Under the pieces are notes generated by a model. That model ran no database searches. It was not told the origin of the DNA and worked only from the letters and a program-made list of their open reading frames with translations. A stretch of DNA of 64,000 nucleotides from contig JBAGRR010000001.1 in assembly GCA_036924835.1 (NCBI GenBank), forward strand, positions 5,471,001 to 5,535,000. Reading direction: 5' to 3'. Below, in pieces: positions 1 through 64,000 of the stretch (within the stretch, counting starts at the first letter, position 1; each line of letters starts with the position of its first letter). Source of the DNA: Nitrobacteraceae bacterium AZCC 1564 (GTDB lineage: Bacteria > Pseudomonadota > Alphaproteobacteria > Rhizobiales > Xanthobacteraceae). Both the position numbers and the translations under genes were made by a program.

Positions 1-387
1 CGCGATCGATGCGGCAGTCCAGGCAGCGGTCGCGCCCAGAAATGCCAGAGGCGAACTCTCCTCAACGGTCCACCAGAAAAACAGGGCGAACGCCAGCAAG
101 CCAATACTTCCCAAGGCGGCACCGGCGGCCTCGAGTGCCGCTGCCTGCTGGCCGCGCCGTGTACCGGATAATCCGGCTTTATGTTTTCGCCGGATCTCGT
201 GACGTTCGATGAGCGTCGCGCTGGCGCAGAAAATGGCGGGCAGGGCGAGAAAGAGACCGCCGATCGATGCGCCGAACGCAGAGCTCATCACGCCGGCAAA
301 CACCGTCGCTGCGCCGCCAAGGGCAAAGCGGGTGAGGTATTCATACCACCGGCCTTCTTTCAGCGATGATAGCGAGAGCCGCAGCAT
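1..387 (-). CDS. DUF3147-type small membrane protein (partial)
   Basis: The reverse strand is open from an ATG at 387 to the window edge (129 codons, no stop), so the C-terminus is missing. The product starts MLRLSLSSLKEGRWYEYLTR, then has a hydrophobic helix, a basic loop and a second hydrophobic helix. It resembles the paired DUF3147 proteins of rhizobia, whose function is unknown. Its ATG overlaps the stop of the upstream gene by one base, so the two are very probably co-translated with the phosphatase gene above them. The family call is by pattern and could be wrong; the reading frame and membrane nature are well supported. Confidence 0.7.
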   Translation of the reverse strand, partial: MLRLSLSSLKEGRWYEYLTRFALGGAATVFAGVMSSAFGASIGGLFLALPAIFCASATLIERHEIRRKHKAGLSGTRRGQQAAALEAAGAALGSIGLLAFALFFWWTVEESSPLAFLGATAAWTAASIA

Positions 388-737
388 CAGCCGTTTCCCA
401 AAATCAAAAAGTGAAGGCCGACAGCAGCGGCCAACCATACCACAAGTGCGACGAGCGTCGCTGTGAACGCGCGTAAGCGCGCACGCATCAGCAAGTAACA
501 GACGAGCAGGCTGTAGATGGCGAGCGCGATCGCTCCGAGCGCCATGCTTTGGGTTTGCATAGCAGCGTAGTGCGGGCCGTGCTGAACGACGGCGATAACA
601 AGCGTTGCGAGTGCGACGGACGGTGCGGCGCCAAAGAGCCCCGCAAAGCTTTTCGGCCGGAGCATGTCGCCTAGCATGGCGAATGCCGACACTACGACGC
701 CGCCGAGAAGGAAACGAATGGCATACTCGGCCATCAT
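387..737 (-). CDS. DUF3147-type membrane protein
   Basis: A 116-residue, strongly hydrophobic protein with about four membrane segments and almost no soluble domain. It is middle gene of a tight reverse-strand operon: its start overlaps the stop of the PAP2 phosphatase gene by four bases and its stop touches the start of the next DUF3147-like gene. Paired small membrane proteins of this kind may form a heteromeric transporter or channel, by analogy with other paired small integral proteins, but nothing in the sequence shows a substrate. Function unknown. Confidence 0.75.
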   Translation of the reverse strand: MMAEYAIRFLLGGVVVSAFAMLGDMLRPKSFAGLFGAAPSVALATLVIAVVQHGPHYAAMQTQSMALGAIALAIYSLLVCYLLMRARLRAFTATLVALVVWLAAAVGLHFLILGNG

Positions 738-1309
738 TGCCTCCGGCGTCTGGTTTCGAGCGATAACGGGAACCGCGTGAAGCGACGCACGACTCGCTCA
801 GTGACGGCGCCGATGCCGAAGCCGATAATCACATCGCTTGTCCAGTGCGCCAGAATGACAATCCGCGAAACGGCAAGTCCGATGGTCGCGCCCCAAACCA
901 TGTTGCGGTATTTCGGTCGCAGCGCCGTGGCCGCCGATGCCAGAGCACCCATGTGCACCGCATGGCCTGACGGAAATGCATCGTTCGCACGGCCGGAGAT
1001 CGGGATGCCGCGCCGGTGAGCGGAGCCGACGCATCGATCGGGGCGGGTCTGATTGACATATCGCTTCAGGATGTGGGGAAGGATGGCCGTGACCAGGGTG
1101 ACGGTGAAGACATGATCAGCCGCCGGGCGGAGAGAGCGCTTTTTCGCGTGCGCATAAACCCACGCCATGCCAGCGAACACCAGCAAAACTTTTTCGTCCG
1201 CGCCATAGGTTAATGTGCGCGCCAAAAGTTCAGGCAGCGGTTCGGCGTGAGCGGCGACAGCGTGGGCGATCTCGGTGTCCAGTTTGGTGGGACGGATCTT
1301 GATCGTCAT
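734..1309 (-). CDS. PAP2-family phosphatase (membrane lipid phosphatase type)
   Basis: A 191-residue protein of the type 2 phosphatidic-acid phosphatase family. All three signature motifs are visible: KRYVNQTRP (K-x6-RP), FPSGHA, and SRIVILAHWTSD with the catalytic histidine. Hydrophobic segments around the motifs place it in the inner membrane with the active site facing the periplasm; family members dephosphorylate phosphatidic acid, undecaprenyl pyrophosphate or similar lipids. The exact substrate cannot be read from the sequence. It is the first gene of a three-gene reverse operon with two DUF3147-type proteins, suggesting a shared membrane or envelope role. Confidence 0.9.
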   Translation of the reverse strand: MTIKIRPTKLDTEIAHAVAAHAEPLPELLARTLTYGADEKVLLVFAGMAWVYAHAKKRSLRPAADHVFTVTLVTAILPHILKRYVNQTRPDRCVGSAHRRGIPISGRANDAFPSGHAVHMGALASAATALRPKYRNMVWGATIGLAVSRIVILAHWTSDVIIGFGIGAVTERVVRRFTRFPLSLETRRRRQ

Positions 1310-1546
1310 TTCATTTGATCGCTTGCATCATCCTCGAATGAAGCATTCCAAAAAAGTCCCGACCGGGCTGTCCGACCGATCGGGCTAAAGTTCCCGCCGT
1401 CCCAAGGTGTGAAAGGGCGGCGGATGGTTCATGCAGTTTAGAAACGCCTGATGATCCATGATGTTCCCGTGCAGTGCTCGTGAACCACCACACGAGGGCT
1501 GGAACATTTGCGCCCTGCAGGATTTCAACTGGTAAAGGAGGCAACC

Positions 1547-1732
1547 ATGAACGAGCGCAGTCAGTGGAGCTCCGGGCAGGTGGACGATGGTCTTCCGCGC
1601 AAAAGCGAGGATGACATTCAACGTGAAGAGCTTGGGCCGCGCGGTGTTCCCGGACAGCCTGATCCCGCGAAGATGACGCCGCAGCGCGACAAGAAGACGC
1701 CCAAGTACATCGATCCGGGCCATACCTCCTGA
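1547..1732 (+). CDS. small hydrophilic hypothetical protein
   Basis: A 61-residue, highly charged protein without hydrophobic segments, beginning MNERSQWSSGQVDDG and ending PKYIDPGHTS. I chose the ATG at 1547 because a strong ribosome-binding site (AAAGGAGG) lies just before it; an upstream in-frame start at 1508 lacks one. Its composition (many D, E, R, K, P and G) suggests a disordered protein like the small stress-related proteins common in rhizobia, but I do not recognise a family. Confidence 0.65.
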   Translation: MNERSQWSSGQVDDGLPRKSEDDIQREELGPRGVPGQPDPAKMTPQRDKKTPKYIDPGHTS

Positions 1733-1824
1733 GCGTTTCGAAATGTGGGGGCATTGGCTTCTGCGACAACGTTGATGGCCAAGCTTCAGCGGAGATCAGG
1801 AACGTTTCAACACAGGGGCGGTTC

Positions 1825-1997
1825 TAGTGTGGTGGTTCGAAAGTTCGCTTCATTTTCTCAGCTTCTCAGCGAGTCCTTCGAGCGAACTTCTGAACCTGAA
1901 CCACACTAGAATCATAAATTTACTAGTGTCCTTTCGAATCCGACGTTCGCTACGAGGTGCGCCGCATTTTCAGGCGAACTTCGGATTCGGGACACTG
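1825..1997. repeat. palindromic repeat pair A-B
   Basis: Two long inverted repeats side by side. Unit A (1825-1908) opens TAGTGTGGTGG and closes ACCACACTA with inner arms GTTCGCT/AGCGAAC. Unit B (1924-1997) opens TAGTGTCC and closes GGACACT with inner arms carrying GTTCGC/GCGAAC. The linker GAATCATAAATTTA is the reverse complement of the linker between the C and A units at 3194-3207, so this locus looks like the same cassette in the other orientation with unit C missing. No gene is seen inside. Confidence 0.85.
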
Positions 1998-2049
1998 GAC
2001 TGAGAGGCGGCGAGTAGCGCCGCGTCACGGAAGGCGAGCGGAGGATCCA

Positions 2050-2493
2050 ATGCGTGTAAGTGATGTGATGACGTCGGACGTCAAGATCATGAATCCTGAT
2101 CAAACGATCAAGCAGGCCGCCACAATGATGAGAAAGATGGATATTGGCTTGCTTCCGGTCGGGGAAAACGACCGCCTCGTCGGGATGATTTCGGATCGCG
2201 ATATCGCGCTTCGCGGAGTGGCCGCGGGGAAGGGGCCGGACGCCAAGGTCCGGGATGTCATGACAAAGGACGTTCGATACTGCTTCGACGACGAGGATAC
2301 TGAAGACATCTGCGAGAGAATGGCGGAATGCCAGGTGCGAAGGCTCCCGGTTCTCAATCGCGACAAGCGATTGATTGGCATCGTCTCGCTTGGCGATATC
2401 TCCCGGCTGAGCTCGGAGGCGTCAAAGGCGCTGGCAGGGATATCTCGCCCTGGCGGCGAGCACACGCAAAAAGCCCACGCACAAAAGCACTAA
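2050..2493 (+). CDS. CBS-domain protein
   Basis: A 147-residue cytosolic protein made of two CBS motifs in tandem: the first opens MRVSDVMTSDVKIMNPDQTI, the second VRDVMTKDV at about residue 73. Each ends in a typical DRDI or LGDI segment (SDRDIALRG, SLGDISRL). Stand-alone CBS pairs bind adenosine nucleotides and sense energy state; the partner of this one is unknown. I chose the ATG at 2050 because GGAGG precedes it and because the motif begins at once; the longer upstream frame runs into repeat DNA. The last 25 residues are basic and probably disordered. Confidence 0.9.
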   Translation: MRVSDVMTSDVKIMNPDQTIKQAATMMRKMDIGLLPVGENDRLVGMISDRDIALRGVAAGKGPDAKVRDVMTKDVRYCFDDEDTEDICERMAECQVRRLPVLNRDKRLIGIVSLGDISRLSSEASKALAGISRPGGEHTQKAHAQKH

Positions 2494-2528
2494 CTTCAGA
2501 TGCCTTGAGTCTGGCAGCGTGGCGTCGT

Positions 2529-2846
2529 CTACGCCGCCATCGCGAGGCATGCTTTTGCACATCGGCGGCAGGCGGCAACGCATTCTTCCATGTCGCCGAT
2601 ACCTTCACAGTCGTCCGCGCACTCCTGGCAGATTTCAGCGCATTCCTTGCAAGTGTGTTTGTAATGGGGCGTATTGATCAGCATGAAATGCGCTGACGTG
2701 CGGCACATTTCCGTGCATGCCATCATGAGACGAAAGTGTTTCGGCTCGATGTGCTTGCCTCCGGTTTCAAGGCACTCGTTCATCGCCGTCGAAAGGCACG
2801 CATCGATGCATTGCTGCATAGCGAGTTTCTGACTGTCAGAGATCAT
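2529..2846 (-). CDS. four-helix-bundle copper-binding protein (Csp/DUF326 type)
   Basis: A 105-residue, cysteine-rich helical protein with no signal peptide. Cysteines recur at helical spacing (CIDAC, CTEMC, CKECAEICQECADDC, CVAACRRCAKAC), the hallmark of the cytosolic copper-storage (Csp3-like) family, in which cysteines line a four-helix bundle and bind many Cu(I) ions. Length and cysteine pattern fit the family well. It is a single gene convergent with the CBS gene, followed upstream by repeats. A role in copper buffering is inferred from the family; no copper regulator is seen nearby. Confidence 0.88.
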   Translation of the reverse strand: MISDSQKLAMQQCIDACLSTAMNECLETGGKHIEPKHFRLMMACTEMCRTSAHFMLINTPHYKHTCKECAEICQECADDCEGIGDMEECVAACRRCAKACLAMAA

Positions 2847-3028
2847 TGCTATCCATCCTCAGGAGCGGCCACACATGAGGGACAATGGCCGGGCCTTCAA
2901 ATGGTTTGCTGGAGGAGAACTTAATCAGGCGCATGTCGAAAGCCGACTTATTCAAACGTCAGCTCGCCCCGAATGGCGCAGCATGCCATTTCGATGATGT
3001 TTGTTAAGGTCGCGTTCCGGTGGCCGGT

Positions 3029-3279
3029 TAGTGTCCCGAATCCAAAGTTCGCACAGGCTTGCGGCTTGCTCGGATGCGAACTTCGGAATCAAAGGGACAC
3101 TAGTAAGTCTATGATTTGAGTGCCGCTTTTGGATCTGAAGTTCTTCATCGAACTTGCGGCTTCACTCGCAAGAACTTCAAATCCGCGGCACTAGTAAATT
3201 TATGATTCTGGTGTGGCTTAGGTTCAGAAGTTCGCTGGAAGAACTCGCAGAAAAAATGGAGCGAACTTCTACCACACTA
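3029..3279. repeat. palindromic repeat cassette B-C-A
   Basis: Three long palindromes in series. B is 3029-3102 (TAGTGTCC to GGACACTA, arms GAAGTTCGC-type). C is 3119-3193 (AGTGCCGC to GCGGCACTA, arms GAAGTTCTT/AAGAACTTC). A is 3208-3279 (GTGTGG to ACCACACTA). They are joined by short AT-rich linkers of about 15 bases containing TATGATT. This is the most complete cassette in the window; other loci hold subsets. The whole stretch 2847-3401 contains no convincing gene. Confidence 0.85.
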
Positions 3280-3401
3280 GAACCGCGTCTTGAATTGCGG
3301 CTCTCGGCCGGCCGACCCTTGCCCCGACCTCGAGGGGGTAGGCGGCAAGCCCCCTGCCTTGAAAGCTGCTTGAAGCTTGTCGACGCCCAATCGCCGAGCC
3401 G

Positions 3402-3617
3402 CTATGGGTGGGGGCGTGTCATACCCTGTTTGTCTTCTGGCTGCCGAAGCTCCGGGGAGCTTAGCCAGCCTTCGATTTTTGCGGTGAGCTCAAGCCGGGT
3501 CACGCGTTGCAGCAAGGCATCTCGGGCTCGTCCATGAGGCCAGCGTTCAGCCTCTTCGCGCAGCTGCTCGGCCTCCCGGCGAAGCTGATACTGATATGCG
3601 TTCTGGATTTTTGACAT
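3402..3617 (-). CDS. conserved small hypothetical protein
   Basis: A 71-residue, arginine- and glutamate-rich, probably all-helical protein starting MSKIQNAYQYQLRREAEQLR. A very strong ribosome-binding site (GGAGGAG) sits just ahead of the ATG at 3617, which supports expression. Proteins of this look are common in Bradyrhizobium and relatives, but I know no function. It has no membrane segment or cysteine. Confidence 0.7.
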   Translation of the reverse strand: MSKIQNAYQYQLRREAEQLREEAERWPHGRARDALLQRVTRLELTAKIEGWLSSPELRQPEDKQGMTRPHP

Positions 3618-3757
3618 GTCCGCTCCTCCTCTAGGCGAGCAGGATCGCGAGCCTGACTGTCGCCACTGGACTTACTCAGACCGATCTCGCAACGAAGGTA
3701 TTATACGCCAATCACGCTGCGAAATTCACATTACATTTTACGTTTTGGGATATTTCG

Positions 3758-3976
3758 TCAGAAGCAAACAGGGAGCGGTCGCGACTTCATGTTGTGGGCG
3801 CGACGGAGCGCGTTGCACGATCCGGCGAACTTTGGATTCGGACACTCGCGAGCGAAGCGATTGCACCGAGCCATGTAGGGGCCAAACGCCGCCGGCAGGT
3901 CGCGCCAGGATGCTCCAGATCGCAGGACTTGGAAAATGTCGTTGAGGACGGGCTGGCGTTGACCCGAGGAACCCAC
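3758..3976 (-). pseudogene. IS5-type transposase N-terminal remnant
   Basis: The reverse-strand frame contains VLNDIFQVLRSGASWRDLPA followed by AFGPY and RCNRFAR, matching the N-terminal helical domain (DUF4096) of IS5-family transposases. Homology stops at about 3845, where a right arm of palindrome B (about 3823-3845) begins and supplies the rest of the open frame. The DDE catalytic domain is absent, so this is a dead fragment. No terminal inverted repeats could be identified. The stretch 3618-3757 shows nothing else. Confidence 0.6.
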
Positions 3977-3995
3977 GCGGTTTGTTGCGCTGCGC

Positions 3996-6900
3996 TCACT
4001 GTAACTCCGTCAATAGGATGCGGGCTTCCACAAGATCGCGCGTTTCCAACCCCTCGCTGAACCAGCGATAGATCGGTGTAAGGATGTCGCGCGCCTGCTG
4101 CCGTCTGCCGCATGCCGCCTGGAGCTTGGCACGAGCGACACTTGCGCGAAGTTCGGGCAGTTTCGCTCCTTGAGCAACGGCGGTTTCGATTGCGGCTTGG
4201 AACTCCGCGTCCGCGTGATCTTCGGCTTCCTCTCCGGCTGCGCGTAAAAGTAGTTCGCCTCGCTCACGGTGAAGCTCGACATCACACCAGCTCTCGCTGT
4301 TTGCATCCGCGATGGCGAGCGCTTCATCAACGAGCCGAAGCCCGGCCACGACCTCCCCGGCCTTACGATGGAGCTCAGCGAGCAAACCAAGATGGTGCGA
4401 AATGCGCAGTCCAGCATTGGTTCGCCGGAAATCCTCAAGCGCAGCATCAAAGGCCGCCAGACCTTCGTCGAGCTGGCCGGATTCAGCAATCGCCCAGGCG
4501 CGAACAAGGCTGCTCCATGCTCCATAATAGTCAAAGCGGTACTCGGTGCAGATGTCGTGCGCTTCCGCCGCCGATTTGAGTGCGGCCTCGGGCCGTCGCC
4601 GGAATTGATGCAGCATCGCCAGATAATTGAGCGCCTGCGCAATGCTGAATGGATGTGAAATGTCGCGCGCGAGAGCGAGCCCTTCCTCGGCAATCTCAAG
4701 GCTGCGAATGGGATAGCCGAGATGCCAGTCGCAGTGGCTGATATAGGCGCGGCAGAACACACTCATATTGAGTCCGTAAACCTCGGAATGATCGCGGCCA
4801 CGGTATTTGCCTGCTTTCTCGAGCCAGTTGCGTGCGGATTGAAACTTGCCGAGGTGGAAAGAGACCACTCCTGCAAAGTGATCGGCTTCGGCCAGAAGCG
4901 CGGGATCGCCGCTCCGTTCCGCGAGCGTGATCGTCTCCTCGACGAGCCCTGTCGCCCCGCGCATGTTGGCACGCACGTGATAGACGTAGCCGAGCCCTCT
5001 CAACGCGGCGAGGAGATCGGTCTCGCTTTGCAGCTCGCGGCTGAGTTCCTGTGCGCGCTGGTAGGCAGCCTCTACTTCGCTTGATGCGAAGCCTTTGGTT
5101 GCGATGAGCGGGCCGCCGAGCGCCAACTGCAGCGTAAGCTCGAAGCGCGAGCGTGATACTCCGGGCGGAAGCGCTTGGGCACACTCGAGCCCCGATCTGA
5201 AATGGGCGATCGCCTCTATATTCGCCGATCGGGCGGCTGCGAGGCGACCGGCCCGCAGCCAGTATGAAATTGCTTTCTCTGCCAGTCCCGCCTCGCCAAA
5301 GTGACGGGCGACAAGCTCCGGCTGCGCTTCGACAAGTTGAGGAAACCGGGCTTCGATCGATGTTGCAATCCGCGCGTGCAGCTCCTGGCGACGTCGCTTA
5401 AGCAGGCTTTCGTAGGCGGCGTCGCGCACCAGCGCGTGCTTGAATACATAAGTGGCGGCCGGAGAGAGGCCCCGCCGGAAAACGAGCTCTGCCGCAACCA
5501 GGCGATCAAGCGCCGTGGCAAGTTCCGCCTCTGGCATCGATACGACCGCTGCAAGCAACTCGTGATCGAACTCGCGCCCGATACAGGATCCGATCTGGGC
5601 AACCTCCTTCACGGGAGCAAGACGGTCGAGCCGCGCCATCAACGAATCGTGCAGCGTCGCCGGGATCGCGAGGGACGGGAGCGGTCGGGCGAGTGCATAA
5701 CGATCGCCGACTTTGCGGAGAATCCCGGCTTCGAGCACGGCCTTGGTGAGCTCCTCGGTGAAAAGCGGCACTCCCTCGGTCCGCACCAGAATCTGCCTGA
5801 GGACCTCAGCAGGAAGTGCTTTGCCCTCGGTGATCCGGTCAACGAGCTCGACCACCTGTTCCTGTGGCAGGCGGTTCAGCGTGAGCAGCGTGACATGAGG
5901 AAAGCCGATCCATGGCGGCGAGAGCTCGGGACGGAACGTCGCGATGAGCAGCACCGGCAGACCCTGAAGACGCTCGACGATCTGGTCGAAGAGCTCACGC
6001 GAGGTTGGATCGAGCCAGTGCGCGTCTTCAAGCATCATCAGCACCGGGCCACGCGCCGCAAGTCGATCGAGCCGGGCCAGGAACGTCCGGAAGAGGAGGG
6101 CCTTCCTTTGCTGGGGAGACATGTCCAGCAAGGCGCCTGGAGTCCCGTTTGGAATGCCAAGCAGATCGGCAAAGAGCGGGACTGCCTCGCTCGGCAAGTC
6201 GTTCCCGTCTTGGCACAGAAGAGATTCAAGGCGCTCGAGCCGCTCTTCCGCGACGTCATCGGGCGCAAACCGCGCCGCGCGCTCAAGCTGCGAAATGAAC
6301 GGAAAGAGCGGGCTGTTCACGTGATGCGGCGAGCAAGCGTAGCTTACGAGTCGGATTGGCTCGGCCTCCAGCCGCTCCCGCAGCGCGAGCACCAGTCGTG
6401 ATTTGCCGATGCCTGGTTCGCCGAAAATCAGAACGACTTGCCCGGCACGCCCCTTCGCCTGTCGCCAGCGTGACAGCACCAGGTCGAGTTCTTCGCTGCG
6501 CCCGACGAGTGGCGTGACATGGGCTCCGTGCAACGCCTCGAAACGGCTCTCTGCGCTGCCTTCGCCGATAGCTCGCCATGCCGGCACTGGTTCGGCGAAA
6601 CCCTTGAGTTGGCGAGAGCCGAGCTCAACCAATTCGAACAGATCGCCAACCAGACGGCGTGTGCTGTCGGCAATAACGACGGTGCCGGGCTCAGCAGCCT
6701 GTTGCAGACGCGCGGCAAGGTTAGGTGTTTCTCCGCTTACTGCCTCCTCTTTCGCGGCGCCTTCGCCGAGCAGGTCGCCCACCACCACGACACCTGTGGC
6801 GATGCCGATGCGAGCTGCAAGCTGAGGTCCTGCGCCGGCCGAAATGCCGCTGACCGCTGCCGCGACCGCAAGTCCCGCCCGGACTGCCTGCTCTGCCGCA

Positions 6901-7319
6901 TCCTCGCTCGCGCGCGGCCAACCGAAATAGGCGAGCACGCCATCCCCCAAGAACTTCGCGACGTGCCCCTCCAGCCGCGCAATCTCTCCCGCCACAGTGT
7001 CCTGATAGGCGCGCATGATCTCGCGCAACTCTTCAGGATCGAGTCGTTGGCTGAGGTCCGTCGAACCGACGAGGTCGACGAACATGACCGTCAGCTGACG
7101 ACGCTCGACCGACGCTGGGGGTCGAGCCATCGTCTGGTCGCTCGTCAGAAGGGCGACAGCATCAAGAATTTTCCGCCGGTGGCCAACGGCCTGGACACCG
7201 ATCTCCTTTAGATCATCAACCGTCAGGCGAGGCAGGACCTCAAGGTCGATGCCGTTGTCCCGGAATGCCTGCTCATATGACTGCAAGCCAAGGCTGCGCA
7301 GCCATTCTCCGATGTCCAA
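3996..7319 (-). CDS. SAM-domain / class III nucleotidyl cyclase / AAA ATPase / TPR signalling protein
   Basis: A 1107-residue cytosolic multidomain protein. A SAM domain occupies about residues 1-58 (IGEWLRSLGLQSYEQAF). A class III adenylate/guanylate cyclase domain spans about 75-240, with metal-binding aspartates in MFVDLVGSTDL and KFLGDGV and the Asn/Arg pair in TPNLAARL. An AAA-type ATPase follows, with Walker A GEPGIGKSR and Walker B VLMMLEDAHWLD. The C-terminal half is helical and TPR-like. This architecture is common in rhizobia, where such proteins are presumed signal integrators making cAMP. The start codon is TTG, supported by GGAGG five bases upstream. Confidence 0.9.
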   Translation of the reverse strand: MDIGEWLRSLGLQSYEQAFRDNGIDLEVLPRLTVDDLKEIGVQAVGHRRKILDAVALLTSDQTMARPPASVERRQLTVMFVDLVGSTDLSQRLDPEELREIMRAYQDTVAGEIARLEGHVAKFLGDGVLAYFGWPRASEDAAEQAVRAGLAVAAAVSGISAGAGPQLAARIGIATGVVVVGDLLGEGAAKEEAVSGETPNLAARLQQAAEPGTVVIADSTRRLVGDLFELVELGSRQLKGFAEPVPAWRAIGEGSAESRFEALHGAHVTPLVGRSEELDLVLSRWRQAKGRAGQVVLIFGEPGIGKSRLVLALRERLEAEPIRLVSYACSPHHVNSPLFPFISQLERAARFAPDDVAEERLERLESLLCQDGNDLPSEAVPLFADLLGIPNGTPGALLDMSPQQRKALLFRTFLARLDRLAARGPVLMMLEDAHWLDPTSRELFDQIVERLQGLPVLLIATFRPELSPPWIGFPHVTLLTLNRLPQEQVVELVDRITEGKALPAEVLRQILVRTEGVPLFTEELTKAVLEAGILRKVGDRYALARPLPSLAIPATLHDSLMARLDRLAPVKEVAQIGSCIGREFDHELLAAVVSMPEAELATALDRLVAAELVFRRGLSPAATYVFKHALVRDAAYESLLKRRRQELHARIATSIEARFPQLVEAQPELVARHFGEAGLAEKAISYWLRAGRLAAARSANIEAIAHFRSGLECAQALPPGVSRSRFELTLQLALGGPLIATKGFASSEVEAAYQRAQELSRELQSETDLLAALRGLGYVYHVRANMRGATGLVEETITLAERSGDPALLAEADHFAGVVSFHLGKFQSARNWLEKAGKYRGRDHSEVYGLNMSVFCRAYISHCDWHLGYPIRSLEIAEEGLALARDISHPFSIAQALNYLAMLHQFRRRPEAALKSAAEAHDICTEYRFDYYGAWSSLVRAWAIAESGQLDEGLAAFDAALEDFRRTNAGLRISHHLGLLAELHRKAGEVVAGLRLVDEALAIADANSESWCDVELHRERGELLLRAAGEEAEDHADAEFQAAIETAVAQGAKLPELRASVARAKLQAACGRRQQARDILTPIYRWFSEGLETRDLVEARILLTELQ

Positions 7320-7370
7320 CTCTGCCTCCGTCGCCCCTCCTTAGCTGCAGGCTTCCTAGCGCCGCTCAAG

Positions 7371-7410
7371 TGAAGTTCGCACAGGCTTGCGGCTTGCTCG
7401 GATGCGAACA
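7371..7410. repeat. partial palindrome B core
   Basis: This contains the left inner arm, loop and right inner arm of a B unit (TGAAGTTCGC, then GCTTGCGGCTTGCTCGG, then GCGAAC) without the outer TAGTGTCC/GGACACTA arms. It directly abuts the stop codon of the FAD oxidase gene at 7411-7413. It may be an eroded copy. Confidence 0.7.
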
Positions 7411-8850
7411 TTAGGCTGCAGGCCGCTGTGCGGCTGGCTGGACATTCTGGTTCAAGCGGAACAGGTTGCCCGGATCGTACTTCACCTTCAACGCCGCAAG
7501 ACGAGCGTAGTTCGCGCCATATGCGCTGGGCACACGCTCTGTCTCATCCTCGGGCATGAAATTGACATAGACGCCACCGGTTGCGTACGGCGCCGCATCG
7601 GCAAAGAGCTGCCGCGTCCAGTCGATGGAGTGCCGCTCGTCGGCCCGGTCCCGCCATCGCGTATGAACGTTCATGACAAAATTTGCATCGCGGTGGGGAT
7701 AGGCTGTGGCGTCGATCGGCACGCGGTTGACGGCGCCACCGAGCTGGCCAATGAAAATCTCACACTCTGGAGTTGGGAGCCTCGCGGCGTAGCTTGTGAG
7801 CATGTCGAAGAGGCCGTCGCTGAGCTGCACGAAATTGTGCGACTTCCAGTAATTGTAGGCGCCGGGCGTCAGCAATGGATCGAACGCGGTTTGCCAGGCC
7901 GCGTAGGGCTGCATGCCAATCACGTCAGCGATCGGCTGTCCCAGTGCGCGAAGCGGCTCCAATGCGCGGTTGCCGCTAGCCTCATCGCCTGTGTAGCAGA
8001 CGGCGAAGACGAGGATTTCTTTTCCGTGAACTTCGGGAGGCAGGAAGGGCAGGGGTGGCGCTTGTCTGAGCACAACCCACACCGTCAGCTCGTCAGGCGC
8101 TTCGGCGGCGACCTGGCGATAGCCCGCAAGAAGCTCCTTGGCCCGTGCAAAGGGATGGACAATGAGCCCCGACAGAACCATCGGGCCGACGGGATGCTGA
8201 CGGAATTCGAATGAGCTCACAACGCCGAAATTGCCGCCGCCTCCACGGAGGGCCCAGAACAGATCCGAATTCTCCGTCGCACTTGCTTGCACGAGCTCAC
8301 CTTCGGCCGTGACCACGTCGGCCGAAATCAGGTTATCGCAGGTAAGTCCGAACTTGCGGCTGAGCCATCCGAATCCGCCGCCGAGGGTTAGTCCTGCCAC
8401 GCCAGTCGTCGAGTTGATCCCGAGCGGGGTGGCAAGTCCGAAGGCCTGTGCCTCTCTATCGAATTCACCAAGGGTGGCACCCGGTTCAACCCGTGCGGAG
8501 CGGCCCGCGGGGTCGATTCTGACTGAGCGCATCTGCGAAAGGTCGATCAGGAGTCCGCCTTCGCAAACAGCATTCCCGGCGATGTTGTGGCCGCCGCCGC
8601 GCACCGCAAGCACCAGACCGTGCTCACGCGCGAACCGAACGGCGCGAATGATGTCCGCGGCGCCTCGGCAACGGACGACCGCGCCCGGGTGGCGGTCGAT
8701 CATCGCATTCCAGATGGTTCGCGCTTCATCGTAGCCCGCTTCCTCAGCGAGGCAAAGGTTGCCCCGTAACGTCTGGCGAAAAGCAGCTATGGTATCGCTT
8801 CCAAGCGCAATCGCCCCGCCCTGCAGCGAGGCCAGCCGGATCTCGGTCAT
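7411..8850 (-). CDS. berberine-bridge-type FAD-linked oxidoreductase
   Basis: A 479-residue flavoprotein of the FAD_binding_4 plus BBE families. The N-terminal half has the FAD-binding elements RGGGHNIAGNAV, whose histidine is the usual covalent FAD anchor, and GLTLGGGFGWLSRKFG. The C-terminal YDPGNLFRLNQNV is the BBE signature. The cysteine used for a second FAD link in bicovalent members is not at the usual place, so attachment is probably through histidine only. I start at ATG 8850, which follows GGAGGAG; an ORF running 52 codons further upstream has no homology. Family members oxidise sugars, alkaloids or other alcohols; the substrate here is unknown. The region 8851-9214 holds no gene I can support. 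Confidence 0.88.
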   Translation of the reverse strand: MTEIRLASLQGGAIALGSDTIAAFRQTLRGNLCLAEEAGYDEARTIWNAMIDRHPGAVVRCRGAADIIRAVRFAREHGLVLAVRGGGHNIAGNAVCEGGLLIDLSQMRSVRIDPAGRSARVEPGATLGEFDREAQAFGLATPLGINSTTGVAGLTLGGGFGWLSRKFGLTCDNLISADVVTAEGELVQASATENSDLFWALRGGGGNFGVVSSFEFRQHPVGPMVLSGLIVHPFARAKELLAGYRQVAAEAPDELTVWVVLRQAPPLPFLPPEVHGKEILVFAVCYTGDEASGNRALEPLRALGQPIADVIGMQPYAAWQTAFDPLLTPGAYNYWKSHNFVQLSDGLFDMLTSYAARLPTPECEIFIGQLGGAVNRVPIDATAYPHRDANFVMNVHTRWRDRADERHSIDWTRQLFADAAPYATGGVYVNFMPEDETERVPSAYGANYARLAALKVKYDPGNLFRLNQNVQPAAQRPAA

Positions 8851-9214
8851 GGTGTCTCCTCCAAAAGCTACGGTGGTGATGGCTTCGGCAAGCGCCGGCT
8901 CACTTCTTCCGGATAGAACTGAAAGCAACCTCTCGGCAAAGAGATGGTTCACTGAAATAGTCTCATTCGAATGAGCTACCGCTTTTGAATGATCTGCCGC
9001 TTCCAAGCCTTCCGGCCTTCAGAGCGGCATCGGGTGATTGTTCTTATGAGGTTGGTCGCGACAGAGGAGCTGACCGAAAATCTTCAACGCGTGCCATCAG
9101 CGAGCGCAGGATCGACATGCTGTGCTACCCCGGCATGAAATTGGTGAGGGCGATGGGCGCCAAGCGCTCGTTTCGATTGAGCAGGTTATGAAGCCTTAGA
9201 CACTCTCTAATCCG

Positions 9215-10106
9215 GTGGCATTGCCCGGCGTTTGGCAGCGCGATAAGTCTGCAGGGTGGTTGCCTCAATGGTCGCACGCCTTCGGCTTGCGATGTTGTCA
9301 CCCGGATCGAGATTTGAGCAGGCAGATCGCCGCATTGGAGCGCGATCTCGGCACCGTCTTGTTGGAGCGCACGCCGAAGGGCGTGACCGCTCACAGCGGC
9401 GGGCGAACGTTTGCTCGCGGATGCGAAGGATGTGTTGCGGATGGCCGATCAGGCCAAGCGCAACGCCGTCGCAGTGGGGCAGGGAGAGGCTGGCCGGCTG
9501 GCCGTCGGGTTCACGATGTGCGCGGCTTACAGCGTCGTTCCCCAGTTGGTGCGGAATTTCAAAAAGAGATTCCCTCGGGTCGAGCTGCATCTTCGCGAAA
9601 TGATGCCAAGTACGCTGAAGCGTGATCTCGGCGAAGGGACGATTGATGCCGCCATCAACTTCCCGGATGACGATGTGGAAGCCTTTGCGACCCACAGTCT
9701 GATACGGGAGCCGCTGGATCTCGTGCTGCCGGACACACATGCTCTGGCGCGTGTAAAGTCGGTGGCGGTTGAGCGGCTTGCCGACGAGCCTTTCCTTATC
9801 GTGCCGCGGCATCAGGTTGCGGTGCTGCACGACAGTATCGTGCAGCGATGTCAGGCGGCAGGCTTCATACCCAAGGTTGGATTGGAGGTTTATCTCCAGC
9901 AGACGATCATCAACTTTGTCGCGGAAGGTCTTGGTGTTGCCTTCGTGCCGGCCTCGATGCGGCGCTCGCAGATCAAGGGCGCAACCTTCAAACGCGTTGC
10001 CGATCCACCCATGGTGGAGCAGATGTTGTTTTGGTCATCAGCCAACAAGAATCCGTGCCTCGCCGGCTTTCTCTCCGTGTGCGATTCTCTGAAGGCAGGT
10101 GGATAA
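9215..10106 (+). pseudogene. LysR-family transcriptional regulator, frameshifted
   Basis: The ligand-binding half is intact from about 9411 (GRLAVGFTMCAAYSVVPQLV, ending VCDSLKAGG at 10106). The DNA-binding half is broken. The end of the winged helix (LSRQIAALERDLGTVLLERT) lies in a different frame at about 9317-9400, and the helix-turn-helix before it is not readable in any single frame. At least one frameshift near 9400 and further damage upstream therefore prevent a normal protein. The remaining frame could still give an orphan effector domain. It sits divergent from the FAD oxidase gene, where a LysR regulator would be expected. Confidence 0.75.
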
Positions 10107-10167
10107 CGAGTCGAGAACATCGCGTCTCGACTGGCATGCATCAAATTGATTGGAGGAGTTTTCCCGA

Positions 10168-11061
10168 TCAATCGAGTAAATCGAGCAGAGTCCGCTGATT
10201 ATCGCAGCAGATCGTCTGCAGGGTCTGGAGCGGCATGCCTGAATCGTACATGCTTTGAATGACGATCCGCAGCGCTTCGTGCGGCGGAGGATTGAATGGT
10301 TGCCCGCCGTCGCTCGACAGGATCGCGCGGGCAGGCGTGACCGCGTCGATCGCTTCCATCAGTCCGTTGAGCGAGAGGCAATGGAATTTCGGGAGCAGGT
10401 TGACCGCGCAAAATTCCATGTATGCGCCCATGTTGGCGAGTTCGACCATGGTCGGAACGTCGAGGTTGGGCGTTGCGAGCTCCGGGTGGGTGATGACAAC
10501 GCGCTTGAGCCCGAGGGTGAACGCATAGTCTGCAACCGCGAAGATCTCGCGTCGTGAGACATGCCCGGTGCCGAGGATCGCGCCGTAATCATGTACGAGG
10601 TCGATGACCTCTTTCGTCTCAGCAGTGAGTTTGCCGTCAGCGTCCACCACCGACAGAAGCGGAGATGGGCGATCGCGGCGCGAGGTCAGGGTCATCGCCT
10701 TGAAGCCATAGGTGCCCCCGGAGCCATAGGCTTCCGCATGGGCAGCGGCATCGAGGGTCGGTAGCCACACGACCTTGGCGCCCTGTTGCAGGGCGAGCTC
10801 GACGGCGCCGGGATTGATGCCGCCCACGCCGCGGTTGAGCGCGATGCTTGAATAGATTTTGAAGTCGGGATGCGTCTCCGAAAGCGCGCGGCGCGCATGA
10901 TGAACCTTGGAGACCGTACTCTCAAAATGGCTCTTGATGACGATGCCCGCCATGCCGGCGTCAGCACACCATTGCGCGATATCGATGGAGTCTCCGATCC
11001 GCACGAAGGGGGCAGGCGCGGAATGCATGTGCAGATCGAAATAGCCGTCGAGCTTTAGCAT
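10168..11061 (-). CDS. amidohydrolase-like protein (DUF6282 type)
   Basis: A 297-residue protein starting MLKLDGYFDLHMHSAPAPF. The HMH pair after the first strand, a later GTGHVSRRE and VVITHPE, and the final SSDGGQPFNPP fit a metal-dependent TIM-barrel hydrolase of the amidohydrolase superfamily. The nearest group I recognise is DUF6282, with no assigned reaction. I use the ATG at 11061; a 75-codon upstream extension has no homology and weak codon bias. It is followed on the plus strand by the end of the broken LysR gene, so the pair converges. Confidence 0.75.
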   Translation of the reverse strand: MLKLDGYFDLHMHSAPAPFVRIGDSIDIAQWCADAGMAGIVIKSHFESTVSKVHHARRALSETHPDFKIYSSIALNRGVGGINPGAVELALQQGAKVVWLPTLDAAAHAEAYGSGGTYGFKAMTLTSRRDRPSPLLSVVDADGKLTAETKEVIDLVHDYGAILGTGHVSRREIFAVADYAFTLGLKRVVITHPELATPNLDVPTMVELANMGAYMEFCAVNLLPKFHCLSLNGLMEAIDAVTPARAILSSDGGQPFNPPPHEALRIVIQSMYDSGMPLQTLQTICCDNQRTLLDLLD

Positions 11062-11135
11062 GATGGGAGACCTCAATCGTAACGCAGAAACCTCGGCTTG
11101 GTGATTAGTGAGAGAAACGCCTGATGCCCGGATGG

Positions 11136-11537
11136 CTAAGGCAGATTGATCTGCCAGGACACGCCGAACCGATCTGCGACCCATGCAAAGAGCGTGCTGA
11201 AGCCGTAGTTGGCGATGGGCATCAGCTCGGCGCCTCCCTCTTTGAGCGTTGTGGCGAGACGCCTGAGCTCTTCTTCGGAACCGCATTCAACGAAGAGCGA
11301 AATGGAAGGCGTGAAGGTGAAGGCATGCGTGATAGGTGTGTCATGCAGCATGATGGTCTGACCTGCAATGGTGAGATGCGCTATTTTGAGCGAGCCCGGT
11401 GGAGGGCCATCTCCCTCTCCGTAACGCTCGACGGACTCGAGCTTCGCATTCGGAAAGACCGACTGATAGAAGTCGAGCGCGGCAGAGCCATTGTTGCCTT
11501 GAAACATCAAGAATGGTCGAACCGAATTGGGCATCAC
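11136..11537 (-). CDS. VOC-family protein (PhnB-like)
   Basis: A 133-residue protein of the glyoxalase/bleomycin-resistance fold, PhnB-like subgroup. The features are VRPFLMFQGNNGSAALDFYQ, the FPNAKLES segment, a central HLTIAGQTIMLHDT and the terminal GVSWQINLP. Such proteins are usually dimers with one metal site; the reaction is not predictable. It lies downstream of the lactonase-like gene on the same strand, with 126 bases between them. Start ATG at 11537; the next Met is only one codon later. Confidence 0.85.
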   Translation of the reverse strand: MMPNSVRPFLMFQGNNGSAALDFYQSVFPNAKLESVERYGEGDGPPPGSLKIAHLTIAGQTIMLHDTPITHAFTFTPSISLFVECGSEEELRRLATTLKEGGAELMPIANYGFSTLFAWVADRFGVSWQINLP

Positions 11538-11663
11538 ATCCTGCCTGTTTTTTGAGCGTTGTGTTGGATTTTAAGAAAGCGCGTGCTGAAGCTCCTTTAA
11601 CGATAACCGCGCGGGGCGGGCATTTTTGATGCCGGCCTTGCGTTTTGATGCCGCGCGATCGTT

Positions 11664-12353
11664 TCAGCGCATGATGATCGGAAGCTCCATGGTTCCGTCC
11701 CATGTGAAAGTGCCGTCGCGCTTGTACATTTCCATGTAGTGGCCGGGGATGATGCGGTCGCCGAGGGTAAGGAGATGGCGGATGGTCTCCGCCGCGCGCT
11801 CTTGCGTATCGAAGGCGTGGTCGGCCCTGCGGTTCAGCGCTTCCTTCGGAAACTTGATTGCGTCCTGCGCCACGACGACATTGCCGTCTTTGGTCTTCAG
11901 CACCAGCGCGTAGCATCCGGGTGTGTGGCCGGGGGCGGGAATATAGCGGATCTCGCTCTGGAATTCGCCGGGGCCATCAAGCAGATGCAGCTTGTATTTC
12001 GCGAGCTGCTCGCGGACCATCCACGGAATCCACGGATCATCCGGGTGCGGATTGGCGGCGTATTCATATTCCGCGCGGCTGACGAAGATCTCGGTCGAGT
12101 AGGGAAACAGGTCGATGTTCAGCACGTGGTCGATATGCAGGTGCGAGAGAAACACGCGCGGGATGTCGCCGGGCTTCAGGCCGCGTTTCTCCAGCTCCGC
12201 CACCAGACCCTGCCGGTTCACGGTGTGTCCCACGTCCACCAGCATCGGCCCGTCGTTGCTCTGGATCAGCGTGAGGTTGGTCATGGCAAGGTAGCCGGTC
12301 TGGAGCCGGAGATTGTTTCCCTTGACGAGGATTTCATAAGTCACATCGGACAC
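11664..12353 (-). CDS. metallo-beta-lactamase-fold hydrolase, N-acyl homoserine lactonase type
   Basis: About 229 residues. The metal-binding motif is FLSHLHIDHVLNIDLF (HxHxDH), with a further histidine in APGHTPGCYAL, an aspartate in VVAQDAI and a final GHYMEM. The layout is that of AHL-lactonase-like enzymes, which open lactone rings of quorum signals, but related enzymes act on other esters. I take GTG 12353 as start because GGAGAA precedes it and homology begins there; the ATG at 12383 is an alternative. No LuxI or LuxR is in the window, so a quenching role is unproven. Confidence 0.8.
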   Translation of the reverse strand: MSDVTYEILVKGNNLRLQTGYLAMTNLTLIQSNDGPMLVDVGHTVNRQGLVAELEKRGLKPGDIPRVFLSHLHIDHVLNIDLFPYSTEIFVSRAEYEYAANPHPDDPWIPWMVREQLAKYKLHLLDGPGEFQSEIRYIPAPGHTPGCYALVLKTKDGNVVVAQDAIKFPKEALNRRADHAFDTQERAAETIRHLLTLGDRIIPGHYMEMYKRDGTFTWDGTMELPIIMR

Positions 12354-12529
12354 GTTGTTTTTTCTCCGGAACCTGGCCGCCATGAGGCCGTTAACAGCGT
12401 GACGCGGGCTTGCGTCCTTCGCCGGACTGTACAGGCTCCAGCCCGCTGCGCAAAAGCGCTTGGGTAGCAGGAGAGGTCTGAGGGGGCGAGGGTTCACAAG
12501 CCGATTTTTGGGGCGGATAAGCATCACTC

Positions 12530-13501
12530 ATGAAGAGCATTGCAATCATCACCAGCGGCGGCGACGCGCCGGGCATGAATGCCGCCATCCGTGCCATCAC
12601 GCGAAGCGCCCTCGACCAGAACATGGTCGTGTACGGTGTGCGTCAGGGCTGGCAGGGTCTGATCGAGGATCGGATGATCCAGCTCAATGCCCGCGAAGTG
12701 GGTGGCATCATCCATGTCGGTGGCACATTTCTGGGCAGCGCGCGCTCTGCCGAGTTTCGCGAGGAGAGCGGCCTCTCCAAGGCGCTGCGCAATCTTTCCC
12801 ATCGCGGCATCGATGGCCTCGTGGTGATTGGTGGCAACGGATCGCAGACCGGCTCCCACAGGCTGAGCCAGATGGGCTTTCCAGTGGTCGGCGTGGCGTC
12901 CACCATCGACAACGATCTGTTCGGCACGGACATCACCATTGGCTGCGACACCGCGATCAATGTGACGCTGGAAGCCATCGATCATCTGCGCACCACAGGC
13001 TCGTCGCACAGCCGCGCATTCCTTGTGGAGACCATGGGCCGGAATTGCGGTTACATCGCCATGATGTCGGGCCTCGCGGGCGGCGCCGAGGTGATCTCGA
13101 CGCCCGAGGCCGAGGTGCCCGCCGAAGAGATCGCGGTGCGGCTGCGCGCGGCTTATGAGCGCGGCAAGACCCACGCCATCGTGGTCATCGCCGAAGGCGT
13201 CAAGGATAATTGCGAAAAGATCCTGAGTTTCTTCGAGCACGACAGGCGCATGGTGGGCTTCGAACTGCGCGCCACCACGCTGGGACATGTGGTGCGCGGT
13301 GCGCCGCCCACCGCGTTCGATCGCATTCTCGCCACACGGCTCGGCGTCAACGCTGTCACGGCGCTGAACGACCGCGACTACGGTGTGCTCATCGGCCAGC
13401 AGAAGGGGCAGGTGACCCGCACACCCCTCGGCGAAATTGCCGGACTCACCAAGCCGATCAATACCGAATTACTCGAGGTCGCGCGAATGCTGGCGCGTTA
13501 G
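12530..13501 (+). CDS. pfkA: 6-phosphofructokinase
   Basis: A 323-residue enzyme of the bacterial PFK family, which phosphorylates fructose 6-phosphate in glycolysis. It shows the N-terminal ITSGGDAPGMNAAIR, the catalytic STIDNDLFGTD (TIDND), VETMGRNCGY (MGR) and the terminal GHVVRG. The phosphoryl-donor loop reads IGGNGSQTG, with Asn where E. coli PfkA has Asp (GGDGS); phosphate-donor choice is therefore less certain, though the GGDD of PPi enzymes is also absent. It is divergent from the lactonase-like gene. Its stop codon is directly followed by repeat D. Confidence 0.92.
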   Translation: MKSIAIITSGGDAPGMNAAIRAITRSALDQNMVVYGVRQGWQGLIEDRMIQLNAREVGGIIHVGGTFLGSARSAEFREESGLSKALRNLSHRGIDGLVVIGGNGSQTGSHRLSQMGFPVVGVASTIDNDLFGTDITIGCDTAINVTLEAIDHLRTTGSSHSRAFLVETMGRNCGYIAMMSGLAGGAEVISTPEAEVPAEEIAVRLRAAYERGKTHAIVVIAEGVKDNCEKILSFFEHDRRMVGFELRATTLGHVVRGAPPTAFDRILATRLGVNAVTALNDRDYGVLIGQQKGQVTRTPLGEIAGLTKPINTELLEVARMLAR

Positions 13502-13697
13502 ATTCTTGTTTTGACGCGTTTTCTTGACGCGAACTAGTGTCCCGATTCCGAAGTTCACACAGACTTGCGGCTTGCTCGGCTGCGAACTTCGGAATCAAAG
13601 GGACACTAGCAAGATTATGATTCTAGTGCCGCTTTTGGATTGGAAGTTCTTCATCGAGCTTGCGGCTTCATTCGGAAGAACTTCAAATCCGCGGCAC
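13502..13697. repeat. repeat D fragment interrupted by B-C palindromes
   Basis: Left half of repeat D (TTGTTTTGACGCGTTTTC, then GACGCGAAC) at 13505-13534 stops exactly where palindrome B begins (13535-13608, TAGTGTCC to GGACACTA). A linker containing TATGATT follows, then palindrome C (13624-13697, TAGTGCCGC to GCGGCAC). The right half of D is not found after them, so a B-C cassette seems to have inserted into, or recombined with, a D element. The following base run is the transposase remnant. Confidence 0.8.
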
Positions 13698-13698
13698 G

Positions 13699-13994
13699 TG
13701 CACGACCTGAGAGATAGATCGGTTACCCCGCATATCGCGATTGATGGACATCTGAGTAAGACCGGCAAGCGGCGCAAGACGGCGATCGACGCGCGCACCA
13801 CGCGTCACAGCGGCTACGACGTCAGTCAACGCTGCCGCAAACGCATCGAAGAAGTCTTCGGCTGGATCAAGAGTTCTGCTGGCTTGGCCAAGGTCAAGCT
13901 GCGAGGCCGCGACCGCGTGGATGCCGTCTTCGTCCTGGCGCTTGCAGCCTACAATCTGATCCGGCTTCCCAAGCTTCTGGCGGCACCGGCATGA
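13699..13994 (+). pseudogene. IS5/IS1182-type transposase C-terminal remnant
   Basis: The frame gives the C-terminal end of a DDE transposase. RRKTAIDARTTRHSGYDVSQ, RKRIEEVFGWIK (with the third acidic residue of the DDE triad) and AAYNLIRLPKLLA are all visible. Everything upstream of about 13699 is missing and is replaced by palindrome C. The stop TGA overlaps the ATG of the next small gene by four bases, the usual arrangement where these two travel together. Confidence 0.8.
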
Positions 13995-14335
13995 GCATTC
14001 GGGGCAGATGGCAGGTCGTCGAGACACCGGGCTACGACATGGCCTTGGCGGGCGCCTACATCCTGTTCGATGAGGCCGGCGGCGAATTCGCCTTCGATTG
14101 CCTCACGGGCTCCATTCATGGAGCCTGCCACGGCGATACCGTCGAGTTTGGCTGGCAAGGAAAACGACGAAATGGAGCCAGCCGAGGGGACGGTTGGGCC
14201 GAACTAAAGGATGACGGCTCACTCGAAGGGGAGATCTGTCTCCTCAACGGTGACAACATCCCCATTCATCGCGCGCCGTTCAAAGACTTCTTCAACAGCC
14301 TGCTAGCGACGCAGATTGGCACACGCAGCTCTTAG
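13991..14335 (+). pseudogene. IS-associated hypothetical protein with probable compensating frameshifts
   Basis: The open frame gives 114 residues starting MSIRGRWQVVETPGYDMALA and containing EFAFDCLTGSIHGAC. I remember this as a small conserved protein that follows IS5-type transposase genes. In the middle, WQGKRRNGASRGDGWAEL is unlike the remembered pattern. Shifting one base gives GNDEMEPA there, and shifting the end gives FIARRSKTSSTAC with a stop at 14304. That suggests an extra A in the AAAA run near 14160, a missing G later, and one more indel near 14262. The family memory is mine and unchecked; function unknown. Confidence 0.5.
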
Positions 14336-14502
14336 TCAAGTACGAGGTGCACCATCGTGCGCACGTCATCCCAGTTAAAATAGTACGCCACGCAGATCGC
14401 TATGCTTGACAGCAGAAGGCCGGTCAGCACGCCGAGTGCGACGCCTTTTGTCATCGCCCAATCGTCATATTCCGCATCTTTCTGCTTGTCCGGAGGCGGC
14501 AT
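14332..14502 (-). CDS. small single-pass membrane protein
   Basis: A 56-residue reading frame on the reverse strand: an acidic N-terminus (MPPPDKQKDAEYDDWAMTK), one membrane helix (VALGVLTGLLLSSIAICVAY) and a short tail. It has a clean ATG at 14502 and stop at 14332-14334. Composition and length are typical for small rhizobial membrane proteins of unknown function. The ribosome-binding site is weak. The remainder of 14336-14625 shows nothing else. Confidence 0.55.
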   Translation of the reverse strand: MPPPDKQKDAEYDDWAMTKGVALGVLTGLLLSSIAICVAYYFNWDDVRTMVHLVLD

Positions 14503-14625
14503 GGCCCGTCCTGGAATTTACGCGATACCTGTCAGCCCACTCCGAACGTCGGACAAGCGGAAGCGTTCCCGTGCAACGGGCGCGCCCCCCGTGACACGCC
14601 GCCACGCTGTTATGCCTGCAAGCTG

Positions 14626-14982
14626 TTACACGTGTAACGGGCGCGCGAAGCTCAGCTCATGACCATCGGGATCATCGAGGTGGAAGAAGCGCTCGCCCCA
14701 TTCCGCGTCGCGCGGCGCGGCACTTGGACGGTAGCCCGCGGCGACGGCACGCTCATACATCTTATCGACATCGCTGACATAGAAGATCGCGCGGCCCCAC
14801 CACGACCAGCGCCGCGCGGGCGCCTCGGCGGTGATGTTGAGAAAGCCGGCGCCCGCGCGAAAGCTGGTGAACGGCGATGTCTCGCCGCCGTGCACAACTT
14901 CGAAGCCGAGCGTCTTGTAGAAGGTCACGGCTTTTTTCATGTCGTGGGTGGCGAGCGTGACGGCGCTGAGACCTTCGATCAT
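14626..14982 (-). CDS. VOC-family protein (glyoxalase/bleomycin-resistance fold)
   Basis: A 118-residue protein starting MIEGLSAVTLATHDMKKAVT, with FYKTLGFEVVHGGE, ARRWSWWGRAIFYVSDVDKM and the C-terminal FFHLDDPDGHELSFARPL, a standard VOC ending with one metal ligand. I chose the ATG at 14982 because AAGGAAAG precedes it and homology begins there. The enzyme class includes lyases, dioxygenases and antibiotic-binding proteins; nothing selects between them. Confidence 0.85.
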   Translation of the reverse strand: MIEGLSAVTLATHDMKKAVTFYKTLGFEVVHGGETSPFTSFRAGAGFLNITAEAPARRWSWWGRAIFYVSDVDKMYERAVAAGYRPSAAPRDAEWGERFFHLDDPDGHELSFARPLHV

Positions 14983-15115
14983 CGCGGCTTTCCTTTCGCT
15001 CTCAATAGTGTGTGCCTGAGGTCGAACGCAGCATTCGTTCCAAACAACTTTCCGGGATATCATCACCGCTGTCGTGACGGTGCCAGCGAACCATGTTACC
15101 GATATCGGTATTATC

Positions 15116-15279
15116 TAGTGTGGTGGTTCAGAAGTTCGCTTCATTTCCTCGGCGAGTCCTTCAAGCGAACTTCTGAACCTGAACCACACTAGAATTATCG
15201 GTTACTAGTGTCCTTTCGAATCCGAAGTTCGCTACGAGGTGCGCTGCACTGTGGGGCGAACTTCGGATTCAGGACACTA
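15116..15279. repeat. palindromic repeat pair A-B
   Basis: Unit A is 15116-15191 (TAGTGTGGTGG to ACCACACTA; inner arms AGAAGTTCGCT/AGCGAACTTCT). Unit B is 15206-15279 (TAGTGTCC to GGACACTA; inner arms GAAGTTCGC/GCGAACTTC). This is the cleanest A-B pair in the window, in the same order as at 1825. It lies just upstream of the cytochrome-like gene at 15321, so it may affect that gene's 5' region. Confidence 0.88.
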
Positions 15280-15320
15280 GCCCCCAGATCACATTCCAAA
15301 AAGAACGACGGGGAGGAAAC

Positions 15321-17477
15321 ATGAAGTTCATTGTTGCCAGTGTTCTTGGGGCCATGGCCTCGGTATTTACAGGCGCAGCATTCGCCGCCAGCGTCGATAT
15401 CTCTTCACACGACATTGGCGGGCAAGTGGCCGGTGCCAACGGACCTGAAGCGGGCGTGTGGGTCATCGCTGAAACAAAGGACCTGCCGACGAAGTACGCC
15501 AAGGTGGTGGTGACGGACGATCAGGGTCGCTTTGTCATCCCCGATCTGCCGGACGCGAATTATAGCGTGTGGGTACGCGGCTACGGCCTGCAGGATACTG
15601 CACAGCAAGACGCGCGGCCGGGCAAGCTGCTCGATTTCAAAACTATGCCGGCGGTATCAGCAGCCGCTGATGCGCAGCTCTATCCAGGCATGTACTGGTA
15701 TTCGATACTTGATATCCCGGCGTCATCGGAATTTCCCGGCACCGGCGACAAAGGCAACCAGATGCCCGAGACCATGAAGAGCCAGGCGCAGTGGGTCGAT
15801 TCGGTCAAGAACATGTGCCAGTCCTGCCATGCCCTCGGATCGCGCGGCATTCGCGAGGTGCCGAAAGCGTTCATGGACGGCAACGACTCCCACACGGCAT
15901 GGGCGCTCCGCACGCAGGCAGGCCAGGCTCAGGAATATATGGCGGTGGCGCTCGGCAGCATGGGGCCAGAGAAAGTCTATTCGCTGTTCTCGAAGTGGAC
16001 GGACCGTATCGCGGAAGGTGCATTGCCGTTCGACAAGCCGGAGCGGCCGAAAGGCATTGAGCGCAATGCCGTCTACACTATGTGGGACTGGGCTTCACCG
16101 AAGCATTACCAGCACGACGCGATCTCGACCGATAAGCGCAATCCGACCGTGAATGCCAATGGCCTGATCTATGGCTCACCGGAGGAAAGCACCGACCTCG
16201 TGCCGACGCTCGATCCGGTGAAGAACGTCGCCGCGACCATCAGGCATCCGTTTCTCGATCCGAAGACGCCGTCGTCGGAAGATGCGCCGCGCGGGCCTTC
16301 CGCCTATTGGGGCGACGAGGCAATCTGGGATGGGCACACCAGCATCCATAACGTGATCATGGACGAGCAGGGCAAGGTGTGGTTCACGGCGCGGCTGCGG
16401 CCGCCGGAGAATCCTGACTATTGCAAGCAGGGCTCGAATCATCCGTCCGCGAAGGTGTTTCCGCAGGCGACATCGCTGCGCCAGCTCTCGCGCTTCGATC
16501 CCGCGACCGGCAAATGGGATCTGATCAACACCTGCTACAGCACGCATCATCTCTATTTTGCGCATGATGCGAACGACACGCTGTGGACGAGCGCGGGCGG
16601 GCCGGCTCTCGGCGGCGGTGTTGTCGGCTGGCTCAACACGAAGCAGTTTCGCGAGACGCTGGACGGCGTCAAGTCGCAGGGGTGGACGCCGCTCGTCATC
16701 GATACCAACGGCAACGGCAAGCGCGATCCGTATGTCGAGCCGAAGGAGCCGCTTGATCCGAACAAGGACAAGCGGATCATGGCGTCGTTCTACGGCGTCA
16801 TGCCGAGCCCGGTGGACGATTCCATCTGGGGGCAGGCGATGGATCGCGGCTTCTCACGCATCGATCAGCCCGGTTACATCATTCGCTTGATGCCGGGCTC
16901 TGAGCCCGCCAACACTGCGCTGGTGGAAGTGTATCAGCCGCCAGAGGGCACGTTCGGACCGCGCGGCATCGATCTCGGCCTCGATGGCGTGGTGTGGACG
17001 GTACTCTCCAGCGGACATCTGGCGAGCTTCGACCGCAAGCTGTGCAAAGGACCACCGAATGGGCCGACCACGGCAGACGGCAAGCAATGTCAGGAGGGCT
17101 GGAAGACCTATCGCATGCCGGGCCCGCAGTTTAAAGGAATGGACCCGAGCGGCAGCGCGAACCACGCTTATTATGTATGGGTGGATCGTTACAATACGCT
17201 CGGTCTCGGCGCGAACGTTCCGATCGCCTGTGCCAATGGCGGCGAGGCGGCACTGGCGCTGGTCAATGGCGAGTTTGTGAACCTGCGCGTGCCTTATCCG
17301 CTCGGCTTCTTCACCAAGAACTTCGATGGCCGGATCGATGATCCATCCGCCGGCTGGAAGGGGCGCGGCGTCTGGACCACGTCCGGCACCCGCGCGAACT
17401 TCCACAGCGAAGGTGGCACGGACGCCTATCCCAAGGTGTACAAGATCCAGATGCGCCCTGATCCGCTGGCGCACTAG
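15321..17477 (+). CDS. secreted c-type cytochrome with carboxypeptidase-regulatory-like domain
   Basis: A 718-residue exported protein. A signal peptide (FIVASVLGAMASVFTGAAFA) precedes an Ig-like regulatory domain (GGQVAGANGPEAGVWVI, near residues 35-105). A single heme c motif, CQSCH, lies at about residue 166. The long C-terminal part has repeated W-T and G-W motifs suggesting a beta-propeller like virginiamycin-B-lyase relatives. It lies upstream of the molybdenum-hydroxylase genes with 424 bases between, so a role as a periplasmic redox partner is possible but inferred. Its stop codon TAG is also the first three bases of a B-type repeat. The strong GGGGAGGAAAC just before ATG supports the start. 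Confidence 0.8.
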   Translation: MKFIVASVLGAMASVFTGAAFAASVDISSHDIGGQVAGANGPEAGVWVIAETKDLPTKYAKVVVTDDQGRFVIPDLPDANYSVWVRGYGLQDTAQQDARPGKLLDFKTMPAVSAAADAQLYPGMYWYSILDIPASSEFPGTGDKGNQMPETMKSQAQWVDSVKNMCQSCHALGSRGIREVPKAFMDGNDSHTAWALRTQAGQAQEYMAVALGSMGPEKVYSLFSKWTDRIAEGALPFDKPERPKGIERNAVYTMWDWASPKHYQHDAISTDKRNPTVNANGLIYGSPEESTDLVPTLDPVKNVAATIRHPFLDPKTPSSEDAPRGPSAYWGDEAIWDGHTSIHNVIMDEQGKVWFTARLRPPENPDYCKQGSNHPSAKVFPQATSLRQLSRFDPATGKWDLINTCYSTHHLYFAHDANDTLWTSAGGPALGGGVVGWLNTKQFRETLDGVKSQGWTPLVIDTNGNGKRDPYVEPKEPLDPNKDKRIMASFYGVMPSPVDDSIWGQAMDRGFSRIDQPGYIIRLMPGSEPANTALVEVYQPPEGTFGPRGIDLGLDGVVWTVLSSGHLASFDRKLCKGPPNGPTTADGKQCQEGWKTYRMPGPQFKGMDPSGSANHAYYVWVDRYNTLGLGANVPIACANGGEAALALVNGEFVNLRVPYPLGFFTKNFDGRIDDPSAGWKGRGVWTTSGTRANFHSEGGTDAYPKVYKIQMRPDPLAH

Positions 17478-17521
17478 TGTGAGCGCGCTGCACGATAAGG
17501 CGAATTTTGGATTCGGGACAC
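17475..17521. repeat. degenerate palindrome B
   Basis: The unit begins TAGTGTGAG and ends GATTCGGGACAC, with one inner arm (GGCGAATTTTGG) recognisable. The left arm is badly eroded. Its TAG is the stop codon of the preceding gene. Confidence 0.6.
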
Positions 17522-17540
17522 GAGAGCCTTGATGTCAGTT

Positions 17541-17570
17541 GCGGGCGATGCAAGTGCGTGCATCGCCCGC
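17541..17570. terminator. hairpin, possible terminator
   Basis: A perfect 12-base-pair stem (GCGGGCGATGCA / TGCATCGCCCGC) with a six-base loop AGTGCG lies 63 bases after the cytochrome-like gene. The following GTTGTTCTCC is only partly U-rich, so it may act as a weak terminator or as an mRNA-stabilising stem. The rest of 17571-17900 shows no gene. Confidence 0.6.
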
Positions 17571-17900
17571 GTTGTTCTCCTTGGTGCGACACGATTTGGT
17601 GCGACACATTGGTGGCGGTCGAGCGAACTTTCGCGCTGATCCACCACAGCCCGTTTGGCAAATCATCTTTTCGTGGGTGCATCGCGCAGGCGTGATGTGA
17701 ACCATTTCACGCTATCTGCATTGAGATGACATTGAGGTGATACGTCGATGTGCCCATGCCCTTCGACGCGTTTTGGTGTGCCTGATTCTCTTGCAATGCG
17801 GGAATTGGATCCATTCGCGAACGATGCTTCCGGCCGCTTGGCGAACGGCCTAAGGTGAAGCAATAATACTTCCCCTGGATATGCCTCGGAGCAGTACGGA

Positions 17901-19184
17901 ATGAGCTTCCGTCGTGTTGTGTACACAGTGGTGACTGTGTGCGTTGTTATCGTTCTTGCCGGCGTTGCATGGGTTTGGCGCCCGGCCATTGCGCCGATCT
18001 CCGCGAGCGCTAAGCCTGCTTTTGATCGTAAAACGATAGATCGCGGCGCCGAACTTGCTCTCATCGGCAATTGCAGCGACTGCCACACGAAAGAGGGCGG
18101 CGCGTCCTACGCTGGCGGTCGTGGTATTCCGACCCCATTCGGGACCATTTATGCAAGCAACCTGACCCCTGATGCCGAGACCGGCATCGGCACATGGTCC
18201 GAGGAAGCGTTTCGCCGGGCCATGCATGAGGGCCTGGATCGTGAAGGGGGGCAGCTCTATCCGGCCTTTCCTTACGACCATTTCACCAAGGCGACCGATG
18301 AGGACATTCACGCGCTCTACGCGTATCTCATGAGCCAGGCGCCGGTCCGCAACACGATACCTGCCAACCAACTGAATTTCCCGTTCAACTATCGTCCGCT
18401 CGTCGCGGGGTGGAAGCTGCTATTTTTGAGCCGGGCCAATCTCGAACCCGATGCAAGCAAAAGCGCCGAATGGAATCGTGGGCGCTACCTCGTGGAAGGG
18501 CTTGGGCACTGCGGCGCCTGCCACACACCACGCAATGCGCTTGGTGGTGAGCAGAAGGGCAGCGCCTATGCCGGCGGCGTGGCGGAGGGCTGGAATGCGC
18601 CGCCGCTCAATGCGTCGCTCGTCGCCGGGCATCATTGGACGGTGGATCAACTGGCCGAATATCTGTCCTCCGGCTGGCATCAGCTTCACGGCGCCGCCGC
18701 AGGCCCCATGGCGGACGTAACCAAGAATCTCGGTCAGGCTTCCAAGGAGGATGTCCGTGCCATGGCGACCTACATCGCCAGCCTGTCTGGGCCGAGCGGC
18801 GAGACGCCAGAGCACGTGCACGCCCTAGTAGACGCAGGCAACGAGGCCAACGCGCGGCCGGAAATCGTCGCGATCTATAACGGCGCCTGCGCGAAATGCC
18901 ATAACGACCGCAGCACGATCGGCCCCTCGAAAGCCCTGCCGCTGTCGCTGAGCACGGCGATCCATCAATCGGATGCAACCAATACGGTGCAGGTGATCCT
19001 GAACGGCATTCAGTCGTATCGCGACGGCGGCGGGCCCTACATGCCCGCCTTCGACGGCATGTTCACCGACGACCAGATTGCCGCGCTCGCGCAATACGTC
19101 CGTGGTCGCTACAGCGGCCAGCCGCCATGGACGGATGTCAGAGCAATGATCGCGAAAGCAAGACAGCAAGGAGCCCAGCCATGA
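17901..19184 (+). CDS. membrane-anchored tri-heme cytochrome c
   Basis: A 427-residue protein with an N-terminal membrane anchor (TVVTVCVVIVLAGVAWVW) and three CxxCH heme sites: CSDCH (about residue 58), CGACH (about 204) and CAKCH (about 330). The layout matches the cytochrome subunit of membrane-bound aldehyde, alcohol and gluconate dehydrogenases and of nicotinate-dehydrogenase-like molybdenum hydroxylases. Its stop overlaps the start of the [2Fe-2S] gene by four bases, so the three genes form one enzyme. The cytochrome probably passes electrons to the respiratory chain from the periplasmic side. Confidence 0.9.
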   Translation: MSFRRVVYTVVTVCVVIVLAGVAWVWRPAIAPISASAKPAFDRKTIDRGAELALIGNCSDCHTKEGGASYAGGRGIPTPFGTIYASNLTPDAETGIGTWSEEAFRRAMHEGLDREGGQLYPAFPYDHFTKATDEDIHALYAYLMSQAPVRNTIPANQLNFPFNYRPLVAGWKLLFLSRANLEPDASKSAEWNRGRYLVEGLGHCGACHTPRNALGGEQKGSAYAGGVAEGWNAPPLNASLVAGHHWTVDQLAEYLSSGWHQLHGAAAGPMADVTKNLGQASKEDVRAMATYIASLSGPSGETPEHVHALVDAGNEANARPEIVAIYNGACAKCHNDRSTIGPSKALPLSLSTAIHQSDATNTVQVILNGIQSYRDGGGPYMPAFDGMFTDDQIAALAQYVRGRYSGQPPWTDVRAMIAKARQQGAQP

Positions 19185-19636
19185 CGATCTCCCTGAAGGT
19201 CAATGGCAAATCGCAGCAGGTGGACACCGATCCGTCGACGCCGCTGCTGTATGTGCTGCGCAACGATCTCGGGCTGCATGGACCGAAATTCGGCTGCGGG
19301 CTTGGCCAATGCGGCGCCTGCATGGTGCATGTGGACGGCAAGGCGGCGTTCTCCTGTGTGCTGCCGATCGCGGCGGTGGGCGACCGTGAGGTCACTACGC
19401 TGGAAGGCCTGCTGGAGAACGGCAAGCCGAACAAGCTGCAGCAGGCGTTCATCGACGAAGAGGCTGCGCAATGCGGCTACTGCATCTCCGGCATGGTGAT
19501 GCGCGCGCAGGTGCTGCTGAAGGAGAAGCCGCACCCCACCGACGAGGAAATCCGCCATCACATGCGGACCAATCTCTGTCGGTGCGGCACTCATGCCGCC
19601 ATCATGCGCGCGATTAAGCGCGCTGCCGTGGCATAG
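19181..19636 (+). CDS. [2Fe-2S] subunit of periplasmic molybdenum hydroxylase
   Basis: A 151-residue iron-sulphur subunit (IorA / small subunit type). The plant-type cluster motif is FGCGLGQCGACMVHVDG; the second cluster is CGYC with CRCG. It starts at ATG 19181, overlapping the cytochrome stop (ATGA), and has no signal sequence, as expected for subunits carried out with a Tat-tagged partner. It hands electrons from the molybdopterin subunit to the cytochrome. Nine bases separate it from the large-subunit gene. Substrate not predictable: aldehydes, N-heterocycles or nicotinate are all possible. Confidence 0.93.
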   Translation: MTISLKVNGKSQQVDTDPSTPLLYVLRNDLGLHGPKFGCGLGQCGACMVHVDGKAAFSCVLPIAAVGDREVTTLEGLLENGKPNKLQQAFIDEEAAQCGYCISGMVMRAQVLLKEKPHPTDEEIRHHMRTNLCRCGTHAAIMRAIKRAAVA

Positions 19637-19645
19637 GAGGTCATC

Positions 19646-21868
19646 ATGAACGCTCCGTTTCGCACAACACGGCGCGATCTGCTCAAGGCAGGCGGCGCGC
19701 TGGTCGTGGCTTTCTCCGTCGCTCCGCGCATCGGTGCTGCCCTGGCGCAGGATGCAGCAGCCGTTGGAAAGCCGGTCTCACTTGAACAGGTCGAGTCGTT
19801 TCTGGCGATCGATGCCAAGGGGGCGGTGACGCTCTACGCCGGCAAGGTCGATCTCGGCACCGGTGTGCGTACAGCGCTTGCGCAGATTGTCGCCGAAGAA
19901 CTGGATGTGCCGTTTGCGAGCGTCACCGTGATAGAGGGGGATACAGCGCTGACGCCCGACCAGAGCCCGACCTATGGCAGCCAGTCGATTCAGACCGGCG
20001 GCATGCAAATCCGTCAGGCGGCCGCGACGGCACGTAGTGCGCTGCTCGATCAGGCTGCGCAACGGCTTAACGTCGACAAGAGCGAACTGTCCATCAGCGA
20101 TGGCAAGATCAGCGCCAAATCCGGCGGTGCCGGTGTCGCCTATGCCGAACTCCTTGGTGGCAAGAACTTCGAGTTGAAGGTCGACAAGGATGCGCCGATG
20201 AAGGCGCCCGCCGATTACAAGATCGTCGGAAAGTCCATTGCTCGTGTCGATGTTCTGGATAAATTGACCGGACGCTTCACCTACATGCACGACTTCCACG
20301 TGCCCGGCATGCTGCACGGAAGCGTGGTCCGTCCGCCCGCGATCGGCGCCACATTAGAGCGCGTGGACGAAGCCTCGATCAAGGATATTCCCGGCATCGT
20401 CAAAGTGGTGCGCGACGGCGACTTCCTCGGCATCGTCACGGACAACGAATGGTCGGCGGTGCGCGCGGCACGAGAAATCAAAACGACGTGGTCGAAATCG
20501 CAAACGCTGCCCGACGAGAAGAAGTTGTGGGAGCACGTGCGCGGCACGAAGATCATCAAGGACGATGTCACCAGCAATATCGGTGATGTCGCCGCTGCGA
20601 TGGCAGGTGAGGGACGCACCCTCAAGGCGACTTATGACTTCACCATTCATACCCACGGCTCGATCGGCCCGTCCTGCGCCATCTCTGAATTCAAGGACGG
20701 TAAGCTGACGTCATGGTCGGCGTCGCAGGCGACGCATAATCTGCGCAAGCAGCTCGCCAAGATGTTCAGCATGTCGCTCGATGATGTGCGCTGCATCTAC
20801 GTGGATGGCTCGGGCTGCTATGGCCGCAATGGCCACGAGGACGCCGCCGCCGATGCCGCCATGCTGGCCAAGGCCGTCGGCAAGCCGGTGCGTGTGCAGT
20901 GGTCGCGCGCCGACGAGCACGGCTGGGATCCGAAAGGACCGCCGACGCTGATTGATCTGAGCGCCAAGCTCGACGACAAGGGCAACGTCGTTGCGTGGGA
21001 TTCCCAATTCTTCATTCCGCAAGGCGCAGCCGGCATGGTCGATCTTGTCGCCGCAACCTTAAGCAGCAAGCCGGTGGACGGCATGCTGTCGCCGGGTGGC
21101 ATCGTGAACGACTCCGCCATCGGCTACAAATTCCCGAACATCAAGACGGTTTGTCATCGCCTGGAGACGACACCGTTTCGGCCCTCCTGGATCAGGACGC
21201 CGGGGCGCATGCAGAACACCTATGCCAACGAGTGCTTCTTCGATGAAATCGCGGCCGCATTGAACGCTGATCCCCTGGAGCTGCGCGTCCACTACACAGA
21301 TCCCGCGGACAAGCGTGGGCTGGATATCCTGGAGCGTCTCTCGAAGCTGTCGAAGTGGGACAAGCGGCCATCGCCGCGCAAGGATATCTCCGGCAACATC
21401 GTCAAGGGGCGTGGCGTCAGCTATGTCAAGTACGAACTCACGCGCACCTATGTCGGCGCGGTGGCGGAGGTTCTCGTGGATCGTACCTCGGGTGATGTCC
21501 GCGTCACCAAGGTCTATGTGGTGCATGACTGCGGGCAGATCATCAATCCGAACGGCGTCAAGGCGCAGATCGAAGGCAACGTCATCCAGACGGTGAGCCG
21601 AACGCTGAAGGAAGAAGTCACCTTCGACCGCAGCAATGTCACCTCGCTCGATTGGGCGAGTTATCCGATCCTGCGTTTCCCCGAATTGCCGGAGATCGAG
21701 ATCGAACTGATCGATCGTCCGACGGAAAAGCCTTGGGGCGCAGGTGAGCCGACTGCTGCAGTTATTCCCTCAGCTGTTTCAAACGCGATCTTTGACGCCA
21801 CCGGCGCGCGGCTGCGCTCCGTGCCGTTCAAGCGCGAGAAGGTGAAGGCCGCGCTGCGATCAGTCTAG
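19646..21868 (+). CDS. Tat-exported molybdopterin subunit (IorB-like xanthine dehydrogenase family)
   Basis: A 740-residue catalytic subunit. The N-terminus carries a Tat signal (TRRDLLKAGG, ending near ALAQ), so the enzyme is periplasmic. The rest follows the IorB-like architecture, with the terminal PWGAGEPTAAVIPSAVSNA loop that holds the likely catalytic glutamate (GAGE). It oxidises a substrate by hydroxylation at a molybdenum-cytosine-dinucleotide centre. The operon order cytochrome, small, large matches isoquinoline/nicotinate oxidoreductase-like systems. No XdhC-type chaperone gene is nearby. An RBS, AGGAGG, precedes the ATG. Confidence 0.9.
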   Translation: MNAPFRTTRRDLLKAGGALVVAFSVAPRIGAALAQDAAAVGKPVSLEQVESFLAIDAKGAVTLYAGKVDLGTGVRTALAQIVAEELDVPFASVTVIEGDTALTPDQSPTYGSQSIQTGGMQIRQAAATARSALLDQAAQRLNVDKSELSISDGKISAKSGGAGVAYAELLGGKNFELKVDKDAPMKAPADYKIVGKSIARVDVLDKLTGRFTYMHDFHVPGMLHGSVVRPPAIGATLERVDEASIKDIPGIVKVVRDGDFLGIVTDNEWSAVRAAREIKTTWSKSQTLPDEKKLWEHVRGTKIIKDDVTSNIGDVAAAMAGEGRTLKATYDFTIHTHGSIGPSCAISEFKDGKLTSWSASQATHNLRKQLAKMFSMSLDDVRCIYVDGSGCYGRNGHEDAAADAAMLAKAVGKPVRVQWSRADEHGWDPKGPPTLIDLSAKLDDKGNVVAWDSQFFIPQGAAGMVDLVAATLSSKPVDGMLSPGGIVNDSAIGYKFPNIKTVCHRLETTPFRPSWIRTPGRMQNTYANECFFDEIAAALNADPLELRVHYTDPADKRGLDILERLSKLSKWDKRPSPRKDISGNIVKGRGVSYVKYELTRTYVGAVAEVLVDRTSGDVRVTKVYVVHDCGQIINPNGVKAQIEGNVIQTVSRTLKEEVTFDRSNVTSLDWASYPILRFPELPEIEIELIDRPTEKPWGAGEPTAAVIPSAVSNAIFDATGARLRSVPFKREKVKAALRSV

Positions 21869-22155
21869 TGCGAGCGGCCACTTCGGACCGACTGGTCACT
21901 AATCGGTCGATCAATGTTCTCATGCGTTCTGAAAAAGGACGTTCGCAATCAAATTTTGAGGCGAGCGTCAGAAAGCGAACGGAAGATCGGGCGCTCATCA
22001 GGCATATCTCAATCACGTGCGACGCATCACTCCACGGAGGAGCTTGAGACATCGTTCTCGACTCCGTTTCTGCGTGCCCGGAAGACCCGGGCGCAAATCG
22101 GATGCTGCTGATGGCAGTTTCGTTGAAAGAGTGAAAACCCGTGAATGAGGTCACT

Positions 22156-22620
22156 ATGAACGTTGCAGTGAATGCCAATCCGAATACAAGCGTCCCTACC
22201 AACGCGGCAGGCTTTGACATGTCGCTTTTCCCGATGCCTGGAATCTTCCGCGGGCTCGCCGAGCAGAGCGCTGAACGGGTAAGAGAGGGCTGCGAGAAGA
22301 TGAAGGACGCCTCGGGACAGATCGCCGACAATCTCCGGGAGGCCTATGCGAGCAACGCAAAGGGCGCCGCGGACTACGGGAGCAAGGTTCTCGAGATATC
22401 AGGTATCAACACTCAATCCGCTTTCGATTTTCTCACCGATCTGATGGCCTCGAAGTCGCTATCGGACGTTATGAACCTCTCGGCCACGCAGAGCCGCAAG
22501 AACCTCGAAGCCGCGTCCGCGCAGAACAAGGAGCTTTGGGAGCTGCTCCAGAGAGCTGCGGCCGAGACGGCTGAGCCCATCAAGAAGAGCTTCACCAGAG
22601 TCCTGCAACCAGTTTCCTAA
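22156..22620 (+). CDS. phasin-family protein
   Basis: A 154-residue helical protein. It has a Pro-rich N-terminus (MSLFPMPGIFRGLAEQ), then amphipathic helices with QSAFDFLTDLMASKSL, a segment resembling phasins, and a short basic end (KKSFTRVLQPVS). Phasins coat polyhydroxyalkanoate granules. I start at ATG 22156, which follows GAGG; a GTG at 22141 is an alternative. It stands alone, with 287 bases upstream without other genes. No PHA synthase is in the window. Confidence 0.8.
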   Translation: MNVAVNANPNTSVPTNAAGFDMSLFPMPGIFRGLAEQSAERVREGCEKMKDASGQIADNLREAYASNAKGAADYGSKVLEISGINTQSAFDFLTDLMASKSLSDVMNLSATQSRKNLEAASAQNKELWELLQRAAAETAEPIKKSFTRVLQPVS

Positions 22621-22746
22621 AAACAAAATCTCGCACACCACCAAGAGCGGCTGGACCGAGCGCCTCCAGAAGAAGAGGTGCGGTCCAGTCGAGGGTGGCG
22701 AACGGAAACGGTGTCGCGACACAAACGCGAGACAGGGAGGATCAGG

Positions 22747-22944
22747 ATGGGTGTCGTTATGATCAAATGCCCGGAGACGGGACGTGAAATCTCCACGGGC
22801 CTCAGCGTGGATCGGGAGAGCTTTCGATGTAGTGCGGTGTTCTTCGCGCGCACCTACTGCACGATCTGCCAGACCAATCACGAATGGTTCGCCAGGGAGG
22901 CGTGGGTTTACGAGCCGCGCACATGCGTGCAGAGGAGCTGTTAA
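22747..22944 (+). CDS. small conserved cysteine-containing hypothetical protein
   Basis: A 65-residue protein with a KCPETGREISTG start and CTICQTNHEWF, reminiscent of small zinc-ribbon proteins (two Cys pairs separated by about 50 residues). The ATG at 22747 follows GGGAGGATC; the longer frame to 22678 has no RBS. It is probably monocistronic. Function unknown. Confidence 0.6.
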   Translation: MGVVMIKCPETGREISTGLSVDRESFRCSAVFFARTYCTICQTNHEWFAREAWVYEPRTCVQRSC

Positions 22945-23095
22945 TCGCAACGCGCAGCGTTCTGCGATTGCGTCAGTGACTACTCAATGACTTCGATGAT
23001 CCTTGGCGGCTGGCCGATCGCTCCTTCTGGCCGCGTGTATCTCCTCCTTTCATCAACGGGGGAGAAGCCGCTCTGGCGTGCGCGGTCTTGCGCAC

Positions 23096-23830
23096 CTACG
23101 CGGCTTGTATACGAGACTTCATCGTTCCAGATGAAAGAATATCATCGATTTCGCGGCGCATGATGCCGTAACACTTGCAGGCCGCGGCCTCGAGCCGCGG
23201 CCTGTCAATCTCAATCAAGCCGCGCTGATTGGACGATCGCAGCGCGCCGGAATTGCGCAGCTTGCATACGATCTGCGTGACGGTCGGCCGTCGGACGCCA
23301 ATCAACTCGGCTAGCACCTCCTGGGTTAGCGGCAGTTGGTCGACGTGAGCGCGATCGTGGATGTGGAGCAACCACCGGGCCAGACGCGCTTCAACCGAGT
23401 GAAGGGCATTGCAGGCGGCTACACGCTGGAATTGGGCCATCAGCGCGATGGTGTGCATCTGGACGGCGTGTCTAATGGCAGCGCTATGGCGGACCGCCGA
23501 GAAAAATCGCGCTGAAGAAATCAGCAATGCGGAGCCGGGCATAAGCACAACCGTCGTTACCGGAGAGTGGGAGGGACCAAGCGCCAACAGCATGCCAACG
23601 GCGCCTTCATTCCCGATGATCGCCGTTGCAACCGTTTGTCCCTCCGGCATGTCCTGCATGAACGAGATCACGCCGCTGAGGGGGAAATAGATTTGGTCGC
23701 TTCGATCTCCCGATCGCACCAGTATGGCGCCGCGTTCAAGCGGTACTCTCTTGAAGTGAGGTGCTAGCAAATCAAAATCTGCCGGCGGTAGGGTAGCGAG
23801 TAGGCGATTACCCGTCTTGTCTTCCATCAT
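23096..23830 (-). CDS. Crp/Fnr-family transcriptional regulator
   Basis: A 244-residue regulator. The N-terminal cyclic-nucleotide-like fold includes LPPADFDLLAPHFKRVPLE and VISFMQDMPEGQTVATAIIG. The C-terminal winged helix carries LTQEVLAELIGVRRPTVTQI and KLRNSGALRSS. No cysteine cluster typical of Fnr is seen, so it is more like CRP-type or general stress regulators. I choose ATG 23830, which with AGGAG six or so bases upstream is better supported than the 44-codon extension. It converges with the gene at 22747; between them a short hairpin (GTGCGC/GCGCAC) near 23078 could stop both. Confidence 0.85.
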   Translation of the reverse strand: MMEDKTGNRLLATLPPADFDLLAPHFKRVPLERGAILVRSGDRSDQIYFPLSGVISFMQDMPEGQTVATAIIGNEGAVGMLLALGPSHSPVTTVVLMPGSALLISSARFFSAVRHSAAIRHAVQMHTIALMAQFQRVAACNALHSVEARLARWLLHIHDRAHVDQLPLTQEVLAELIGVRRPTVTQIVCKLRNSGALRSSNQRGLIEIDRPRLEAAACKCYGIMRREIDDILSSGTMKSRIQAA

Positions 23831-24031
23831 GGGAAAGCTCCTTCCCTCGACGGATGCGTGGCTCTCATACTGTTCTGGATTCCCGGCGCAGACGGGTTGC
23901 GCCCACCATGAAAAGTCCGTTTTGTTACAAAGGTTCCAGTATATGCGTTTTTGGCAGGTCAACTATGACGCCCCCGCGTCAGGTGAGCCACGCGGCATCC
24001 AACACGGGGCATCAGCTATTGCGCGCGGGCG

Positions 24032-25087
24032 TCAGTTGCCTTCCATGAGATAGCGCGTGAGCCGTGCGCTCGCCATTTCCCGGACGAGGCCAGCGGCCTG
24101 ACCCGACCACATATTGCTGAACTCGGACGAGTTCGCTTTCTCTGTTACAGCGCGCAGCGGCGCGAGCGCGCTGCCTGCAGTCGGGAAGGCAGGCGCTTTG
24201 TCGGAGATCGGACCAATCTCGCGCATTAGGCGGTTGAGAACGCCGCGCGCAGGCCGCCCGGTGAAGAGGTTGGTCAGCGCGGTGCCGTCGTCGCGTCCAA
24301 TCTTGAGCGCTTCACGATGAAACGCCGTGACCTTCGCCTCCGGTGTCAGCAGATAGGCCGTGCCCACCTGTACACCGGACGCGCCAAGGGCAAACGCGGC
24401 GCGCACGCCGCGCGGATCGCCGATGCCGCCCGCTGCGATCACCGGCAGGTCAATTGCATCGACAATCTGCGGCACCAGCGCGATGGTGCCTACCTGTGTG
24501 GACATGTCATCGGTGAGGAAGTTGCCGCGATGGCCACCGGCTTCATAACCCATGGCGATCACGGCATCGATGCCGCGTTCGGCGAGCCAGCGCGCTTCCG
24601 CAAGCGTCGTGGCAGATGCAATGACTTTCGCGCCTGTGCGCTTGACGCGATCGAGCAGCGCGGGCTCCGGCAGACCGAAATGAAAGCTCACCACCTCGGG
24701 GCGATATTCTTCGACCACGGCGCAATATTCAGCGTCGAACGGCGCGCGGCCCGTCGTCGGCACAGGCGCCGCGGGATCAAGCCCGTGCTCGACATAATAA
24801 GGTGCTAGCTTGGAACGCCACGCCATCTGGCCGGCGGGGTCAGCTTTCGGTGGCGTATGTGTAAAGAAATTGAGGTTGATCGGCTTCTTGGTCGCCTTGC
24901 GGATCTGGTCCAGCGACGCCTTCATCTGCTCGATCGACAGCAGCGCGCCCGGCAGTGAACCTAAGCCGCCGGCTTCGCTGGTCGCGATCACCATCTCGGG
25001 CGTGGTGGCGCCTGCCATCGGTGCCTGGATGATGGGAAGTTCAATTCCAAAGAGGCGCGTTATGCGGTTGTCCTGCCAGTTGCTCAT
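24032..25087 (-). CDS. nitronate monooxygenase-like NAD(P)H-dependent flavin oxidoreductase
   Basis: A 351-residue FMN enzyme of the NPD/NMO family. It opens WQDNRITRLFGIELPIIQAP and has the flavin-binding segments GYEAGGHRG and PVIAAGGIGDPRGVRAA, the latter a phosphate-binding loop. Members oxidise nitronates or reduce enoyl-type compounds. I chose the ATG at 25087 for its RBS (GGAAAGGAAG). The upstream 21-codon extension is not credible. It is a single gene next to the catabolic cluster. Confidence 0.88.
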   Translation of the reverse strand: MSNWQDNRITRLFGIELPIIQAPMAGATTPEMVIATSEAGGLGSLPGALLSIEQMKASLDQIRKATKKPINLNFFTHTPPKADPAGQMAWRSKLAPYYVEHGLDPAAPVPTTGRAPFDAEYCAVVEEYRPEVVSFHFGLPEPALLDRVKRTGAKVIASATTLAEARWLAERGIDAVIAMGYEAGGHRGNFLTDDMSTQVGTIALVPQIVDAIDLPVIAAGGIGDPRGVRAAFALGASGVQVGTAYLLTPEAKVTAFHREALKIGRDDGTALTNLFTGRPARGVLNRLMREIGPISDKAPAFPTAGSALAPLRAVTEKANSSEFSNMWSGQAAGLVREMASARLTRYLMEGN

Positions 25088-25334
25088 GGCTTCCTTTCCA
25101 TCGTTCGTCGCTTGGTCATCATATCGGGAAGCGAGGAGCCCTTCGGTCATTCATACCGAAGTGTCTTCCCGTGCGGCAAGCTGGTTTCTCGTGAATCAGT
25201 GGCCGTCGATACCGCGTGAACCCGCGGATTTCGACTGAGGCCCCGATCTGTGCAGATGGCCGTCTTCAGCGGTTTCGTCCGACAGTCGTGCTTCGTTTCA
25301 TTGACGTCGGTGGCTCCAATTGACGCAATGGCTT

Positions 25335-26078
25335 TCAAGCTGCGCTCAAGTCGGCAGCAAAGCGCTTCAAGACGCGTTGCATCAGCGCCGCCGTTGCGGG
25401 CCGACGCTCCAGACAACGCGATGTTGGACCTGCAACCACGACGGAGAGTTGACGGGAGGCGAGAGGAACAGAGAGGGCAACGCCTGCCAAATCTGCAATA
25501 TATTCGGATGAACTTTGATGATACCCGCGTTCGGCAGCAAGCTTGAGTTCGGCTTCAATCGCCTCAGCGCTCATCGGGGTGGTGTCGGAAAATCGTTCGA
25601 ACTTGATCTTGCGATAGATCGAGCGCCGTTCCTCGGGAGAATGCTGCGCCAGGATGGCCCGCCCGACTGAACTTGCATGCACGGGCACGCGATCGCCGAC
25701 TTGAGCGAAGTATCGCACTGAGTGCCCGGACTCCTCAACGTGCAGGAAAATGGCAGACGTGCCAGCCAGGGCCGCAATCGCGGTGGTCTCGCCGGTTTCT
25801 TCTGCGATTTCGGCGACCAAGGCGTATGCCGCTTCAGGGAGGGGCGCTGCATCTACGACTGTTCGTGCGAGCGTCAACCAGCGGGGGCTTGGATAGTAAC
25901 CGCCGCGCGCGCGCGTTTCGTAAAGCCATCCCTTTTCGACGATCGTCCCGACCAGGTTGAACGTGCTCGAACGCGGCCAGCCGAGATCATCGGAAATTTC
26001 AGCCAGCGTCGCCGGCCGTTTGCGGCGAGCGAAATACTCCAGCAGTTCGATGACGTTCGCTGCCTGTCTGACCAACAT
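25335..26078 (-). CDS. IclR-family transcriptional regulator
   Basis: A 247-residue regulator. The N-terminal winged helix-turn-helix is VIELLEYFARRKRPATLAEI then DDLGWPRSSTFNLVGTIVEK. The C-terminal ligand domain has HVEESGHSVRYFAQVG and VPVHASSVGRAILAQ, the IclR signature. It is divergent from the solute-binding protein gene and its products, with 251 bases between. By position it most likely controls the aldehyde dehydrogenase, SDR and CoA-transferase cluster in response to an intermediate of the pathway. Confidence 0.9.
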   Translation of the reverse strand: MLVRQAANVIELLEYFARRKRPATLAEISDDLGWPRSSTFNLVGTIVEKGWLYETRARGGYYPSPRWLTLARTVVDAAPLPEAAYALVAEIAEETGETTAIAALAGTSAIFLHVEESGHSVRYFAQVGDRVPVHASSVGRAILAQHSPEERRSIYRKIKFERFSDTTPMSAEAIEAELKLAAERGYHQSSSEYIADLAGVALSVPLASRQLSVVVAGPTSRCLERRPATAALMQRVLKRFAADLSAA

Positions 26079-26233
26079 TCGAAACCTGTGTCCTTTTCAA
26101 GCGATAGCCCATGCCGTGGGAGGGCGGATCGCATTGATCTTCATGCCACCACGCTGATGGCAAGCGGCCGAGACAAAGCAATCAGATGCGCGCGAGAGAA
26201 CGCCGAGCGACGCGTTTCCCCGCTCCAGATGTC

Positions 26234-26275
26234 TTGACTCATAATTCATATATGCGTCTTATAAATTCATAAACA
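26234..26275 (+). promoter_or_regulatory. candidate promoter and operator for the catabolic cluster
   Basis: TTGACT (26234-26239) and TCTTAT (26257-26262), spaced 17 bases apart, resemble -35 and -10 elements. A near-perfect palindrome TTATAAATTCATAA and an upstream copy of ATTCATA cover and follow the -10. This AT-rich block stands out from high G+C surroundings and lies about 70 bases before the SBP gene and after the IclR gene, so it may be an IclR operator. Inferred from sequence only. Confidence 0.45.
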
Positions 26276-26329
26276 AGAATTTTGCCGACGAGACCTTAGG
26301 GTAAAAGCCGGCGCGACAGGGGAGGCGTC

Positions 26330-27553
26330 ATGTTTGGGATGAGGAATCTGGTGAGCGGAGCCGTGCTGGCTTCCGCGTTTCTGGCGGGCGCATCGAGCGC
26401 TTCCGCGCAAACACCTGTGAAGCTCGGCGTTCTCGCCGATATGTCGGGCATCTTCTCGGACATCGGTGGCATGGGCGCCGCTGACGCCACCCGGATGGCC
26501 GTCGAAGACTTCAACAAATTGCCGGGCGCGGACAAGTTCAAGGTCGAGGTGGTCTCCGGCGATGCGCTGAACAAGCCGGACGTTGCGCGCGGTATCGCGC
26601 GGAAGTGGTTCGATACGGAGGGTGTGGATGCACTCGTCGACCTGCCGACCAGCGCCATTTCACTCGCGATCGCTCCATTGGCGCAGGAGTTGAACAAAGT
26701 CGCGCTGTTCACCGCATCGGGTACGTCGGATCTGACAGGGAAGTCCTGTACGCCGAATTCTGTGCACTGGACTTACGACACCTGGGCACTGTCGCACGGG
26801 ACAGCGGAAGCTATCACGAAGGCTGGGGGCAAGACCTGGTTTTTCGTCACCGCCGATTTCGCGCTCGGTCACTCGCTCGAACGCGATGCGACCGCCGTCA
26901 TCAATGCGAATGGCGCAAAGGTTGTCGGCAGCGTGAAACATCCGACCGATTCCAATGACTTCGCGTCATTCCTGCTGCAGGCGCAGGCCTCGCGCGCCGA
27001 GATCATTGCGCTCGCCAATGCCGGTGGCGATACCATCAAGGCGATCAAGCAGGCATCGGAATTCGGAATCGTGCAGGGCGGGCAGAAGCTCGCCGGCATG
27101 CTGCTGTTTATTTCGGACATCCATTCGCTTGGTTTGCGAACGGCGCAAGGTCTTCAACTGACAACAGCTTTTTATTGGGACCTGAACGAGAAGACCCGCA
27201 GCTTCGGCGAACGCTTCGCAGCCCGGAACAAGGGCCAGTATCCTTCGATGAATCAGGCGGGCGCCTATTCGGCCACGCTGGCTTACCTGAAGGCTGTGGC
27301 AAAGGTGGGATCGCCGAAGGACGGAGCTGCGGTGGTCAAGGCGATGCGCGAGATGGGGACGTTCGATGATCCCCTGTTCGGAAAGACTTCGCTGCGCGCA
27401 GACGGCCGTGTGCTCCACGACATGATGCTGGTGCAGGTCAAGTCGCCGGAGGAATCCAAGAAGTCTTTCGACTACTACAAGATTCTCGCAACGATCCCGG
27501 CAGAGCAGGCGTTTCGTCCCATGAAGGACGGAGGATGCCCGCTCGTGAAGTGA
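26330..27553 (+). CDS. branched-chain-amino-acid-type ABC transporter substrate-binding protein
   Basis: A 407-residue periplasmic protein with a signal peptide (LVSGAVLASAFLAGASSASA) and the LivK/Leu-Ile-Val-binding fold: VKLGVLADMSGIFSDIGG, then TWFFVTADFALGHSLE and a type I two-lobe layout to the end. Members bind amino acids, aromatic acids, short fatty acids or other organics. No permease or ATPase gene is present nearby, so its transporter must lie elsewhere. It is followed by a good terminator, then the ALDH gene. Confidence 0.9.
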   Translation: MFGMRNLVSGAVLASAFLAGASSASAQTPVKLGVLADMSGIFSDIGGMGAADATRMAVEDFNKLPGADKFKVEVVSGDALNKPDVARGIARKWFDTEGVDALVDLPTSAISLAIAPLAQELNKVALFTASGTSDLTGKSCTPNSVHWTYDTWALSHGTAEAITKAGGKTWFFVTADFALGHSLERDATAVINANGAKVVGSVKHPTDSNDFASFLLQAQASRAEIIALANAGGDTIKAIKQASEFGIVQGGQKLAGMLLFISDIHSLGLRTAQGLQLTTAFYWDLNEKTRSFGERFAARNKGQYPSMNQAGAYSATLAYLKAVAKVGSPKDGAAVVKAMREMGTFDDPLFGKTSLRADGRVLHDMMLVQVKSPEESKKSFDYYKILATIPAEQAFRPMKDGGCPLVK

Positions 27554-27560
27554 ACCTGCG

Positions 27561-27588
27561 GCCCGCGCGATCGCGCGGGCTTCTCTTT
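27561..27588 (+). terminator. rho-independent terminator
   Basis: A perfect palindromic stem GCCCGCGC-GATC-GCGCGGGC followed by TTCTCTTT, eight bases after the SBP gene stop. It should separate SBP transcription from the following enzyme genes, or attenuate it. Confidence 0.75.
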
Positions 27589-27686
27589 GCCACATTTGAA
27601 CATCTCTCGCTGCATCCAAGGGCATCGGACGTCTGGTGCCGCAACTGTGCAATCGCTCATCAATACCCGTGATGGAGGGAAATCCT

Positions 27687-29180
27687 GTGCTGAAATCAGA
27701 TCAGCTTGTCCGCTACGATCACCTTTATATTGGCGGTGAGTGGGTCGCGCCGGAGGATGGCGGCTTTATCGAAAGCATCGAGCCTTCGACCGGGCGGCCA
27801 TGGGCGCGCGTCGCATTCGGAGGTCCGCGTGATATCGATCGTGCCGTCGCTGCGGCAAGGCAGGCGCTCGAGGGCCCATGGGCACGTATGCCAGGCCATG
27901 AGCGTGCGGCGCTGCTGCGGAAATTCGCCGACCTTTACAAGGAGCGTGCCGGCGAACTTGCTGTTCTCGAGACGCGAGACTCGGGACGCGCCTTGCGCGA
28001 GTCGCGCGCTGACATCTCGGGACATTCGAACGGCTATCACTGGTGGGCATCTCTGGCGGACAAGCACGCGGGCCGCACCATTCCGTTCGATGACAGCGTT
28101 CACGCCTTCACCACTCGCGTTCCGGTCGGCGTTGTCGGTGCGATCACGCCCTGGAACGTGCCGTTGATGGCGGCAGCATGGAAACTTGGCCCGGCGCTGG
28201 CCGCGGGCTGCACGGTGGTGCTCAAACCGGCTGAGCAGACTCCGGTTACGTCGCTCGAGCTTGGCAAGCTGTTCGACGAAGCAGGATTTCCGCCCGGCGT
28301 CGTCAACGTTGTTCCGGGTTACGGCAAGGATGGTGCAGGCGAGCGGCTCGTCAAACATCCCGGCGTCGACAAGATTGCCTTCACAGGCGAAGGGACGACG
28401 GCAAAAACCATCCTGCGTGATGGCGCCGAGACCATGAAGCGTTTCACCTTCGAGCTCGGTGGCAAGTCGCCACACATTATTTTTGCTGATGCGGATCTCG
28501 CGCAGGCGCTGAACGCGGCGACGAATTCCGCATGGACGTTATGTGGACAAAGCTGCGCGCTCGGCTCGCGCGTTCTCGTTCAAAGGCCGGTCTACGATCA
28601 GGTTGTCCAGGAATTCATGCGGCGCGCTGAACGTGTGCGGGTCGGCCAACCGCTCGACGAAGCAACTCACATGGGCCCGCAAGCCCATGAAGAGCAGCTC
28701 GAAAAGACCCTGTCCTACATCAATATCGGGCGGAACGACGGCGCGACGCTTGTGAGCGGTGGGCGGCGGCTCAGTGGCGACCGATATGGCGAGGGCTATT
28801 TCGTCGAGCCGACTGTCTTCGCAAACGTGTCGAATGAGATGCGCATCGCACGGGAAGAAATCTTCGGTCCGGTGGCCGCCCTAATTCCTTTCGATGATGA
28901 AGAAGAGGCGATCGCGATTGCCAACGACACCGCCTACGGACTGACCGCTGGTCTGTGGACGCAGGACATCGGGCGAGGTCATCGCGTATCGAACAGGATC
29001 AAGGCCGGGATGGTGTGGGTGAACACCTATCGCTTCATCCGTTGGTCCACGCCGTATGGCGGCTTCAAGGGTAGCGGTTGGGGGCGGGAAAACGGCATTG
29101 AAGCGCTCGATTCCTATCTCGAGACCCGAACCACAGTGGTGAGCACGACGGGACGCTTCCCGGATGCTTACGCCAGCTAA
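27687..29180 (+). CDS. aldehyde dehydrogenase family protein
   Basis: A 497-residue NAD(P)-dependent aldehyde dehydrogenase of the ALDH superfamily. It shows GAITPWNVPLMAAAWKLGPA, LKPAEQTPVTSLEL, the ELGGKSPHII glutamate region and the catalytic cysteine in CGQSCALGSR. I start at GTG 27687 because GGAGG lies eight bases upstream; an ATG at 27672 is an alternative. Together with the SDR and CoA-transferase genes it probably oxidises an aldehyde formed in a catabolic pathway. Substrate unknown. Confidence 0.9.
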   Translation: MLKSDQLVRYDHLYIGGEWVAPEDGGFIESIEPSTGRPWARVAFGGPRDIDRAVAAARQALEGPWARMPGHERAALLRKFADLYKERAGELAVLETRDSGRALRESRADISGHSNGYHWWASLADKHAGRTIPFDDSVHAFTTRVPVGVVGAITPWNVPLMAAAWKLGPALAAGCTVVLKPAEQTPVTSLELGKLFDEAGFPPGVVNVVPGYGKDGAGERLVKHPGVDKIAFTGEGTTAKTILRDGAETMKRFTFELGGKSPHIIFADADLAQALNAATNSAWTLCGQSCALGSRVLVQRPVYDQVVQEFMRRAERVRVGQPLDEATHMGPQAHEEQLEKTLSYINIGRNDGATLVSGGRRLSGDRYGEGYFVEPTVFANVSNEMRIAREEIFGPVAALIPFDDEEEAIAIANDTAYGLTAGLWTQDIGRGHRVSNRIKAGMVWVNTYRFIRWSTPYGGFKGSGWGRENGIEALDSYLETRTTVVSTTGRFPDAYAS

Positions 29181-29220
29181 GAACAGACTCGATTTCTCGA
29201 CATCGAAGGAAGACTACAAC

Positions 29221-29991
29221 ATGCGTTTGGCGAACAAGCTCGCAGTGGTAACGGCCGCTGCATCAGGAATGGGGCGGGCAGGAGTCGAAGTATTCCTGAG
29301 AGAAGGAGCGAAGGTCGCTGCGATCGATATCAATGGCGATGCTTTGGCGAAGCTCGCCGCAGATGTTGGTGCGAGCGGACACGCGATCAAGACCATTCAG
29401 GCCGACCTGTCACGACCGGACGAGGTGCGGCGGTCGGTGAACGACGCAGCCGCGCAGCTGGGTGGCGTCGATGTCATGTGGGCGCATGCTGGAATCCCCG
29501 GTCCCGCCGGCGTCGAAAATCTTGATCTTGGCGCTTATGAGACTGCGATGGCCTTGAACGTCACCTCTGCAACGCTTGCAGCCGGAGAGGTCATCGGCCA
29601 CATGCGCAAGCGTGGCGGTGGATCGCTGATCTTTACCGCGTCGGTCTCCGGGCTTGTGGGCTCGATGTTCAGTCCGGTCTATTCGGCTGCAAAGTTCGCA
29701 GTCGTTGGCCTGACCAAATCGCTGGCGCAGCGTTTTGCTGCGGACAATGTGCGCGTGAACGTGGTGTGTCCCGGTCTTGCCGATACGCCGATGAAAACTG
29801 GTTTCACCGGGCGCTCGGGCGATCCTGCCGAGGCCGCGGCTAACCAGGCGCGCCTGCTGGCATCCGTTCCGATGGGGCGGCTGTGCAAGGCGGAGGAAGT
29901 CGCGCATGCGGCTTTGTGGCTGGCGTCCGATGAAGCGTCGTTCGTGACTGGTGTGGCGCTCCCAATCGACGGTGGCTTCACGGCGCGGTGA
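29221..29991 (+). CDS. short-chain dehydrogenase/reductase
   Basis: A 256-residue SDR. The NAD(P)-binding Rossmann motif is TAAASGMGRAG, the NAG-equivalent AHAGIPG, and the catalytic Ser/Tyr/Lys are in SVSGLVGS and YSAAKFAV. A C-terminal segment SFVTGVALPIDGGFTAR is standard. It follows the ALDH gene by 40 bases, with GAAGGAAG upstream of ATG 29221, and precedes the CoA-transferase gene by 70 bases, so the three likely form an operon. Substrate unknown. Confidence 0.92.
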   Translation: MRLANKLAVVTAAASGMGRAGVEVFLREGAKVAAIDINGDALAKLAADVGASGHAIKTIQADLSRPDEVRRSVNDAAAQLGGVDVMWAHAGIPGPAGVENLDLGAYETAMALNVTSATLAAGEVIGHMRKRGGGSLIFTASVSGLVGSMFSPVYSAAKFAVVGLTKSLAQRFAADNVRVNVVCPGLADTPMKTGFTGRSGDPAEAAANQARLLASVPMGRLCKAEEVAHAALWLASDEASFVTGVALPIDGGFTAR

Positions 29992-30061
29992 CGCTCAGTC
30001 GCTCGAGACCGGCGCACTTCGTGCGACCAACAAGACACTATTGCAGAAGCAGGAGCTGCAG

Positions 30062-31198
30062 ATGGCCGGACCGCTCAATGGGATCAGGGTTGTCGATCTG
30101 ACGACCGTGATCTCGGGGCCTTACGCGACGCAGATCCTCGGCGATATGGGCGCCGAGGTGATCAAGGTCGAGGCTCCGGGCGGCGATATCATGCGGGCGG
30201 CCGGGCCATCGCGCTCACCCGACATGGGGGCGGCATTTCTCAACTCCAATCGCAACAAGAAGAGTGTTGTTCTCAATCTGAAGGATCGAGAACATCGTTC
30301 TGAGTTGGAGGCGCTGGTCCGGACCGCCGATGTCTTCATTCACAACATGCGAATGACGGCCGCGGAACGGCTTGGCCTCACTTATCCTGAGCTGCAGGCT
30401 CTCAGTCCCAACTTGGTCTACTGCTCGATCGTTGGCTATGGGCAGAGCGGTCCCTACCGGGATCGGCCAGCTTATGACGATGTTGTGCAGGCAGGAGCCG
30501 GATGGGCGGACCTCGAGCGAAGAGTTCGCGGAGAGCCAGCCTATGCACCGACGATTGTCGCCGACAAGACGACGGCACTGTTTGCAGTCAGCGCCATCAA
30601 TGCCGCTCTGTTTCATCGTGCCCGAACGGGGCAGGGACAATCGATCGAAGTTCCGATGTATGAGCTGCTTGCCTCATTTCTGTTGGTGGAGCATCTCGCG
30701 GGCCAAACCTTTCGCCCGGCACTCGGTCCTCCGGGCTATTCGCGGCTGCTCTCGCCGCACCGCCATCCATATCGCACGAAGGACGGCTACATCAGTGTCA
30801 TGCCGTACACGGGTGCCCATTGGCGCGCATTTTTCAACGCAGCCGGGCGTCGTGAATGGGCGGAAGATACGCGCCTTCAATCCAATGCGGATCGAATTGC
30901 AATCATCGATCTGCTCTATGAACGTCTGACGATCTGTCTGGCCGAACTGACGACATCTGAATGGATGGCGCTGCTGCTGCCGCTGGATGTGCCGTGTTCG
31001 CCTGTCAATTCGATCGAAGATCTGTTGCAGGATGAGCATCTCCATGCCGTCGGCCTTTTCAAGACCGTTGCGCACCCAACGGAAGGAAGCATTCTGAGCG
31101 TGCAGACGCCGCTTCGTTTCTCAGCTACGCCCTGTACCGCGGACGCTTTCGCGCCGTCGCTCTCTGATAAGGCGCGCGCTACGTCGGAAAGCGCATAG
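30062..31198 (+). CDS. class III CoA-transferase (CaiB/BaiF family)
   Basis: A 378-residue CoA-transferase. It opens GPLNGIRVVDLTTVISGPYA, has MGAEVIKVE and NSNRNKKSVVLNLK, and the catalytic Asp is in AYDDVVQAG. Members move CoA between carboxylates such as carnitine or oxalate. I start at ATG 30062, where homology begins; the 37-codon longer frame is not used. As last gene of the cluster it may activate the acid made by the ALDH. A terminator hairpin follows. Confidence 0.9.
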   Translation: MAGPLNGIRVVDLTTVISGPYATQILGDMGAEVIKVEAPGGDIMRAAGPSRSPDMGAAFLNSNRNKKSVVLNLKDREHRSELEALVRTADVFIHNMRMTAAERLGLTYPELQALSPNLVYCSIVGYGQSGPYRDRPAYDDVVQAGAGWADLERRVRGEPAYAPTIVADKTTALFAVSAINAALFHRARTGQGQSIEVPMYELLASFLLVEHLAGQTFRPALGPPGYSRLLSPHRHPYRTKDGYISVMPYTGAHWRAFFNAAGRREWAEDTRLQSNADRIAIIDLLYERLTICLAELTTSEWMALLLPLDVPCSPVNSIEDLLQDEHLHAVGLFKTVAHPTEGSILSVQTPLRFSATPCTADAFAPSLSDKARATSESA

Positions 31199-31237
31199 GC
31201 AAGCGATTGAGCGCGCGCGTTAGCGTGGATCGTGAAA

Positions 31238-31270
31238 GCCATCGAGGGGCGTCGGCCTCTCGATGGTTTC
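31238..31270 (+). terminator. terminator-like hairpin
   Basis: A stem CCATCGAG/CTCGATGG with an internal GGG...GCC extension, followed by TTTC, lies about 40 bases after the CoA-transferase gene. It is likely the end of the catabolic operon. Confidence 0.6.
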
Positions 31271-31371
31271 AAATGCATCATGCCTGCCGATGACCTTGCC
31301 TAGAAAGTTCCGAGATCCGGGAACAAAATCAGTTATCTGGCGTTACTCTTGCCTTGAAGAAAGGCGGCTGG

Positions 31372-31599
31372 ATGAACGACATTGTAGAGCGTTGTCTCAA
31401 CACCTTCGGCATGATGCATGGACTGACGAAGGATGATCTCGATGAAAAGCGGGCCGAATTGACCGGTTATATCGAGAAGCTGAACGCGGAAGGCGAAGAG
31501 GACGCTAACCGGCTGGCCGTGAGCGGATTGACCTATCTTCGTGATGGCATGAAGCGTCCCAATATTCCGGGGACGCGGGTTTCCAATCGATCAGCATGA
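31372..31599 (+). CDS. small hypothetical protein
   Basis: A 75-residue, charged, probably helical protein starting MNDIVERCLNTFGMMHGLTK and ending PGTRVSNRSA. I use ATG 31372, preceded by AAAGGCGG; a TTG six codons upstream is possible. I recognise no family. It lies alone between the catabolic cluster and repeat D. Confidence 0.5.
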   Translation: MNDIVERCLNTFGMMHGLTKDDLDEKRAELTGYIEKLNAEGEEDANRLAVSGLTYLRDGMKRPNIPGTRVSNRSA

Positions 31600-31635
31600 A
31601 AGACATGAAGCTCGTGGTGGCTGGCGTCGTTTGCG

Positions 31636-31701
31636 CTAGATTCTTGTTTTGACGCGTTTCTTCACGCGAACGGGTCGCCGCTTCGCGCGAAAAACGTGCT
31701 A
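31636..31701. repeat. repeat D
   Basis: The element starts TAGATTCTTGTTTTGACGCG and ends CGCGAAAAACGTGCTA, and has inverted inner arms (CGCGTTT / GAAAAACG). Its right end overlaps the stop codon of the reverse-strand gene 31699-31968. The same element occurs at 46305 and, truncated, at 13505. Confidence 0.75.
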
Positions 31702-31968
31702 ACGCCGCCGGCCCATGGCAACCCCAAGGACAAAAGCCACCAGCAACGAGCCGAGCGGCGCTTCCCGCGCGACATTGCTGAGAATGCTGAGCGGCATTCC
31801 CGGCTTCTTTGCGGTATGAATTGCATTCTGAATGGCATGGATGGCACGCGAGACGGCCTCGCTGACGGGGGCGGCTTCTGACTTTTCGCTAGGCATGGCT
31901 TTCGGCTTCTCGCCGGGGATGCTATCCGCACCCTCGTAAATAAAAGGCGGGTCTGAAAAGTCTGGCAT
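31699..31968 (-). CDS. C-terminally membrane-anchored small protein
   Basis: An 89-residue protein. Residues 1-60 are polar (MPDFSDPPFIYEGADSIPGE), followed by a short helix and a C-terminal membrane segment with a basic end (APLGSLLVAFVLGVAMGRRR), similar to ElaB/DUF883-type tail-anchored proteins. The start at ATG 31968 follows GAGAGGCTCC; upstream ATG 31986 is possible. Function unknown. Its stop lies in repeat D. Confidence 0.6.
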   Translation of the reverse strand: MPDFSDPPFIYEGADSIPGEKPKAMPSEKSEAAPVSEAVSRAIHAIQNAIHTAKKPGMPLSILSNVAREAPLGSLLVAFVLGVAMGRRR

Positions 31969-32147
31969 CGATGGAGCCTCTCGCATGCGGTTGTGCCGTT
32001 GATCTTCTGTAAAAAACGCCAGCGAGCCGGGCATGTTCCGCGCGCATACGTCGTAAGACGCATAAGGGCCGGTGAGACAACAGCACGGGTATCGCCGCAC
32101 GCAGATCTCCAATAGAGTCGGCGCAGAAGATCGTCGGGAGCGATGCG

Positions 32148-33224
32148 ATGACCAGACCAGCCGACGAGAGGCGCAGCTTCGAGGACACCACCTTTCTGCT
32201 CCTGATCGTTATTGTCACGATTGCATTCGGCTGGATCCTGGAGCCGTTCTACGGCGCGATCCTCTGGGCGATCGTGGGCGCGGTAATCTTCGCGCCGCTT
32301 TACCGGCGACTGCTGCGGTTCACGCGGAAGCCAAGCCTGGCCGCCACGATCGCGGTGTTGCTTATCACAGCGATGGTGATCTTACCCTTGGCGATGGTCA
32401 CGGCATCGTTGGTCCGCGAAGCCACCGCGCTCTACGCCAAGGTGCAGTCGGGCGAGATCAATTTCGGCAGCTATGTGCAGCAGGTGTTCGACGCCTTGCC
32501 CGGCTGGATCAAGGGTTTGCTGGAGCGCGTCAATATGACGGATTTCTCCGCACTTCGGGAGAGCCTGTCGTCCGGCCTGATGAAGGGGGGCCAGGCGCTG
32601 GCTCCGCAAGCACTCAGCATCGGGCTGAACACATTCGATTTTGTCCTCGGTCTCGGCATCATGCTTTATCTGCTGTTCTTCCTGCTCCGCGATGGTGCGT
32701 ATCTCGCGGATCGGCTGAAGCGCGCCATTCCTTTGCATGAGGATCAGAAAGTCGCGCTGTTCTCGAGGTTCGCCGTCGTGGTGCGCGCCACTGTGAAAGG
32801 CGGAATCCTTGTGGCGATCGTCCAAGGCACGCTTGGCGGATTGGCGTTCTGGTTTCTCGGCGTCCGCGCGCCACTGTTGTGGGCGGTGCTGATGACCTTC
32901 CTATCGCTGCTGCCCGCGATCGGGGCGGGCATCGTGTGGCTGCCCGTCGCAATCTATTTCCTTGCCACCGGTTCAATATGGCAGGGCTTCTTTCTCATCG
33001 GCTGGGGCGTGCTCGTCATTGGTCTCATTGATAATCTTTTGCGTCCGTTCCTGGTGGGGAAGGACACCAAACTGCCGGATTATGTCGTGCTGCTGTCCAC
33101 GCTCGGCGGCATCCAGGTGTTTGGACTCAACGGCTTCGTCATCGGCCCTGTGATCGCGGCGATGTTCATGGTGGCGTGGGAGAGCTTCGCCGCGTCACGT
33201 CAGGTGCCGCTGGACGAGGGCTGA
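32148..33224 (+). CDS. AI-2E-family transporter
   Basis: A 358-residue permease with about eight membrane segments (FLLLIVIVTIAFGWILEPFY near the start) and the family landmarks GVLVIGLIDNLLRP and LPDYVVLLSTLGGI. Family members have been linked to autoinducer-2 export, or to Na+/H+ exchange, but most are of unknown substrate. It ends 21 bases before the PaoC-like gene, which points toward it, so the two converge. No partner gene is evident. Confidence 0.85.
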   Translation: MTRPADERRSFEDTTFLLLIVIVTIAFGWILEPFYGAILWAIVGAVIFAPLYRRLLRFTRKPSLAATIAVLLITAMVILPLAMVTASLVREATALYAKVQSGEINFGSYVQQVFDALPGWIKGLLERVNMTDFSALRESLSSGLMKGGQALAPQALSIGLNTFDFVLGLGIMLYLLFFLLRDGAYLADRLKRAIPLHEDQKVALFSRFAVVVRATVKGGILVAIVQGTLGGLAFWFLGVRAPLLWAVLMTFLSLLPAIGAGIVWLPVAIYFLATGSIWQGFFLIGWGVLVIGLIDNLLRPFLVGKDTKLPDYVVLLSTLGGIQVFGLNGFVIGPVIAAMFMVAWESFAASRQVPLDEG

Positions 33225-33245
33225 AGACTCTCAGCCTTTCAGTTC

Positions 33246-35483
33246 TCACGCCTCGATCAGGTTCTCGATCATCGCCGGAAGCTTCCGCACGCGAACGCCG
33301 GTTGCGTGATAGATCGCGTTGGTGATGGCGGCGGCGGTGCCCGCAAGGCCGATCTCACCTAATCCCCGCGCGCCGATCTCGTTGAAGTTGGTGTCGGGAT
33401 GGTCGAGGAACGTCACATCCATCTGCGGCGCGTCGGCGTGCGTCGCGACCACATAATCAGCAAAGTTGCTGTTGACTGGGGCGCCATTGCGCGGATCGTA
33501 ATGCGTGTGTTCGAACAGCGCCATGCCGACGCCCATCACCACGGCGCCTTCGATCTGGTTGGCGGCCGTCTTCGCGTTGATGACGCGTCCGCCGTCAATG
33601 ACGGTGACCACGCGCTCAACGCGCAGCCGTGCGAGTTCAGGCTGCCAGCTCACCTCGACAAAATGCGCGCCGAAGGAATGCAGCGAGAACTTCTTCTTCA
33701 GCGGGTCGTCGAAGCCGCCTTCGCCTTTGCCCTTGCCGGACACAGAGGCTGCGTCCGCCATTTCAATGATGCGGGCAAAGGGGAGGCCATCGTTGCTCGA
33801 CGTCCTGCCTGCCGCACCGATGGTGCTGCTGGCGGGACGCACGTTGCCGTCAGCGAAGATCAGCTCGTCCGGCTTGCGGTTGGCGAACGGGGAGTTCGGC
33901 GTTTTGGTAGCGAGTTCGAGTGTCGCTTTCTTGGCTTCGCGCACAGCTTCCAGAATGGCGGGAACGACCGAGGCCGTGGCCGCCGATCCGCCCGAGAACG
34001 GACCCGGCGGCAGGTTGGTATCGCCGAGTACGACGTCGATCCTGTCCACCGGCACGCCAGTCTCGGCGCTGACGAGCTGCGCGATCACAGTGTAGGTGCC
34101 GGTGCCGATATCCTGCGTGGCACAGACCGCCCGCACGGTGCCATCCGCTCTCAATTCGACGGTAGCTTCCGTCGGCATGCGCAGCGCGACCCATGAGCAA
34201 GATGCCATGCCCCAGCCGAGAGTTTTGCCGTCACTCGCCTTCATGGCGCCGACGTTCGGATCGCGTTCGCGCCAGCCAAATTTCTGAGCGCCGGTGGTGA
34301 TGCATTCCGCCATATGCCGCGAAGAGAAGGGCAGGCCGGTGCTTTCATCGATGGCGGTTTCATTCTTCAAGCGCAGCGCCACTGGGTCCATGTCGAGTTT
34401 GATCGCAAGTTCATCCATGGCCGACTCCAGCGCGAACAGGCCGGGCACTGCGCCGGGGCCGCGCATGGGAGTGGGCGTGCCGACATTACGGCGGACGAGG
34501 TCTGAGCGCACCCGCAGGTTCGCGGTGGAATAGAGAAACGGTGTCGCTTCGCCGCAATCCTCTTTGTAGTCGTCGAGGATCGAGGTGTGGTTGAGATAAT
34601 CCTGGCTCAACCCCACGAGCTTGCCTTCCTGGTCCGCGGCCAGACGAATACGCTGCTGTGTCACCGGGCGGTGACCGGCAGATTCGAAGTTCATCTTGCG
34701 GCTCAGGACCAGCTTGACCGGGCGGCCGAGCTGTTTTGCGGCAACCGCGGCGATGAAACAATGCGGCCACGGCCACAGCTTGCTGCCGAAGCCGGAGCCG
34801 AGAAAACGCGAGACCACACGCACGTTTTCCTTCGGCTCATCGAGCATCGCCATCATCACCTGTTGATGGTTGACCACGGCCTGGCTGGTTTCATAGAGCG
34901 TGAATGCGCCGTTCTCAAAGGTCGCGACCGTGCTATGCATCTCCATCGCGACGTGTGTTTCGGCTGGTGTCACGTAGGTCTCATCCACCGTTACCGGCGC
35001 GCCGTCGAAGGCCTGTTCGATGTTGCCGCGCTCGCTCTCGGTCTTCCATTCGGTCGGTTCCAGCTCTTCGCTGACGTTGTGCGGCTTGGCGTCGTAGGTC
35101 ACCTTCACAGCGTCGGCGGCGGCGGTTGCCTGTTCGAATGTGTCGGCGATGACCGCAGCGACATACTGGCCGTAATAGCGGACGTCCTTGTCGGCGAACG
35201 GCGGGCGCTTCTCGTCCACCTTAATCTTGGAATCAGTGACCTTGTAGAGCTTGCCGATATTGTCGGCATGCAGGATGGCGCGCACGCCCGGCATCTTTTC
35301 TGCCGCCGAGATATCAAGCGTTTTGATCGTGCCGCTGGCGACCGAACTCGACACCGGCACGGCGTAAAGCAGGGCAGGGAAATTATGATCTGAGGTGTAC
35401 ATCGCCCTGCCGCAGACCTTCTTCGGGCCGTCGATGCGGCTGAGCGGGGCGGCAATGACTTTGCCGGGATCGATATAGTTCAT
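33246..35483 (-). CDS. paoC: molybdopterin subunit of PaoABC-like aldehyde oxidoreductase
   Basis: A 745-residue catalytic subunit of the xanthine dehydrogenase family, YagR/PaoC type. It starts YIDPGKVIAAPLSRIDGPKK and has RFLGSGFGSKLWPWPH and the catalytic glutamate loop GARGLGEIGLAGTAAAITN. It has no signal of its own and would be exported with the Tat-tagged iron-sulphur subunit. It is the last gene of a three-gene reverse operon (FeS, FAD, Mo). It probably oxidises diverse aldehydes to acids in the periplasm. The PaoD-type insertion chaperone is not in the window. Confidence 0.9.
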   Translation of the reverse strand: MNYIDPGKVIAAPLSRIDGPKKVCGRAMYTSDHNFPALLYAVPVSSSVASGTIKTLDISAAEKMPGVRAILHADNIGKLYKVTDSKIKVDEKRPPFADKDVRYYGQYVAAVIADTFEQATAAADAVKVTYDAKPHNVSEELEPTEWKTESERGNIEQAFDGAPVTVDETYVTPAETHVAMEMHSTVATFENGAFTLYETSQAVVNHQQVMMAMLDEPKENVRVVSRFLGSGFGSKLWPWPHCFIAAVAAKQLGRPVKLVLSRKMNFESAGHRPVTQQRIRLAADQEGKLVGLSQDYLNHTSILDDYKEDCGEATPFLYSTANLRVRSDLVRRNVGTPTPMRGPGAVPGLFALESAMDELAIKLDMDPVALRLKNETAIDESTGLPFSSRHMAECITTGAQKFGWRERDPNVGAMKASDGKTLGWGMASCSWVALRMPTEATVELRADGTVRAVCATQDIGTGTYTVIAQLVSAETGVPVDRIDVVLGDTNLPPGPFSGGSAATASVVPAILEAVREAKKATLELATKTPNSPFANRKPDELIFADGNVRPASSTIGAAGRTSSNDGLPFARIIEMADAASVSGKGKGEGGFDDPLKKKFSLHSFGAHFVEVSWQPELARLRVERVVTVIDGGRVINAKTAANQIEGAVVMGVGMALFEHTHYDPRNGAPVNSNFADYVVATHADAPQMDVTFLDHPDTNFNEIGARGLGEIGLAGTAAAITNAIYHATGVRVRKLPAMIENLIEA

Positions 35484-35501
35484 GGCTGTCTCTCAAAAAT
35501 G

Positions 35502-36506
35502 TCAGGCGAGCTTTGAGGCGGCATCAAGCGAGTGAACAAGGCAGCGCCGCGCCAGCTCGATTTTGAAGGCGTTACCGCTCTGCGGCTTCGCATCTTGCAG
35601 AAAGGTCTTGGCAGCGTTGTTGAAAGCTTCTTTGCTGATTGTTTGCCCAGTGAGCGCGGCTTCCGCCTCCTTATTCCGCCATGGCCGCACGCCGACGCCG
35701 CCCATGGCGAAGGCGACCTTGTCAATCTTCTCGCCGTTCACCGTCATCACGACGGCGGCAGAGGCGAGAGCGAACTCGTACGAAGCGCGATCGCGCAGCT
35801 TGAGATAAAGCGAGTGCGCACCAGGCACCGGCGCGGGAAGGCTGACATGGGTGATAAGGTCACCTGGCTGCATCACGGTCTCCCGGTCCGGCGTGTTGCC
35901 TGGTAGCAGGAAGAACTCGGAGATCGGCACTATGCGCTCATCGTTCGCCCCTTTGATGTGGATGGTGGCATCGAGCGCCATCAGAGCGACATTCATGTCC
36001 GACGGATTGGTGGCGATGCACTGATCGCTGACGCCGAGAATGGCGAGGTTGCGGTTAAATCCGCCGATCGCCGCGCAGCCGGAGCCGGGATTACGCTTGT
36101 TACAGGCCATGTCGGTGTCGCGGAAATACACGCAGCGTGTCCGCTGCAGCAGATTGCCGCCGGTTGTCGCCATGTTGCGCAATTGTGCGGACGCGCCCGC
36201 CAGCAGCGCCTGCGACAGCGCGGGATAATCGCGCTTCACGCGCTCGTCATTGGCGAGATCGGAATTGCGCACGGTGGCGCCGATGAGAAGGCCGCCACCC
36301 TGAATCGGCTCGATCTTGTCGAGCGGCAGGCGATTGATATCGATGATCTGCCGGGGCGTTTCGACATTGAGCTTCATCAGGTCGAGCAGCGTGGTGCCGC
36401 CGGCGAGGAAGCGGACGTCGGCGCCTTGTTGGGCGGTCTTTGCGCTTGAGGCGCCGCGAACGGCGATGTCGGCGGTGTCCGCGCGGCGCAATTGGAAGGC
36501 CTGCAT
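35502..36506 (-). CDS. paoB: FAD-binding subunit of PaoABC-like aldehyde oxidoreductase
   Basis: A 334-residue medium subunit. The FAD domain has FLAGGTTLLDLMKLNVETP and NMATTGGNLLQRTRCVYFRD, the latter with cysteines typical of PaoB, where a [4Fe-4S] cluster is bound. The later part has the CO-dehydrogenase flavoprotein C-terminal domain (DRASYEFALASAAV). It lies 18 bases upstream of the paoC-like gene. It passes electrons from molybdenum through FAD. Confidence 0.92.
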   Translation of the reverse strand: MQAFQLRRADTADIAVRGASSAKTAQQGADVRFLAGGTTLLDLMKLNVETPRQIIDINRLPLDKIEPIQGGGLLIGATVRNSDLANDERVKRDYPALSQALLAGASAQLRNMATTGGNLLQRTRCVYFRDTDMACNKRNPGSGCAAIGGFNRNLAILGVSDQCIATNPSDMNVALMALDATIHIKGANDERIVPISEFFLLPGNTPDRETVMQPGDLITHVSLPAPVPGAHSLYLKLRDRASYEFALASAAVVMTVNGEKIDKVAFAMGGVGVRPWRNKEAEAALTGQTISKEAFNNAAKTFLQDAKPQSGNAFKIELARRCLVHSLDAASKLA

Positions 36507-36534
36507 GGCGGTACTCCGTTCTTGAGGGGCTTCC

Positions 36535-37149
36535 TTATGTTCCTTGGCGAACCTGCTGGATGGCGGCGAGGATGTTCTTGTAGGCGCCGCAGCGGCAGAT
36601 GTTGCCGCTCATCAGTTCGCGCACCTCGTCATCGGAAGGGCCGCATGGTTCGTTCAGAAGCGCCACGCCGGACATGATCTGTCCTGATGTGCAATACCCG
36701 CACTGATAGCCGTCGTGGGCGAGAAACGCCGCCTGCATCGGATGCAAGTTATCGGGATCGCCGAGGCCCTCTATGGTAGTGATCTTGTCGCCCTCATGAG
36801 TGGCGGCGAGGCTGAGGCACGAATTGATGCGGCGGCCATTCACATGGACGGTGCACGCGCCACATTGCCCATGGTCGCAGCCCTTCTTAGTGCCAGTGAG
36901 GCCGGCATGTTCGCGCAGGAAGTCGAGCAGCGTGGTGCGTGGATCAATCGGCGCGGAATAGTCCTTGCCGTTGACAGTCAACCGTGCCTTCACGAAATAA
37001 TCCGGGACCAGCTCAGTGGTCGCGGCGTTTGCACTATCGGTTTTCCAGTGAGTGGTTCCTGCGGCGACGCCTGCGATTCCCAATGTCTGTAAAACGCTGC
37101 GGCGATCCAGACCGAATTTTCCGGAACCTTGATTGTCCGAATGGGTCAT
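36535..37149 (-). CDS. paoA: Tat-exported [2Fe-2S] subunit of PaoABC-like aldehyde oxidoreductase
   Basis: A 204-residue small subunit. A Tat signal ([20 protein letters not shown]) is followed by the plant-type cluster ([16 protein letters not shown]) and the second cluster (CGYCTSGQ with CRCG). The twin arginine exports the folded complex to the periplasm. It is the first gene of the paoABC-like operon, 28 bases before paoB. Length and motif spacing fit E. coli PaoA (YagT). Confidence 0.93.
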
Positions 37150-37480
37150 GCATCCCTCAATGCTTGGAGTGAGCTCACGGCCGCAAGCCTCGCAGGCTCG
37201 CGATGACTGGTGAGACTTCGTCTAAACAAGCGCGGGATGCGCTGAACGTTCCGCGGATCACCGGATGCGCGCTGTGACGATTGTGTGAGAGGCGGAGGAA
37301 CGACTGCGCGAGCGATTGTTACAGTCAAATCTGTGTGTTGATCGGGTAGGCAGTGGTTGTTTCAGTGTGTCCGCCAGAGCGCATGACACAAAATTGCGGT
37401 CCTGTGACAGCCGGACCGATTGATCGTAGTTCCCGTGGCTCGTATCAAGGGACCTGTGCCCGCCACGGTTTTCTCCTGAC
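37150..37480. other. intergenic divergent region
   Basis: 331 bases between the divergent paoA-like and HAD genes. I see no supported gene or strong palindrome; promoters for both sides must lie here but no consensus was clear. Confidence 0.5.
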
Positions 37481-38104
37481 ATGCGCAAATACAAGCTTGT
37501 GATCTTCGATCTCGACGGAACCCTGCTGGACAGCTTTCCGTGGTTTCTCAGCGTCGTGAACGATGTGGCCGGAGCTCATGGCTTTCGCCGCGTGGCACCT
37601 CATGAAGTCGAAGAGATGCGTGGCAAGGGTTCGCGGGAGCTCGTCGAGTCTCTTGAGGTGCCATTCTGGAAGATCCCTGCGATTGCCCGCGACATGCGGC
37701 GCATGAAGACCGAGCGCCTTAAGGACATACCGCTGTTTGCGGGTGTCGATCGCATGTTGCGCCATTTTTCCGAATCCGGCGTCGTCACGGCGATGGTCTC
37801 GTCAGACAGCGAGGACAATGTGCGGGCAGCGCTGGGCGATGCCACGCAGTACATCTCTCACTTTGCCTGCGGCGCCTCGCTCTTCGGAAAGGCGGCGAAA
37901 TATAAGGCCGTGCTCAAACGTACGGGTATTCCGGCATCCGATGCTATCTCCATCGGTGACGAGGTAAGAGATGCTGAAGCGGCGCAGAAGGCGGGCATTG
38001 CCTTTGGGGCGGTGAGCTGGGGCTATGCCACGCCCGAGGCGTTGGCCAAGACATCGCCTGCGCTGACATTCACAAGTATCGAGGACATCTGTAGGCTGGC
38101 TTAG
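37481..38104 (+). CDS. HAD-family hydrolase
   Basis: A 207-residue HAD-superfamily phosphatase. Motif I is VIFDLDGTLLDSF, motif II TAMVSSDSEDNV, motif III lies around KAAKYKAVLK, and motif IV is ISIGDEVRDAEAAQKAGI. A helical cap sits between motifs I and II. The layout resembles phosphoglycolate-phosphatase-like and beta-phosphoglucomutase-like enzymes. Substrate unknown. It is a single gene. Confidence 0.88.
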   Translation: MRKYKLVIFDLDGTLLDSFPWFLSVVNDVAGAHGFRRVAPHEVEEMRGKGSRELVESLEVPFWKIPAIARDMRRMKTERLKDIPLFAGVDRMLRHFSESGVVTAMVSSDSEDNVRAALGDATQYISHFACGASLFGKAAKYKAVLKRTGIPASDAISIGDEVRDAEAAQKAGIAFGAVSWGYATPEALAKTSPALTFTSIEDICRLA

Positions 38105-38146
38105 GTGCAAGTCGGGTGTTCAGAATTGCGGTAGCGGGTGTCCGGC

Positions 38147-38401
38147 TCAGTCGAGAAACTTCACGCCGGTCATTGATCCTTTGCGCCAGACCATCTGGCA
38201 GCGTCGGCCGGACGGCGCGGCGTTCCAGCACAGCATGAAGCTGCGGGACAGCGCGCTTTCGCGGGGGATAACGAGTCTCGCACCATGAGGGGACAGATCA
38301 ACGATCTTGCATTCGGTTTTATGTTCATCGCCGCGCGGAATCCACGCGTCCATCTGGCGGACCATGCGGCGGCCGTTCCGTTTAGACTTGGTCTTAAGCA
38401 T
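38147..38401 (-). CDS. PilZ-domain protein
   Basis: An 84-residue stand-alone PilZ domain. The c-di-GMP-binding features are the N-terminal RNGRRMVRQ arginine segment and ECKIVDLSPHGARLVI (D/N-x-S-x-x-G). The end KGSMTGVKFLD completes the barrel. It probably binds cyclic-di-GMP and acts on a partner. I use ATG 38401 with AGGTC upstream; an ATG at 38416 is possible. Confidence 0.85.
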   Translation of the reverse strand: MLKTKSKRNGRRMVRQMDAWIPRGDEHKTECKIVDLSPHGARLVIPRESALSRSFMLCWNAAPSGRRCQMVWRKGSMTGVKFLD

Positions 38402-38776
38402 GATTGACCTACGCATATCAGGCTTAAATTAGGCGTTATATGATCGCTCAAACTTTAACGATCGGCGTTTGCACGAGGTATCATCGTAAGAAAAGCGTGC
38501 ACAAAACGCGGAAGAAACAGCCAGCCGACAGGGCTGGCCAAGATCCGAGCGAAGACAATGTCGCTTCTGTAAAATCATTACGTGCGTTTAATGCAGCATC
38601 AAAGCATGGGGCCGCGCGCATGTCTGTAGCGGCGCGATCACACCGTCGTTGTTCCGTTCGCCAGGGTAGGCTGGAACTTTGATCGGGTGGGCTGCAGGCC
38701 AGTACCTCAACAGGACCGGCGTTGCCATCGCTCTCGATCGTCAGGGCTATTTTTGCGCAGATATGGAGGTTGGAGG

Positions 38777-38974
38777 TTAAGCTCCTTGCTGATCGCGATT
38801 GATCCGAGGCTGCGATCGATTCAGCAAACAGCAAAACGAGCGCGCTTCGTCCTCCGAAAGAGAGCTCAGATATTGCGTTCCGATTTCTGCGAAATTGTCC
38901 TCATCGTTGTCCCAAACGATCCAGTCATCACAAGGGTCGGGAAATGCTTCGAACCGTTGATCAAGGACTTCCAA
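38777..38974 (-). CDS. small acidic hypothetical protein
   Basis: A 65-residue frame starting at TTG 38974 with GAGGCG upstream and an in-frame stop just before. It reads FEAFPDPCDDWIVWDNDEDN then FAEIGTQYLSSLSEDEARSF; I recall bradyrhizobial small proteins with the same PDPxDDWIVWD core. Function unknown. Between 38417 and 38776 and between 38975 and 39202 no supported gene is seen. Confidence 0.5.
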   Translation of the reverse strand: MEVLDQRFEAFPDPCDDWIVWDNDEDNFAEIGTQYLSSLSEDEARSFCCLLNRSQPRINRDQQGA

Positions 38975-39336
38975 TAGCGCGCCTCATTCTAATCGGGAGC
39001 TTGCGATGAAAAACAGTGAGTAAAATTGGCCATAGTTTGACGCGCGTTGATGTGTGGCGCGACGCATGCTCACGAACTGCGTGATAATTCGATGAAGAAC
39101 ACTAGAAAATGAAACGGAAGAGCGTGATGATGTGTTCATCTGTGCATCTCTGACACGTGTCGAGTATGGAACCTAACGGCATAAATAACACGTGGTGTGA
39201 TAGGCGCGATTTACTTTCGCGCGCGTGCTGTTCTTTCACCGCGATGTGTTTTCACATTATTCAATGCTGAGCCTCGTCCTTTCTGTTTACGCGAGTGTGC
39301 AAATGGCTTATTGGCGTAAGTGGATCGTGACAAGTT

Positions 39337-39371
39337 GCGTCCGACGGGCATCCCGCCGGGCGCTTTTTGTT
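39337..39371 (+). terminator. rho-independent terminator, unit 1
   Basis: Stem GCGTCCG-A-CGGG with CCCG-C-CGGGCGC (one wobble, one mismatch) followed by TTTTTGTT. It is the conserved 3' end of repeat unit 1. Confidence 0.7.
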
Positions 39372-39556
39372 TTGAGGTGAATTCCTGGTCGTCTCAGAGC
39401 ATGGCAGCTCAATGAAATAAGTGGCGCGTGATTTACTTTCGCGCGTGCTGTTCTCTCCCCACGATGTGATTTCACGTTATTCAACGCTAAATATCATTCT
39501 TTCTGTTTACGCGAGTGTGCGAATGGCCTATTGGCGTAGGTGGATCGTGACAAGTT

Positions 39557-39591
39557 GCGCCCGACGGACATCCCGCCGGGCGCTTTTGTTT
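39557..39591 (+). terminator. rho-independent terminator, unit 2
   Basis: Stem GCGCCCG-A-CGG with CCG-C-CGGGCGC, then TTTTGTTTTT. Same element as in unit 1 with the wobble pair restored to a Watson-Crick pair. Confidence 0.75.
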
Positions 39592-39753
39592 TTGAGGTGA
39601 ATTCCAATCGATAGGTGGTGCGCCATTTACTTTCACGCGCGTGCTGTTCGCTTGCCGCGTCGTGTTTTTCACGTTATTCAATGGCGCGCTTTGCAGTTTG
39701 TGTTTACGCGACAGTGCGAACGGCTTATTGGCGTAAGTGGATCGTGACAAGTT

Positions 39754-39790
39754 GCGCCCGACGGACATCCCGCCGGGCGCTTTTTGTTTT
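39754..39790 (+). terminator. rho-independent terminator, unit 3
   Basis: Stem GCGCCCG-A-CGG with CCG-C-CGGGCGC, then TTTTTGTTTT, ending 17 bases before the terminase small-subunit start. Transcription of the terminase genes must therefore start downstream of it or pass through it. Confidence 0.75.
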
Positions 39791-39806
39791 GAGATGAATT
39801 CGAAAG

Positions 39807-40136
39807 ATGGCGCAGCGCGGAGCACGAAAAGGTACGACGCGCAAGGCGAGCAGTGATAATGCAGATCCTGCTCATGAACGCTCCAGCGTTCGCATGACCA
39901 ATGCGCGAAAAACGCCAGCCAACGATCTCTCGCCCGTGGATTACATGCTTTCGATCCTGCGCGATGAGACGCAATCGCAAGGGGACCGCATGGATGCGGC
40001 GAAGGCGGCTGCGCCGTATCTGCATGCGCGGCTGTCCGGCGTGAAGCATTCTGGCGAGCTGGCGATGCGCCACGAGGACGCGCTGAATGAACTTGACGAC
40101 GCGCGAAAGACGAATTCGCGTAAGACTTCGCGATGA
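39807..40136 (+). CDS. phage terminase small subunit-like protein
   Basis: A 109-residue basic protein. The C-terminal half has SPVDYMLSILRDETQSQGDR and AAKAAAPYLHARL, a pattern seen in small terminase subunits of several tailed phages. The N-terminal 40 residues are basic and disordered (MAQRGARKGTTRKASS). It overlaps the large-terminase gene by 50 bases. It should recognise the packaging site and load the large subunit. Confidence 0.7.
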   Translation: MAQRGARKGTTRKASSDNADPAHERSSVRMTNARKTPANDLSPVDYMLSILRDETQSQGDRMDAAKAAAPYLHARLSGVKHSGELAMRHEDALNELDDARKTNSRKTSR

Positions 40137-41628
40137 CTTTCCATACTACGCGTCGAAATGTCTCAAGATCAGGGCGAAGTCCGGCGCTATCGAGCCGCTG
40201 ATCCTGAACCGCGCGCAGCTTCATGTTCATGAACGGCTCGAGGCGCAGAAGGCGGAAATCGGCAAAGTCCGCGCGCTGATCCTGAAAGGGCGGCAGCAAG
40301 GCTGCTCCACATATGTGGAGGGGCGTTACTACCATCGTGTGTCGCACTCTCGAGGGCTGCGCGCCTTCATCCTCACCCATGAGGATGCGGCGACGCAGAA
40401 CCTGTTCGAGATGGTCAACCGCTATCATCAACACTGCCATCCGTTGGTGAAGCCGTCGACCGGATCGGCCAACGCCAAGGAATTGAATTTCGATGTGCTC
40501 GATAGCGCCTACAAAGTCGGCACCGCCGGCACCAAAGGCGTGGGGCGCTCATCGACCTTGCAACTGTTTCACGGCTCCGAAGTCGGTTTCTGGCCGCATG
40601 CCGACACGCATGCTGCTGGCGTGCTGCAGGCAGTGTCGGACGAGCCGGGGACAGAAATCATTCTGGAGAGTACGGCCAACGGCGTCGGCAACTTCTTTCA
40701 TCGCAAGTGGCGTGATGCCGAGACCGGCAAGAGCGACTACATCGCGATCTTCATTCCGTGGTTCTGGCAGCAGGAATACCGCAAGGCGCCGCCGCCCGAT
40801 TTCATGCTCGACGAGGAGGAGGGCGAATACGCAACGCTCTACCGCCTCGATGATGAACAGATGTGCTGGCGGCGGAATAAGATCATCGAACTGAAAGACC
40901 CTGTCTTGTTTAAACAGGAATATCCGGCGACCGCCGCCGAAGCATTCCAGATGTCCGGACATGACAGCTTCATTCCGCCCGCGCTGATCGCGCGTGCGCG
41001 CAAGGCGCAATGCGAGGCGTCGGGCCCGCTGGTGATCGGTTACGATCCCGCATGGATGGGCAGCGATCGTCACTCGATGGCGTGGCGGCGCGGGCGGCGT
41101 GTGCTGAAAGTGGAATCGAAGCAGAAGCTCGACACCGTGCAGGGCGCGGGTTGGGCGAAATCCGTGATCGACAGGGACAAGCCCGCAAAGATGTTCATCG
41201 ATGTCGGTGGTGTCGGCGCCGGTGTGTTCGACCAAATCCGGCACATGGGCGAGCCTTATGCCTCTATCATTGAGGCCGTGAATTTCGGCGCAGCACCTTA
41301 TGAGCCGCCGCCGCTCGACGAGCGCGGCAAGCCCAGCGGTGGACCGATGAACCGCCGCGCGGAGATGTGGATGAAGTCGAAGGAATGGCTGGAAGATCCT
41401 TCCGGCGCGCAGATCCCCGACTGCGACAGCTTGCAGGCCGATGCGTGCGGGCCGACCTACAAGTACGACAGCAACACGCGGTTGGTGCTGGAGAAGAAGG
41501 AAGACATGCGGCGGCGCGATGCGCTCAGTCCCGATGAATGGGACGCGGTGGCGCTGACCTTCGCCAAACCTGTCGCGCCTTCATCGTTCAATCGTCCCAT
41601 CAACTACCCACGTCAAGGCATCGCTTAA
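40087..41628 (+). CDS. phage terminase large subunit
   Basis: A 513-residue terminase motor. The ATPase part has a Walker-A-like ALILKGRQQGCSTY and a helicase-like FILTHEDAATQNLFEMV; the nuclease part has VIGYDPAW and FIDVGGVGAGVFDQI. The end, CGPTYKYDSNTRLVLEKKED, fits the C-terminus of large terminases. It packages DNA into the prohead with the portal. Start 40087 overlaps the small-subunit gene; the portal gene follows at once. Confidence 0.9.
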   Translation: MNLTTRERRIRVRLRDDFPYYASKCLKIRAKSGAIEPLILNRAQLHVHERLEAQKAEIGKVRALILKGRQQGCSTYVEGRYYHRVSHSRGLRAFILTHEDAATQNLFEMVNRYHQHCHPLVKPSTGSANAKELNFDVLDSAYKVGTAGTKGVGRSSTLQLFHGSEVGFWPHADTHAAGVLQAVSDEPGTEIILESTANGVGNFFHRKWRDAETGKSDYIAIFIPWFWQQEYRKAPPPDFMLDEEEGEYATLYRLDDEQMCWRRNKIIELKDPVLFKQEYPATAAEAFQMSGHDSFIPPALIARARKAQCEASGPLVIGYDPAWMGSDRHSMAWRRGRRVLKVESKQKLDTVQGAGWAKSVIDRDKPAKMFIDVGGVGAGVFDQIRHMGEPYASIIEAVNFGAAPYEPPPLDERGKPSGGPMNRRAEMWMKSKEWLEDPSGAQIPDCDSLQADACGPTYKYDSNTRLVLEKKEDMRRRDALSPDEWDAVALTFAKPVAPSSFNRPINYPRQGIA

Positions 41629-43842
41629 ATGGCAAAAATGTCCGTATCCACGCTGCAGGCCATGCTTGCGGCGGAGAAAGCCGATGCGCTGGCGGCAACA
41701 TCTTCAGCCCGGCTCTCCATCGAGCGCTCTGATGCGATGGATTATTACCTCGGCGACATGCGCAAGGACATGCCGCAGCTCGAAGGCCGCTCCAGCGCCG
41801 TCTCCACCGATGTGGCGGACACCATCGAAGGTCTGATGCCGAGCCTGATGGAGATCTTCTGCGGCTCGGATGAGATCGTCTGCTTTAATCCGGTGAGCGC
41901 AGAAGATGTCGCTGCCGCCGAGCAGGAAACCGATTACGTCAATCACGTCTTCATGCAGCGAAATCCAGGATTTCTGATCCTGTATTCCTTCATCAAGGAT
42001 GCGCTGCTGCAGAAGGTGGGCGTGGTGAAGGCCTGGTGGGAAACGCGCACCGAGGAAGAGCGCGAGACCTATCTGGACCAGTCCGACGACGCGTTTGCGC
42101 TGCTGGCGCAGGCCGTGCTGCAGAGCAACGGCGCGCTCGCCATTGAGGCGCATACGCGGAAGGAAAACCCCGGGCCGGTCAGTCCGGCCACCGGTCAGCC
42201 GTCGGTTGTCATCACTCATGACGTCACCATCGTCACCACCCGCAAGTTCGAGCAGGCGCGCGTTGAGGGTGTTCCTCCGGAGGAGTTCGGCATCGAGCGC
42301 AACGCGCGCTCAATCGCGGCGAGCAACTACTGCTTCCACAAGATTGTGACGCTGACCGAGGCCAAGCTGATCGAGCAGGGCTATGACGCGGCGCAAGTGA
42401 GGGCACTGCAGACCTACGGCAACACATCCAACACCGAAGAGCTGAGCCGCGACAGCGTTGACGAGGAGTACTGGGCCGACAGCAGCACCAATTCCGGCTC
42501 ACGCATCATCGAGGTGGTCGAGCACTACATCCGGATGGATTACGGCGGCACTGGCAAGGTCGGCCTCTACAAGGTGACAACCGGCGGCGGCCAGGAGGAG
42601 ATTCTCCGCAAGGACGGGCGCGAGGATATCGAGCAAGTTGATATGATGCCGTTCGCGGCGATGACGCCGGTGATCGTGACCCATCGCTTCTTCGGTCGGT
42701 CCATCGCCGACCTGGTGATGGATATCCAGCGGATCAAGACCGCGCTGGTGCGAGCGATGCTGGATGCGCAGTATCTGGCGAACAATCCGCGCACCATCGT
42801 TTATGAAGGGCTCGCCAGCGAGAACACCATCGATGATCTGCTGGTCGCTCGGCCCGGCGGCATCATCCGCGCCAAGGCTCAAGGAGCCGTGGAGCCGTTC
42901 AAGCATCCGGCCATCGCCGGCGATGTGCTGCCGGTGATCGAATACATGGACGCCACACGCGAATGGCGCACAGGCGTCACGCGACAGGGGCAGGGTATCG
43001 ACGCCAATTCGCTGCAGAACGTCTCCGCCACCGCATCGGCTCAAGGTTACAGCGCGGCGCAGGCGCGCATGAAGCTTATTGCTCGTATCTTTGCCGAGAC
43101 CGGCATCCGCGATCTGTTTCTGCTGCTGCATGGGATTATCCGCAAGCACGCCACGCAGGCCGACACCGTCGAGCTGCGCAAGCAGTGGGTGCCGGTCGAT
43201 CCGCGAGGCTGGAAGACCCGCACCGATATGACGGTGAAAGTGGGGCTCGGCTCCGGCACCCGGCAGGAGCGGGCGGCGAATCTCACCATGCTGATGAACC
43301 TGCAGAAAGAAGCCCTGATGGGCGGGCTGCCGGTGGTCACGCCGAAGAACATCTTCAACGCGGCGAAAGAGCTGTGCAAGGTCATCGACCTGAAGGATGT
43401 CAGCCCGTACATGACGGACCCGGACTCGCCTGAAGGCAAGGCGATGGCGCAGGCGTCATCGCAGAAGCCGGATCCGGTGATGGCCGGGCTGCAGATGAAG
43501 GCGGCGCTGGACGAGAAAGCCGATCAACGCAAGGCGCAGATCGAGAGCGTCCAGGCCCAAGCGGATATTGAGACCCAGCGCGACAAGACCCGTGCGGAGA
43601 TGGCTCAGACCGAGCGGGACTTTGCGCTGAAGCGGGAGCTGGCGCTGCTGGAAGCCGAGCTCGAGCGCGAAAAGTTCAATCGCGAGGAAGCGCGCCGCGA
43701 CCGCGAGCACGAACAGCGCATGGAACAAGCCCGTCAGATGCACGAGCACGCCATGGCGCAGGGACACTTCAACCTGGCGGCCGGTGCCGAGGCGCATCAG
43801 CAGAAGATGGCGCGCAACACGCAGGATGGAGTTGGTACGTGA
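41629..43842 (+). CDS. phage portal protein
   Basis: A 737-residue portal (head-tail connector) of the podoviral, P22-like type. The core starts about residue 35 (DYYLGDMRKDMPQLEGRSSA) and has DTIEGLMPSLMEIFCG. The C-terminal 150 residues are a long charged coiled coil (KTRAEMAQTERDFALKREL) as found in the barrel or crown extension of large portals. Twelve copies form the DNA-entry ring. Its start directly follows the terminase stop and its end overlaps the next gene by four bases. Confidence 0.85.
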   Translation: MAKMSVSTLQAMLAAEKADALAATSSARLSIERSDAMDYYLGDMRKDMPQLEGRSSAVSTDVADTIEGLMPSLMEIFCGSDEIVCFNPVSAEDVAAAEQETDYVNHVFMQRNPGFLILYSFIKDALLQKVGVVKAWWETRTEEERETYLDQSDDAFALLAQAVLQSNGALAIEAHTRKENPGPVSPATGQPSVVITHDVTIVTTRKFEQARVEGVPPEEFGIERNARSIAASNYCFHKIVTLTEAKLIEQGYDAAQVRALQTYGNTSNTEELSRDSVDEEYWADSSTNSGSRIIEVVEHYIRMDYGGTGKVGLYKVTTGGGQEEILRKDGREDIEQVDMMPFAAMTPVIVTHRFFGRSIADLVMDIQRIKTALVRAMLDAQYLANNPRTIVYEGLASENTIDDLLVARPGGIIRAKAQGAVEPFKHPAIAGDVLPVIEYMDATREWRTGVTRQGQGIDANSLQNVSATASAQGYSAAQARMKLIARIFAETGIRDLFLLLHGIIRKHATQADTVELRKQWVPVDPRGWKTRTDMTVKVGLGSGTRQERAANLTMLMNLQKEALMGGLPVVTPKNIFNAAKELCKVIDLKDVSPYMTDPDSPEGKAMAQASSQKPDPVMAGLQMKAALDEKADQRKAQIESVQAQADIETQRDKTRAEMAQTERDFALKRELALLEAELEREKFNREEARRDREHEQRMEQARQMHEHAMAQGHFNLAAGAEAHQQKMARNTQDGVGT

Positions 43843-44138
43843 TCGACGAGCTCAAAGCCAACAACGAGATGTCCCGCGGCGCGCGGGCACAGGCACTGCT
43901 CGACAATGAGCTGCTCAATGAGGCGTTCACCGCTCTTGAAGCCGCCTACATCGAACGCTGGCGCGCGACCCATATCGATGACGAGCGTGGGCGCGAGAAG
44001 CTGTTCATTGCCGTGAACGTGGTCGGCAAGGTGCGCGCGCATCTCGCGGCTATCGTCGCCAACGGTCATATTGCCGCAAAGCAGCTCGACGAGCTGGCGC
44101 GCGATGCCGAGCGGTGGAAGCGGCTTGGGATTGTGTGA
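43839..44138 (+). CDS. small conserved phage protein
   Basis: A 99-residue, helical protein starting at GTG 43839, which overlaps the portal stop (GTGA). It has NELLNEAFTALEAAYIERWR and NVVGKVRAHLAAI. I remember similar proteins between portal and capsid genes in short-tailed phages of rhizobia; the role (perhaps scaffold or assembly) is unknown. It is the last gene before the AT-rich insertion holding the Ntn-hydrolase pair. The 247 bases after it contain a small hairpin GTGAAG/CTTCAC and no gene. Confidence 0.6.
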   Translation: MIDELKANNEMSRGARAQALLDNELLNEAFTALEAAYIERWRATHIDDERGREKLFIAVNVVGKVRAHLAAIVANGHIAAKQLDELARDAERWKRLGIV

Positions 44139-44385
44139 AGTAGCTTCACGGCGGAACGGCGGCCGCATTTCACCGATTCGCTGGGATCGGGTGGCCACAG
44201 GTCCTGTCGACTCGATCGTGGATATCTATGCCCTTAATCCGCAACCGCTGATTGACATGTCGCTTCGGCTACGACAACAGTTAGGCGGTGCTGGGGGCTT
44301 AGAGCGGTCGTGAGCGGGCATAAAACCCCGTTGCAAAAACGAACAAGGAATTGCTCTGAAAGCTGCCGCTTGCAGGTGGCGCGGG

Positions 44386-45714
44386 ATGACAACTGAAATT
44401 GCCGTTTCAAATAGGCTGGGTATTGCACTTGCTACGGATAGCGCAGTCACTATTTCCGGCAATGGGCATGTTAAGGTTTTCGATACTGCGGACAAACTGT
44501 TCGAGCTTAGCCCGCAATATCCCATCGGGGTAATGATCAATGGCAACATGGATTGTATCGGAGTGCCGTGGGAGCTCTTGGTCAAAGAGTTTCGAGCAAC
44601 CGAAGGAATACGTCAGCGTGCCACGGTCGAAGAGTGGGGCATCGATTTTCTAAAGTACGTCGAGGATCATGTCTTAATTGATGAGACGGCGGTCGGAAAA
44701 TATGTTGACCAAATAATCAGCGTCGAAATCGAAGAGACGCAGTTAGACGTTGCTGGAGATATACAGCTTCAGATTTTTGACTCCGCGCGTCAAAATAAGA
44801 AGGTCAAAGTTTCGAGCATCGATGAGCTATTGGATAGCTATTTCGAACGAAGGCTTGCTCAGCTTTTAGAGATACCGATCGCCGATAGTTTGCAAGAACT
44901 AACGGTTGAGGAAGTAATAAAAAGCTATTCAGCTCGCATCGAGGAAATCTCAAAAGTTCGCTTCAAAGGCCGAGAGCTAACTTCCAAAGAAATGGAGAAG
45001 TTTAAGCAGATTGTTGCGAATGCATTTCTTAGGGTTCTGCCATCTGATTTTACAACGGGGATAGTTGTCGCTGGATTCGGAGAGAAGCAGACGTTTCCAG
45101 CGGTCTATGCCGTTGAAGTGGATGGTCGTGTACTTGGTCGGATGAAGTTCTCAAATTCAGTGTCGAGTTCGATCGAGACCTCTCCAGACGGTGGACAGGT
45201 TATTTATTTTGCCCAGACTGACGTTATTCAACGCCTCCTGGGCGGCGCTGACCCCAAGTTTGTAGAGCGGACATCTGAATTTATCGAAATAGCCGTCGGA
45301 AAAGTAGCCGATGCGATTGAGAAAGCCCTTCGGGCCAGAAAACTCTCCAAGAAAGCGGCCGAATCTCGTAAGGTATTGATACACGAAATTACTGCAGCAA
45401 TTCGGGCTGAGTACGAGAAGGAGACTACGAAGTCATTACGCGAGCAATTCTCTCGGGAATTTGATAGAATGGTCGCAATGATGCCGAAGCAAGAGCTCAT
45501 AGAACTAGCTGAAGCTTTGGTGAGTATAACAGCTGTGGAACGTAAGGCCACAGTTGACGAAGGTACGGTTGGTGGTCCGGTCGATGTAGCCTTCATTACA
45601 AAGCATGAGGGCTTCGTTTGGATTAAGCGAAAGCATTACTTTGAAGCGACGCTAAATCCGCGCTACTTCTGGCGGAAGTACGGTAAGCCTCCCAACGGAG
45701 AACAACGGTCATGA
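44386..45714 (+). CDS. proteasome-like Ntn-hydrolase candidate
   Basis: A 442-residue protein whose first 55 residues match the N-terminus of proteasome beta/HslV proteins. Removing Met leaves TTEIAVSNRLGIALATDS, with Thr1 and Asp17 exactly placed, and KVFDTADKLFEL gives a lysine at about 36 that would serve as Lys33 with a small insertion. A later segment (TGIVVAGFGEKQTFPAVYAV) resembles the second half of the proteasome fold. Between them and after them are helical extensions; the C-terminus ends with GFVWIKRKHYF. I recall relatives of this family in diverse bacteria, all hypothetical. Protease activity is inferred, not shown. The gene is AT-richer than its neighbours and sits between portal and capsid genes. 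Confidence 0.75.
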   Translation: MTTEIAVSNRLGIALATDSAVTISGNGHVKVFDTADKLFELSPQYPIGVMINGNMDCIGVPWELLVKEFRATEGIRQRATVEEWGIDFLKYVEDHVLIDETAVGKYVDQIISVEIEETQLDVAGDIQLQIFDSARQNKKVKVSSIDELLDSYFERRLAQLLEIPIADSLQELTVEEVIKSYSARIEEISKVRFKGRELTSKEMEKFKQIVANAFLRVLPSDFTTGIVVAGFGEKQTFPAVYAVEVDGRVLGRMKFSNSVSSSIETSPDGGQVIYFAQTDVIQRLLGGADPKFVERTSEFIEIAVGKVADAIEKALRARKLSKKAAESRKVLIHEITAAIRAEYEKETTKSLREQFSREFDRMVAMMPKQELIELAEALVSITAVERKATVDEGTVGGPVDVAFITKHEGFVWIKRKHYFEATLNPRYFWRKYGKPPNGEQRS

Positions 45715-45908
45715 AAAATAGGCTCTTATTGACCCGCGACAGGCGGCCTGATCGCAAGTCAAGTCATGCCGAAAGCGACGCTCTCGATCGCGGTCTTGCG
45801 GCCGCAGTTAGCCGGTCAAGCCAGTCGGTTGGTGAGAAGATTGAGGCTATAATCCGAGAAAAGTATCCATCGATTGGTAAGTCCCGAGGTCATGTAGTCG
45901 AGTCGTGA
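45711..45908 (+). CDS. 65-residue partner of the Ntn-hydrolase candidate
   Basis: It starts at ATG 45711, overlapping the stop of the Ntn gene by four bases (ATGA), so the two are translated together. It is basic at the N-terminus (MKNRLLLTRDRRPDRK), with a helical end (SQSVGEKIEAIIREKYPS). No known family is visible. It could be a substrate, inhibitor, adaptor or a chance ORF; the tight overlap supports a real partner. Confidence 0.5.
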   Translation: MKNRLLLTRDRRPDRKSSHAESDALDRGLAAAVSRSSQSVGEKIEAIIREKYPSIGKSRGHVVES

Positions 45909-46484
45909 ATCTACCTCGTCAGACAGAAGTTCTGTAGCTGAGTAGTCAGAATATAGGCTTAGAAGCATATCAGATCTGCAGGCGCCGTCATGGCGGCCAC
46001 GAATTCAACAGTTTAGCCGATAAGGCTGACGCCGCCCTTCCGATTGCTCTTCGTATGGAGAGCACTCGAGGCCCCCGGTGAGACGCAGGAAGACGGCCCG
46101 GCTGCGATTGCCGCTCCCCGGACATTCCGAGGTCTTGGACGAAGCAACGACCCCTTGAGCCAAACTCGAACCGTGCGACGCGAACCTCCGCGACGCATGA
46201 CAGCGAGGCCATGGCGATCGTTCGCCTGAGTCACCACGCGGCCGCTCACAGCACGAGGTCATTTTGACGCGTGCAGGTGAGGCGGCCAAGCGGCGCGCAG
46301 CTCTAGAGTCTTGTTTTGACGCGTTTTCTTCACGCGAACCGGTAACCACTTCGCTCGAAAACGCTTTAGCGCTGTAACGCCTCGAACAGTCCAAGCACTT
46401 CACAACGTCTCAACCCAAACGCCGGCAACCCCCGCGGTGCATTCGTGCACGCCAGCGACGCCGGCGAGAGAAGGAAACACATTC
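45909..46484. other. gene-free gap before the capsid gene
   Basis: 576 bases without a supported gene. Reading frames on both strands across 46013-46249 are open (a 78-codon reverse frame containing RRGGSRRTVRVWLKGSLL and a 61-codon forward frame), which may mean an unrecognised RNA or repeat, since I seem to recall the reverse frame in bradyrhizobial genomes. Repeat D lies at 46305. The final 40 bases hold the capsid ribosome-binding site. Confidence 0.5.
46305..46372. repeat. repeat D
   Basis: Full element, from AGAGTCTTGTTTTGACGCG to CTCGAAAACGCTTTAG, with inverted arms GCGTTTTC/GAAAACGC. It lies inside the prophage, 113 bases before the capsid gene, and matches copies at 31636 and 13505. 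Confidence 0.8.
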
Positions 46485-47444
46485 ATGGCCATGCCATCCA
46501 ATACCTTTGCCACTTATGAGGCGGTCGGCAACCGCGAAGACCTGTCGGACGAAATCTTCCGTATCGATCCGACCGACACGCCGTTCTTCACCATGTGTGA
46601 GAAAGTGAAAGCCTCCGCCGTCAATCACGAATGGCAGACGCAGGCGCTCGACAATCGCGACACCGGAAACGCAGTGCTCGAAGGCGATGACGCCACGACC
46701 GATGCCACCGTGCCGACGGTGCGCCTCGGCAACATCTGCCAGATCTCGGACAAGGTGGCGCGCGTCTCCGGCACCCAGCAGGCGGTGGAACACGCCGGGC
46801 GCGGCGATGAACTCGGCTATCAGAAGATGCTGAAGGGCCTCGCGCTCAAGCTCGACATCGACGCCATTCTCTGCGGCACCAACCAGGCCAAGGTTGTCGG
46901 CGACGATTCCACTGCGCGCAAGACCGCTTCGGTTCTCTCGTGGCTCAAGACCAACACGTCGAAAGGCACTGGCACTGCGGCCGACCCGGCGGCGGCGAAC
47001 GGCGCCGGCACCCGCACCGACGGCACGCAGGTGGCCTTCACCGAGGCGCGACTGAAAACCGTGCTGCAGTCCTGCTGGACCAATGGCGGCAAGCCGAACA
47101 TCATCATGTGCGGCGGCTTCAACAAGCAGCAATTCTCGACCTTTACCGGCCGCTCCACGCCGATGGAGGACGCGCGTTCGAAGAAGATCGTGGCCTCAGT
47201 GGACGTCTACGAATCCGACTTCGGCGTGCTGAAGGTGGCGCCAAGCCGCCAGGTGCGCCCACGCGACGTGCTCGTCCTGCAGGACGACATGTGGGCGATC
47301 GCGCATCTCAACGGCCGCAAGATGGTGTCCGTGCCGTTGGCCAAGACCGGTGACAGCGAGCGCGCGCAGCTCTTGAGCGAATACGCGCTGGAAGCCCGCA
47401 ATGAAAAGGCCTCCGGCGGCGTGTTCGACAACACGGGCGCGTAA
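46485..47444 (+). CDS. major capsid protein (DUF5309 / SU10 type)
   Basis: A 319-residue protein beginning MAMPSNTFATYEAVGNREDL. The Glu-Asp-rich start and IFRIDPTDTPFFTMCEKVKA then VNHEWQTQALDNR are typical of SU10-like capsid proteins. The end has ERAQLLSEYALEARNEKASG. The ATG at 46485 is supported by AAGGAAAC. It forms the icosahedral shell. It is preceded by a gap with repeat D and followed by a strong terminator. Confidence 0.85.
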   Translation: MAMPSNTFATYEAVGNREDLSDEIFRIDPTDTPFFTMCEKVKASAVNHEWQTQALDNRDTGNAVLEGDDATTDATVPTVRLGNICQISDKVARVSGTQQAVEHAGRGDELGYQKMLKGLALKLDIDAILCGTNQAKVVGDDSTARKTASVLSWLKTNTSKGTGTAADPAAANGAGTRTDGTQVAFTEARLKTVLQSCWTNGGKPNIIMCGGFNKQQFSTFTGRSTPMEDARSKKIVASVDVYESDFGVLKVAPSRQVRPRDVLVLQDDMWAIAHLNGRKMVSVPLAKTGDSERAQLLSEYALEARNEKASGGVFDNTGA

Positions 47445-47470
47445 ACTTTTATCATCTCCCTGCAACTTGT

Positions 47471-47499
47471 GGGCGGCCTTCGGGTCGCCCATTTTTTTT
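47471..47499 (+). terminator. rho-independent terminator after the capsid gene
   Basis: Stem GGGCGGCC-TTCG-GGTCGCCC (eight pairs with one wobble and a TTCG tetraloop) followed by a run of eight T. It is 27 bases after the capsid stop and ends next to the GGAGAAT ribosome-binding site of the following gene. It likely sets a high capsid:tail ratio by partial termination. Confidence 0.85.
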
Positions 47500-47509
47500 G
47501 GAGAATTAA

Positions 47510-47875
47510 ATGACTCTCGCTAATCCGCGCCCGCTCAACATCATTCGCGTGTTCGCGCATATGGCGGACTGCTCCACGCCGGGCAGTGCATTCACCGCAG
47601 CGCCATGCCGCGGCAGGGTGGTGAAGATGGGCTCCGTCATCCACGCGGCAGTCACCACTGCCGACAACACCATCACCACAAAGATCAAGGGTAACGTCGT
47701 GACGGGCGGCGGCTGGACCATTGCCTTCACGGGCTCTGCGGCCGGCGATGTCGATATCGTCGTTCCCGCCGACGGTAACGCCGTCAACGAGGATGATGCC
47801 ATCGAGTTCGTCACCGACGGTGCAGGCTCCGGCACCGTGCCCACAACCTTCTTCGCAGACGTCCAGATTGCTTGA
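47510..47875 (+). CDS. capsid-associated phage protein
   Basis: A 121-residue protein of beta-rich, Gly/Thr/Ala-rich composition (TITTKIKGNVVTGGGWTIAF), without membrane segments. Its place straight after the capsid gene suggests a decoration or head-stabilising protein. Similar proteins follow capsids in related rhizobial phages, but I cannot name the family. A good GGAGAA ribosome-binding site precedes ATG 47510. Confidence 0.6.
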   Translation: MTLANPRPLNIIRVFAHMADCSTPGSAFTAAPCRGRVVKMGSVIHAAVTTADNTITTKIKGNVVTGGGWTIAFTGSAAGDVDIVVPADGNAVNEDDAIEFVTDGAGSGTVPTTFFADVQIA

Positions 47876-47876
47876 T

Positions 47877-48173
47877 ATGAAACAGTCCCATCGCATCGGC
47901 GTCACGCAGGCCATTGCCTATGACGCATCTGCCGCCATCGCCAACGCGTTCGGCCCGCAGACCTATCGCATCAGGCTGGTGTCGAATTCGGCCTGCCATT
48001 TCCGGATCGGCGACGGCGCGCAGACCGCGACCGCCGCGGATCCCTATCTGCCTGCCAACTGGGAGACCTTCGTCACCGTGACGCCAGGCCAGCGCATCTC
48101 CGCCATCAAGGCCGCGACCGGCGGCCTAGTCAGTGCGACAGCGGGCACCCTGTGGGTAACGGAACTGCAATGA
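47877..48173 (+). CDS. small phage structural protein
   Basis: A 98-residue protein, starting MKQSHRIGVTQAIAYDASAA, with ACHFRIGDGAQTATAADPYL and a Val-Thr-rich end, consistent with a small beta-sandwich virion protein. I take ATG 47877. Its stop overlaps the next gene's start by four bases. Role unknown. Confidence 0.65.
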   Translation: MKQSHRIGVTQAIAYDASAAIANAFGPQTYRIRLVSNSACHFRIGDGAQTATAADPYLPANWETFVTVTPGQRISAIKAATGGLVSATAGTLWVTELQ

Positions 48174-48499
48174 GCGTCCACACCTCCCTCCACATCGATG
48201 AGAGCGCGAAGGGTTTTACGTTCAAGCGCTCGCAGGATGTGGAGGACATCATCGAAGCCAACAAGCAGGCGGCTGCGCTGCCGCAGGCGAGCGACTGGGG
48301 ACGGCACGTCGCACGCATTCCCAACATCTTTCTCGAGCAGTGGCTGAACGAGGAATACGCCCGCGGCAACGTCAGCTTGCGCCTGTTCACGCCGGAGTTC
48401 GACCGGCTGATTGCGCGCAAGCTGCAGGATCCTGATTGGCGCTTCCTGCGCGTCGACGCTGCGTCCACGCAGGCGGGCTGGCGAGGGGGTTCATCGTGA
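48170..48499 (+). CDS. phage hypothetical protein
   Basis: A 109-residue protein, starting MSVHTSLHIDESAKGFTFKR then SQDVEDIIEANKQAAAL, with conserved-looking RIPNIFLEQWLNEEYARG. I have seen this type (SQDVEDIIEANK) among structural genes of short-tailed phages. The start overlaps the previous stop (ATGA). Role unknown. Confidence 0.65.
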   Translation: MSVHTSLHIDESAKGFTFKRSQDVEDIIEANKQAAALPQASDWGRHVARIPNIFLEQWLNEEYARGNVSLRLFTPEFDRLIARKLQDPDWRFLRVDAASTQAGWRGGSS

Positions 48500-49149
48500 G
48501 TCTTGCAAATTATGCCGATCTGCAAGCGGCCATCGCCGAATGGCTAGGCCGCGAGACCGACGCCGCCATTCTCTCGCGCGTGCCGGATTTCATTCGCCTG
48601 TGTGAGGCGAAGCTCAACCGCGACCTGCGTTCCAACAAAATGGAGAAGCGGGCGACGGCGTTGGTCAATATGCTGAGCGACGAGCCGGAGTTCGTCAGCC
48701 TGCCACTCGATTTCCAGACCATGCGGCGCGTCCGCCTGAACGGTGTGGATGGCAAGCCGCGTCTTGAGTTTTTGAGCGGACAGCAGGCGGATGAATTCCG
48801 CGCACGCTCCGGCAACGCACCGGGGCGTCCGCAGTTTTTTACCATCTTCGGCGACGAGATGGAGCTGATCCGCACGCCGGATATGGCCTACACGCTTGAG
48901 ATGGTTTACCGCGCCAATATTCCCGCGCTATCGAACGCTAGTCCGTCGAACTGGCTGCTTTCGACCTCGCCGGATATCTACCTCTATGGCGCACTGCTCG
49001 AGACCGCGCCTTACATCAAGGAAGACGAGCGTATTGCCACCTGGGCCGCTGGATTCAAATACGCACTCGACAGCATCAATCAGCTTTCGCGCGATCAGGC
49101 CTACAATGCAGGCCCGATGACCGCGCGTGTGAGCGGGGCAACGCCGTGA
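48496..49149 (+). CDS. phage adaptor (head-tail connector) protein
   Basis: A 217-residue protein with GTG start at 48496 overlapping the previous stop (GTGA). It has DLQAAIAEWLGRETDAAILS, DFIRLCEAKLNRDLRS, LPLDFQTMRRVRLNG and TLEMVYRANIPALSN, the pattern of SU10/P22-gp4-like adaptors that join the portal to the tail. Confidence 0.75.
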   Translation: MSLANYADLQAAIAEWLGRETDAAILSRVPDFIRLCEAKLNRDLRSNKMEKRATALVNMLSDEPEFVSLPLDFQTMRRVRLNGVDGKPRLEFLSGQQADEFRARSGNAPGRPQFFTIFGDEMELIRTPDMAYTLEMVYRANIPALSNASPSNWLLSTSPDIYLYGALLETAPYIKEDERIATWAAGFKYALDSINQLSRDQAYNAGPMTARVSGATP

Positions 49150-49158
49150 GGATGACAG

Positions 49159-49578
49159 ATGGCGACATTCAACAAGTTTAATTCATTCGTCGAGGCGCTG
49201 GCCGAGAAGGTGCATAACCTCGGCTCAGATCAGCTCAAGGCTGCGCTCTCGAGTACTTTGCCGGTAGCGACTAATACTGTGCTTGCGAACATTACTCAGA
49301 TCGCGGCGGTGAATGGATATCCACCCGGAGGAATCCCACTCACAACGGCGGAGTCTGCACAAGCCGGCGGCGTCTACAAGCTCACCATCAATGATGCGAC
49401 GCTGATGGCCACTGGCGGAGCGGTCGGACCATTTCAGTATGTCGTGCTCTACAACGACACGGCTGCGAATGATGAGCTCATAGGTTGGTATGACTACGGC
49501 GTACCACTGACGATAACGAGCGGAAATTCATTCATCATCGACTTTGACAGCGATAATGGCGTGTTGACAATCATCTGA
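49159..49578 (+). CDS. phage virion protein
   Basis: A 139-residue protein that starts FNKFNSFVEALAEKVHNLGS and is then beta-rich (NGYPPGGIPLT, GGAVGPFQYVVLYNDTAAND, LIGWYDYGVPLTITSGNSFI). Proteins with this start are frequent among tail-associated genes of alphaproteobacterial phages; no precise role is known. It is nine bases after the adaptor gene and precedes the fibre genes. Confidence 0.6.
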   Translation: MATFNKFNSFVEALAEKVHNLGSDQLKAALSSTLPVATNTVLANITQIAAVNGYPPGGIPLTTAESAQAGGVYKLTINDATLMATGGAVGPFQYVVLYNDTAANDELIGWYDYGVPLTITSGNSFIIDFDSDNGVLTII

Positions 49579-49592
49579 CGGCGAGCTGCAGA

Positions 49593-50546
49593 ATGGCGAA
49601 ACTCTTCAATCTTGCGCGCATGACAACAGCGACAACGGGCACGGGCACGATTACGCTCGGCGCTGCGGTTGCCGGCTATCTATCGTTTGCCCAAGCAGGC
49701 GTAGCAAATGGCGATGTCGTCGATTATGCAATTAAGGATGGCAACAATAGCGAGATCGGCACAGGGACCTATGCGGCTGCTGGCAGAACGCTGACGCGCA
49801 GTGTGAGCGCTTCGACAAATGGCAACGCTGCAATCAATCTGTCTGGTACCGCAGAGGTATTCATAACCGCTCGGGCCGAAACGCTGCTTACGTCCATCAA
49901 GAGGCAAGTCTTTACTTCGAGCGCTACCTATACACCTTTGCCCGGCATGGTGTTCTGCATTATCGAAGCTATAGGTGCTGGCGGCGGCGGTGGCGGTGCT
50001 TTCAGCGCCAGTGCGACCCAAGCATACGCTGGGGGCGGCGGCGGAGCAGGAAGCTACTCGCGAAAGTATGCTACGGCGGCGGACATCGGCTCTTCACAGA
50101 CCGTTACGATTGGAGTGGGGGGCGCTGGTGGAAACCAGCAGAACAATGGGGCCGTTGGAGGTGACACATCAGTTGGTTCACTCTGTATCGGTAAGGGCGG
50201 CGGCAGCGGCCAATACGGCTCTATCGGCCAATTTCCATATGGCGCACCGGGGGGTGGACTTGGTACGGGAGATTTAACGAGTGTAGGCGCGCCAGGTACT
50301 CCTGGGGCATATTGCCAAATTAATACGCTTACAGTCGCCAGCGGCACCGGGGGGGCATCGCTTTTCGGATCCGGTGGCAGAGGCGTGTTCTCTAATTCCT
50401 CGGTTATCAACGGCAATGCGGCGAACGGATATGGATCAGGGGGTAGCGGGGCACTCAACCACTCTGTTGCCAATAGCGGGGCGCAGGGCGGTCCGGGCTC
50501 CAACGGCGTCGCCATTATCACTGAGTTCTGCAACGGGAGTGGATAG
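49593..50546 (+). CDS. glycine-rich tail-fibre-type protein
   Basis: A 317-residue fibre-like protein. The N-terminal part (residues 1-110) is a beta domain with TTATTGTGTITLGAAVAGYL. From about residue 125 a Gly-rich domain runs nearly to the end (AIGAGGGGGGAF and repeated GGxG), as in phage receptor-binding Gly-rich domains. It probably recognises the host surface. The 49593 start is ATG with weak RBS. Confidence 0.65.
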   Translation: MAKLFNLARMTTATTGTGTITLGAAVAGYLSFAQAGVANGDVVDYAIKDGNNSEIGTGTYAAAGRTLTRSVSASTNGNAAINLSGTAEVFITARAETLLTSIKRQVFTSSATYTPLPGMVFCIIEAIGAGGGGGGAFSASATQAYAGGGGGAGSYSRKYATAADIGSSQTVTIGVGGAGGNQQNNGAVGGDTSVGSLCIGKGGGSGQYGSIGQFPYGAPGGGLGTGDLTSVGAPGTPGAYCQINTLTVASGTGGASLFGSGGRGVFSNSSVINGNAANGYGSGGSGALNHSVANSGAQGGPGSNGVAIITEFCNGSG

Positions 50547-50551
50547 CCGAT

Positions 50552-50977
50552 ATGCCGACCTATGCAATTGTCGAAGTAAGCGGTGCAATCACTAACAATA
50601 TTATCCTTGACGAGGGATCGGTGTGGCAGGCCCCGGAAGGATGCTCGATCATCGTGAATGATGACCAAGTTTACCGGATCGGCGGCACACTTATCGATGG
50701 TGTCTACACCGCCCCTGTGACAGAGGCTCAGCCGCTGCCGGCCTCTGCCCTGCCAAAAACTGCAACAAAGCTTGGTCTCAAACGCGCGTTCGATGAACTT
50801 GGTATGTGGGATCGGGTAAAGGCAGTGATTGCAGCGGATTCGGAAGCGCAAGAAGAGTGGGGCTTGGCGCTTGAGATCAAGCGCAGCGATCCCTTGACGC
50901 AGAAGTTGATTGCAGTGTTACAGCTTCCGACTGAAACGGTAGATCACATCATCATTCGAGCAAACGAACTGGTTTAA
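50552..50977 (+). CDS. fibre-associated / assembly-like phage protein
   Basis: A 141-residue protein. The first 60 residues (MPTYAIVEVSGAITNNIILD, then GCSIIVNDDQVYRIGG) are beta-rich as in fibre-assembly-like proteins. The rest is helical (TKLGLKRAFDELGMWDRVKA). It lies right after the fibre gene, as assembly chaperones do. Function inferred. Confidence 0.55.
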   Translation: MPTYAIVEVSGAITNNIILDEGSVWQAPEGCSIIVNDDQVYRIGGTLIDGVYTAPVTEAQPLPASALPKTATKLGLKRAFDELGMWDRVKAVIAADSEAQEEWGLALEIKRSDPLTQKLIAVLQLPTETVDHIIIRANELV

Positions 50978-50980
50978 TCG

Positions 50981-51592
50981 ATGCTTGGCTTTGATGCGCT
51001 TGGCCGGCTTGCTCTCGGACAGCCCGAAGATATGGGCGCAAGCGCAGTCGTTCTAGTTGCTGCGACCGGTCCGTTTGCCCTTACAAGGAGAGCTGTCGTA
51101 TTCGACGTTAAGCATGCAGCTGTAGCGGGTGAATTTTCCCTGATGGGACCTGCAGTCTCGTTTAATGTCAGAGAGTTTGTCAGCTTAGGTGCTTTCGCAC
51201 TATCTGGAGAACCAATTCAGTTCGCTATTAGCGAGGCTATTAGTGCCTCTTCGTTCGCGCTGAGCGGCAAGGATATAGATTTCAGGTTTTTTCTCCCTCT
51301 AGAGAATGGCTGCTTCAATCTATCTGGCGCTGACGCTGATCTCACGGCGAAACTTGGCGTTGAGTATGGATCATTCGACTTTGCCGGAATCGACGTCAGC
51401 TTCACCGTCATTCCAGAGTGGTGGATTCCTGTCCCCGAAGATCATGACGGCTGGACGGAACAACCGAAAGACGGTGATCCTTGGGCAGCAGCCGCGGCGA
51501 TCTGTGAGGATTGGACAATCAAATCGGTCCCGTCGGACATCTGGATGGAACGCAGCAAATCTCCTGAACCTTGGACGGAAGAAACGATTTAG
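50981..51592 (+). CDS. phage protein with exact 20-residue repeats
   Basis: A 203-residue protein. From residue 32 to about 143 it has six repeats of exactly 20 residues, each starting with a Phe (FALTRRAVVF, FSLMGPAVSF, FALSGEPIQF, FALSGKDIDF, FNLSGADADL, FDFAGIDVSF). Such strict periodicity suggests a regular beta structure such as a solenoid. The C-terminal 55 residues are Trp- and acid-rich (WTE, DPW, EDW, PEPWTEET). Location among fibre genes suggests a virion part. Confidence 0.65.
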   Translation: MLGFDALGRLALGQPEDMGASAVVLVAATGPFALTRRAVVFDVKHAAVAGEFSLMGPAVSFNVREFVSLGAFALSGEPIQFAISEAISASSFALSGKDIDFRFFLPLENGCFNLSGADADLTAKLGVEYGSFDFAGIDVSFTVIPEWWIPVPEDHDGWTEQPKDGDPWAAAAAICEDWTIKSVPSDIWMERSKSPEPWTEETI

Positions 51593-51595
51593 CTC

Positions 51596-53068
51596 ATGCC
51601 ACTGATCCAATACGGTGAATACCGTCCTGATGTTTCGGACTATGAGGGTGCGACGACGAAGAACATTCTCAACGTGCTGCCGCAAGGTGACGGCTATGGG
51701 CCGTTCCCCGATTTCACGAGCTACAGCGCGGCCTTGCCTGGAATGTGCCGCGGTGCGTTCTACGCCTTGAAGGGGGACGGAACTGTCGCCACCTTCGCCG
51801 GCACAGAAGACAGGCTTTATGTTTTCGACAACACCACGTTTGCGTGGGTCGATGCGTCGAAGGGCGGCGCGACCTATTCCGCGCTGAGCGGGACGGCGCA
51901 ATGGCGCTTCGCGCAGTTCAATAGTCTGGTGTTTGCGACGCAGGCGAACGACGTTTTACAGGTGTTTGACCTGCGATCGTCCAGCGCTTTCGATGATGCG
52001 CTTGGCAATCCGCCGCAGGCGGCATATATCGAAGTTGTTGGCCGATTTCTTGTTCTCTCGGGCCTCCTCTCAAATCCGTATCGCATTCAGTGGTCGGGCT
52101 TGAACGACGTGAACACGGCCCAATCTTGGACCAGCGGTGTCAATTCGTCGGATTTCCAAGACTTGCCTGACGGCGGCATCGTGCGCGGTGTGGCAGGCGG
52201 TGAGTACGGCACCATCTTTCAAGATCAGGCCATCCGCCGGATGATCTATGCGCCCGGTTCGCCGGTGATCTTCCAGATCGAGCGCGTGACGCAGGATCAA
52301 GGGCTTTATGCGCCCTACAGCGTCATCCGCTCGGGCGATGCGATCTTCTTTTACTCCGCGAAGGGCTTCTACAAGATTGAGCCGGGCGGATTGCCACAGC
52401 AGATCGGGCGCGAGCGCGTGGACCGCACGTTCTTTGCCAATCTGGACAAGGGTAATCTACAGCTCTTCATGGGCGCAGCTGATCCGCGCGGCACACGGGT
52501 GTTCTGGGCTTATAAGTCGGTTGATGGTGCCACTGGCTCATACGACACCATTCTCGGCTATGACCGCGCACTGGATCGCTTCTTCCCGATCAGGATGCGC
52601 GGGCAATATCTGCTCGGCATCTCGCAAACAGGGCTGACGCTGGAGTCTCTCGACGATCTGTCCGCCTCGATCGATGCGATGTCCGCCTCGCTCGACAGCT
52701 ACGCGACCTCCGTGACGCCGGAGATCTCGCAGTTCAACAGTGAGAATGTGCTCGGCTTCTTTCGTGGCGGGAATCTCGAGGCGACGCTCGAGACGTCGGA
52801 GCAGGGGACGGACGGCAAGCGCATCTTCATCAAAGGCTTTCGTCCGGTGACCGATGCAGCACAGGTTTTTGGTATGGCGTCGTTCCGCGACAATCAGCAG
52901 GCGGGCGTGACCATCACGCCGGAGGCGCTGATCAATCCGCGCACCGGCCGCTGTGATTTCCGCAAGGAAACGCGTTACTCCCGCTTCAGGACACGGATTC
53001 CGGCAGGCGCTGCGTGGTCGTTCAGTGTCGGCGTCGAGCCGGATATCACGACGGCGGGGGCGCTATGA
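51596..53068 (+). CDS. phage packaged-DNA stabilisation / beta-propeller protein
   Basis: A 490-residue beta-rich protein. Multiple short W/Y-rich blade-like segments occur (RIQWSGLNDVNTAQSWTSG, GDAIFFYSAKGFYKIEPGG, TILGYDRALDRFFPI), like P22 gp10-type stabilisation proteins that close the head after packaging. The middle, VVGRFLVLSGLLSNPYRIQW, is characteristic. It ends overlapping the next gene by four bases. Assignment by pattern. Confidence 0.7.
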   Translation: MPLIQYGEYRPDVSDYEGATTKNILNVLPQGDGYGPFPDFTSYSAALPGMCRGAFYALKGDGTVATFAGTEDRLYVFDNTTFAWVDASKGGATYSALSGTAQWRFAQFNSLVFATQANDVLQVFDLRSSSAFDDALGNPPQAAYIEVVGRFLVLSGLLSNPYRIQWSGLNDVNTAQSWTSGVNSSDFQDLPDGGIVRGVAGGEYGTIFQDQAIRRMIYAPGSPVIFQIERVTQDQGLYAPYSVIRSGDAIFFYSAKGFYKIEPGGLPQQIGRERVDRTFFANLDKGNLQLFMGAADPRGTRVFWAYKSVDGATGSYDTILGYDRALDRFFPIRMRGQYLLGISQTGLTLESLDDLSASIDAMSASLDSYATSVTPEISQFNSENVLGFFRGGNLEATLETSEQGTDGKRIFIKGFRPVTDAAQVFGMASFRDNQQAGVTITPEALINPRTGRCDFRKETRYSRFRTRIPAGAAWSFSVGVEPDITTAGAL

Positions 53069-53373
53069 GTGTCGCCATTGTCCAGACCAACGAGAAAGAT
53101 CTCACCAAATTCGCGTTCGCTCTGCAGCAGCTCGCGCAAGGGCGATCTAACGCGGTCGGTGAAGTGACGTTACGTGCCGGGCAGACCACGACCACGGTGA
53201 CCAACCAGACCTGCGGGCCTGAGAGCATCGTGCTGTTGATGCCGAAAACGGCGAATGCGGCGGCGGCGCTGGCGACGACTTATGTCACAGCGACAGCGCC
53301 GGGCACGTTTACCTTGACCCACGCAAACGCGGCTTTGACAGACCGCACGTTCGGATATGTGAATGTCGGTTGA
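53065..53373 (+). CDS. small phage protein
   Basis: A 102-residue protein from ATG 53065 (overlaps propeller stop). The start MSVAIVQTNEKDLTKFAFAL has a helical segment; a beta-rich end follows (TTYVTATAPGTFTLTHANAA). No membrane segment. Its end overlaps the GNAT-like gene by eleven bases. Role unknown. Confidence 0.6.
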   Translation: MSVAIVQTNEKDLTKFAFALQQLAQGRSNAVGEVTLRAGQTTTTVTNQTCGPESIVLLMPKTANAAAALATTYVTATAPGTFTLTHANAALTDRTFGYVNVG

Positions 53374-53767
53374 GCTGATCTGCGTTGCTCCCGACCGTGT
53401 TCACGAATTCTGGCCCCATGTCTCCGACCTGATCCATCGCGCCATCCGCCGCACCAATCTTTCGCATTCGCAGGACATCGACTTCGATGTACTGAACGGC
53501 GACGGCCTGTTGTGGATCGCCTGGAACGGCAGCGCGGTGGAGGCCGCGGCGACCACATCGCTGATCGAAACCGATGCAGAGAAGGTGTGTGTGCTCACGG
53601 CCTGCGGCGGCGCGAAGATGCGCCGCTGGCTCGGCCTTCTCGGCCAGATTGAAGATTACGCGAAAGCAGAAGGTTGTTCGCGCGTCCGCATATTCGGACG
53701 CAAGGGCTGGGTGCGTGTGCTTGAACGCTATCGCATCCGCAACGTCATCCTGGAGAAGGAACTCTGA
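53363..53767 (+). CDS. GNAT-fold-like phage protein
   Basis: A 134-residue protein. The DFDVLNGDGLLWIAWNG segment and AKAEGCSRVRIFGRKGWVRV fit acetyltransferase-fold proteins found at this place in short-tailed phage genomes. No acetyl-CoA loop is certain, so enzyme activity is unclear. It overlaps the S74 gene by one base (TGATG). Confidence 0.6.
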   Translation: MSVELICVAPDRVHEFWPHVSDLIHRAIRRTNLSHSQDIDFDVLNGDGLLWIAWNGSAVEAAATTSLIETDAEKVCVLTACGGAKMRRWLGLLGQIEDYAKAEGCSRVRIFGRKGWVRVLERYRIRNVILEKEL

Positions 53768-54855
53768 TGGGCGGTGAAAGCAAGCAGACCACCACGCAGC
53801 AAAGCCAGACGCAGCCTTGGGAGGCGGCGCAACCCGCGCTCAAGGGCATTCTGGATCAGCTCGGCACTCTCATTCCGAACAGCGGCCTGTCGCAGACGTC
53901 GCAGAACGCGATCCGCCAGTTGCAGCAGAACGCGCAGGCGGGCAATCCCTATGCCCCGCAGATCGGCAACCTGGCGACGAACCTGCTGAGCGGCGGCGGC
54001 GCGACCAGTCAGTCGGGCAACATCAATCAGGCGTATCAGGATTATCTGAAAGCGACCCAGCCGCTGGCGTCGAACACCAATTACGATCCGTACACCACGC
54101 CGGGGTTCGCGGATGCGCTCAAGACGGCCAGCGCCGACATCGTGAATGGCGTCAATGGTCAGTTCGCCGCGGCGGGCAGAGACTTTAGCGGGGCAAACTC
54201 ACAGGCTCTTGCGCGCGGTCTCGCGCAGGGGTTGGCGCCAACAATCGCGGCTCAATACAACCAGAATGTCCAGAACCAGCAGAATGCTGCGAGCAACTTG
54301 TACTCTGCCGGCAATACGACTGCGGGTCTTCAGTCCGGCTTGCAGCAGCAGGGCATTCAAAATCAGGTGCAGGGCGTGCAGACGGCGAACGATGCACTCA
54401 ATGCGCAGAATTATGGGCCGCAGCAGTTGCTGCAGCTCGAGCAGTTGAAGCAACAACTGCCGGCGCAGACGCTGGCGTTGCTGGCGCAGATCGGTGTGCC
54501 GATCGCGGGCCTCGGCCAGCAGTCGAACGGCACGAGCGAAACGACGAGTCAGATGTCTGGCGCGGATCAGTTCGCGAAGATCATGGGCGGCATCGGAAGC
54601 CTTGGGAATCTCGGCAATCTTAGCAAGCTTCCGTTTCTGTCCGATCGCCGCGTGAAGGAAGATATCGCCCAGATAGGTTCGCTGTTTGATGGCACACCGG
54701 TTTATCGCTTCCGCTATATCGGCCAGCCCGGATTCCAGATCGGCCTTATGGCCCAGGACGTCGAGAAGACGACGCCGGAAGCCATTGGCCAACTCGGGCC
54801 ATACAAGACGGTCGACTACAAGCTCGCAACTGACAGGTCCTTGCAGGTTGCCTAG
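53767..54855 (+). CDS. Gln/Asn-rich fibre or ejection protein with S74 chaperone-like end
   Basis: A 362-residue protein. The first 270 residues are Q/N-rich, low-complexity and helical (GESKQTTTQQSQTQPWEAAQ). The C-terminal end has FLSDRRVKEDIAQIGSLFDG, then PVYRFRYI and IGLMAQDVEKTTPEAIG, matching the peptidase-S74 intramolecular-chaperone domain that folds trimers and cleaves itself. It could be a fibre or an ejection protein. A damaged copy of its middle section is at 60160-60527. Confidence 0.75.
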   Translation: MGGESKQTTTQQSQTQPWEAAQPALKGILDQLGTLIPNSGLSQTSQNAIRQLQQNAQAGNPYAPQIGNLATNLLSGGGATSQSGNINQAYQDYLKATQPLASNTNYDPYTTPGFADALKTASADIVNGVNGQFAAAGRDFSGANSQALARGLAQGLAPTIAAQYNQNVQNQQNAASNLYSAGNTTAGLQSGLQQQGIQNQVQGVQTANDALNAQNYGPQQLLQLEQLKQQLPAQTLALLAQIGVPIAGLGQQSNGTSETTSQMSGADQFAKIMGGIGSLGNLGNLSKLPFLSDRRVKEDIAQIGSLFDGTPVYRFRYIGQPGFQIGLMAQDVEKTTPEAIGQLGPYKTVDYKLATDRSLQVA

Positions 54856-54899
54856 CGACGAATCTTTGAAGCACGCAATAAATTGTAAGGAGAGATCGC

Positions 54900-56063
54900 A
54901 TGGGATTTCTTGATTATTTCGATGAAGATACGCCTCTTATCGGAGGATTGTTTGGTGGCGCGAATGCAGCGCCGCCTGTTCCTCCGGTAAACATTCCTGG
55001 AAGTGACGGTAACGCGCCTTCCGCACCGCTGCCGATCGCTGATGCCGCAAGCACCGGGCTTGCAGCGCAGGGGCAAGCGTCGCCCGCGCTGCCGGGCTGG
55101 CTCCAAACGGCGCGGGACCCATACAGTGCCGCACCGCCTATCGCAGGGCTTACGCAAGCTCAATTCAACGGCCGGTTTGCTCCAATGGCAAATGGATCGA
55201 ATTCGCCTGTCTCTCCTCAAGCAGTAACTCCGCCATCGTCTGCTAATGATACTTCTCGCTTTGATGACGCAAAATTCGATCCGCAGACATATGCGGGACG
55301 CAGTGCATCGCCATCGTGGTGGGAGCATGCGACCTACGAGACCCCAAACGTGCAGGGCTTTGGTCGCAGAAAATGGCCGTCATTTGAATCTATGAACTTA
55401 GCGCAAAAGTACCTTCCATACATCGTCTCAGCGGAGAGCGGCGGGAAACCGAGCGCAGAGAATGATGAATCCAGCGCAGTCGGCCTTGGTCAAATTATAG
55501 AAGGCACCGCGCTGGGTCTATATCGAGACTATCTCGGCCTTGACGGGGGAGGTGAGGATAAAAAGGGGAATCGCTTAGATCCCAGAAAGGATAAGCCGCT
55601 GCTTGATCAAAGACGCGATCCGCAGCGGGGTCTGCAGCTTCTGCTTTTGAATACCGCAAAGAATATCGATCTGCAGCGGCAAAAAAAAATCAATCCATCT
55701 CTGGAAAATACCTATTTGATGCATTTTTGGGGGGAGAAAGGTGGATTGAGGGCGCTAAGTTCGGATCCCTCAATGTCTACTCTCGAAGTCCTCGGGGAAA
55801 AAGCGCTCAAAGCTAACAAGCTTTTGCGGGATAAAACGAATGGACAGGCGCAAGCTGAAGTAAATGAACGCATCAACAAACATAGAACTGAAGTAGATAA
55901 GAGAAGCAGAGAAAATGGCTATCGGTTGGCGCCAGCTGCGCCAATCGCGTTTCCACACGCCTCGAGTCAATTCATGCCCGCGCGCAATGGGACGATCGAT
56001 CTTTCAGAGCTTCAAAATACGCTCAAAACTTCGGGAAACCCGATAGTCTTCCTCGGACGATGA
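54900..56063 (+). CDS. lytic transglycosylase-like virion protein
   Basis: A 387-residue protein starting MGFLDYFDEDTPLIGG. The first 140 residues are Pro/Ala/Ser-rich. At about residues 172-200 a soluble lytic transglycosylase-like motif appears: YIVSAESGGKPSAEN with the likely catalytic glutamate, then SSAVGLGQIIEGTA. It would open peptidoglycan during DNA entry. The end is KTSGNPIVFLGR. A 35-codon remnant of its beginning lies at 60560. Confidence 0.75.
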   Translation: MGFLDYFDEDTPLIGGLFGGANAAPPVPPVNIPGSDGNAPSAPLPIADAASTGLAAQGQASPALPGWLQTARDPYSAAPPIAGLTQAQFNGRFAPMANGSNSPVSPQAVTPPSSANDTSRFDDAKFDPQTYAGRSASPSWWEHATYETPNVQGFGRRKWPSFESMNLAQKYLPYIVSAESGGKPSAENDESSAVGLGQIIEGTALGLYRDYLGLDGGGEDKKGNRLDPRKDKPLLDQRRDPQRGLQLLLLNTAKNIDLQRQKKINPSLENTYLMHFWGEKGGLRALSSDPSMSTLEVLGEKALKANKLLRDKTNGQAQAEVNERINKHRTEVDKRSRENGYRLAPAAPIAFPHASSQFMPARNGTIDLSELQNTLKTSGNPIVFLGR

Positions 56064-56162
56064 TTCTAAAAATCGAGGCCTAAATCGGATGGTACCTTCG
56101 CAATCAACTGCTGAATGAGCCGTTAGCAGACAAGCGGTCGGCGAACCTTTGGCTGCTGTTGC

Positions 56163-56384
56163 TCAGTCCGACGGACCTCCGTGGCGGTTGCTTCGCCAGA
56201 AGTTCGCCAATAGGTCGGCGAGTGCGGTCGCCCCCCACATGGTCAGAAGGGCAACCAGGCTTGCTAGATAGTGGTTGTCTGTCCATGGCCATTCAATACT
56301 GGCCATCATCACGGCGAGAAAGATCAAGCTTTGAAAGAGCTGCCTCCTGAGTAATGCCCAATCAAATTTTTGAGTATTAGTCAT
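56163..56384 (-). CDS. small two-helix membrane protein
   Basis: A 73-residue reverse-strand protein with two hydrophobic segments (LLRRQLFQSLIFLAVMMASI and LASLVALLTMWGATALADLL). It lies in the right part of the prophage, on the strand opposite the structural genes, where phages often carry lysogenic-conversion genes. AGGT precedes the ATG. It could be a holin-like or superinfection-exclusion protein, but nothing proves it. Confidence 0.55.
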   Translation of the reverse strand: MTNTQKFDWALLRRQLFQSLIFLAVMMASIEWPWTDNHYLASLVALLTMWGATALADLLANFWRSNRHGGPSD

Positions 56385-56582
56385 AGAGGTTACCTGCTTT
56401 CCGGATCAGCATTCAGTGCGCAGAATAGCATTTCAGAGATCGTGGTCCAGTCGTCGAAGAGGGTGTAACCCACGATTAGCGTGCGCGATGGTGAGTTGCT
56501 GCGAATGACCGGGGGTAAGTCTTGCAAGGCAAGGAACTACGGCAGCTCGCTTTCTTGCTAAGAATCCGGATTTCTAAGCAGG

Positions 56583-56795
56583 ATGATCGCTTCCGCCTTG
56601 GACGGCGTCGGCTTCGGCACCATTACCGGCGCGCTTGAGGGCAGTTCGCTTTCCGAACGTCGCGAAAACGCCGTACGAGGGGGTGAATATGGTACGCTTA
56701 GGGCTGCAACACCTGTAGCCTTAAGCGCGCTGAGTAAATATGTGGCTCCGCTCGCGAAGAATATCTGGAGCCGGGTAAATCCCGCTGTGTTCTGA
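56583..56795 (+). pseudogene. remnant of a phage internal/ejection protein
   Basis: A 70-codon frame, MIASALDGVGFGTITGALEG then ENAVRGGEYGTLRAATPVAL, resembling the Gly/Ala-rich helical segments of large phage ejection proteins (repeated GALEG...NAVxGG). It is much shorter than such proteins and has no continuation, so I treat it as a fragment. The region 56396-56582 shows nothing else. Confidence 0.4.
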
Positions 56796-56847
56796 TGGTC
56801 AGATTGATGAAGGTGTGATCAAGCAGCGCTCTCTGGACCTCGGTAAA

Positions 56848-57170
56848 ATCGGAAGAGGGTTGACAGAGGCGTTGCTGGCACCATCAAGCTACTATCTGAC
56901 GAGCAGGGCGAGGTTCGTCTCCGCATCGCGGAGGCATTACTGTCGCGTGGAGAAAAGAATGGACCCGACCCGGCGCTCAGATTGAATGACACGGTTCAGG
57001 GCGCTGCGTTGCGTCGTCTGATGGCATCCCGATCGGAAGGTGGTGCGGCGCTTGCCGCTGTGCCCTTAAGCGACGGATATTCGCTATTTTTTCGGCATAG
57101 AGAAGAACGCCGGGGGGATTCTTACGTCGCCTATAAGTGGCTTCGCGAGATACAAAACAAAAATAACTAA
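56848..57170 (+). pseudogene. 5'-truncated phage gene remnant
   Basis: An open frame without a good start runs from a stop at about 56845 to 57170: AGTIKLLSDEQGEVRLRIAE, then QGAALRRLMASRSEGGAA, ending NKNN. An adjoining frame upstream (GLTEALLAPSSYYLT) seems to continue it after a frameshift. I do not recognise the family. A TTG at 56982 could start a 62-residue product. Considered a decayed gene. Confidence 0.4.
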
Positions 57171-57296
57171 CACCAGGAGGAATAATTCCGTGAGGAAATC
57201 AGGCAAGCCAGGCCCCCAGAATGGCTCTTTTGGCTTTTCGCGATCTGACTCCGGTTCGTGCGGCGGCAGATCGACAGGTTTATCGGGGTCTTTCAT
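57084..57296 (-). CDS. small single-pass membrane protein
   Basis: A 70-residue reverse-strand protein: polar and proline-rich N-terminus (MKDPDKPVDLPPHEPESDRE), one membrane helix (LTELFLLVLVIFVLYLAKPL), basic end. It overlaps the forward remnant above by 87 bases. Whether it is expressed is uncertain, but it is coherent and lies next to other reverse-strand genes. Confidence 0.5.
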   Translation of the reverse strand: MKDPDKPVDLPPHEPESDREKPKEPFWGPGLPDFLTELFLLVLVIFVLYLAKPLIGDVRIPPAFFSMPKK

Positions 57297-57454
57297 AGCG
57301 GATTCCGTCTTGAAATAGGCGGGTGAGTTTTCATTTCATAGTTGATCAGTAATAATCGCGATTGCGAGATGGTGAGTTGTTGCACACGACCATCGGGACG
57401 ATCGCTCGGGCGAGAGACCAACAGTTGTAAATGTGGATAGCGGCCCACTAACCA

Positions 57455-58431
57455 TCATTGAGTTTTCTTCCCGCCATTTTGAGTAGCTTCGGTCCAGCGT
57501 TTGGACCATGCCGCGAGTTCGGCTTTTGCCGGCTGAGTCCATTCTTTCACCGGAGGCTTCACGACAATCGGATTGCCGGGTGTCTTCCATGCAAAGAAGA
57601 CTTGCTCGCTGGTAGGATCGACCGCAAACATTAACGATTTGTCGCTGCATTCGTTGGGGACACAGGACGTCCCGATGATGACATTGCCCTTGTACTCCAC
57701 CGTCCCTTGTCCACCGCGCACCATCGACATCACTGTTTCGCGATAACCCGCCAACAAAGTCTCAACCGGAATGGTCATGCTGGAATGTTTGAAAATATCT
57801 TCCGGCTTGGACAGGCGCTTGCTGCGCAGGTCATCCAAAAGATCGTCGGCTGCAGTGTTGGAAGGTGCAAAACTCCTGGTTTTCAAAGAGGTCAAGAACG
57901 CTTCATTCTCCCTCAAGCGTTCTGCCCATCTATCGAGTTCGGTCCGGACTTGAGGAGTCCACTGTTCGATAGAAGGTCTTATGGCGAGTGGTTTGTCGCT
58001 TAGCTTCCAAGCAACGAATACTGCTTTGTTCTTTGCATCGAGAACAAAGATAATAACGTCCGACACACAATGATGGGGAAGGCAGGACTCTGCAACGAAA
58101 AGATCATCCCTGTGCTCAATGCTCCCCGGTCCGTTCACGACATTCTTGATCGTGTTTTCCCCGCCGCCGATCAAAGTTTCGATCGTTTCCTTCATCTGCG
58201 GATAAGCAAAAAGATCCAGAGGATGGTTCACGCGCCCAGCGGAAAGGTCGGCCCAAAAATCAGAATGATTTTTTGCTACCGGTTTTTTAGCTTCGCTGAT
58301 CTGAGCGCGAAGGGGGCAGCACTTACGAGAATAGCAAAAAGAGCGACAGCTAAAAAGGTGAGATGATCCGCGCTCGCGGGAGCCATCTTGCTGATGATGC
58401 GCCCGAAGGCGTTGAGGAGCTGGCGGGACAT
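57455..58431 (-). pseudogene. tandem lysozyme-inhibitor (Ivy)-like protein, frameshifted
   Basis: The mature part lies in one frame: two domains of about 115 residues, each ending with a CxPxxC loop (SCLPHHC; SCVPNEC) followed by a hydrophobic strand (VIIFVLDAKNKAVFVAWK). The signal peptide (FLAVALFAILVSAAPFA) lies in another frame starting at ATG 58431 (SRQLLNAFGRIISKM). The two frames meet at a run of five G on the plus strand (58312-58316). One added base restores an exported protein, so this is a one-base deletion, a sequencing error, or programmed slippage. It is a tandem duplicate of the gene at 58500. A role as lysozyme inhibitor is inferred from the Ivy-like motif. Confidence 0.65.
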
Positions 58432-58499
58432 GAAATATTCCGATTGCAACGAGACTGGGGAGTGAACAGTTGTGAATGTGAGCAGCGGGCCGCCAAGCA

Positions 58500-59789
58500 T
58501 TATTGAGGTTTCTTTCCACCGTTCTGAGAAGCTGCGGTCCAGCGCTTGGACCATGCTGTGAGTTCAGCTTTTGCAGGCTGCGGCCATTCTTTCACCGGAG
58601 GCTTCACGACAATCGGATTGCCGGGCGTCTTCCACGCAAAGAAGACCTTCTTGCTGGTGGGGTCGAACGCAAACATCAACGATTTATCGTCGCACTCGTT
58701 GGGGAGACAGGACGTTCCGACGATGACATTGCCTTTGTCTTCGACCGTCCCTTGTCCGCCGCGCACCATGGACATCGCTGTTTCACGGTAGCCCACGAGC
58801 AAAGTCTCCATCGGAATGACCATGTCGGGATGTTTGAATATCTCTTCCGGCTTCGACAAATGCCTGCCGCGAAGATCATTCAAGAGATCATCGGTCACGG
58901 CATCGGCGGGAGCGCGAGCTGGAGGCTCCGGCTCACGCGGACGCTTGCGGAAAGCTTCGTGATCTTCCCATTCTTTAACCCACGCGTTGAGTTCAACGCG
59001 GGCCAGCGGCGACCATTGTTCGGGAGCAGGCTTTATGACGGGCGGCTTTTCAAATAGCCTCCACGCGACAAATCTTTCTCTGGTTTTTGTATCGAAGACG
59101 AAAATGATTTGTTCGTCGTCGCAAAAAGCATTGGGCCTTGGGCAGCCTCTTGCAACGAAGAGGTCGCCTTTGTGTTCGACGTTCCCCGCTCCAAATGCAG
59201 CATGAGCGATGCGATCTTCATCTTTCCCCATCCAGGCTTTGATCGCTTCCTTCATCTGAGGATGACTGAACAGAAGCAGCGGGTGGTCCACACGCCCCGC
59301 GGAAATATCCTGCCAGAGATCAGAATCCTGAAATGGATTTGGCAGATTGGCATCGGCTTCCGCCGACATGCCTTTGCCGGGCGTCCATGTCCATGTTTTG
59401 GGCTTATAAGCCTTCGATCTCAGAAAGCGAATCGCATCTTTCCCAACTTCGTAGGTGATCTCGCCGCAGTCACCTTTCGGGCCGTGCAAACGAAAGGGGC
59501 GACCCTTTGGAAATGACACGACGAAAATTGCGGGCTCAGGGCAGATCGTCCCACCTCCACTACTTGACCCGATGAGAACACCAACACCTGCGATGGTGCG
59601 CTCTTCGTCGATAGACACATATGTATCTTCGACGACGGTCTTTCCATCGATCGTCAGCCGCTTCGCGCCATCCTTCTCGACTATTCTCACCTTGTGGCCG
59701 AAATCCTCCGCCTGAGCGAGAGCGATGGTTACGCATGACCCGACAATGGCTGCGCCAATGCCAAGAAGAGCAAGCCAGGCCTTGTGCAT
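58500..59789 (-). CDS. tandem lysozyme-inhibitor (Ivy)-like exported protein
   Basis: A 429-residue exported protein with signal peptide (WLALLGIGAAIVGSCVTIAL, cut near AQA). After an N-terminal region of about 145 residues come two tandem domains: QDISAGRVDHPLLLFSHPQM to FVFDTKTRERFVAWRL (loop with CPRPNAFC) and IFKHPDMVIPMETLLVGYRE to FAFDPTSKKVFFAWKTPG (loop CLPNEC). The CxPxxC loop and the strand after it match the CKPHDC region of Ivy, a C-type lysozyme inhibitor; the key histidine is not kept here. I chose ATG 59789 (GGAG upstream, clean signal peptide); ATG 59852 is possible. Confidence 0.75.
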   Translation of the reverse strand: MHKAWLALLGIGAAIVGSCVTIALAQAEDFGHKVRIVEKDGAKRLTIDGKTVVEDTYVSIDEERTIAGVGVLIGSSSGGGTICPEPAIFVVSFPKGRPFRLHGPKGDCGEITYEVGKDAIRFLRSKAYKPKTWTWTPGKGMSAEADANLPNPFQDSDLWQDISAGRVDHPLLLFSHPQMKEAIKAWMGKDEDRIAHAAFGAGNVEHKGDLFVARGCPRPNAFCDDEQIIFVFDTKTRERFVAWRLFEKPPVIKPAPEQWSPLARVELNAWVKEWEDHEAFRKRPREPEPPARAPADAVTDDLLNDLRGRHLSKPEEIFKHPDMVIPMETLLVGYRETAMSMVRGGQGTVEDKGNVIVGTSCLPNECDDKSLMFAFDPTSKKVFFAWKTPGNPIVVKPPVKEWPQPAKAELTAWSKRWTAASQNGGKKPQ

Positions 59790-60159
59790 ACGATGACTCC
59801 GAGGAAAGCGCCCAACGATGCTCCAAAGGGTGCGAAGAAAATAGCGCGTCATAGCGTCCTCAAGTCTCGCTGCGAATGAGATCGGCCACGATTGAGATGA
59901 GGGCTGCGAACGGCCATCGAGACGGTCGCTCACGGAAAGCACTAGGACACTGGCGGGGCATGGAATCTTCCGATCGCGACGGTGAGCATTGGCTTTTGGC
60001 CCGAAAACACTTGCAATCTGGAACGTTTCAGGAACAAATACAACCATAGGCGCTATCGTTGAGGTCTGCACCCAGTGTCCGTGATCTATTTGCAACAGGT
60101 GGGACCACGGTCATGTCTCGGGAGATAGTTTGTCCGACGGCGGCGGGCCGTGGAATGTC

Positions 60160-60527
60160 ACTCAAGGCGTCGCGCCAACAATCGCCGCCCCATACAACCA
60201 GAATGTCCAGAACCAGCAGGGGGCGGCCGGCAATCTGTCTTCCCGTTGGCAACACGATTGGGCGCCTTCAGCCTGGCGTACAGCGGCGGGGCATTCAAGT
60301 GCAAGGCGCGCAGACGACGAACGACGCGTTCAATGCGCAGAACTATACACCTCAACAGATTATGCAGCTCGAGTGGTTGAAGCAGCAACTGCCAGCGCCG
60401 ACGCTTGCGTTGCTGGCGCAGATCGGCGTCCCGATCGCGGGCCAGCCAAACGAATGGCACGAGGGAGACGGCGAACCAGATGTCCGGTGCGGATCAGTTC
60501 GCGAAGATCATGGGTGGGATCGCTTAG
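60160..60527 (+). pseudogene. degenerate copy of the S74 protein gene
   Basis: Three frames joined by frameshifts match the intact gene at about 54235-54590. VAPTIAAPYNQNVQNQQGAA comes first, then NAQNYTPQQIMQLEWLKQQL and TLALLAQIGVPIAG, then MSGADQFAKIMGGIA and a stop. The S74 domain is absent. Together with the following remnant it shows that the fibre/transglycosylase block was duplicated and has decayed. The gap 59853-60159 shows nothing else. Confidence 0.8.
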
Positions 60528-60559
60528 TTAGGCGGCATGTTTGGAGGAGGAAAGAAGCA

Positions 60560-60667
60560 ATGGGGTTGCTTGATTATTTCGAAGAAGACGCGCCGCTCTT
60601 TGGACGGGTGTTCGGTGGCGCGAATTCTTCCGTGCAGCGGTCGGGGGTTATCGTAAATCTTCGATGA
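60560..60667 (+). pseudogene. 35-codon remnant of the transglycosylase-like gene start
   Basis: A short intact frame (MGLLDYFEEDAPLFGRVFGG, then VQRSGVIVNLR and stop) with GGAGGAGG upstream. Its first part matches the beginning of the gene at 54900. Its last part matches the end of the gene at 62788 (VQRSDAIVDLR), including the following TGATGAT. It looks like a large internal deletion of an ancestral gene. It may still be translated as a 35-residue peptide. Confidence 0.7.
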
Positions 60668-60697
60668 TGATTTTTCTTTAGGGCGAGTGCAGGTGAA

Positions 60698-61117
60698 ATG
60701 TTTGGACAAAGCCGATCGTTGAAGTTCTTTTTGATAACTCTATCGATGCTTGGTTTTTCGCAGCATGCTCATGCGCGGGACGTCGAAATTGCCTATGCAA
60801 TTAGCATTGAAGGTAAGATCGATAAGGGGAAAGTTGAGCGCTGCGAAGTCGGTACGCAATGTCGAATAGTGTCTAAAGACACAGGTCTTACGATTTTCAT
60901 ACGCCTCCTCGATCCGGACGGACGCCGCGCTTACATCCGAGTGGAGGGTGACGTTGGCTGTTGTTATTTCTGGGACGGCGACGGTTCTGTCTCAGTCGAT
61001 CCACACGTGCCATTGCATCGCTTCAATATCTATAAGGGGCGGGGTCGCAAAAGGAATGAAGTTATCCTGAATCAAAAAATCGGCGAGCTGTACGTTGGGT
61101 TCAAAGAGCCCAATTGA
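60698..61117 (+). CDS. exported protein of unknown function
   Basis: A 139-residue protein with a signal peptide (LKFFLITLSMLGFSQHAHAR) and a beta-rich mature part with four cysteines (ERCEVGTQCRIV and VGCCYFW). No known family. It is the first member of the A-type series (see findings) and is followed, 45 bases later, by the coiled-coil gene at 61163. The ATG lacks a strong ribosome-binding site. Confidence 0.6.
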   Translation: MFGQSRSLKFFLITLSMLGFSQHAHARDVEIAYAISIEGKIDKGKVERCEVGTQCRIVSKDTGLTIFIRLLDPDGRRAYIRVEGDVGCCYFWDGDGSVSVDPHVPLHRFNIYKGRGRKRNEVILNQKIGELYVGFKEPN

Positions 61118-61162
61118 CTCACGTTGAGCAAATCTCAATTGAAACGCTAACGGTTGGTCCTC

Positions 61163-62008
61163 ATGGCTAAAATTGAAAGTCATCCTCTGCCGCCCATCAA
61201 CTTCGGTACGACTATTCGAGAGGCTGATCGCTCCGCTGTTTATGGGATAATCGGCAGAGAACTAAATTCGATTCTTAATGGGGCTGATTCACACCATCCT
61301 GATGGTGGCCGCAAGGATGTCCAGACATCATACTCGGAACTGGAAGCGTTTATCGCAGATCTTCAGAAATTGCAGGGCGACGTCAACGACCCGTCTAATA
61401 TTTTGTCCAGTGTTCTATCGGACCTTGGGCACATCCAAAAGGCATTGGAAAAGACCATGGAGGACGAGGAAGCACTTGATGACGGGATTCAGATGAAGCC
61501 GGAGTTCGCTCCGAATAGTTCAGATAGCAATATTATCGACCCGCGTCCTTTCCAAGATTGGGTCAAAGCTCCGTTGGCACCTCGAAATATTAGGTTTCAA
61601 CAACAAGCAAGGGCGGCGCTAAGCCAGGGACAGAATCTGAATAGCCAGCCACTTATGTTTCAAGCTCCCAATGGCCGTCCCGTTACCGACACGGGTTGGC
61701 AGAACGAAGCCAATCTGAGCCCGTTCGCGTCTGCTCACGAGGCTGCGCCGTTCGCATCGTATCCAAGCATGCGATACAGCGCGGCGCGTTTGTCGGGGCA
61801 GACGTTTGACGACCAAGCGCGAGTACTGCGATTGGTGCCGTCGCAAGAGCAGGTCGTTCCCGATTCATCCGCGTTCATGCGATCGCCGGCCGATCAAGGC
61901 GTCGCTGCGAGCGTGGCTCAGGCCCCATCTGACAACATGAATGAGCTGCTCAAGCTGCGTTCAATGATTCAAGCCGTGGGAAGCCGCGGGCTTTTTCCAA
62001 TCCAATAA
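61163..62008 (+). CDS. coiled-coil phage-cargo protein (B-type)
   Basis: A 281-residue protein without signal. Residues 50-115 are a coiled-coil-like segment (YSELEAFIADLQKLQGDVND, ILSSVLSDLGHIQKALEK) followed by GIQMKPEFAPNSSDSNIID. This segment is shared with the gene at 62788 and I recognise no family. The rest is polar and Gln/Ser-rich. I use ATG 61163; a TTG nine bases upstream is possible. The gap 62009-62245 shows nothing. Function unknown. Confidence 0.6.
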   Translation: MAKIESHPLPPINFGTTIREADRSAVYGIIGRELNSILNGADSHHPDGGRKDVQTSYSELEAFIADLQKLQGDVNDPSNILSSVLSDLGHIQKALEKTMEDEEALDDGIQMKPEFAPNSSDSNIIDPRPFQDWVKAPLAPRNIRFQQQARAALSQGQNLNSQPLMFQAPNGRPVTDTGWQNEANLSPFASAHEAAPFASYPSMRYSAARLSGQTFDDQARVLRLVPSQEQVVPDSSAFMRSPADQGVAASVAQAPSDNMNELLKLRSMIQAVGSRGLFPIQ

Positions 62009-62245
62009 CAGCACTTGATGAGTTGCGGAAACGAAAAAAGTCTGTACGTTTTTTAGTATGAAGGCCGCCCTTTAGTTGCAGAGAAGGAGCCGGCTGGTAG
62101 GGCGTAACTCAATATTTTTTATCGAGGATCTGCCGGGCCGAACTGCCTTCGGTGCGAACAATAAGATTCAAGCCAATGTTCAGAACTGCCCTGATGCTTC
62201 GCTCGATTTTCTTTATAAGCGAGCCAATTTCAAATGGAGATCTAA

Positions 62246-62791
62246 GTGCACTTGCTAAAAGCTGTTGGTCGATGGGCTGCTTTGCTCTTGGTAGTTGTTA
62301 TCGCCGTCATAGTTTTTCGGGGCGACCTCGAGCGGGCCTCTGAAATCCGGGCTGCGGTGAGTTGGAATCAGCTGGACATACATGTCGATGAACTTCGCTG
62401 TCTTTCAGTTGGCCCACGCGGGATCATATTTAATGAGCGACAATATCCCAGCGAGAAGCTGGTGAGCACAATTGGTGCGCAGCTTGCGATCCCGCGGATA
62501 TATGTAAACGCAGACGTTGCTGAGTGCCCCTGGGGTTTGTCGCTGTCGGGAGAGAAGAGAGACATATTCGCTGTGCGCTATCGCGATGAAATTGCGCGTT
62601 ACGCAATGTCAGCAATCATCTGCGAACGACTACCCGATGGCACGCCAAATCTCGATCGATGTCTTTCGAAGGACATCTACGTCTTCAACCGCAGCGTGGC
62701 AGTTGATGAGATTTTTTTGGTCGCGCTCACCGGGCTGGCAAAAAAGCAAACGAGCAAATGGGAAGCGTTCCAAGTTGAGAGGGCGAAATGA
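62246..62791 (+). CDS. membrane-anchored protein of unknown function
   Basis: A 181-residue protein starting with GTG (GGAGATCTAA precedes it). The N-terminal membrane anchor (GRWAALLLVVVIAVIVF) points the rest outward, with several cysteines (LRCLSVG, ECPWG, ICERLPDG, RCLSKD). No known family. It overlaps the next gene by four bases, so the two form an operon. Confidence 0.65.
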   Translation: MHLLKAVGRWAALLLVVVIAVIVFRGDLERASEIRAAVSWNQLDIHVDELRCLSVGPRGIIFNERQYPSEKLVSTIGAQLAIPRIYVNADVAECPWGLSLSGEKRDIFAVRYRDEIARYAMSAIICERLPDGTPNLDRCLSKDIYVFNRSVAVDEIFLVALTGLAKKQTSKWEAFQVERAK

Positions 62792-63393
62792 CGAATGTCA
62801 ATGGTATTCACTATGAGTTTTCTAAGCCCGTCAGAAACGAAAAGGACGGCTACTACTATCAAAGATTTCGTCAAGTTGATGCAGGATCCTGCTACGATGA
62901 AGGTCCAGAAAAGGACCTGGGTGCTACTCTTGGCGACGTACATCGTTTCTACGAGGATATTCAATCTCTTCAACAATCCACGACGGATCAGACGGGAATC
63001 CTTAAGGATCTTCTGAAGTCAGTCGAAGAAACGGAAGGCCGCATTAAAACTGCAATCGAGAAGAATGATCCAAGAGATAGTATTCAAATCCCATTAGACA
63101 ACGCTCCTGGCTCCAACGACATTATTATCGACGAGCTGGATGAGAATGGAAGGTTGCCGCTTGGCAAATACATTCCGATAACGCTACGCACCAACGACGG
63201 AATCTCAAGCGCTTATAATCCCCAAGCACTCTGGGACAATCAGCGGGCTGCCAGCACATATCAACCATCTCTTGCCGTGCCCTCTCTTGAGGACTTTCGA
63301 GCCTTTCAGACGCTTACAGAGCCGGGGCCTGCGACTTTTAACGAGCGCGGGGCGGCTGTGCAACGGTCGGACGCTATCGTAGATCTCCGCTGA
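62788..63393 (+). CDS. coiled-coil phage-cargo protein (B-type)
   Basis: A 201-residue protein paralogous to the gene at 61163 over its middle (VHRFYEDIQSLQQSTTDQTG, ILKDLLKSVEETEGRIKTAI, then SIQIPLDNAPGSNDIIID). It ends VQRSDAIVDLR, the tail also found on the 35-codon remnant at 60560. No signal peptide. The start overlaps the anchored gene's stop (ATGA). Function unknown. Confidence 0.65.
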   Translation: MTNVNGIHYEFSKPVRNEKDGYYYQRFRQVDAGSCYDEGPEKDLGATLGDVHRFYEDIQSLQQSTTDQTGILKDLLKSVEETEGRIKTAIEKNDPRDSIQIPLDNAPGSNDIIIDELDENGRLPLGKYIPITLRTNDGISSAYNPQALWDNQRAASTYQPSLAVPSLEDFRAFQTLTEPGPATFNERGAAVQRSDAIVDLR

Positions 63394-63416
63394 TGATCTT
63401 TTGTTAGGATGGTGTC

Positions 63417-63965
63417 ATGACGCGCGCTGTTTTTCGTTGGTTTGTTGCTGTTGCTATCGCGACAGGCTCCCTGGTCGCTCCATCTCGATGGAGTGTTGCC
63501 CTTGCGCAAGATGCGCGAAGCTCTCCGGCTGTCGCACAGGCGGGAGCGACCTGTCCCTCTCGTGAATTCAGTGCGTTCTTTAAGGCCTTTTCCACGCGCT
63601 CAGACGTGCAGAGAAGTTTTACGCGCTTCCCGCTTGAATACGGCAAGTTCAATGTTGACGCGATCGATACAGATGAGGAATTCAAGACAAGGCTCATTGA
63701 GAGATTTGAAGGCGTGCCTCTGCTGAACGAGGGCGTGATCTTTCCAAGCAAGGAGGAAAGAAAGAAAAACAGGCTTCATGTAAAAACTATAACGCGTGGA
63801 AACTCCAAACACGGTCCAGATGCTGATCCTGAGAGTGTCATCAATGATTCTGAAAGCGCGACAGTAACGCTATTCGTCCCTGATACAGGTTTTCGCATCC
63901 ACTATCGCTTCCGGAGGGATTCCCGTTGTTGGTTTCTGTACGGCATTTCTGATCGATCAATTTAG
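63417..63965 (+). CDS. exported DUF4348-like protein
   Basis: A 182-residue protein with a signal peptide (FRWFVAVAIATGSLVAPSRW, cleaved near ALAQ). The mature start CPSREFSAFFKAFSTRSDVQ and RSFTRFPLEY resembles the FSxFFxxFxxxxxxQxxxxxFPL signature of DUF4348-type exported proteins. Possibly the A-type member of a further pair; no B-type partner is seen before the window ends 35 bases later. Function unknown. Confidence 0.6.
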   Translation: MTRAVFRWFVAVAIATGSLVAPSRWSVALAQDARSSPAVAQAGATCPSREFSAFFKAFSTRSDVQRSFTRFPLEYGKFNVDAIDTDEEFKTRLIERFEGVPLLNEGVIFPSKEERKKNRLHVKTITRGNSKHGPDADPESVINDSESATVTLFVPDTGFRIHYRFRRDSRCWFLYGISDRSI

Positions 63966-64000
63966 AAAATAGAGAACAACGCATCAGCACAGGGCGCTCG

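What the first reader, a model, noticed from the sequence alone, without database searches (positions are those of the whole stretch)
44386..45908. Proteasome-like Ntn-hydrolase with overlapping small partner, carried inside a prophage structural operon
Seen: after Met removal the protein starts TTEIAV, with Asp17 in LATDS and a Lys in TADKLFEL, and a later GIVVAGFGEKQTFPAVYAV resembles the second half of the proteasome beta fold. At 442 residues it is about twice the usual proteasome or HslV length, with a helical insertion and C-terminal extension. The next ORF overlaps its stop (ATGA). The pair is AT-richer than its neighbours and separates portal from capsid genes, the position of a late-acquired cargo. 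Known: Thr1/Asp17/Lys33 are the catalytic residues of proteasome-type Ntn hydrolases. Inferred: a new two-gene protease system, perhaps acting in defence, phage exclusion or head maturation.
Basis: partly seen in the sequence, partly recalled or inferred. Interest (0 to 1): 0.8.

Follow-up and report, generated by a model that had tools for sequence, protein, structure and literature searches.

The report
Proteasome-like enzyme with small partner gene
A phage remnant in this bacterium carries a two-gene module, a proteasome-like threonine enzyme of a family named in 2021 but never characterised (PMI-4) and a tiny overlapping gene that follows it across bacteria, archaea and phages, which makes the pair a good candidate for an unstudied mobile protection system.

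Summary
Window 44386-45714 encodes a 442-aa N-terminal-Thr hydrolase. Its AF2 model (pLDDT 92.6) matches proteasome beta subunits (Z 18.3), and a profile of 107 homologues hits Thermoplasma beta at E=3e-4. In 114 homologues Asp18 and Lys37 never vary; residue 2 is Thr in 110 and Ser in one, and the other three have frame-broken or missing N-termini. The family is not new: it fits PMI-4 of Fuchs, Alva & Lupas 2021 (two helical insertions; bacteria, Euryarchaeota, phages), function unknown, 'no genomic contexts'.

What looks new is the partner. A coupled 45-100 aa ORF follows the gene in 105 of 112 loci (30% in shuffles, 25% after other genes). In the recognisable clade it is under purifying selection (pN/pS 0.15-0.42) and its divergence tracks the enzyme's. 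The pair is mobile cargo: ends of satellite phages, lysis regions, plasmids. Here it replaced part of the prophage's scaffold gene; a 97%-MCP sister element carries HicA-HicB between the same flanks.

Best reading: a mobile two-gene module in which the small protein controls or directs a threonine peptidase (or transpeptidase), probably for element/host protection (toxin-antitoxin or anti-phage). The function is inferred, not shown. Head maturation is disfavoured.

The parts
44386..45714 (+). PMI-4-type proteasome-like N-terminal threonine hydrolase, 442 aa; catalytic Thr2 (44389-44391), Asp18 (44437-44439), Lys37 (44494-44496)
   Evidence: AF2 model and fold match to proteasome beta; profile hit to Thermoplasma beta; invariant residues in the alignments; PHROG 5990
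44602..45051 (+). helical insertion after the first two helices of the core (about residues 73-222)
   Evidence: DSSP of the AF2 model; matches the PMI-4 insertion site described in PMC8665760
45346..45486 (+). second insertion between core helices H3 and H4 (about residues 321-367)
   Evidence: helix 322-364 in the AF2 model; PMI-4 feature
45571..45657 (+). C-terminal signature GGPVDVAF...GFVWIKRKHYF....N (residues 396-424) with invariant W412, K414-F419 and N424
   Evidence: alignment A1; GG.IDVAVI...DG aligns with proteasome beta
45711..45908 (+). overlapping small partner gene, 65 aa, net charge +5, predicted C-terminal amphipathic helix
   Evidence: coupled ORF in 105/112 loci; HMM family and purifying selection in the main clade; the window copy scores 14.1 bits against a profile of ten homologues made without it, 0 of 1000 shuffles reach it
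44139..45974 (.). exchangeable cargo segment (GC 0.49); the sister element L147 carries HicA-HicB plus a third ORF between the same flanks
   Evidence: L147 1-134 = window 44005-44138 and L147 1646-4816 = window 45975-49147
46068..46172 (+). remnant of the head scaffolding gene (about codons 73-108 of the L191 scaffold)
   Evidence: blastn to L191 and L148 scaffold genes; scaffold identified by PHROG 3927
43839..44138 (+). conserved 99-aa phage gene directly upstream of the cargo
   Evidence: present in nearly all related prophages between portal and scaffold
46482..47444 (+). SU10-type major capsid protein, downstream flank
   Evidence: Pfam PF17236, PHROG 1328

Best explanation
The locus is a mobile two-gene cargo module. 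Gene 1 is a PMI-4-type proteasome-like Ntn hydrolase: the host's methionine aminopeptidase should expose Thr1, which with Asp17 and Lys36 (mature numbering) forms an active site for peptide-bond cleavage or transfer; the two helical insertions should prevent the usual double-ring barrel, so it acts as a small assembly on selected substrates. Gene 2, translated from an overlapping start codon, makes a ~60-aa, usually basic, helical partner that binds the enzyme and controls or directs it (inhibitor/antitoxin or adaptor). The module most likely protects the carrying element or its host (toxin-antitoxin-like or anti-phage). Shown computationally: fold, catalytic residues, conserved partner gene, selection on the partner, cargo exchange at the site. 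Inferred: peptidase chemistry, physical binding of the partner, protective function.
For: Fold and active site. Partner gene coupled in 105/112 loci against 30% (dinucleotide shuffles) and 25% (other genes); 41 of 108 form one HMM-recognisable family ahead of decoys; pN/pS 0.15-0.42 in 17 pairs, partner and enzyme distances correlate (Spearman 0.59, 0 of 2000 permutations); in five of nine public records inspected the depositors called a 41-58 aa CDS there. Mobile cargo: end of streptococcal satellite phages, lysis regions, plasmids near an integrase; present in 4 of 151 related genomes; tree mixes phyla and domains. Same-site exchange with a HicA-HicB toxin-antitoxin pair. Some neighbours are restriction-modification, DUF1016/YhcG or other defence genes.
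Against: No direct functional evidence; no PADLOC model recognises the enzyme. The defence-neighbour tallies have no background control. The pseudo-fusion model gives the partner pLDDT of about 66-86 but no inter-domain error was available, so docking is not shown. Partner sequences are very divergent (67 of 108 are not reached by the main profile), which is unusual for a tightly bound inhibitor of a conserved active site. HicAB at the same site is one case. The tree counts rest partly on metagenome bins.
Confidence: 0.5

Rival explanations
1. A connectase-like transpeptidase: the enzyme forms a Thr1 acyl intermediate and ligates proteins, with the small partner (or part of it) as substrate or tag rather than regulator.
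For: Connectase is a proteasome-like ligase (PMC8665760). Nearly every locus supplies a dedicated small protein; the main clade has a conserved D-P/A step before the C-terminal helix and a near-invariant Pro.
Against: The connectase hallmark (two-helix insertion between S3 and S4, no H1/H2) is absent: the model has short S3/S4 loops and keeps both helices. D-P/A also fits an ordinary helix cap. There is no invariant C-terminus as in Pup or ubiquitin.
Confidence: 0.15
2. A general or regulatory protease of the host (protein quality control, stress), carried by mobile elements only incidentally, with the small protein as chaperone or adaptor.
For: Many copies sit in chromosomes of archaea and bacteria next to ordinary metabolic genes; other proteasome homologues are housekeeping proteases.
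Against: Patchy presence (4 of 151 relatives), mobile-element cargo positions, apparent cross-domain transfer, no recurrent AAA+ partner among neighbours.
Confidence: 0.2
3. A phage head-maturation (prohead) protease serving this prophage's capsid.
For: It sits between portal and major capsid genes, a common place for prohead proteases, and a Porphyromonas phage carries it between adaptor and neck genes.
Against: About 45 related prophages with homologous portal and capsid have a scaffold gene there and none has this enzyme; homologues occur in satellites without capsid genes, lysis regions, plasmids and archaea; a sister phage has HicAB in its place.
Confidence: 0.04
4. The enzyme is real but the small ORF is a chance or leader ORF without function.
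For: Divergent sequences; GC-rich genomes have many spurious ORFs.
Against: 94% against 25-30% occurrence, pN/pS well below 1, HMM family with decoys excluded, window copy recognised by homologues' profile.
Confidence: 0.03

Closest known systems
PMI-4 (Proteasome homolog with Multiple Insertions 4; Fuchs, Alva & Lupas 2021, PMC8665760) = PHROG 5990
   Same: Proteasome beta core with Thr1/Asp17/Lys33-type residues, no propeptide, insertions after H1/H2 and between H3/H4, found in Pseudomonadota, Bacillota, Actinomycetota, Bacteroidota, cyanobacteria, Euryarchaeota and phages
   Different: The 2021 paper reports no informative genomic context; the dedicated overlapping small gene and the exchangeable cargo position are not in its main text as read here.
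20S proteasome beta subunit / HslV / Anbu
   Same: Core fold (Z 18.3 to yeast subunits, 17.9 to Anbu) and catalytic residues; Thermoplasma beta hit by profile
   Different: Twice the length, large helical insertions, invariant C-terminal WIKRKHYF motif, no alpha subunit or AAA+ partner recurrent among neighbours; ring assembly unknown
Connectase (archaeal proteasome-like protein ligase)
   Same: Proteasome-like family, N-terminal Thr
   Different: Lacks the S3/S4 two-helix insertion and keeps H1/H2
Toxin-antitoxin and toxin-antitoxin-chaperone cargo modules (HicAB, CmdTAC)
   Same: Small, overlapping, horizontally exchanged gene pair in prophage cargo slots; HicA-HicB occupies the same site in sister element L147
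   Different: No sequence relation; toxicity and neutralisation untested; the large protein is first and the small one second

Membership tests
Proteasome-like Ntn hydrolases | alpha-beta-beta-alpha proteasome beta fold | tested here: met
   AF2 pLDDT 92.6; Foldseek best hits are proteasome subunits; VIA Z 18.3, 184 residues aligned, rmsd 3.1
Proteasome-like Ntn hydrolases | Thr1 (or Ser1), Asp17, Lys33 equivalents conserved | tested here: met
   Residue 2 is Thr in 110 of 114 and Ser in one (the other three are broken or missing N-termini); D18 and K37 invariant
Proteasome-like Ntn hydrolases | catalytic activity through the N-terminal Thr | not testable with these tools
   needs enzymology
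PMI-4 | helical insertion after H1/H2 and another between H3/H4 | tested here: met
   helices at 100-215 and 322-364 in the model against the text of PMC8665760
PMI-4 | broad distribution in bacteria, Euryarchaeota and phages | tested here: met
PMI-4 | sequence clustering with the PMI-4 reference set | not testable with these tools
   reference sequences are in an external repository
20S proteasome / HslV | self-compartmentalised ring with AAA+ unfoldase | not testable with these tools
   oligomer not predicted; AAA domains only sporadic among neighbours
Connectase | two-helix insertion between S3 and S4 and loss of H1/H2 | tested here: not met
   model topology E28-32, E38-40, E47-53, H62-72, H81-93
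Type II toxin-antitoxin system | overlapping two-gene operon on mobile elements | tested here: met
Type II toxin-antitoxin system | toxicity of one protein neutralised by the other | not testable with these tools
   needs expression assays
Phage prohead protease | conserved association with capsid genes of a phage lineage | tested here: not met
   absent from all related prophages examined; homologues outside head operons

The most novel reading that the evidence does not exclude
A widespread, uncharacterised two-gene anti-phage or addiction system in which a proteasome-like threonine enzyme is held, aimed or consumed by a dedicated ~60-aa partner, exchanged as cargo between phages, satellites, plasmids, bacteria and archaea.
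Probability: 0.42. Interest if true: 0.88.

Novelty: new variant of a known kind. Interest (0 to 1): 0.64.

Why it matters
PMI-4 was the most abundant of the new insertion-bearing (PMI) proteasome homologues of 2021 but had no functional lead. A conserved partner gene and a cargo niche supply one, and make its function testable with two small genes. If confirmed, it would be an immunity or addiction system built on the proteasome fold, and a simple model for how ring-free proteasome relatives are controlled.

Tried and rejected
Pfam, NCBIfam and PADLOC give no family for either protein; single-sequence phmmer against the PDB finds no proteasome, only the profile does. A Pup- or ubiquitin-like role for the small protein was considered and set aside: no conserved C-terminus. 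An unpaired MSA of enzyme plus partner misaligned the partners and was rebuilt; the resulting pseudo-fusion model (stop read as Gln in L079) is confident on the partner's helices, but without inter-domain error it proves nothing about docking. The third ORF of the L147 cargo looked SecB-like by eye; Pfam, NCBIfam, PHROGs and PDB sequence searches did not confirm it, so it is not claimed. The PADLOC/Pfam neighbour tallies have no background and are used only as hints. No promoter-like site was found upstream with the sigma-70 consensus. Literature searches found no experimental work on PMI-4 in the held library.

Full report
Observation. The window encodes a 442-aa protein at 44386-45714 and a 65-aa protein at 45711-45908 whose ATG overlaps the first gene's stop. 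They lie between an SU10-type portal gene plus a conserved 99-aa gene and an SU10-type major capsid gene. The cargo is 48-49% GC against 59-62% for the flanking phage genes. The genome holds one copy.

What the large protein is. Single-sequence library searches are nearly silent; only PHROG 5990 (unknown function) matches, over the full length. Homologues are numerous: 51 viral-contig loci, at least 223 genome-contig stretches (80 kept), 13 phage and 10 plasmid records. Among 114 distinct full-length copies (about 25-45% identity to the window protein), D18, S19, K37, P238 and a C-terminal block W412..K414-R-K-H-Y-F419..N424 are invariant or nearly so. Residue 2 is Thr in 110 and Ser in one (L038); the remaining three (L071, L087, L135) have a frameshift, a missing N-terminus and an in-frame TGA respectively. 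A profile of the alignment finds Thermoplasma proteasome beta at E=3e-4, aligning Thr1, Lys33 and the GG.IDVAVI..DG strand. The AF2 model (pLDDT 92.6, pTM 0.89) is a proteasome beta core carrying a helical insertion after the first two helices and another between H3 and H4; Foldseek ranks proteasome subunits first and VIA-align gives Z 18.3 (184 residues, rmsd 3.1), with Anbu at 17.9. So the enzyme claim stands at the level of fold and residues; activity is not shown.

Relation to the literature. Fuchs, Alva & Lupas 2021 (PMC8665760) described 22 new proteasome homologues. PMI-4 has insertions at exactly these two sites, is the only PMI variant they list in phages, had 501 sequences at 90% identity, and occurs in the same phyla. 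Assignment to PMI-4 is therefore very likely, though their reference alignment could not be compared here. They state that no genomic context suggested a function.

The partner gene. At 112 distinct loci I asked for a 45-100 aa ORF starting between 80 bases upstream and 60 downstream of the enzyme's stop: 105 have one, against 30% of dinucleotide-shuffled downstream sequences and 25% downstream of other genes in the same loci; hand inspection adds three more (a 103-aa ORF in L080, and L085 and L108, where the rule picked another frame). Forty-one of 108 form one profile family above decoys, with the pattern S..E(F/Y)...(Y/F)(F/Y)P and a C-terminal helix LG..LA..(S/L)L. In close pairs pN/pS is 0.15-0.42, and partner distances follow enzyme distances (Spearman 0.59; 0 of 2000 permutations). 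The window's own partner is outside that clade but scores 14.1 bits against a profile of ten alphaproteobacterial-type partners built without it; no shuffle of 1000 reaches this. In five of nine public records inspected the depositors had annotated a 41-58 aa CDS there. A natural in-frame pair (L079), read through its stop codon, was modelled as a pseudo-fusion: the partner forms three helices at moderate to good confidence, but docking cannot be judged from the available output.

Cargo behaviour. In Streptococcus satellite phages the pair closes the element; in a Providencia phage it sits between a DNA adenine methylase and the holin; in a Porphyromonas phage between adaptor and neck genes; in Enterococcus and Rhizobium on plasmids near recombinase or integrase genes. 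It is present in 4 of 151 genomes searched among the host's relatives, its own included. A tree of 112 copies mixes viral and chromosomal sequences, and groups some archaeal with bacterial bins (bins may be contaminated). Neighbours are diverse with no third recurrent gene, and include several restriction-modification and DUF1016/YhcG genes (no background control).

The site in this prophage. In about 45 related elements the gene between the 99-aa gene and the capsid gene is a ~360-aa head scaffolding protein (PHROG 3927); none carries the enzyme. In the window that gene survives only as a remnant around 46068-46172. The nearest sister, viral contig L147 (capsid 97% identical), shares the remnant and matches the window at 44005-44138 and from 45975 onward, but between those points carries HicA and HicB (both above Pfam's cut-offs) and a third unassigned ORF. 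So the PMI-4 pair and a toxin-antitoxin pair are alternative cargo in one slot. This is the strongest contextual hint for an addiction or defence role, but it is a single instance.

How it most likely works. From established knowledge of Ntn hydrolases, methionine aminopeptidase would remove Met1 before Thr and expose the nucleophile without a propeptide (inference). The insertions lie where Fuchs et al. predict steric hindrance of ring and double-ring formation, so a small assembly with selected substrates is more likely than a degradative barrel (inference). A dedicated, translationally coupled, fast-evolving small protein suits an inhibitor/antitoxin or substrate adaptor better than a structural subunit (inference). 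Alternatives, including a connectase-like ligase using the partner as substrate, are not excluded.

Verdict. Observation confirmed; interpretation partly supported: known enzyme family, new conserved partner, real cargo, function plausible but untested.

Noticed in passing
window 45975-46481 and L147 1646-2138: The prophage's head scaffolding gene is destroyed in both the window and its sister L147, yet their capsid proteins are 97% identical while the shared region is about 87% identical in nucleotides, which suggests continued selection on the capsid. How the head would assemble is unexplained.
   Followed up: partly
L212 1940-8824 (genome G007, same genus as the window): In another species of the genus the PMI-4 gene and its small partner lie immediately upstream of a compact HK97-type terminase-portal-capsid cluster on the same strand, reminiscent of a gene transfer agent cluster.
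   Followed up: partly
window 39807-56063: The phage region looks like a late-gene module only: terminase to transglycosylase, no integrase or early genes among larger ORFs nearby, and host metabolic genes upstream.
   Followed up: partly
window 60059-60667: A degraded second copy of the DNA-ejection-protein-like gene at 53767-54855 lies about 5 kb downstream.
   Followed up: no
window 39204-39605: 220-bp tandem repeat of 1.8 copies just upstream of the small terminase gene.
   Followed up: no
L058, L059, L022, L042, L116, L130: A ~290-aa homologous gene that looks like an IS1-type transposase lies one or two genes from the PMI-4 gene in six loci, including the two closest homologues (IS1 transposase domain in two neighbours).
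   Followed up: no
L145 8699-12210 (Rhizobium sp. T1473 plasmid): The PMI-4 gene lies about 1.5 kb from a multiubiquitin / ThiF-E1 / DUF6527 / ClpP-like operon and close to a site-specific integrase.
   Followed up: no
L147 1122-1571: Third cargo gene next to HicAB, 149 aa, looks SecB-like by eye but no search confirmed it; if real it would be a toxin-antitoxin-chaperone arrangement.
   Followed up: partly

What the first reader, a model, noticed from the sequence alone, without database searches (positions are those of the whole stretch)
57455..59789. Two adjacent genes each with two Ivy-like lysozyme-inhibitor domains in a prophage
Four copies of a domain of about 115 residues occur, each with a cysteine-bounded loop (CLPNEC, CVPNEC, CLPHHC, and the longer CPRPNAFC) followed by a strand such as SLMFAFDPTSKKVFFAW. 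The loop and the upstream METLLVGYRE...GG pattern fit Ivy (CKPHDC). Ivy inhibits C-type lysozymes in the periplasm; the key loop histidine is changed in all but one copy. On a prophage, exported lysozyme-binding proteins could block peptidoglycan entry by other phages, or guard against host or phage muramidases. Tandem Ivy domains in one chain are unusual to my knowledge.
Basis: partly seen in the sequence, partly recalled or inferred. Interest (0 to 1): 0.72.

Follow-up and report, generated by a model that had tools for sequence, protein, structure and literature searches.

The report
Prophage tandem Ivy-fold enzyme inhibitors
A bacterial prophage carries two neighbouring genes that each encode two copies of a domain shaped like a known inhibitor of cell-wall-cutting enzymes, and related prophages carry similar double inhibitors right next to the wall-cutting enzyme thought to travel in the virus particle, which suggests (but does not prove) that the resident virus uses them to keep other viruses out.

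Summary
In detail: four Ivy-like domains in two adjacent minus-strand genes of a prophage. A predicted model of one copy matches only Ivy crystal structures well (Z 10.2-10.7, next 4.6); a second copy matches Ivy at Z 9.0. By sequence the link is weak: Pfam Ivy is below its cut-off, and the profile match rests on the cysteine loop. The genes belong to a Rhizobiales family (unknown N-domain plus one Ivy-like domain), doubled here. Gene A lacks the N-domain, and its signal-like segment lies in another frame; its domains look selected. The new evidence is context. Of 28 family genomes with the strongest related-phage match, 6 carry a true Pfam Ivy beside phage terminase/portal genes; 5 of these lie 142-340 nt upstream of a lytic-transglycosylase-like gene, and 4 have two Ivy domains in one chain. 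None of 56 control genomes has Ivy. An unrelated phage group carries single Ivy beside endolysin and terminase. Best reading: exported inhibitors that stop a virion's transglycosylase from opening the lysogen's wall, functionally like T4 Spackle. The target is inferred, not shown.

The parts
58500..59852 (-). Gene B: signal peptide (judged by eye), N-domain, two Ivy-like domains; starts at ATG 59852 or 59789
59355..59711 (-). N-domain of gene B, about 120 residues, unknown, propeller-like in the model
   Evidence: alignment; model; search (unresolved)
58920..59342 (-). Gene B Ivy-like domain 1 with the longer loop CPRPNAFC (59121-59144)
   Evidence: Ivy match Z 9.0
58503..58904 (-). Gene B Ivy-like domain 2 with loop CLPNEC (58692-58709)
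   Evidence: Ivy match Z 10.2-10.7
57863..58297 (-). Gene A Ivy-like domain 1 with loop CLPHHC (58067-58084)
57455..57862 (-). Gene A Ivy-like domain 2 with loop CVPNEC (57647-57664)
58276..58431 (-). Signal-peptide-like segment upstream of gene A, in a frame different from the domains; in-phase A AAA AAC at 58282-58288
57084..57296 (-). Small proline-rich hydrophobic protein downstream of gene A in the same direction; possible third gene of the operon
   Evidence: relatives beside transglycosylase genes in L136 and L144, another in L131
54900..56063 (+). Phage gene with lytic-transglycosylase (SLT-like) domain, the proposed target type
   Evidence: phrog_4067 E 5.5e-15; Pfam SLT 19.9 bits under cut-off 21.3
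53767..54855 (+). Phage ejection-type protein used to find related prophages
   Evidence: phrog_4287 E 5.6e-26

Best explanation
Genes B and A encode exported tandem Ivy-fold proteins. Each domain should present a disulphide-closed loop into the cleft of a muramidase-type enzyme, as Ivy does with lysozyme. The most likely target is the lytic-transglycosylase domain that particles of this phage type carry: the resident prophage would place the inhibitors in the periplasm so that an incoming related particle cannot open the peptidoglycan (superinfection exclusion). Shown here: Ivy fold by prediction for two copies, tandem duplication, a phage setting, and recurrence of Ivy next to the transglycosylase gene in related prophages. 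Inferred: export, disulphide, inhibition, target, presence of the enzyme in the virion, and the exclusion phenotype. I put 'inhibitor of a peptidoglycan-cleaving enzyme' at about 0.75 and 'target is the virion enzyme' at about 0.45.
For: Fold; profile-profile score 46 against at most 19.7 in 100 column shuffles. Phage setting and transglycosylase gene. Related prophages: Pfam Ivy in 6 of 28, all beside phage terminase or portal genes, 5 of 6 at 142-340 nt upstream of the transglycosylase gene, 4 of 6 with two domains in one chain; 0 of 56 controls. Second phage group with Ivy. Selection on gene A. Literature: Ivy can inhibit a lytic transglycosylase (PMC10746161, passages read); a periplasmic inhibitor of a virion lysozyme gives exclusion in T4 (PMC7677548, abstract and passages).
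Against: No enzyme or infection data. In the window the pair is on the opposite strand and 1.4 kb from the transglycosylase gene, unlike the tight same-strand order elsewhere. The window's Ivy lineage is otherwise chromosomal or plasmid-borne, with no phage or viral-contig match. E. coli Ivy inhibits MltA and MltB only weakly (PMC10139938, passages). Gene A is split between frames. 22 of the 28 related genomes have no Ivy, and several of their prophages have a transglycosylase gene without it.
Confidence: 0.45

Rival explanations
1. Cell-wall housekeeping: the proteins restrain the host's own lytic transglycosylases, or set the timing of the phage's own lysis enzymes, rather than acting on incoming particles.
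For: The family is mostly chromosomal or plasmid-borne; some plasmid copies lie beside an L,D-transpeptidase gene; control of autolysis has been proposed for Ivy (PMC10746161, passages). In PHB10-type phages Ivy lies beside the endolysin.
Against: Does not explain why, in the searched family genomes, Pfam Ivy was found only in this phage type and next to its transglycosylase gene.
Confidence: 0.25
2. Classical protection against lysozymes of animals, protists or competing bacteria (lysogenic conversion).
For: Ivy's founding activity; gene A domain 1 keeps a histidine in the loop; PHB10-type phage Ivy has the classical CKPHSC loop.
Against: Loop histidine lost in 3 of 4 window copies although 14 of 15 single-domain relatives keep it, and kept in only 1 of 10 domains of the related prophages (sequences printed).
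Confidence: 0.12
3. Decaying cargo: duplicated genes that no longer have a function in a degenerate prophage.
For: Frame change in gene A; degenerate phage-gene copies next door; absent from the other genomes of the genus searched.
Against: No stop in 280 codons; domain-2 differences by codon position 19/8/36 and dN/dS about 0.16-0.28 between the copies, where a drifting copy should give about 0.5 or more; gene B is intact.
Confidence: 0.13

Closest known systems
Ivy, inhibitor of vertebrate lysozyme (Pfam PF08816; PDB 1GPQ, 1XS0, 1UUZ, 4PS6)
   Same: Fold (Z 10.2-10.7 and 9.0), cysteine-bounded loop between strands, and the CxPNEC loop type that also occurs in Pfam members (6 of 20)
   Different: Below the Pfam cut-off; two domains per chain; gene B has an added N-domain; loop histidine mostly lost; no activity data
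Rhizobiales N-domain + single Ivy-like domain proteins (unnamed; e.g. WP_010875065 of pNGR234a)
   Same: Same domain order and conserved residues
   Different: One Ivy-like domain, loop histidine kept in 14 of 15, no phage setting recognised in those inspected
Tandem Ivy proteins of related prophages (L154, L156, L158, L157)
   Same: Two Ivy domains in one exported-looking chain, in a related prophage, and in three of four directly beside the transglycosylase gene
   Different: Different Ivy lineage (over the Pfam cut-off), no N-domain, upstream of and co-directional with the transglycosylase gene
T4 Spackle
   Same: Proposed role: periplasmic block of a virion muralytic enzyme
   Different: Spackle is an alpha-helical bundle with an allosteric mechanism (PMC7677548); no relation by fold

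Membership tests
Ivy (PF08816) | Score over the curated Pfam cut-off (21 bits) | tested here: not met
   Gene A 16.3 bits, gene B no match; 0 of 14 domains of alignment A6 match Ivy at E <= 1
Ivy (PF08816) | Ivy fold | tested here: met
   B domain 2: Z 10.2-10.7, rmsd 3.0-3.5 over 108-110 residues, next row 4.6; B domain 1: Z 9.0 over 107 residues. Gene A domains not modelled separately. Foldseek's own E-values are weak, best 0.016
Ivy (PF08816) | Cysteine-bounded loop between strands | tested here: met
   In all four copies; three have four residues between the cysteines, one has six. Disulphide geometry not measured
Ivy (PF08816) | Loop histidine (CKPHDC) | tested here: not met
   1 of 4 copies; but also only 8 of 20 Pfam matches in the order, so it does not define the family
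Ivy (PF08816) | Export to the periplasm | tested here: inconclusive
   Gene B start looks like a signal peptide by eye; gene A segment is in another frame; no predictor was at hand
Ivy (PF08816) | Inhibition of C-type lysozyme or lytic transglycosylase | not testable with these tools
   Needs an assay
Spackle-type superinfection exclusion | Phage-encoded periplasmic protein that inhibits a virion muralytic enzyme | not testable with these tools
   Only the gene setting was tested

The most novel reading that the evidence does not exclude
Temperate phages of this host family carry a cassette in which a virion-delivered lytic transglycosylase is paired with a cognate, exported, often double-headed Ivy inhibitor that acts as immunity and superinfection exclusion. 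The double-headed architecture arose at least twice from different Ivy-type families, with loops retuned from lysozyme to the virion enzyme.
Probability: 0.35. Interest if true: 0.8.

Novelty: new variant of a known kind. Interest (0 to 1): 0.62.

Why it matters
Ivy is studied as a defence against animal lysozyme, yet its natural targets are debated. If phages pair it with their virion transglycosylase, that gives Ivy a concrete natural role, a route by which such inhibitors evolve, and a class of exclusion proteins that could be looked for in other phages beside their muralytic enzymes. My paper searches listed no report of phage-borne Ivy as an exclusion factor; only open-licence PMC papers were searched and I read passages, not whole texts.

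Tried and rejected
Pfam, PHROGs and NCBIfam on genes A and B gave no more than the sub-threshold Ivy match and one weak PHROG of unknown function. phmmer of gene B against solved structures gave noise; the domain profile gave two Ivy chains at E 0.8-0.9, below an unrelated chain at 0.4. The structural search of viral models gave no clear match. N-domain: Foldseek and VIA-align rows are tied and propeller-like, not resolved. Programmed frameshift in gene A: the heptamer is in phase, but no stimulatory structure stands out (z -0.37, 0.05 and -0.40) and no second genome carries the gene, so recoding, mutation and sequencing error stay open. Homology of the signal segments of A and B: the protein score is reached by 1 of 500 shuffles, but the DNA score by 37 of 300; undecided. 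The small ORF 56163-56384 gave no match in related prophages. The N-domain+Ivy family is absent from the 28 related genomes, so the Ivy there is a different lineage.

Limits: the 28 genomes are those with the strongest of 75 matches (the window's own genome, also among the 75, set aside); many of the other matches cover only the C-terminal part. The 56 controls were picked by me from handles not listed as matches; a few may not have been in that search, and cases and controls are not matched by genus. One search read 17 stretches from 16 genomes. L156 has Ivy beside a portal piece but I saw no transglycosylase gene on the 1.2 kb left of that contig. L157 has both genes cut short. L159 and L160 are identical to the G272 locus over 10,980 bases and were not counted as independent.

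Full report
OBSERVATION. The two genes lie on the minus strand at 57455-58519 (A) and 58500-59852 (B). Gene B reads as a signal peptide (by eye), an N-domain of about 120 residues and two Ivy-like domains. Gene A carries two Ivy-like domains. The loops are CPRPNAFC and CLPNEC (B), CLPHHC and CVPNEC (A). A profile containing only B's first copy finds the other three at E 8e-35 to 4e-27. The 3' halves of A and B, including bases past the stop codons, are 83% identical over 430 bases, so A arose by tandem duplication. Domain 1 is 46% and domain 2 82% identical in protein, so domain 2 was duplicated or homogenised more recently.

IS IT IVY? By sequence, only weakly. Pfam Ivy matches A at 16.3 bits (cut-off 21) and B not at all. 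Against an alignment of 13 Pfam-Ivy matches from the same order, the family profile scores 46 (probability 93%), while 100 column-shuffled controls reach at most 19.7. With the loop masked the score falls to 20.7, so the sequence link rests on the loop. By structure the link is firmer. The model of B domain 2 (mean pLDDT 77.7, 8 sequences) matches four Ivy entries at Z 10.2-10.7 and nothing else above 4.6; Foldseek alone is weaker (best E 0.016, Ivy at ranks 1-6). The model of the N-domain plus domain 1 (pLDDT 81.2) matches Ivy over domain 1 at Z 9.0 and 8.4. The two gene A copies were not modelled separately. I conclude Ivy fold, outside the Pfam family as now bounded.

FAMILY. Relatives occur on rhizobial plasmids (15 of 72,556 plasmid records match), in 5 loci of the genome collection, and in 18 of 397 genomes of the order including this one; those read in full have the same N-domain and one Ivy-like domain, except one short protein without the N-domain. 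In these searches no other genome showed two Ivy-like domains of this family in one frame. Inside its genus only this genome of 29 has it. The loop histidine is kept in 14 of 15 single-domain relatives of alignment A8, but in 1 of 4 window copies.

GENE A FRAME. The segment that looks like A's signal peptide ends at 58276, in a frame different from the domains. An in-phase A AAA AAC lies in the overlap, and a start codon at 58500 overlaps B's stop. The domains themselves show purifying selection between copies: dN/dS 0.096/0.60 for domain 2 and 0.44/1.57 (near saturation) for domain 1, with no stop in 280 codons. No RNA structure signal was found. Whether A is made by recoding, is freshly broken, or is misread cannot be told from one genome.

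PROPHAGE AND NEIGHBOURS. The upstream plus-strand genes match terminase, portal, major head and ejection proteins. Gene 54900-56063 matches a phage transglycosylase family (E 5.5e-15) and Pfam SLT just below cut-off. Downstream lie an M23 peptidase gene and a tail-collar gene. I did not search systematically for an integrase or repressor. Pieces of the ejection gene recur at 60 kb and again beyond the window. A small hydrophobic protein, 57084-57296, has relatives next to the transglycosylase gene in L136 and L144, and another in L131.

RELATED PROPHAGES. The ejection protein matched 75 of 381 genomes of the family. I took the 28 strongest besides the window's own. Pfam Ivy occurs in 6 of the 28. 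All six lie in this phage type, beside terminase or portal genes. In five the transglycosylase gene follows 142-340 nt downstream in the same direction; one of those five (L157) has both genes cut short. In four the Ivy gene encodes two Ivy domains in one chain (L154, L156, L158, and L157 with its second domain cut). Of 56 family genomes not listed as carrying the ejection gene, none has Ivy; Fisher p 9e-4. The six are relatives, and cases and controls are not matched by genus, so this p value overstates independence. The window's own family was not found in these 28 genomes. Tandem Ivy architecture in this phage type thus arose from two different Ivy-type lineages.

OTHER PHAGES. Bona fide Ivy is also encoded by Escherichia phage PHB10 (QBJ00744, annotated hypothetical; Pfam E 1e-19), the only one of 50,697 phage records found with three Ivy queries, and by 32 viral contigs. 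In those contigs an endolysin match lies in 25 of 32 and a terminase match in 26 of 32 of the fetched stretches, and all 32 loops are CKPHSC. So phage-borne Ivy recurs, there with the classical loop.

MECHANISM. By inspection the phage transglycosylases start without a signal peptide while the Ivy proteins have one, so they would meet in the periplasm, most plausibly when an incoming particle ejects its enzyme; that the enzyme is in the particle is itself inferred. Ivy of P. aeruginosa can inhibit the lytic transglycosylase MltB (PMC10746161, passages), although another paper says that purified IvyP2 has no inhibitory capacity in vitro (PMC5526577, passages), and E. coli Ivy inhibits MltA and MltB only weakly (PMC10139938, passages). 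T4 Spackle shows that a periplasmic inhibitor of a virion lysozyme gives superinfection exclusion (PMC7677548, abstract and passages), by a different fold and mechanism. I therefore favour superinfection exclusion or immunity against a virion transglycosylase, at about 0.45, within a broader 0.75 for inhibition of some peptidoglycan-cleaving enzyme. The looser arrangement in the window (opposite strand, 1.4 kb) is the main point against transferring the argument from the related prophages.

Noticed in passing
window 54235-54965 and 60172-60625; G000:C1:5539216-5539428: The ejection-protein 3' part plus the start of the following MG(F/L)LDYF gene occurs three times, once intact and twice as pieces, each followed by different genes: a cassette-like array.
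   Followed up: partly
L065:4950-6368: A gene with the same MGLLDYF start as the transglycosylase gene but a different C-terminal part, without Pfam match; possibly another delivered enzyme.
   Followed up: no
L155:11874-15882, L154, L146: In related prophages portal N-terminal pieces are repeated, each beside a peptidoglycan-active gene (M23 or transglycosylase), and the portal gene looks split by inserted modules.
   Followed up: no
L079-L110; MK524177.1 14588-15001: PHB10-type phages carry a true Ivy between endolysin and terminase, annotated hypothetical.
   Followed up: yes
L154:11652-12467, L155:5216-5629: phrog_13619, listed as unknown function, matches these phage Ivy proteins, so that PHROG may be an unnamed phage Ivy family.
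   Followed up: no
G646:C4:6416-8120; G630:C63:29902-31626: Two neighbouring genes each with N-domain plus Ivy-like domain: a separate tandem gene duplication in another genus of the order.
   Followed up: no
window 60698-61117, 62246-62791, 63417-63965: Further small proteins with export-like starts and no Pfam match downstream, so the accessory region seems rich in exported products; a paralogue of the last is at L065:1687-2289.
   Followed up: no
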